Below are positions 1 to 18,146 of a DNA stretch of 18,146 bases, piece after piece. Below the pieces are notes generated by a model, which searched no databases, had not been told where the DNA came from, and saw nothing but the letters and a program-made list of their open reading frames with translations. This DNA is from an uncultured Eubacteriales bacterium (GTDB lineage: Bacteria; Bacillota; Clostridia; Oscillospirales; Oscillospiraceae). How positions within the stretch are numbered: position 1 is the stretch's first letter; each line of letters begins with the position of its first letter. The position numbers and the translations under genes were made by a program. Location of the stretch: contig UQQF01000040.1 of NCBI GenBank assembly GCA_900543085.1, positions 1-18,146 on the forward strand, given 5' to 3'.

Positions 1-650
1 ACCAGGCAGAGCGTGTAGCCGAAGGCGTCCAGATCCAGCGTCAGCCGCTCCAGCCGGGGCGAGCGCGCATCGGCGAAGTCTATCGCGGATATGCCGCCCG
101 ACGCACAGGCGAGCTGGTCCATCAGCCCACAGGGCTTGCCGAAGTATTCGTTCTCCGCGAACTGCGCTATCCGCGCCAGCTCGGCGGCGGACATACCGGA
201 GCCGAACAGCAGCGCGTCCATGGCCGCGGCGACAAGCACCTCAAAGCAGGCGCTGCTGCTCAGCCCTGAGCCGACCGGCACGCCCGCCGAGACGGCCAGC
301 GCCAGGCCGGTTTTCCCGGGCAAAAACCCGCGCTCGGCGAATCCGGCGGCCACGCCGCGAACCAGCGCGGCGGAGCTGCCGCGCTCCGACGGCCTCGCGT
401 CCAGGCTGTCGAGCGCCACGTCCACCGGCTCCATGCCCTCGGACAGCACGCGTATCCGCCCGTCGCCGGTGCGCGCCGCGGCGGCGTCCAGCGAGAGCGT
501 GACAGCCGCGGCCACGACGCAGCCGCGCTGGTGGTCGGTGTGGTTGCCGATAAGCTCCGTCCGCCCCGGCACACTGATAAACGCCTCGCTCTCCAGCCCG
601 AACTCCGCGCTCAGCCTCCCCGCCAACGCGCGCCTGACCTCATTTTCCAT
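1..650 (-). CDS. galK: Galactokinase, N-terminal part (runs off the window edge)
   Basis: This is the first ~216 residues of a GHMP-family galactokinase, a cytoplasmic enzyme that phosphorylates galactose at C1 using ATP in the Leloir pathway. The galactokinase signature GRTELIGNHTDHQ lies near residues 29-41 (usual form GRxNLIGEHxDY). The GHMP ATP-binding motif PVGSGLSSSACFEV lies around residues 126-139. The motif GLMDQLAC near residue 177 carries the presumed catalytic Asp. The ATG start at 650 is preceded by AGGGG at a spacing of about seven bases. Galactokinases are usually about 390 residues, so the missing C-terminal half lies beyond position 1. A terminator separates it from the SLH gene upstream, so it probably has its own promoter. 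The N and H in the first signature are a departure from the common E and Y, so another GHMP sugar kinase is possible, but galactokinase fits best. Confidence 0.88.
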   Translation of the reverse strand, partial: MENEVRRALAGRLSAEFGLESEAFISVPGRTELIGNHTDHQRGCVVAAAVTLSLDAAAARTGDGRIRVLSEGMEPVDVALDSLDARPSERGSSAALVRGVAAGFAERGFLPGKTGLALAVSAGVPVGSGLSSSACFEVLVAAAMDALLFGSGMSAAELARIAQFAENEYFGKPCGLMDQLACASGGISAIDFADARSPRLERLTLDLDAFGYTLCL

Positions 651-672
651 ACACTCACCCCTATCACAGCGC

Positions 673-678
673 ATTATA
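673..678 (-). promoter_or_regulatory. Candidate -10 box for galK
   Basis: The minus strand reads a perfect TATAAT here, 22 bases upstream of the galK ATG and just past the terminator of the preceding gene. No convincing -35 hexamer sits at 16-18 bases, and the implied leader is only about 15 bases, so this is tentative. Confidence 0.35.
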
Positions 679-702
679 GCGTATATCGCAGGAGAATGCC
701 AG

Positions 703-738
703 GGGAAATAAAAGACCCGCGCCTTATGGCGCGGGTCT
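703..738 (-). terminator. Intrinsic terminator of the SLH protein gene
   Basis: AGACCCGCGCC at 713-723 and GGCGCGGGTCT at 728-738 form a perfect 11-bp stem with a 4-base loop. On the minus strand it is followed by TTTTATTT. It begins 13 bases after the stop codon of the SLH gene. The plus-strand side has no T run, so it acts on minus-strand transcripts. Confidence 0.9.
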
Positions 739-751
739 GAGGGGTATAACA

Positions 752-3652
752 TTACATTTTGTCGAAGCGCATGAAGATGGTGGCGCATTCGGCGCGGGTG
801 GCGTTGGCCTTGGGGGCGAGGGTGGTGGAGGTGACGCCCTGGATGACGCCGTTGCCTATCGCCCAGCGCATGGCCTCAACGGCGTAGCCGGAGACGCTGC
901 CCGAATCGGTGTAGCGGTTCAGGTTCGCGGAGCCGTTCTTCTCGCCGGCGTAACGCCAGAGCATGGTGACCATCTGCTCACGGGTGACGTAGTCGTTGGG
1001 GTTGGTGCCGTCGGACACGCCCTCACGCATCGCCCAGTTGCGAGCCTGCTCGACCCAGTTGGTGCCGGTTATGGTCTGTCCGTCCATGCGGCCGAGGACA
1101 GCCCAGAACATGGCGCGAGTCATGGTGCCGTCAGGATTGAAGGTGGTGGCGCTGTCGCCCTCCATCATGTCATTGCTCCAGACGTAGTAGATGCTGTCGT
1201 AGAACCACTGAGTGCGGTGCACGTCGACGAAAGGCATACCGTTGGCCTTGAAGGTCGCGGTGATGTAGACGTCATCACCAGGCATGGTGAACCTGTAGGT
1301 GCTGTCGTTGACGTAGGTGACCTTGACAGAAGTCCTGTAGTTGGTGCCGGTGTAGACCTTCAGCTCGTCGAGGACGTAGCCGGTGTCGGGATCGACGTAG
1401 ATACGCACGACGTCGCCCCTGTCAGCGGAGTTGACGTTGGTAGTGATAGTGCCGTGCTTGATCTTGCTGTCGATGGTGATGTCGAACTCGCCGTCCTTGA
1501 GAACGACGTAGAAGGTCATGTCATCGGTAACCCTAACTTCATCGCCGACATCGTAAGTGACGCTGCCGCGAGTCCAGCCGGTGATAACCTTGCCACCAAA
1601 CTTGCCGCCGGGTAGCTCTATTTCATCCCTGTTAACTACTTCAATGCTAGTCTTGTTATTCTTATCGTAAACGAAAGTGACGGTGTGGGTGTAGCCGGTA
1701 TAATTACCTATGTAGTCAACATCGCCGCTGGGTCCAGCCGCTGCTATAGCGTCGGAAGCATTGGTGTAGTAGGTGTAGTAGCCGTTAAGCTCGACTTCAT
1801 AATTAAACTTGCTATCGGCAAATTTCTCTACGGAATTATCAAAGGTACCGCCCTTAACAACGACATCGCTACGAGTCGGGACATAACCATCACCGCCAAC
1901 GATGTCATAGTAGCTGCCGTTGACTATAGTGACGTCGGAATTGCTGGTCTTGACCTGAATGTTATTGTAGCTGCCGTTCTTGAGGTCAACAACGTTATTG
2001 TTGACATTGCCCTCGACAACGACGGAATAAGTGTCGGTGATGGTGGCGTTCTCAACAGTGAGGCCGGCGTTGGCATAGGAGGAATCAACATTGATGCCGC
2101 CCCAGCCGTTGCCGCTGGTGGTAATGCTGTTGACAGTCACAGTGGAGCTGGCGGCAACAACGCCGTAAGCGGTGCAGTTCCTTACAGTAACACCGGTCAG
2201 CGTGGCAGAAGCATTAACGCTTCCATTTGCAGAATACACATTGATACCACTACGCGCACACTTGTTACCGTCAATCTTGAGATTGGTTATTGTAACATCA
2301 GCACCATTCTGAATATTGATAACGTGGAAGTTGCCAAGTTTATCTTTTTCAAACGTAAATGAGTTCGTATCAGCCGTAATGGTATAGCCGTTGCCGTTAA
2401 TGGTAACATCACCATTGATATTCACGGCACCCGTCTTAACAGCAGTGCCATCAGGAACAGTGATGGTGAAGTTCTTGAGGATTTGAACAGGCTTCTTAGA
2501 AGTTATAGCCGCATCAATAGCGTCCTGGAGGTTGGTGTAGACAGTGTCGCCAACCTGAGCGACGGCGTCATCACTTATCTCAACGTTTCCGTTCTCGTCA
2601 AAAGTGTATCCGTCATCCAGGTAATCATCGAGATCATCTGCATTTGTAAACTTGCCGCCAGAGATGCTGACTTCAGGGGTAACATCACCAGCAATTACTA
2701 CGTCAGCATTGAAAGTACCATTTTTAATAGCAAGGTCGACTTTACGGTTCGTGGTATCAGCCATCTGATAGGCATAAACTGCGTTTGTGCCTTCAGGCAC
2801 TGTTACAGAGGTCGAGCCAGATACAGTGCAGCTTGCAGGATAATTATATGAGTTATACCTATTACCAACGACTATTCCGCCCATAGGAACAGCATTACCG
2901 GTTCCCCAATCCTGGCTCTCATATTTTTTGTATTCATCGGCGTCAGTAACACTGCTTAAAGAAATTTCAGTATTATTAATGGTGGTCGACCCACCGCGAG
3001 CAATAACGCCCTGGTATTGAGCATTAATTTCACTATTAGAGATATCAAGCGAGCCAGGAACATTAATCAGTGCTCCAATAGGTGCATTCAAAGTGGATTT
3101 GCTGACATTTATGTTAACGTTATAGCTGTAAATTGGTTTACCGCTTTCATCAGCGCTAGCGTTTGTGCCGATTGCATACCCGTCCGCATTAATTGTGGAA
3201 TTAAGCACGTTAACGGCAGTTGCAGTCCCAGCCGCATAAATTCCTGTACCATTTGTTGTTAGAGTCACATAGTCAAGTGTAAACGAAGCGTCTGACTTTG
3301 GCACAAAAAGGCTGTGCCCTCCATCAAGCTGTTGTTTTGCAACAATCTTTCCGTTCCTGATTGTGATGTTAGCATTCTGCTCAATTTGAACTCCGACTTT
3401 TCCTTCATCTGGATTCGTAATATTCAGAGTAAAACCAGAAAGATCAATCTCTAGTTTGTTGTTGCTGTTTTTTAACTGACTGTCTAGCGCTGTGGACAAA
3501 TCACCGATAGAGATCGTTACATCGCTGGTAAAAGTAATTTTTCCATTTTCCGCTGTAGGTAGAGTCGTCTCCTCATCCGCCAGTGCGCCTACTGTCCCCA
3601 GCGCAAAGACCAGGCACACAGCGAGCAGCACTGTTAAAATGCGCTTTTTCAT
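752..3652 (-). CDS. Secreted beta-helix surface protein with three C-terminal SLH domains
   Basis: A 966-residue exported protein. The signal peptide is MKKRILTVLLAVCLVFALG..., with cleavage probably after ALA at residue 25. Residues ~30-640 are rich in short N/G/V/T/I repeats such as 'NGDVTINGNGYTI', typical of right-handed parallel beta-helix (pectate-lyase-like) surface proteins. Residues ~656-719 look like an InlB/Listeria-type B repeat and ~720-803 like the divergent bacterial repeat ('HGTITTNV...MPGDDVYITATF'). Three SLH domains follow at ~806-858, 860-902 and 912-966 (FVDV..WFYDSI, MTRAMFWAVLGR, VTREQMVTMLWR, ATRAECATIFMRF). SLH domains bind pyruvylated secondary cell-wall polymer, so it should be anchored to the wall. 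The ATG at 3652 has AGGAG seven bases upstream. The distal N-terminal half is much more AT-rich than the rest of the gene. Ligand or enzymatic function is not visible. Confidence 0.9.
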   Translation of the reverse strand: MKKRILTVLLAVCLVFALGTVGALADEETTLPTAENGKITFTSDVTISIGDLSTALDSQLKNSNNKLEIDLSGFTLNITNPDEGKVGVQIEQNANITIRNGKIVAKQQLDGGHSLFVPKSDASFTLDYVTLTTNGTGIYAAGTATAVNVLNSTINADGYAIGTNASADESGKPIYSYNVNINVSKSTLNAPIGALINVPGSLDISNSEINAQYQGVIARGGSTTINNTEISLSSVTDADEYKKYESQDWGTGNAVPMGGIVVGNRYNSYNYPASCTVSGSTSVTVPEGTNAVYAYQMADTTNRKVDLAIKNGTFNADVVIAGDVTPEVSISGGKFTNADDLDDYLDDGYTFDENGNVEISDDAVAQVGDTVYTNLQDAIDAAITSKKPVQILKNFTITVPDGTAVKTGAVNINGDVTINGNGYTITADTNSFTFEKDKLGNFHVINIQNGADVTITNLKIDGNKCARSGINVYSANGSVNASATLTGVTVRNCTAYGVVAASSTVTVNSITTSGNGWGGINVDSSYANAGLTVENATITDTYSVVVEGNVNNNVVDLKNGSYNNIQVKTSNSDVTIVNGSYYDIVGGDGYVPTRSDVVVKGGTFDNSVEKFADSKFNYEVELNGYYTYYTNASDAIAAAGPSGDVDYIGNYTGYTHTVTFVYDKNNKTSIEVVNRDEIELPGGKFGGKVITGWTRGSVTYDVGDEVRVTDDMTFYVVLKDGEFDITIDSKIKHGTITTNVNSADRGDVVRIYVDPDTGYVLDELKVYTGTNYRTSVKVTYVNDSTYRFTMPGDDVYITATFKANGMPFVDVHRTQWFYDSIYYVWSNDMMEGDSATTFNPDGTMTRAMFWAVLGRMDGQTITGTNWVEQARNWAMREGVSDGTNPNDYVTREQMVTMLWRYAGEKNGSANLNRYTDSGSVSGYAVEAMRWAIGNGVIQGVTSTTLAPKANATRAECATIFMRFDKM

Positions 3653-3690
3653 ACCGATTCTCCTTTTCTAAATATGTTCTCCATAGGGTC

Positions 3691-3734
3691 TTTACTTCAT
3701 CTCTGATGAAGTAAAACGGCATTAATGCCGTTTT
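3691..3734 (-). promoter_or_regulatory. Two abutting hairpins in the SLH gene leader
   Basis: A perfect 22-base palindrome (AAAACGGCATT/AATGCCGTTTT, 3713-3734) abuts and shares three bases with a second perfect hairpin (10-bp arms at 3691-3700 and 3706-3715, 5-base loop). Both lie in the untranslated leader predicted from the promoter at 3749-3777, the first starting within ~10 bases of the expected transcript start. They may stabilise the mRNA or control its elongation or translation; the role is inference. Confidence 0.6.
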
Positions 3735-3748
3735 GGGTTTACAAGGCC

Positions 3749-3777
3749 ATACTATCACAAGCGGTTGGCACTGTCAA
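3749..3777 (-). promoter_or_regulatory. Promoter of the SLH protein gene
   Basis: The minus strand reads a perfect -35 TTGACA (3772-3777), a 17-base spacer, and TAGTAT as -10 (3749-3754), with an upstream TGA giving an extended -10. Predicted start is near 3742, leaving a leader of about 90 bases. The consensus match suggests strong housekeeping-sigma expression, as expected for an abundant surface protein. Confidence 0.75.
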
Positions 3778-3865
3778 CGCATGGCAAAGACTTTCGTCAA
3801 CTTTTTGTGGAGTTAAAATTTGGCCTCATCTTCATAGTGACGTATATGTCCGAATAATGTTCCCG

Positions 3866-3904
3866 CATAAAAAAAGCGCAGCAGAAATTTCTGCCGCGCT
3901 TTTT
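3866..3904 (-). terminator. Terminator of the symporter/acyltransferase operon
   Basis: AAAAAGCGC (3871-3879) pairs with GCGCTTTTT (3896-3904). An inner GCAGAAA/TTTCTGC stem continues it, with one A-C mismatch. Reading minus, the stem ends in a run of seven Ts, starting five bases after the stop codon at 3909. The A/T-rich arms would allow some function in both directions. Confidence 0.85.
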
Positions 3905-3908
3905 GCTA

Positions 3909-5081
3909 TTATTCCGCCGAGCCCGTAGCCCATTTGTACAGCTCGACAAATTTGTTCAGGCACGCGCCCTCCTTTTGCAGCATGAAGTCGCGCTTGCCGC
4001 AGGTGAATTCCAGCTTGCGCCCGCCGCTGAGTATCTCGGGCAGCGTCAGCTCGTGCAGGGGGAAGCGCATGCCGCCTATGCTCAGCGCGGCCGCGTCCGC
4101 GGCCAGCGTGCCCTGCGCCAGCTCCGTGAGGGCAAAGCCCTCCCCCACCTCGCTGAGCGTCACGCCCGGCTCGGTTATGACCTCGCCGCGCTCGAACCGC
4201 TCGCGGTAGTTGGCCAATTGCAGCTGCTCCCAGTCCGCCGCCGTGCGAATCTTGCCCTCCGGCTCGTGGAAGAAGCCGTACTCGTCCATGGTCAGCTCCC
4301 AGCCGCAGGAGCACTTCACGCGCTGCTCGTCCGCCGTCAGCGTGTCTATGCCGCCGCAGCGCGGGCAGGTGTCGTAATACCTTATAATGTCCCGCACTCC
4401 GTGGCGGAACTTGAACGGGCGCATGTACTTCTCCTGCTCGGCGTAGGCGTCCACATACAAGTCCTCGCGTATGTGCGCGAGGACTTCCTCCGCGGACATG
4501 TCCGCGAGCTCCTCCGGCGAATACTCGTGCACGATGCCGTGCTCGAACAGCTTGCCGCTGTTGAGGTAGTTCTGCCACCTCGGCTCGATGAAATATCCGC
4601 CCTTGCTGCGGAAGGTCACCAGCTTGCAGCCGAGCTTCTTCGCCAGCTTGGCCGTGGCCGGGGCGATATACGTGCTCTTGCCGTTGTGGCTTATCCTGCC
4701 CTCGCAGAACAGCAGCACGCAGTTCCCGCGGCGGATGCGGCGCATTATGTCAACCACTCCACCCGCCTTGCTGGAGCCTTTGGTGACCGTGATGGGGTTG
4801 AACCAGTGGCGGAAGCCCCAGCCGAACAGACCCATCGCCGTCACGTGCTCGCTGGAGACGAAGTACATGTGGTTCTTTATGTGCTCGGCCACCACCAGGA
4901 AGTCCAGGTCCGAGGTGTGGTTGGCGAGGATAAGCACCGGCTCGGAGTACTTCACCGGGTGCTTCACCCACACGCCGTAGGCACAGTAGCACACGACCTT
5001 GAATATGGGTCTGAACAGCGTGTAGATGCGCCTGTAGAACGCATCCGAATGAGCCTTAGGCTTCTTCTCCGCCGCGCTCAC
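3909..5081 (-). CDS. PlsC-like acyltransferase with C-terminal zinc ribbon
   Basis: A 390-residue protein of the 1-acylglycerol-3-phosphate acyltransferase (PlsC) superfamily. These enzymes transfer acyl groups from acyl-ACP or acyl-CoA to lysophospholipids or related acceptors at the inner face of the membrane. The catalytic HX4D motif is NHTSDLD (His55, Asp60) and the block resembling FPEGTRS is FCEGRIS (~125-131). A zinc-ribbon pair CPRC...CSC sits near residues 239-259, beyond the ~200-residue catalytic core, followed by ~130 residues I do not recognise. I choose the GTG at 5081, not the GTG at 5090. It lies nine bases after GAGGAGGA and overlaps the TGA of the upstream gene as GTGA, the usual sign of translational coupling; the other would abut the ribosome site. 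The substrate is not determined; the zinc ribbon argues against a plain PlsC. Confidence 0.82.
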   Translation of the reverse strand: MSAAEKKPKAHSDAFYRRIYTLFRPIFKVVCYCAYGVWVKHPVKYSEPVLILANHTSDLDFLVVAEHIKNHMYFVSSEHVTAMGLFGWGFRHWFNPITVTKGSSKAGGVVDIMRRIRRGNCVLLFCEGRISHNGKSTYIAPATAKLAKKLGCKLVTFRSKGGYFIEPRWQNYLNSGKLFEHGIVHEYSPEELADMSAEEVLAHIREDLYVDAYAEQEKYMRPFKFRHGVRDIIRYYDTCPRCGGIDTLTADEQRVKCSCGWELTMDEYGFFHEPEGKIRTAADWEQLQLANYRERFERGEVITEPGVTLSEVGEGFALTELAQGTLAADAAALSIGGMRFPLHELTLPEILSGGRKLEFTCGKRDFMLQKEGACLNKFVELYKWATGSAE

Positions 5082-6469
5082 TCTGTCCACTCCTCCTCAG
5101 GCTTGCCGGCATAGCGCTTTTTAAATATCTTCCGGCGGAAAAGGAAGACGTTGTACGCTATGAACAGCACCAGGTACACGCCGAACATAATGAAGGTGTT
5201 GGTCAGGCTGCTGGCCGCGAAGCCCAGCGTCAGCAGCAGCGGAGCCAGGAACGCGATGGACGGGATGTTCTGCAGCACTATGTTGCTGCTGGCCGGGGTG
5301 ACAAAGTCTGGGTCGATCTCGCGCAGCAGCACCATGCCGGTGCTGAGCGTGCCGGTCAGCGTGCCGAAGTTGGTGAGGAAGCTCTCCACCTCGTAGCCCT
5401 TGTAGGCGTGCTTGGTGGCCTTGTGCACGTAGAACACCGTGATAAGCGTGCCCACGGCGCAGGTGACCACCAGCAGCCAGATGTTGGCAAGCACGTCCTC
5501 GATGTCTATGGCCATGATGCCGGCGGCTATCATCGCGTCGAACATCGTGCCGCTTATGCGATCCATGAGGTGGTTGTTGGTGTAGTAGCGGCGGATGACG
5601 TTTTTCTTTTTGAGGGCGGACATGACGGTCTTTATGAGGAAGGCCGCCACCAGCGCCCAGAGGAAGTTGAGACCCCAGGCCAGGTCTCCGACGGCCTGTA
5701 TCGGCACCGCCGCCAGCAGCAGCATGATGCCGTAAGCGCCCGCGTAGGCCAGAGCGACCAGGCAGAGCTGGACGGTCAGCTTGTCGATGCTCTCGCTGTT
5801 GGGTATCTCGTCGGGGTCTTCGATTATCACGCGGTCTTTCTCCGCGGCCAGCGCGCGGCGGGGCTTCACCAGACCCTTGCGCGTGGCTATGTTCAGGTAT
5901 ATCACGCCGAATACGCTGCCGACGATGAAGCCTATCGCAGCGACGGCCAGGCCGAAGTTGCTGCCGCCGGCGAAGCCGTAGTTCGCCTCAAAGTTGCTGC
6001 CCCAGCTCAGCGCGCTGCCGGTGCTCTGGCCGAAGCCCATGGGCAAAATGAGTCCCGCGGCGTAGAACGATCCGTTGAGGAAAAAGAAGGCTATCGAGAT
6101 GACCAGGCCGACAAGCGCCTGGATGAGATAGCCGCCGGCCATGATGGCGCCGGACTCGACCACCTTGACGGTGGAGACCTTCTTCTCCTCCTTCGCGGTC
6201 TTGAGCGCCATCGCGGCAAAGCCCAGGCCGAGGCAGTGGTAGGTGATGATCTCCATGGTGGCGTTGTCCACCAGCGGCGTGAGCGCCGGTATCTGCTTGA
6301 GTATGAGCACCAGAAATCCGCCTATTATAGCGGCGGGTATGTAGAGCTTTTTCAGGAACGGCACCTTTGTGCGCAGGACATTGCCGACCAATATGGCGAT
6401 AAACAATATTCCCAATTGACCCAGAAATGTCCAGACGTAGGCGTCGGAGAATACTACGGTTTCAGGCAT
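5078..6469 (-). CDS. gltS: Sodium/glutamate symporter family protein (GltS-like)
   Basis: A 463-residue polytopic membrane protein with roughly ten or more hydrophobic segments. It matches the ESS (glutamate:Na+ symporter, GltS) family in length and layout. Two pseudo-symmetric halves each carry a glycine-rich re-entrant-like stretch: 'GFGQSTGSALSWG' (~145-157) and 'FGTLTGTLSTGM' (in the second half, before LLREIDPDF), separated by a charged loop (~200-230, AAEKDRVIIEDPDEIP). The ATG at 6469 has AGGAGG about ten bases upstream. The next gene overlaps its stop by four bases, so acyltransferase translation is probably coupled to it. Known members import glutamate with sodium, but distant ones may carry other organic anions, so substrate is inferred from the family only. 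Confidence 0.82.
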   Translation of the reverse strand: MPETVVFSDAYVWTFLGQLGILFIAILVGNVLRTKVPFLKKLYIPAAIIGGFLVLILKQIPALTPLVDNATMEIITYHCLGLGFAAMALKTAKEEKKVSTVKVVESGAIMAGGYLIQALVGLVISIAFFFLNGSFYAAGLILPMGFGQSTGSALSWGSNFEANYGFAGGSNFGLAVAAIGFIVGSVFGVIYLNIATRKGLVKPRRALAAEKDRVIIEDPDEIPNSESIDKLTVQLCLVALAYAGAYGIMLLLAAVPIQAVGDLAWGLNFLWALVAAFLIKTVMSALKKKNVIRRYYTNNHLMDRISGTMFDAMIAAGIMAIDIEDVLANIWLLVVTCAVGTLITVFYVHKATKHAYKGYEVESFLTNFGTLTGTLSTGMVLLREIDPDFVTPASSNIVLQNIPSIAFLAPLLLTLGFAASSLTNTFIMFGVYLVLFIAYNVFLFRRKIFKKRYAGKPEEEWTE

Positions 6470-6484
6470 AAACCCACTCCTCCT

Positions 6485-6507
6485 CGCGCGGCCGGAAAAC
6501 CCGCGCG
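6485..6507 (-). promoter_or_regulatory. GC hairpin next to the gltS ribosome site
   Basis: CGCGCGG (6485-6491) and CCGCGCG (6501-6507) are perfect inverted repeats with a 9-base loop. In the minus-strand transcript the hairpin ends directly before AGGAGGAG, the ribosome site of the symporter gene. It could modulate ribosome access or mRNA stability; there is no direct evidence for either. Confidence 0.45.
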
Positions 6508-6527
6508 TACGTTATTTCCACCGACAT

Positions 6528-6556
6528 AGTATAACACAGTTCTCAAATCAAGTTAA
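6528..6556 (-). promoter_or_regulatory. Candidate promoter of the gltS-acyltransferase operon
   Basis: Minus strand: -35 TTAACT (6551-6556), 17-base spacer, -10 TATACT (6528-6533) preceded by TGT (extended -10). It is placed about 60 bases before the symporter ATG, and the GC hairpin falls within the leader. The -35 is only 4 of 6. Confidence 0.55.
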
Positions 6557-6700
6557 ACTCATTGCTAAAAATACCCGTAAATTTTTGAAGCCCGGGCGGC
6601 AGAGAAAATTGTAGAATTTGCTCACTTACTGTCATTTGTGTAAATTCAACACGCGCTACTAATTTGTTCTTCCCCTCTGGTTTTGTGCATGATCCTGTGG

Positions 6701-6706
6701 TAAAAT
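6701..6706 (+). promoter_or_regulatory. Weak candidate -10 for the ZIP transporter gene
   Basis: TAAAAT lies 19 bases before the ZIP gene ATG. No good -35 hexamer is seen at the right distance. The rest of the divergent intergenic stretch (about 6557-6700) is AT-rich, and I see no operator repeat or zinc-box palindrome that I can name. Confidence 0.25.
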
Positions 6707-6724
6707 CGGCTCAGAGGTGATAAT

Positions 6725-7507
6725 ATGACGCTCAATGCACTTATCGGCATACTGATCCCGCTCGCGGGCACTACGCTCGGCTCGGCCTGCGTCTTCCTGC
6801 TGCGCGGCGAGCTGCGTCCCCGGCTGCAAAAGCTGCTGCTCGGCTTCGCGTCCGGAGTCATGATAGCGGCCAGCGTGTGGTCTCTGCTGATGCCGTCCAT
6901 CAGCATGGCCGAGACCCAGGGCGTGACGCCGTGGGTGCCGGCGGCGATAGGCTTCCTGCTGGGCATCGGCTTTCTGCTGCTGCTGGACACGCTCGTGCCC
7001 CATCAGCATCTCGACTGCGACAAGCCCGAGGGCTGCCCGGCAAAGCTCGGCAAGAACACGATGCTCGTGCTGGCCGTCACGCTGCACAACCTGCCCGAGG
7101 GCATGGCCGTCGGCGTGGTGTTCGCCGGCGCTTCTCAGGGCGATCTGCCGCTCTCGCTGGCCGGCGCGTTCGCGCTTAGCATAGGCATAGCGCTGCAAAA
7201 CCTGCCCGAGGGAGCGGTGATTTCCATGCCCCTGGCAGGGAGCGGCGCCTCGCGCGTGAGAGCCTTCCTGACGGGCTTCGCCTCCGGCGTGGTCGAGCCG
7301 ATAGGCGCGCTGCTGACCATTCTGCTCACGGGGCTTGTCACCCCCGCCCTGCCCTACATACTCGCCTTTGCCGCCGGAGCCATGATCTACGTCGTGGTCG
7401 AGGAGCTCATCCCCGAAGCGCAGAGCGGCGAGCACTCGAACATCGGCACCATAGGCGCCGCTGCGGGCTTTGTGCTCATGATGATACTCGACGTTGCGCT
7501 CGGCTGA
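6725..7507 (+). CDS. ZIP family metal (zinc) transporter
   Basis: A 260-residue inner-membrane protein with about eight hydrophobic segments. ZIP proteins move divalent metals, usually zinc and often Fe or Mn, into the cytoplasm. The metal-site signatures are HNLPEG at residues 121-126 (TM4) and QNLPEG at 158-163 (TM5), with the conserved acidic segment VVEELIPEA near 224-232. Length matches bacterial ZupT/ZIP proteins. The loop between TM3 and TM4 (~92-108: PHQH...CDKPEGCP) has His and Cys residues that could sense or bind metal. The ATG at 6725 has GAGGTG five bases upstream. It diverges from gltS and lies about 160 bases upstream of the surface operon, which has its own promoter, so it appears monocistronic. 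Confidence 0.9.
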   Translation: MTLNALIGILIPLAGTTLGSACVFLLRGELRPRLQKLLLGFASGVMIAASVWSLLMPSISMAETQGVTPWVPAAIGFLLGIGFLLLLDTLVPHQHLDCDKPEGCPAKLGKNTMLVLAVTLHNLPEGMAVGVVFAGASQGDLPLSLAGAFALSIGIALQNLPEGAVISMPLAGSGASRVRAFLTGFASGVVEPIGALLTILLTGLVTPALPYILAFAAGAMIYVVVEELIPEAQSGEHSNIGTIGAAAGFVLMMILDVALG

Positions 7508-7602
7508 GTCCGCGCCTTCTCCCCGGCTTGGACATATGAGATACGTCCGGCGAGCGTTTCCTCCCGCCGCGTGGTTATGCTGACGAAAAATGTCGAATTT
7601 GC

Positions 7603-7631
7603 TTGAAATAGGCACGCGCATGTTTTATTAT
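7603..7631 (+). promoter_or_regulatory. Promoter of the surface-modification operon
   Basis: -35 TTGAAA (7603-7608), 17-base spacer, -10 TATTAT (7626-7631); each hexamer matches the consensus in 5 of 6 positions. Predicted start is near 7638, about 28 bases before the first GTG. It lies in a locally AT-rich pocket of an otherwise GC-rich stretch. Confidence 0.65.
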
Positions 7632-7665
7632 AAATGAGTAAATTCCGGCATGTGGGGGAATTGCG

Positions 7666-8952
7666 GTGGTGAGGAAATTAGAGATAGCGCTCCTGGGCGT
7701 TGCGTTCGCCGTGGTGGCCGCGTGTTCGGCGGCCGGCGAAGCATCGCTCCAGGGGTTTTTTACGCGCCTGACGCTCAGCCTGACGGTGGGCGACTCGGTC
7801 ACTGAGGTCTACGCTCAGCCCGGCGAGACGGCGGATCTCTCAGCGGTCACGGCCGGCGAGGGGCTGCGGGTGGCCTATTGGCTGGACTCTGACGGCGACA
7901 CGGCCGACCTGTCGCAGCCGGTGGAGGCCGACGCCGAATACACGGCGGTGCTCGCGCCCGAGCTTAACGGCCAGCTGGAGCCGTGGCTGGAGCTGGACGA
8001 GCACGGCCTCGCCCACCCCGGCGAACACGTGACCGGGGAGGAAATAGCCGCCGCCGTGGACTCCATGTTCGGCGGCGCTGTCCGCACGGACGTGATAGCG
8101 CGCCTCGACACCGTGAGCGAGGTGGAGCTGGCTCTTGTGCTGGACGGATTGTTCCCGCCCGAAGCGCTCTCCGGCCTGACGGAGAACGACCCGCTCAGCA
8201 GGATAGAGGCAGCCGGCATCATCTATCCGCTGTATATGGATACACTATATGGCGACGCCTGGGGCTATGATGCAGTGTACGCCGTTATCGCCCCGGATCT
8301 CGACCCGCTGAGCGACGGCGCAGGAGCTATGACGGCTTGCCTTGACGCCTCCGGCGCTGTATACTACGGTGAGGGGCTGGTCAACCTGGACGGGTACCTC
8401 TACCGCGTGGACGCCTCCGGGCTGTTCTGCATGGACGAGGAGGTTGACGGCCTCTACTACGGCGCCGACGGGCGCTACACCTCCGGGAACGAGGAGCTGG
8501 ACGCCTACGTGGCGGAGACGCTCGCGCCCATCTGCGCTGAGTGCGAGACCCGCGAGGAGATGCTCCGCGCGGCCTATCTCTACGTGCGCGACAACTTCAC
8601 CTACCTCCGCCGCAACTACTACGCCGTCGGCGACGACGGCTGGCAGATAGACGAGGCGCTGACCATGTTCAGCACCGGGCGCGGCAACTGTTACTGCTAC
8701 GCCGCTGCGTTCTGGTCGCTGGCCCGCGGCCTGGGCTATGACGCCACAGCCGTGGCAGGCACTGTCGGCTGGGAGCGCTCGCCCCACGGCTGGGTGATAA
8801 TGTACGACGGGTACGGAACCCGGATAGTCTACGACGTGGAGCTGGAGATGGCATACCACTACAACCGCGGGCGCTATGACGTCGACCTGTACGCCATGGA
8901 GCCGGAGGACACCACAAGCTGGAATTACATTTACGGAGAACAGTTTAGATGA
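7666..8952 (+). CDS. Transglutaminase-like surface protein with wall-repeat module (paralogue 1)
   Basis: A 428-residue exported protein. The N-terminus is a short basic stretch plus hydrophobic segment ending VVAAC (Cys20), which could be a lipobox or an uncleaved anchor. Residues ~55-100 resemble an InlB-type repeat ('YWLDSDGDTADLSQPVEAD'). Residues ~110-191 hold two weakly SLH-like helices (VTGEEIAAAVDSMF; PLSRIEAAGIIYPL). One choline-binding-like wall repeat is at ~241-272 (GYLYRVDASGLF...YYGADGRYT). The C-terminal domain (~275-428) is transglutaminase-like, with a possible triad of Cys342 in GRGNCYCYA (Cys344 is an alternative), His374 in PHGWV and Asp390 in VYDVE. Such domains act as cysteine proteases, amidases or cross-linkers; the substrate is unknown. 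GTG at 7666 or 7669 follows GGGGGA. First gene of the operon; its stop overlaps the next start (ATGA). Confidence 0.75.
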   Translation: MVRKLEIALLGVAFAVVAACSAAGEASLQGFFTRLTLSLTVGDSVTEVYAQPGETADLSAVTAGEGLRVAYWLDSDGDTADLSQPVEADAEYTAVLAPELNGQLEPWLELDEHGLAHPGEHVTGEEIAAAVDSMFGGAVRTDVIARLDTVSEVELALVLDGLFPPEALSGLTENDPLSRIEAAGIIYPLYMDTLYGDAWGYDAVYAVIAPDLDPLSDGAGAMTACLDASGAVYYGEGLVNLDGYLYRVDASGLFCMDEEVDGLYYGADGRYTSGNEELDAYVAETLAPICAECETREEMLRAAYLYVRDNFTYLRRNYYAVGDDGWQIDEALTMFSTGRGNCYCYAAAFWSLARGLGYDATAVAGTVGWERSPHGWVIMYDGYGTRIVYDVELEMAYHYNRGRYDVDLYAMEPEDTTSWNYIYGEQFR

Positions 8953-10361
8953 GCACTGACAGCGCGATATTTCTGTTTTTCTTCCTGCCTCTGCTGCTGA
9001 TACTGGAGGCGGTCATAAGGCCGGTCAAGGCCAAGAACGTATTTCTCTGCATCGCCGGGCTGATTTTCTACGCCTTCGGCGAGCTTTGGGCGCTGGCGCT
9101 GCTGATAGCCTCGGCGCTTGTGAACTGGGCGCTGGGACTGTTGGCCATGCGCGGCAGGAAATACGCGGTCGTGCTTGCCGCGGTGCTGAACCTGGCGCTG
9201 CTGGGCGTGTGCAAGTACCTCGGCTTCTTCGGCGAGGGGCTCTCGCTGCTCGGCCTGGAGGTCTCCCTGCCGGATATAATCGCCCCGGCCGGCGTGAGTT
9301 TCTTCACCTTCAAGGGCATAAGCTACGTAGCGGACGCATACAAGCGCCCCGAGACCGCCTCGCGCAGCTTCTTCCGGGTGCTGTTCTACATCTCCTTCTT
9401 CCCCGAGGTCATGAGCGGCCCGCTCTCCCGCTTTGCAAGCTTTGACGCCCAGCTCGCCGCGCGCGAGCGCTCGGCGGAGCGCACGGCCAGCGGACTGCGG
9501 CGCTTCATCCTCGGCCTGGCCAAAAAGCTGCTGCTCTCCGGCGGCTGCGCCGTGGTCGCCGACGCCGCCTTCGGCGCGGGCGCGGCGCTGGACGCGCGCA
9601 TGGCCTGGCTGGGAGCCGTCGCCTACTCCCTGCAGCTCTACTTTGACTTCTCCGGCTACTCCGACATGGCCGTCGGCCTCGGCTCGACGTTGGGCTTCAC
9701 CTGCCCGGAGAACTTCAACCACCCCTTTGCCGCCACGAGCATAACGGACTTCTGGCGGCGCTGGCACATCTCGCTCTCGCTGTGGTTCAGGGACTACCTG
9801 TACATACCGCTGGGCGGCTCGCGGCGCGGCAGGTGGCGCACCGCGGCGAACAAGGCGGTCGTATTCGTGCTGTGCGGGCTCTGGCACGGAGCCAACATGA
9901 CCTTCGTGCTCTGGGGCGCGTGGCACGCGCTGCTCTCCGCGCTTGAGAGCCTGAAGGTGCTGGACGTGGAGCGCTGGCGCAGGACAGCCGCCGGGCGCGT
10001 GCTCTCGCGCGTGTATACGCTCCTGGCCGTGTGCCTGGGCTTTGTCATGTTCCGCGCATCGAGCGTGAGCGAGGGCTTCGCCGTGCTGGGCGCGATGTTC
10101 ACCGGCTGGGATTTTAGCCTCGCCGGGGATCTGCTCCTGGCCAGGACGGTGGACGCATACACCGTGCTCGTGCTGGCGCTCTCGGCGCTGCTCTCGCTGC
10201 CGGTGCTCGATGCGCTCAAGTCGCGCCTCGCGCGCTCAGGCGGACGGATAGGCGCCGGAGCCGAGGCCGCGAGCTACGCGCTCTGCGCAGTCCTGCTTGT
10301 GGTCTGCGCCTCGGCGCTCGCCAGCGGCGGTTTCGCCCCGTTTATCTACTTCCAGTTCTAG
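8949..10361 (+). CDS. MBOAT family membrane O-acyltransferase (AlgI-like)
   Basis: A 470-residue multi-spanning protein of the MBOAT family, closest in pattern to AlgI/PatA/DltB proteins. These move an acyl group, commonly acetyl, across the membrane for transfer to a polysaccharide or wall polymer. Signatures: 'APAGVSFFTFKGISY' (~112-126), 'YFDFSGYSDMAVGLG' (~231-245), 'NFNHPF' (255-260), 'ITDFWRRWHISLSLWFRDY' (~265-283) and the presumed catalytic His313 in 'GLWHGANMTF'. Length is standard for AlgI. The start overlaps the preceding stop as ATGA, indicating coupling. The protein lies between two transglutaminase-like paralogues and two genes before an AlgX/AlgJ-like SGNH protein, the usual partner type. 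The acceptor polymer cannot be read from sequence. Confidence 0.9.
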   Translation: MSTDSAIFLFFFLPLLLILEAVIRPVKAKNVFLCIAGLIFYAFGELWALALLIASALVNWALGLLAMRGRKYAVVLAAVLNLALLGVCKYLGFFGEGLSLLGLEVSLPDIIAPAGVSFFTFKGISYVADAYKRPETASRSFFRVLFYISFFPEVMSGPLSRFASFDAQLAARERSAERTASGLRRFILGLAKKLLLSGGCAVVADAAFGAGAALDARMAWLGAVAYSLQLYFDFSGYSDMAVGLGSTLGFTCPENFNHPFAATSITDFWRRWHISLSLWFRDYLYIPLGGSRRGRWRTAANKAVVFVLCGLWHGANMTFVLWGAWHALLSALESLKVLDVERWRRTAAGRVLSRVYTLLAVCLGFVMFRASSVSEGFAVLGAMFTGWDFSLAGDLLLARTVDAYTVLVLALSALLSLPVLDALKSRLARSGGRIGAGAEAASYALCAVLLVVCASALASGGFAPFIYFQF

Positions 10362-10373
10362 GAGGGCTTGGAC

Positions 10374-11753
10374 GTGCAAAAGAAAGGAACTGTACTGCGC
10401 GGCATTGTGCTGGTCCTGGTGCTCTGCTGCCTGGCTCTCACCATAGGCGCGCGGCTGGGACTGTTCTCCGGCGCCGTGCTGACCATCACCGCCAACGGGG
10501 AGGTCACGGAGCTCGACGTCCAGCGCGGACAGGTGGCCGACGTGTCGCAGTTTGAGGCCGCTCCCGCAGGCTACCGCTTTGTCTGCTGGCTGGACGCGAA
10601 CGGCAACGAGGCCGACCTGAGCCAGCCGGTCGAGGGCGACGCGAGCTACACCGCGCTCATCGCCCCCGCGCTCACGGCGAGCATGACGCCGTGGCTCGAA
10701 TACGACGAGCTGGGACGCCTGCTGCCGAACCAGCCGGTCTCCGGCGCGGAGCTTGCCGCTGGCGTGTCCGCGCTCTTTGAAGGCGCGGTGGAGGCGGATA
10801 GCCTCGTCTCGCTCGGCGAGGTCACGGAGACCGACCTCGCTGCGGCGCTTGAAGGGCTGTTCTCCCCCGGCACGCTCGCCGCGCTCGACGGCACCGGGCC
10901 GCTCACGCGCGCGGCCGCGGCGGAGCTTATCCTCTCGCTCGCGGGCATACAGCCCGCAGCGCCGGAGCGCGCGCCCGCGCCAGACCTGGCTGCCGACGCC
11001 CCCGGCGCCGCAGCCCTCGCCGCCTGCGCCGACCCGGCCGGAGCCGTGTCCTACGAGCCGGGGAACGTGTATATAGACGGCTATCTCTACCTCGTGGACG
11101 AAAACGGCCTGTTCGTCACAGACGCCGAGGTGGACGGCCTCTACTACGACGAGGAGGGTCGCTGCGCGAGCTACGACTTCGAGCCGGGCTTCGTCAACCT
11201 GGGCGGCTATCTCTACTATGTGGACGAGGACGGACGCTTTGCTCAGGACACTGAGATAGGCGGCATCTACTTCGGCTCCGACGGCCGCTACACCAGCGGC
11301 AGCGAGGAGCTGGACGCGCTGGTGGCGGAGGTCCTCGCTCCCATCTGCGAGGAGAACGAGACGCGCGAGGAGATGCTCCGCGCGGCCTTCAACTACGTGC
11401 GCGACAGCTTTGAGTACCTGCGCCGCAACTACTACGCCGTCGGAGAGACCGGCTGGGAGGTCGAGGAGGCCACGACCATGTTCTCCACCGGGCGCGGCAA
11501 CTGCTACAACTACGCGGCGGCCTTCTGGGCGCTCGCCCGCGGGCTGGGCTACGACGCCACCGCCGTCTCCGGGACCATGGGCTGGGACTACGAGCCGCAC
11601 GGCTGGGTCACCATCTATGACGAGAACGGCGCGCTCTTGACCTACGACACCGAGACCGAAATGGCCTACCGGCGCGACGGCGACTACAGCAAGGACATGT
11701 TCGCCATGTCCTACTGGTACGCCGCGGGCTGGAACTACTACTACGGAGCGTAA
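10374..11753 (+). CDS. Transglutaminase-like surface protein with two wall repeats (paralogue 2)
   Basis: A 459-residue paralogue of the first operon gene. One N-terminal transmembrane anchor (~9-28) is followed by the InlB-like stretch ('CWLDANGNEADLSQPVEGD', ~71-89), a region with SLH-like helices ('GPLTRAAAAELILSLAGI', ~175-192), an Ala/Pro-rich linker (~193-215), and two choline-binding-like repeats (~235-265 and ~275-306). The C-terminal transglutaminase-like domain has a possible triad Cys377 (GRGNCYNYA), His409 (EPHGWV) and Asp425 (TYDTE). I take the GTG at 10374: it lies seven bases after GGAGGG, which itself overlaps the MBOAT stop codon, whereas the TTG at 10368 lies only one base from it. 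Compared with paralogue 1 it has one more wall repeat and lacks the possible lipobox. The enzymatic activity and substrate are unknown. Confidence 0.75.
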   Translation: MQKKGTVLRGIVLVLVLCCLALTIGARLGLFSGAVLTITANGEVTELDVQRGQVADVSQFEAAPAGYRFVCWLDANGNEADLSQPVEGDASYTALIAPALTASMTPWLEYDELGRLLPNQPVSGAELAAGVSALFEGAVEADSLVSLGEVTETDLAAALEGLFSPGTLAALDGTGPLTRAAAAELILSLAGIQPAAPERAPAPDLAADAPGAAALAACADPAGAVSYEPGNVYIDGYLYLVDENGLFVTDAEVDGLYYDEEGRCASYDFEPGFVNLGGYLYYVDEDGRFAQDTEIGGIYFGSDGRYTSGSEELDALVAEVLAPICEENETREEMLRAAFNYVRDSFEYLRRNYYAVGETGWEVEEATTMFSTGRGNCYNYAAAFWALARGLGYDATAVSGTMGWDYEPHGWVTIYDENGALLTYDTETEMAYRRDGDYSKDMFAMSYWYAAGWNYYYGA

Positions 11754-11758
11754 TACCG

Positions 11759-13087
11759 ATGAAGCGGTTCTATCTTATATTCATAGCCTTGATACTCGCG
11801 CTCTGCATGATACCCGGCGTCGGCCTGCTCATAAACGGCCCCGCCGAGGCCGGGGCAAACGAAGTCGGCGCGGCCATGCCCGGCCTGACGGAGCGCGACG
11901 GCTCGCTGAACACCGACTACCTCGGCGAGCTGGCCGACTACGTCAACGACGGCTTTTATCTCAGGCAGGAGCTTATCACCGGCTGGGCAAAGCTGCTCGC
12001 GCCCCTGGGGCACAGCGCCGAGGACGACGTCGTACTCGGCCGCGACGGCTGGCTCTACTACGCGCCCGAGATCGAGGGCTGGGCGGGCGTCTATACGCTC
12101 GGCGAGCGCGGGGTATACGCCGCCGCGAACAACCTCGCCCTCATGCAGGAGTACGTCGAGAGCCTGGGCGCGGACTTTGTGTTCACGATAGCCCCGGACA
12201 AGAGCACGCTCTACCCCGAACACCTCCCCGGCTATCCGCAGTCCGGCGAGCCCTCGAGCGCAGAGCGTCTGGCGGCGGCGATGGAGGAGTTGGGCGTTAG
12301 TTATGTAAACCTGTTTGAGCTGTTCAGCGCTCAGGACGAGGTGTACTACTTCGAGCACGACTCGCACTGGAACAGCCGCGGCGCGGCGCTGGCCGCCGAC
12401 GCGCTGAACGCCGCGCTCGGCGTCGGGAGCAGCTATGCCGACGGATATGAGTACGAGACCGTGCAGCACACCGGCGACCTCTTTGACATGCTCTACCCCG
12501 CCGGCACGGACACGGAGACGAACGACGCGCCCACCGCGCTGAACTTTGACCAGGGCGCCAACATCCGCCCGGACAGCATAACCATAGACACGACTTCGGA
12601 CGGGGTCGGGAGATTGCTGATGTTCCGCGACAGCTTCGGCGAGCTGCTCTACCCATTCATGGCGGAGGGCTTTGCCTCCGCCAGGTTCTCGCGCCAGGCC
12701 GCCTATGATCTTACAACGGCGGAGGAACTTTCCTCCACGGCCGTCGTCATAGAGCTTGTAGAGAGAAACCTCTCCTGGTTATATGAGCAGCCGGCCGTCT
12801 TCCCCGCCCCGGAGCGCGAATTGAACCTCGCGTCGGAGATAGAAGGCGAAGCTACGCTGGAGGCCGACGCGGCTCTCGACGGAGCCCACAGCGTCACGGG
12901 CGTGATTTCCGGAAACGTAGATGTTGATTCTGACGTCTACATAGCGTATAATGGCGCTGTCTATGAGTGCCTGCTGACGGCGGACGGGTACACCGCCTGC
13001 CTGCCCGGCGAGGGCGGCGGCGAGTACACGCTGTTCTGGTACTCGGACGGAAATCTGACGCACTGCGACATGAGCGTCAATATATAA
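11759..13087 (+). CDS. AlgX/AlgJ-like SGNH-type acyltransferase partner
   Basis: A 442-residue protein with one N-terminal hydrophobic anchor (~4-25), so probably extracytoplasmic. The AlgX/AlgJ (DHHW-like) SGNH fold is indicated by 'VVLGRDGWLYY' (~91-101), 'TIAPDKSTLYPEHLPG' (~143-158), the DxH motif in 'EHDSHWNSRG' (Asp201, His203) and 'MFRDSFGE' (~288-295) with presumed nucleophile Ser292. In alginate, PatA/B and related systems this protein takes the acyl group exported by the MBOAT protein and places it on the polymer. A ~90-residue C-terminal region (~350-442) is extra to the core and beta-rich. The start follows GGAG ten bases upstream, five bases after the previous stop. The partner MBOAT gene is two genes upstream rather than adjacent. 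Confidence 0.82.
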   Translation: MKRFYLIFIALILALCMIPGVGLLINGPAEAGANEVGAAMPGLTERDGSLNTDYLGELADYVNDGFYLRQELITGWAKLLAPLGHSAEDDVVLGRDGWLYYAPEIEGWAGVYTLGERGVYAAANNLALMQEYVESLGADFVFTIAPDKSTLYPEHLPGYPQSGEPSSAERLAAAMEELGVSYVNLFELFSAQDEVYYFEHDSHWNSRGAALAADALNAALGVGSSYADGYEYETVQHTGDLFDMLYPAGTDTETNDAPTALNFDQGANIRPDSITIDTTSDGVGRLLMFRDSFGELLYPFMAEGFASARFSRQAAYDLTTAEELSSTAVVIELVERNLSWLYEQPAVFPAPERELNLASEIEGEATLEADAALDGAHSVTGVISGNVDVDSDVYIAYNGAVYECLLTADGYTACLPGEGGGEYTLFWYSDGNLTHCDMSVNI

Positions 13088-13105
13088 TCAGAAAGGGACC
13101 ACAAA

Positions 13106-13498
13106 ATGAAGAAGATACTGAGCCTTATGCTTGCCGCGATGCTCGTTCTCGGCCTTGCCGCCTGCGGCGACGCCGGCAGCAGCGAGACCCCCGCGCCCAC
13201 CGCCGCGCCCAGTGAGGCCGCGCCGGAGGACACCACCTCCCCCACCGAAGCGGTCGAGGGCACCGCTGCCCCCGAAGATGGCGAGAACGGCGGCGACACC
13301 AGCCTGCTGGAGACTGCCAAGACCTTTGAGGGCGCCCCCGTGGAGGAGCTTATCGCGGCCATCGGCGAGCCCGAAAGCAGCGACTACGCCCCCAGCTGCC
13401 TGGGCGCAGGCGAGGACGGCAACCTCTATTACGACGGCTTCACTGTCTACACCTACCGCGACACCGACGGCCAGGAGACCGTGAACTACGTAGAATAA
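13106..13498 (+). CDS. Small lipoprotein, unknown function
   Basis: A 130-residue protein. The signal sequence MKKILSLMLAAMLVLGLAAC ends in a lipobox (LAAC, Cys20), so it should be lipidated and held at the outer face of the membrane. Residues ~22-65 form a disordered-looking linker rich in Ala, Pro, Thr, Ser and Glu. A compact C-terminal part (~66-130) contains 'IAAIGEPESSDYAPSCLG' and 'NLYYDGFTVYTYRDTDG', beta-rich with one Cys. I do not recognise the family; it resembles small lipid-anchored binding modules of the BLIP/SmpA-like type only in general character. AAGGGA lies seven bases before the ATG, 18 bases after the SGNH gene stop. It sits between the acyltransfer genes and the dipeptidase gene and is presumably co-transcribed. 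Confidence 0.8.
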   Translation: MKKILSLMLAAMLVLGLAACGDAGSSETPAPTAAPSEAAPEDTTSPTEAVEGTAAPEDGENGGDTSLLETAKTFEGAPVEELIAAIGEPESSDYAPSCLGAGEDGNLYYDGFTVYTYRDTDGQETVNYVE

Positions 13499-13516
13499 AC
13501 GAAAGCGAGGCGCACA

Positions 13517-15445
13517 ATGAAAAAGAGGAGCAAGATAGCGCTGATATGCGTGATTGCAGCCGTACCGCTGCTGCTGATAGCGGCCTTTTTGCTCTTTGCC
13601 TTACCGTACATAAACGCGGCTTCCTCCATGCCGGAGGGAGCCTCGTTGTCTTTGCTCTACCTCTCGGACGGTGAATACCGCCTGGAGTGGCCTACAGGCG
13701 ACAACGCCACGCACTACGCCGTCAGCCTCGGCGACGAGGCCGTCACCGGAGAGCCTGTCAGCGAGACCCGGACTCTGCTCAGCGGCGTAGCGGAGCGCGA
13801 CTGCACGATAACCGTAACCCCCTATGGCAGCTGGTACCTCTTTGGCAGGGAGCATCTGCGTGAGGGCGAGCCGCTTGCCACCTCCGTATCCCTGGTCAGC
13901 CCGGACGCGCCGGAGGCCGAGTGGACGGTCGACGTGGAGCGGCAGACGCTCACCGCCGTGGTCGAGCCGCGCGTGGGGCTGAGCTATGAGCTGCGCCTCG
14001 TCACGGATGACCCCGAAGCCGAGGCCGGAGAGAACGAGCGCTTGCTCGCAAGCTCCGACGACGGGACGCTCACCGTCCGCTTCGGCGAGGACGCCGACCT
14101 CGCGATGCCCGAGTACGGCGAAGAATACGCCTTCGTCGTGCGCGCCGTGCTCAGCGGTGAGGGCTACGCCCTCACCGGACGACCCGGAGAGGCGTTCACG
14201 CTTGAGCGCGAAGACCTGCTGTCCGACACCAGCACGCTCAGCAGCGAGGCCATGGAGGACACGAACCAGTACAGCCTGAGCTGGACCGAGGCCAAGGGCG
14301 ACTACTACGAGATACAGTCCAGGGACGGCGACGAGTGGACTACCCTGGCCACCGTGGATTGCGGCGAGGAGCTGGTTTACGAGACCGGCACGCTGGCCAG
14401 CTGTCGGGAATACACCTTCCGCGTCGTGGGCTACGACGAGGGCGTGGAGGAGAGCGTGTCCTCCAGCGACGAGCTGAGCTTCACCACCGAGCGCTCGCCC
14501 ATATACTGCACCATCTGGCCGCTGACCGAGCTGGCGGTCTACGCGGACTCGAGCATGTCCGAGCTGATGGAGGGCTACACCGCCCCGGCCGCGACGGCCT
14601 ACTGCGTTATGGACGAGGAAAACGGCATGTTCCAGGTGCGCCTGGACGAGGACGTCTACGGCTGGATAGAGAGCAACTACTGCATGATAAACCTCCCCGA
14701 ATACCTCGGAGAGCTGCTGGCCTACGACATCACGAACAGCTACGCCTCCAAGTACATGGTGCACGGCTATGAGATACCCGAGGTCACGGACACCGTCATA
14801 CCCGGCTACGAGCACGTACAGCTGGCTGACGGGCTGTACCTGGCGCCCTACCTCTACCCCTGCTGTGAAAAGCTCTACAGCGCCGCCACGGCCGCGCTGG
14901 AGGACGGCTACCGCCTGAAGATCTACGACTCGTTCCGCCCGCGCATGGCCACGACCTACATATACAACACCGCGGAGGCCATAATAGACACCCCCCTGCC
15001 GGAGACGGATTTCTACGGCGAAGTCCCCGAGGATCTGCCGGACGAGGAGGGTCTGACCTACCGCCGCCTGGTCACTGAGGGCAACTACTCCCTGCCGAAC
15101 TTCCTGGCGCAGAACGGCTCGTATCACAACATGGGCATAGCGCTGGATCTCACGCTGGAGCGCGTGGACACCGGCGAGGAGCTGGAGATGCAGACCGACA
15201 TGCACGACCTCTCCGTCTACTCCATTATCTCCCGCAACAACGAGGAGGCGCTGCTGCTGGACAGCTATATGAAGGCCGCCGGCTTCGGCGGGCTAACCAG
15301 CGAGTGGTGGCACTTCCAGGACAACGACACCCGCAACGCGCTGAGCCTGAACATATACATGCAGTACGGCGTCAGCTGCGCCGGCTGGGTCTGCAACGAC
15401 GACGGCTGGCGCTACCGCAACGCGGACGGCACCTACGCCGAATGA
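13517..15445 (+). CDS. Anchored VanX-like D-Ala-D-Ala dipeptidase with SH3-like and wall-repeat modules
   Basis: A 642-residue protein with one N-terminal transmembrane anchor (~7-32). Two or three fibronectin-III-like segments follow (~40-325), then an SH3-like segment (~333-400, ending YGWIESNYCMINLPEYLG). The catalytic part is a peptidase M15 domain (~400-612) with VanX signatures: 'LKIYDSFRPRMA' (Arg474), 'GSYHNMGIALDLTL' (zinc ligands His537 and Asp544) and 'SEWWHF' (Glu596, His599). The H-x6-D and E-x2-H spacings match VanX-type dipeptidases. The tail has a choline-binding-like repeat 'GWVCNDDGWRYRNADGTY' (~623-640). The anchor places the enzyme outside, so it probably trims wall peptides or recycles D-Ala-D-Ala rather than giving cytoplasmic VanX resistance. 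GAGG lies about seven bases before the ATG. Last gene of the operon, followed at once by a terminator. Confidence 0.85.
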   Translation: MKKRSKIALICVIAAVPLLLIAAFLLFALPYINAASSMPEGASLSLLYLSDGEYRLEWPTGDNATHYAVSLGDEAVTGEPVSETRTLLSGVAERDCTITVTPYGSWYLFGREHLREGEPLATSVSLVSPDAPEAEWTVDVERQTLTAVVEPRVGLSYELRLVTDDPEAEAGENERLLASSDDGTLTVRFGEDADLAMPEYGEEYAFVVRAVLSGEGYALTGRPGEAFTLEREDLLSDTSTLSSEAMEDTNQYSLSWTEAKGDYYEIQSRDGDEWTTLATVDCGEELVYETGTLASCREYTFRVVGYDEGVEESVSSSDELSFTTERSPIYCTIWPLTELAVYADSSMSELMEGYTAPAATAYCVMDEENGMFQVRLDEDVYGWIESNYCMINLPEYLGELLAYDITNSYASKYMVHGYEIPEVTDTVIPGYEHVQLADGLYLAPYLYPCCEKLYSAATAALEDGYRLKIYDSFRPRMATTYIYNTAEAIIDTPLPETDFYGEVPEDLPDEEGLTYRRLVTEGNYSLPNFLAQNGSYHNMGIALDLTLERVDTGEELEMQTDMHDLSVYSIISRNNEEALLLDSYMKAAGFGGLTSEWWHFQDNDTRNALSLNIYMQYGVSCAGWVCNDDGWRYRNADGTYAE

Positions 15446-15480
15446 AAAATGCCCTGACCCGCAGTGGGTCAGGGCATTTT
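15446..15480 (+). terminator. Terminator of the surface-modification operon
   Basis: A perfect 15-bp stem: AAAATGCCCTGACCC (15446-15460) and GGGTCAGGGCATTTT (15466-15480), loop GCAGT. It starts one base after the dipeptidase stop codon. The T run is within the stem, so it could also stop transcription from the other direction. Confidence 0.88.
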
Positions 15481-15526
15481 GCGCCTCCCGGCGGGAAGCT
15501 CACAGGCGCGTCTTGAGATTTTTTTG

Positions 15527-15555
15527 TTGAGCGCGCGATCGTTTTGCTGTACAAT
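15527..15555 (+). promoter_or_regulatory. Promoter of the EFR1 family gene
   Basis: -35 TTGAGC (15527-15532), 17-base spacer, -10 TACAAT (15550-15555), about 20 bases before the ATG at 15576. The -35 is 4 of 6, the -10 is 5 of 6. Confidence 0.55.
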
Positions 15556-15575
15556 ACCGGTATCGGAGGTGCACT

Positions 15576-16358
15576 ATGGTTATCTATTATACGGGAACAG
15601 GAAACAGCGAATACTGCGCCAAACAGCTCGCCGCGCTCACGGGAGACAGATGTATCAGCGCCTTTGAGTACATACGCGGCGGCATAGCCGGGGAGTTCGT
15701 CTCTGATACGCGGTGGGTGTTCGTATCGCCGACGCACGGCTGGCGCCTGCCGCGCGTGTTTGAGGGTTTTATACGCTCGACGCGCTTTGTCGGCTGCCGT
15801 GACGCATACTTTGTCATGACCTGCGGCACGGACACGGGGAACGCGGCGGCGTACAACCGCGCGCTGTGCTCGGAGAAAAGCCTTGCATACCGCGGCACGG
15901 CAAGCATCGTCATGCCCGAAAACTATGTAGCCATGTTCCCCGTGCCGGACGAGGCCGAGTCCAGGGAGATAGTAGACCGCGCAAAGGAGAGCATCCGCCT
16001 CGCGGCGGACTGCATCGCCGGCGGCCTGGACCTTGCCGGCCACCCGGCGTCCGCGCTCGACCGCATGAAATCCGGAGTAGTACACGCGGCGTTTTGCCGG
16101 TTCATGATTGGCGACCGGCGCTTCACGGTGAGCGGGGCGTGCATAGGCTGCGGCAAGTGCGAACGCCTGTGTCCGGTGCGGAACATCACGATGGAGCGCG
16201 GCAGACCCACGTGGAACGGGAACTGCACCCACTGCATGGCGTGCATCTGCTCCTGCCCGGCCTCGGCCATCGAGTACGAAAAGATAAGCGTCGGAAAACC
16301 GAGATACCACTGTCCTGACGCCGGCGATATTTCGGCAGGATCACCCGCGCAGCAGTGA
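15576..16358 (+). CDS. EFR1 family flavodoxin/ferredoxin protein
   Basis: A 260-residue cytoplasmic electron-transfer protein of the EFR1 type common in gut Firmicutes. The N-terminal half is flavodoxin-like, with the phosphate-loop 'YYTGTGNSEYCA' (~4-15) and 'FVSPTHGWRLPRV' (~49-61). The C-terminal part has two [4Fe-4S] ferredoxin motifs: CIGCGKCERLCP (Cys189, 192, 195, 199) and CTHCMACICSCP (Cys217, 220, 223, 227). It should pass electrons between a flavin and two iron-sulfur clusters; physiological partners are not known for this group. The ATG at 15576 has GGAGGTG five bases upstream. It is separated from the surface operon by a terminator and has its own promoter, so it is a single-gene unit. 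The last ~15 residues are low-complexity. Confidence 0.9.
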   Translation: MVIYYTGTGNSEYCAKQLAALTGDRCISAFEYIRGGIAGEFVSDTRWVFVSPTHGWRLPRVFEGFIRSTRFVGCRDAYFVMTCGTDTGNAAAYNRALCSEKSLAYRGTASIVMPENYVAMFPVPDEAESREIVDRAKESIRLAADCIAGGLDLAGHPASALDRMKSGVVHAAFCRFMIGDRRFTVSGACIGCGKCERLCPVRNITMERGRPTWNGNCTHCMACICSCPASAIEYEKISVGKPRYHCPDAGDISAGSPAQQ

Positions 16359-16362
16359 AGCC

Positions 16363-16392
16363 CGAGCGTATAGTGTGCAACACTTACGCTCG
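16363..16392. other. Long hairpin downstream of the EFR1 gene
   Basis: CGAGCGTA (16363-16370) pairs with TACGCTCG (16385-16392), and AGTGT with ACACT inside, leaving a one-base bulge and a 3-base loop (about 13 bp in all). It starts five bases after the EFR1 stop but has no T tract on either side, so it is either an unusual terminator or a palindromic element. It includes GTGCAACACTT, also found at the left end of the IS30 element. Confidence 0.5.
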
Positions 16393-16478
16393 TTCCGATT
16401 CTTGCTCCGCTGGTTTCGCATCCGGTTTGCGGGGCGATAGAGTTTGGGTTTGGCATCAAGCGCAGTAAACCGGTAAAA

Positions 16479-16511
16479 AAGAAGCAGAAGGCTCAAAGCC
16501 TTCTGCTTCTT
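16479..16511. terminator. Strong terminator-like hairpin left of the IS element
   Basis: AAGAAGCAGAAGGCT (16479-16493) and AGCCTTCTGCTTCTT (16497-16511) form a perfect 15-bp stem with a CAA loop. The minus-strand reading ends in TTTTTTA, a good U tract; the plus-strand side reads TTCTTGGCTTTT, which is weaker. It may serve the EFR1 transcript or stop transcription arriving from the right. Between it and the EFR1 hairpin (16393-16478) I see no gene. Confidence 0.7.
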
Positions 16512-16536
16512 GGCTTTTGGGGTGAATTATACTATC

Positions 16537-16546
16537 AAGTGCAACA
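16537..16546 (+). repeat. IS30 left inverted repeat core
   Basis: AAGTGCAACA, the exact reverse complement of 17584-17593. Outside the ten bases the two ends no longer match base for base. Confidence 0.75.
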
Positions 16547-16563
16547 CTTTAAGGGAATAAAAG

Positions 16564-16636
16564 AGTTCATACAGAGCCCTACGTGGTAGAATGGAGTAAC
16601 CACACAACAAAACACCAGGAGGGGACTGTATGAACT
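16564..16636 (+). promoter_or_regulatory. Fold-back leader that can hide the transposase start
   Basis: AGTTCATACAG (16564-16574) is the exact reverse complement of CTGTATGAACT (16626-16636), which contains the ATG at 16630. The ribosome site AGGAGGGG (16617-16624) sits in the loop beside it. A candidate -10 TAGAAT (16587-16592) would start the native mRNA near 16599, after the left arm, so only read-through transcripts from outside could fold. This matches the logic described for other insertion sequences such as IS10. Confidence 0.6.
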
Positions 16637-17595
16637 ACCACCATCTTACCATAGAAGAGCGCTCTTGTATACGAAAATATTACGTCGACGGCCTGAGCTA
16701 CCGTGAGATCGCCCGGCTGATCGGACGGAACGTCAGCACGGTGTCACGGGAGATACGGCGCAACTGTACTCACATGTACGACATCCCCACCTACTACCCG
16801 CACACAGCCCAGAAGAAATATCTGCTGAGGCGCTCTTATTGCCATCGCGGCATGTTCCGTTCGCAGGAAGTGATTGAGTACATAGAGGAAAAGCTGAAGG
16901 CTACATGGTCACCGGAACAGATTGCCTGTACACCTTGCGAGCTGAAGATGCCAAGCTGGAGGACTATTTACCGTTGGATCTACGAGAAATACCTGGTGAA
17001 CGGAAACCTGAAAGTGCTCCGGCGCAAGGGGAAGAGCCATGGACGCAAGGAAACACGGGGAAAATACAGCAAGAGCAAGTCGATTCGTAAACGGGACAAA
17101 TCCGTGTACAGCCGGAAAGAAGCCGGCCACTGGGAAGCGGATACGGTCGTGAGTGGCCAGGGCAAGAGCAGAGCCTGCTTTGCCACTCTGGCAGAACGCA
17201 AGACACGCTTTTACATTGCCGTGAAGATGCCTGACCGGCGGGCAGAGACCATGGAGAACGCAATTGTCGCTGCGTTGTCTGCCTTTCCGCCCCAGCTGGT
17301 CAAGACGATCACCTGCGACCGCGGAGCCGAATTTGCCAACTGGCGCAAAATTGAGGAACGGCTGCACTGCGAGGTCTATTTTGCCGACCCCTATTGTGCA
17401 TGGCAGAAAGGCACAAACGAGAATCTCAACGGCCTGCTGAGGGAGTTCTATCCGAAAGGCAGAAACCTATCCCGTGTCGCTCCCGCCACGCTAAAACGAA
17501 ACCTGGCGTTAATCAACGCCAGGCCTCGCAAAGTTTTGAACTTCCATTCTCCCCAGGAACTATGGGACTTTGAGCTCAATTCCTGTTGCACTTAG
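16630..17595 (+). CDS. IS30 family transposase
   Basis: A full-length 321-residue transposase. The N-terminal helix-turn-helix (HTH_38-like) spans about residues 5-45 (LTIEERSCIRKYY...YREIARLIGR...STVSREIRR) and binds the terminal repeats. The middle is basic (~125-165, rich in Lys/Arg). The DDE catalytic core has Asp171 in 'HWEADTV', Asp230 in 'TCDRGAEF' and Glu264 in 'GTNENLNGLLREF', with the 33-residue D-to-E spacing usual for IS30. The start ATG follows AGGAGGGG at a spacing of five bases. The last codons run into the right inverted repeat, as is common for this family. No frameshift or missing catalytic residue is seen, so the element may be active. Confidence 0.95.
   Translation: MNYHHLTIEERSCIRKYYVDGLSYREIARLIGRNVSTVSREIRRNCTHMYDIPTYYPHTAQKKYLLRRSYCHRGMFRSQEVIEYIEEKLKATWSPEQIACTPCELKMPSWRTIYRWIYEKYLVNGNLKVLRRKGKSHGRKETRGKYSKSKSIRKRDKSVYSRKEAGHWEADTVVSGQGKSRACFATLAERKTRFYIAVKMPDRRAETMENAIVAALSAFPPQLVKTITCDRGAEFANWRKIEERLHCEVYFADPYCAWQKGTNENLNGLLREFYPKGRNLSRVAPATLKRNLALINARPRKVLNFHSPQELWDFELNSCCT
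17584..17593 (-). repeat. IS30 right inverted repeat core
   Basis: TGTTGCACTT, overlapping the last transposase codons and the first base of the TAG stop; reverse complement of the left core. Confidence 0.75.
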
Positions 17596-17656
17596 TTTGA
17601 CAAATCACTTTTGGTCGTCCTTACACCGCCACAACTCGCCGCGCCGGATATTATCA

Positions 17657-17815
17657 AAATTGAAGCCCAACGAAGTGGGTTCAATTTGGAAAAGGAGGAG
17701 CAGCGGAGCGAAAAAAAGCGCGAAAAAAACAAATCCGAAGCCAAAGTGCTTCGGATTTGGAAGGAGGCGCAAGGGAGCGAACGCAGTTTTCGGCAATAGC
17801 CTATGGCTGTTGCCG
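17657..17815. repeat. Tandem hairpin-plus-linker modules
   Basis: Unit A has a hairpin (17657-17669 with 17676-17687, one bulge) followed by GGAAAAGGAGGAGCAGCGGA and GCGAA. Unit B has a hairpin (17731-17741 with 17748-17758) followed by GGAAGGAGGCGCAAGGGAGC and GAA. Hairpin sequences differ but the linkers align well. A third hairpin (17791-17801 with 17805-17815, one G-U pair) has a weaker linker match. No gene is seen between the IS and the tRNA (17596-17847). Confidence 0.55.
17723..17758 (-). terminator. Terminator of tRNA-Leu(CAA)
   Basis: AAATCCGAAGC (17731-17741) and GCTTCGGATTT (17748-17758) form a perfect 11-bp stem with a 6-base loop. On the minus strand a run of seven Ts (17729-17723) follows after one base. 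It lies about 90 bases past the CCA end of the tRNA, and a second hairpin at 17657-17687 lies further on. Confidence 0.85.
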
Positions 17816-17847
17816 GAAACGAAGTTGAGCGGACTTTGCGCCGACGC

Positions 17848-17934
17848 TGGTGCCGGTGGCGGGAATCGAACCCGCACGCCATTGCTGGCAATGGATTTTG
17901 AGTCCACCTCGTCTACCAGTTCCAACACACCGGC
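17848..17934 (-). tRNA. tRNA-Leu (anticodon CAA)
   Basis: The minus strand gives a complete class II tRNA of 87 bases. Acceptor stem GCCGGTG pairs with CACCGGC, followed by discriminator A and encoded CCA (17848-17850). The anticodon loop CTCAAAA gives CAA, decoding UUG. A long variable arm (GCCA-GCAA-TGGC) and the T-arm GCGGGTTCGATTCCCGC are present. The leucine identity follows from the anticodon and the class II variable arm. Confidence 0.95.
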
Positions 17935-17945
17935 ATAACGTATGG

Positions 17946-17974
17946 ATTATACATCACGTCAGCAAAATTTTCAA
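17946..17974 (-). promoter_or_regulatory. Promoter of tRNA-Leu(CAA)
   Basis: Minus strand: -35 TTGAAA (17969-17974), 17-base spacer, perfect -10 TATAAT (17946-17951). The predicted start is only a few bases before the mature tRNA 5' end at 17934. Confidence 0.8.
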
Positions 17975-18010
17975 GAGCGTATTGGCTAAATAAAAACTTG
18001 AAGATTCTTC

Positions 18011-18042
18011 TTGACATTTCAATTCAAGAGTGCTATTATAAT
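18011..18042 (+). promoter_or_regulatory. Promoter of tRNA-Leu(CAG)
   Basis: A perfect -35 TTGACA (18011-18016) is followed after 17 bases by TATTAT (18034-18039) with an upstream TGC, an extended -10. A perfect TATAAT (18037-18042) overlaps it at a 20-base spacing. The predicted start is about 10-13 bases before the tRNA. Confidence 0.82.
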
Positions 18043-18058
18043 CGAGCATTCCAAATAC

Positions 18059-18146
18059 GCGCGAGTGGTGGAATTGGCAGACTCGCTAGATTCAGGTTCT
18101 AGTGTGCACTACGCACGTGCGGGTTCAAGTCCCGCCTCGCGCACCA
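18059..18146 (+). tRNA. tRNA-Leu (anticodon CAG)
   Basis: A complete 88-base class II tRNA ending at the last base of the window. Acceptor stem GCGCGAG pairs with CTCGCGC, then discriminator A and encoded CCA (18144-18146). The anticodon stem CTAGA/TCTAG encloses TTCAGGT, giving CAG, which decodes CUG. The variable arm GTGC/GCAC and the T-arm GCGGGTTCAAGTCCCGC are present. A CUG reader fits the GC-rich codon use of the genes here, where CTG and CTC leucine codons dominate. Confidence 0.95.

Follow-up and report, generated by a model that had tools for sequence, protein, structure and literature searches.

A six-gene operon from an uncultured gut bacterium of the Oscillospiraceae probably encodes an envelope-polymer acylation machine, built on an MBOAT acyltransferase and an SGNH protein joined by a tyrosine relay, with a small lipoprotein (LIPO) as adaptor, two transglutaminase-like proteins (TG1 and TG2) downstream, and an M15 peptidase as an optional part. 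The full six-gene set is the form found in a small clade, and its core recurs widely. The tyrosine relay is proposed by analogy with PatA/PatB, and the roles suggested for LIPO, TG and M15 are drawn from gene company only. A literature search found no description of a neighborhood that combines MBOAT-SGNH with TG-like and M15 genes, in line with the original prediction, which could put no name to such a system.

The genes are closely packed on the forward strand at positions 7666-15445 of the window, that is, the whole 18,146-nucleotide stretch of DNA analyzed. TG1 (7666..8952), an anchored transglutaminase-like protein of 428 residues, has a GTG start with GGGGGA upstream. It is followed by the MBOAT acyltransferase (8949..10361, 470 residues); TG2 (10374..11753), a transglutaminase-like paralog with choline-binding-like repeats; the AlgX/PatB1-like SGNH O-acyltransferase (11759..13087, 442 residues); LIPO (13106..13498), with its lipobox at Cys20 and a conserved domain at residues 66-130; and M15 (13517..15445), a VanX/VanY-like peptidase of 642 residues whose N-terminal membrane anchor was recognized by eye. 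By ORF calls, TG1 and MBOAT overlap by 4 bases and the subsequent gaps are 6, 5, 18 and 18 bases, as tight as predicted. The call for TG2 started at TTG 10368; GTG 10374, giving 459 residues, is more likely the start, because AGGAGGG lies upstream and the closest copies in the database have this same length. Pfam confirmed the family of every predicted gene except the lipoprotein, which had no Pfam match, and catalytic residues are kept in all four enzyme families (MBOAT, SGNH, TG and M15). Close relatives in the same order in other genomes show that the six ORFs are not chance readings.

The predicted terminator is clear in the sequence: a 15-pair hairpin plus a short T run at 15446..15480 on the forward strand, with a fold energy of -27.7 kcal/mol (z -6.0) that none of 200 shuffles equaled. 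A pattern scan for terminators missed it, and folding revealed it. The single promoter and single transcript also claimed for the operon are putative, since the TTGAAA-17-TATTAT promoter-like match on the forward strand at 7603..7631 comes from a consensus scan only (10/12), and the scan gave further matches within the operon at 8337, 12924 and 14480.

MBOAT matches PF03062 at 3.9e-29 (102.4 bits, cut-off 27). Its invariant His313 occurs in 87 of 87 alignment rows and its shuttle residue, Tyr467, in 86, the remaining row having a gap. The C-terminus, FIYFQF, fits the FxYxxF acyl-shuttle motif; an excerpt of PMC12148441 describes PatA as auto-acetylating its Tyr and PatB as using the acetylated peptide. 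SGNH matches PF16822 (ALGX) at 1.1e-20 (74.8 bits, cut-off 26.5), keeps its Asp201, His203 and Ser292 triad in 45 of 45 rows, and finds PatB1 as its top PDB match (5v8d, 7.5e-11), with AlgJ also matched (4o8v, 1.7e-5). Given the PatA-type motif at the end of MBOAT and the match of SGNH to PatB1, the operon core is very likely an MBOAT-SGNH acyl relay that attaches small acyl groups to a polymer of the cell surface. PatA/PatB is a peptidoglycan O-acetyltransferase, and PatA1/PatB1 acts on a secondary wall polysaccharide. In both, as in the window operon, the MBOAT protein ends in an FxYxxF shuttle and is paired with an Asp-His-Ser SGNH protein; the window operon differs in also encoding TG-like proteins, a dedicated lipoprotein and an M15 peptidase. 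The alginate system (AlgI, AlgJ, AlgX and AlgF) likewise pairs MBOAT with an ALGX-family SGNH protein, and the excerpt of PMC4148444 does not include a TG among the four alginate acetylation proteins it names. The same excerpt describes AlgF as necessary for alginate acetylation and without a predicted catalytic domain, a functional parallel for LIPO, although LIPO has a tentatively predicted BamE/BLIP-like fold.

A dlt operon, which directs teichoic acid D-alanylation through DltA-D and DltX, also uses MBOAT and an extracellular SGNH relay, but the shuttle motif of the window operon is fused to MBOAT rather than carried by a separate DltX. The window MBOAT scores 175.7 bits against a cut-off of 375 for the DltB equivalog, TIGR04091, and no DltA or other adenylating enzyme was found among the 12 scanned window proteins, so a dlt operon in the window was rejected. 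A search of the relative genome G001 for DltD at E<=1e-20 found none. With no ligase gene found, and no room for a DltC-size carrier gene within gaps of at most 18 bases, the transferred acyl group is probably acetyl.

The MBOAT-SGNH polymer-acylation pair, TG-like genes and M15 form a recurring neighborhood, as predicted, and MBOAT is present at 31 of 51 TG-centered loci, but strict adjacency of all six genes did not hold up as a general feature: the complete order occurs at just five of the 51 (L003, L005-L008), with three more (L001, L002, L004) compatible with it but cut by contig ends. Counts were taken from ORF-level phmmer and HMM hits, because antisense ORFs in high-GC loci confounded a simple gene caller. 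Loci L052-L111, which are short duplicates of places already represented, were excluded from co-occurrence counts and residue-conservation rows; the latter also omit L114, which coincides with L018. The MBOAT hit in L245 was made on unmasked letters, its ORF length being a masking artefact. A full-length LIPO query gave mostly signal-peptide and linker matches, and a domain profile was used instead. Across 394 genomes of the order, all 24 LIPO-domain places at E<=1e-10 have an MBOAT place no more than 9 kb away, and all six places of weaker score have MBOAT in the fetched stretch.

LIPO accompanies 22 of the 24 close-clade MBOAT loci (19 with E below 1e-15, three weaker) and TG accompanies 14, whereas each is present on the same strand at 1 of 44 ordinary MBOAT loci; the close-clade loci (set A) are partly enriched by construction, because the core HMMs were built from TG-centered loci and widened with L172-L177, with L126 as the TG and DltD reference. 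Set B was treated with the same models and thresholds as set A. With a narrower LIPO profile, 20 of the 24 set A loci score at E below 1e-3, of which 18 are below 1e-10. LIPO proved the most constant accessory gene of the neighborhood. Ten close-clade loci have no adjacent TG; nine of their genomes were tested, and all nine have one TG-family gene elsewhere. The same query detected no TG-family gene in any of 18 control genomes of the order that had no MBOAT place and no listed LIPO. The recurring loci, the contrast between close-clade and ordinary MBOAT loci, and the TG-free control genomes reject chance neighbors.

Shared ancestry could account for adjacency among parts with no functional link: L001-L051 are clostridial or coriobacterial, the remaining loci belong to the same order or class, and the Fisher values for co-occurrence ignore ancestry. 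We consider this very improbable, as changes in gene order, fusions and two kinds of MBOAT company imply repeated rearrangement with retention. The orders seen include TG-LIPO-MBOAT-SGNH, TG-MBOAT-SGNH-LIPO and LIPO-TG-dltABD, and natural fusions join SGNH to TG (L112) and SGNH to LIPO (L041).

TG and LIPO recur beside both acyl-CoA-type MBOAT systems and true dlt operons, in several of which, within the order, the LIPO-TG pair adjoins DltA, DltB and DltD scoring over an NCBIfam cut-off. At 17 DltD places, three of them contig-cut, TG is present at 12, LIPO at 11 and M15 at none; L176 and L200, both from genome G150, may be halves of one dlt operon. In Dlt-like operons (L172), a 355-residue protein with no Pfam or NCBIfam match holds the DltD position; it was labeled SGNH by eye, and its relatives contribute to the SGNH counts for sets C and D. 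This by-eye label also underlies the SGNH-LIPO fusions in L252-L254, L252 and L254 having no Pfam hit. The original prediction passed over both the lipoprotein and the link to dlt operons. This link makes a part in the acyl-transfer system itself likelier for TG and LIPO than one in peptide trimming. The pair accompanies acyl-CoA and ligase-carrier systems alike and therefore should act after the donor step.

TG1 and TG2 match PF01841 at 3.5e-10 and 2.1e-11 (40.5 and 44.5 bits, cut-off 23). Each residue of the Cys-His-Asp triad is kept in 69 of 70 rows, and the corresponding columns of TG1 are invariant in alignment A1. The two form sister groups, so that what had been taken as a paired module feature is a local duplication. 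A PDB profile search with TG returned nothing at E<=0.01. The predicted TG2 structure (mean pLDDT 91) matched choline-binding modules, TgpA, TglA and LapG by Foldseek, by which the modeled TG core resembles TgpA, LapG and the pseudomurein endoisopeptidase PeiP; a literature search found no paper bearing the name TglA. LIPO gave no family match in the Pfam scan; it has a conserved loop of the form SC-x-G-x-G-x-D-G. Its relative P0205 carries a precomputed PF27998 label, which a Pfam scan of P0205 did not return.

M15 contains a genuine M15 domain (PF01427 at 8.8e-12; 45.7 bits, cut-off 27), and Arg474, His537, Asp544, Glu596 and His599, which we take to be catalytic or zinc-site residues, are present in 18 of 18 rows, as in VanX/DdpX and VanY. 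The more specific name of D-Ala-D-Ala dipeptidase is not supported, however: this 642-residue, anchored protein scores 33.5 bits, far short of the cut-off of 320 for the VanX equivalog, NF033115. The peptidase is the only domain that Pfam and NCBIfam recognize, and the multi-domain label once given to M15 rests on its length and a by-eye reading. M15 is optional in the module, present at 4 of 24 close-clade MBOAT loci.

TG and M15 might instead be wall peptidases or cross-linkers acting on stem peptides or surface proteins, the operon merely timing their production with acylation. M15 belongs to a real peptidase family with intact residues, the TG core resembles the three enzymes named above, and a LIPO-TG pair without MBOAT adjoins an NlpC/P60 protein in L038, with relatives in L045 and L048. 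We regard this as possible but on balance unlikely; it leaves unexplained the SGNH-TG and SGNH-LIPO fusions and the LIPO-TG pair on dlt operons, where M15 is absent, and no result supported the peptide trimming or cross-linking at the wall originally predicted.

We propose that TG and LIPO work on the acceptor side of envelope acylation, possibly with TG as a relay or esterase and LIPO as an adaptor. One specific form, which we offer tentatively, is that the TG Cys takes up an acyl group as a thioester from SGNH or a membrane-near polymer and passes it to wall polymer or clears it, with LIPO docking TG and SGNH. It is consistent with the company of LIPO-TG with both acyl-CoA and Dlt-type MBOAT systems, the SGNH-TG fusion, the intact triad and the wall-binding modules of TG. 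Members of PF01841 are more familiar as peptidases or transamidases (the superfamily also includes peptidases), we know of no example of TG acyl-ester chemistry, and TG occurs also without MBOAT in the locus, all of which weigh against it. FmtA, the teichoic acid D-Ala esterase of S. aureus, belongs to a different protein family and is an analogy only. It offers a functional precedent as an extra enzyme after the MBOAT-SGNH step, needed for the delivery of D-Ala to wall teichoic acid; in the abstract of PMC12505958, LTA supplies D-Ala to WTA with FmtA help and the last-step acyltransferase is still missing. The excerpt of a paper on lipoprotein N-acetylation (PMC12345273) offered no link to TG.

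In the mechanism we favor, MBOAT would take an acyl group inside the cell, most likely acetyl from acetyl-CoA, load it on Tyr467 of its C-terminal tail and pass it to Ser292 of the anchored SGNH, which would esterify a polymer outside the membrane. LIPO would be a dedicated adaptor at the SGNH step. TG1 and TG2, membrane-anchored and bearing wall-binding modules, would act downstream on the acyl group or acylated polymer by re-transfer, removal or attachment, rather than in donor supply, and M15 would be a peptidase added in some lineages.

The acceptor could be an SLH-bound pyruvylated secondary wall polysaccharide, as for PatA1/PatB1 (excerpt of the review PMC7759979). Besides the PatB1 match of SGNH, the window encodes an SLH protein, the SGNH-TG fusion contains an SLH domain, and CsaB exceeds its cut-off in 11 of the 16 genomes that carry TG/LIPO loci, among them all seven tested from the closest MBOAT clade (G001-G006, G012). 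Against this, module carriers G008, G009 and G011 have no CsaB match and G010 and G014 only sub-cut-off ones, so a CsaB-type polymer cannot be the universal acceptor and was rejected as the general one; CsaB is also a weak marker, as four of the 14 controls exceeded the cut-off as well. We rate the SLH-bound polymer a minority prospect. Among 15 genomes with TG/LIPO loci, the teichoic polymerase family PF04464 is matched in two, the sulfatase family PF00884, which includes LtaS, in 13, and LCP ligases (PF03816) in all 15, a pattern that mildly favors a wall glycopolymer attached by LCP enzymes.

Accounts of MBOAT-SGNH relays usually involve two or three proteins. A bolder and rather doubtful proposal is that clostridial acetyl and D-alanyl acylation share a second stage, in which a wall-anchored, papain-fold Cys TG would take over the acyl group that the MBOAT-Tyr-SGNH relay delivers and re-esterify it onto wall polymer or clear it, a BamE/BLIP-like lipoprotein docking TG to SGNH. 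Such a stage would be previously undescribed. If TG and LIPO are regular parts of clostridial relays, those of dlt operons included, these two families, whose source names in protein searches are almost never informative, would gain function hypotheses, and they would be two candidate proteins for the passage of acyl groups from membrane-near carriers to the wall.

Six consecutive open reading frames on the forward strand of the window make up the operon, as the original prediction had read it: a first transglutaminase-like protein (TG1, 7666-8952), the MBOAT acyltransferase (8949-10361), a second transglutaminase-like protein (TG2, 10368-11753, likely start 10374), the SGNH O-acyltransferase (11759-13087), the small lipoprotein (LIPO, 13106-13498) and the membrane-anchored VanX/VanY-like peptidase (M15, 13517-15445). 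One promoter and one terminator had also been proposed. Folding places a terminator hairpin of 15 pairs at the 3' end, which upholds the terminator; a single promoter is less secure, because a consensus scan finds promoter-like matches inside the operon as well as at its start. That scan returned 12 matches across 5000-18146 against a shuffle mean of 2.9, several of them intragenic. A ZIP transporter gene lies upstream of the operon and an EFR1 ferredoxin gene downstream. An open transposase reading frame with HTH_38 and rve domains, which we take to be IS30-like, occupies 16630-17595 (forward strand), near two divergent tRNA-Leu genes (17848-17934, reverse; 18059-18146, forward). On the reverse strand, 752-3652 encodes a 966-residue protein with SLH domains (PF00395, 2.6e-17) and an InlB B-repeat domain (PF18998, 9.5e-9); the organism probably displays SLH-anchored proteins.

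The window MBOAT ends in FIYFQF. In the excerpted text of PMC12148441, PatA is shown to load acetyl onto the Tyr of its FxYxxF tail, and the acetylated peptide is a substrate used by PatB. The window proteins were aligned with the relatives collected for this analysis. Of 87 MBOAT rows, 86 retain the tail Tyr and one has a gap there, while the catalytic His is present in every row; for SGNH, all 45 rows retain the Asp, His and Ser. Because ordinary MBOAT loci carry the tail motif as well, it reads as a marker of mechanism, not of this operon. The domain-family scan found no ligase among 12 window proteins, and the intergenic gaps of the operon are too small for a carrier gene; by the argument excerpted from PMC12148441, the donor is thus probably acyl-CoA.

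Scanning genome contigs with the transglutaminase-like (TG) alignment A1 gave 51 loci, with MBOAT present in 31 and absent from 20. The six-gene combination is supported in part: the complete window order recurs in L003 and L005-L008. L001, L002 and L004 are contig-cut and consistent with the window order. In L009, whose MBOAT is the closest relative (80%), no TG separates MBOAT from SGNH. The order TG-MBOAT-SGNH-LIPO-TG-M15 occurs in L010, L013 and L044, and TG-MBOAT-SGNH-LIPO-M15 in L014, L024, L029, L032 and L039. M15 is found in 14 of the 31 MBOAT-bearing loci, several of the remainder being contig-cut. Among the matches listed from open-licence PMC articles, no title or abstract paired transglutaminase-like proteins with MBOAT/SGNH, dlt or teichoic systems. 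Two candidate sources for the pairing were rejected: in the excerpts matched, the term occurs in a reference on human loricrin (PMC4006915) and in a separate table row (PMC6224512).

Seen from MBOAT, 394 genomes of the order yielded 69 places in 62 genomes at E<=1e-95, all examined (60 plus 8 fetched stretches, plus L003). The 24 closest loci carry SGNH in 23, LIPO in 22, TG in 14 and M15 in 4, whereas the 44 at ranks 26-69 carry, on the same strand, SGNH in 39, LIPO in one, TG in one and M15 in none; one further locus among the latter, L149, has a TG on the opposite strand. Rank 25 (L180) carries LIPO too. Fisher p values for the two groups are 1.5e-14 (LIPO) and 2e-7 (TG), ignoring ancestry and with the rank-24 boundary set post hoc, after earlier gene-content results had been seen. 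On an 86-row MBOAT tree, with contig-cut rows scored as gene-lacking, the minimum numbers of changes are 7 for LIPO, 5 for TG and 9 for M15. In L133, a short TG fragment (5477-5905) immediately 5' of MBOAT is perhaps a decaying or frameshifted gene.

Ten close-clade loci (ranks 1-24) have MBOAT and no adjacent TG; each of the nine genomes from this set searched with A1 (E<=1e-10) has one TG-family gene elsewhere. The same search found no TG in 18 control genomes of the order, chosen for having neither an MBOAT place at E<=1e-95 nor a listed LIPO (profile A3). This contrast is support for co-occurrence, not proof, since the tested and control sets differ in ancestry.

LIPO domain profile A3 hit 30 places in 26 of the 394 genomes of the order. 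An MBOAT place lies within 9 kb of all 24 LIPO places at E<=1e-10, and MBOAT is in the fetched stretch of all 6 weaker ones. Across the class, profile A4 matched 58 genomes out of 391, at 64 places in total. The 60 regions fetched span 61 of these places; those in G001 and G046 were already represented, which leaves one place outside. The top 40 regions include MBOAT in 33, a DltA-like ligase in 27 and TG in 26, and the next 20 include them in 11, 7 and 10; linkage thus weakens with distance, yet persists. LIPO-TG pairs also occur in loci that lack MBOAT, namely L038, L042 and L045-L048. Three of these (L038, L045 and L048) have a downstream gene in common, which in L038 encodes an SLH-SH3-NlpC/P60 protein.

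The pair also accompanies D-alanylation (dlt) operons. L176 and L177 have the order LIPO-TG-DltA-DltB-DltD. DltA scores of 511 and 505 bits exceed the NCBIfam NF003417 cut-off of 476 and fall below the stricter TIGR01734 cut-off of 559.85; DltB of L176 and L126 (452 and 430 bits; cut-off 375) and DltD of L126 (299 bits; cut-off 150) exceed theirs. DltD occurs at 17 places in 16 of 394 genomes, and LIPO-TG stands directly 5' of dltA at nine (L176, L177, L190, L192, L193, L195, L197-L199). Among the other DltD places, the contig stretch of L194 starts within a TG, L188 and L189 have neither LIPO nor TG, and L191, L196 and L200 are contig-cut. In L125 and L126, LIPO follows dltABD and a TG-MBOAT-SGNH-LIPO set adjoins it, which makes two acylation systems immediate neighbours; in L126 they are separated by a C39-like peptidase gene. 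A more distant set, comprising L172-L175 and many class loci among L210-L249, has a DltA-like ligase followed by MBOAT, a putative, unclassified SGNH-like protein and LIPO; TG is frequently found upstream as well. The L172 ligase scores below the DltA cut-offs and above that of TIGR01733; operons of this type possibly perform aminoacylation with a different amino acid.

Natural fusions join both proteins to SGNH. One reading frame of L112 (8399-11005) carries ALGX, SLH and Transglut_core domains, an SGNH-SLH-TG fusion; in one of L041 the LIPO domain comes after SGNH; and in L252-L254 LIPO is fused to the SGNH-like protein, so labelled by eye, of Dlt-like operons. TG may be a peptidase or cross-linker, a role favoured in one lineage by its NlpC/P60 neighbourhood. 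Because the LIPO/TG pair is common to acyl-CoA and Dlt-type systems, it would act after the donor step of envelope acylation, and the SGNH fusions of TG and of LIPO point to the same placement. Such a post-donor role is, most simply, how shared company and fusions read. Excerpts of two papers offer precedents: FmtA, like TG as placed here, works beyond the SGNH step (PMC12505958), and AlgF (PMC4148444), a required partner in which no catalytic domain is predicted, would be the counterpart of LIPO.
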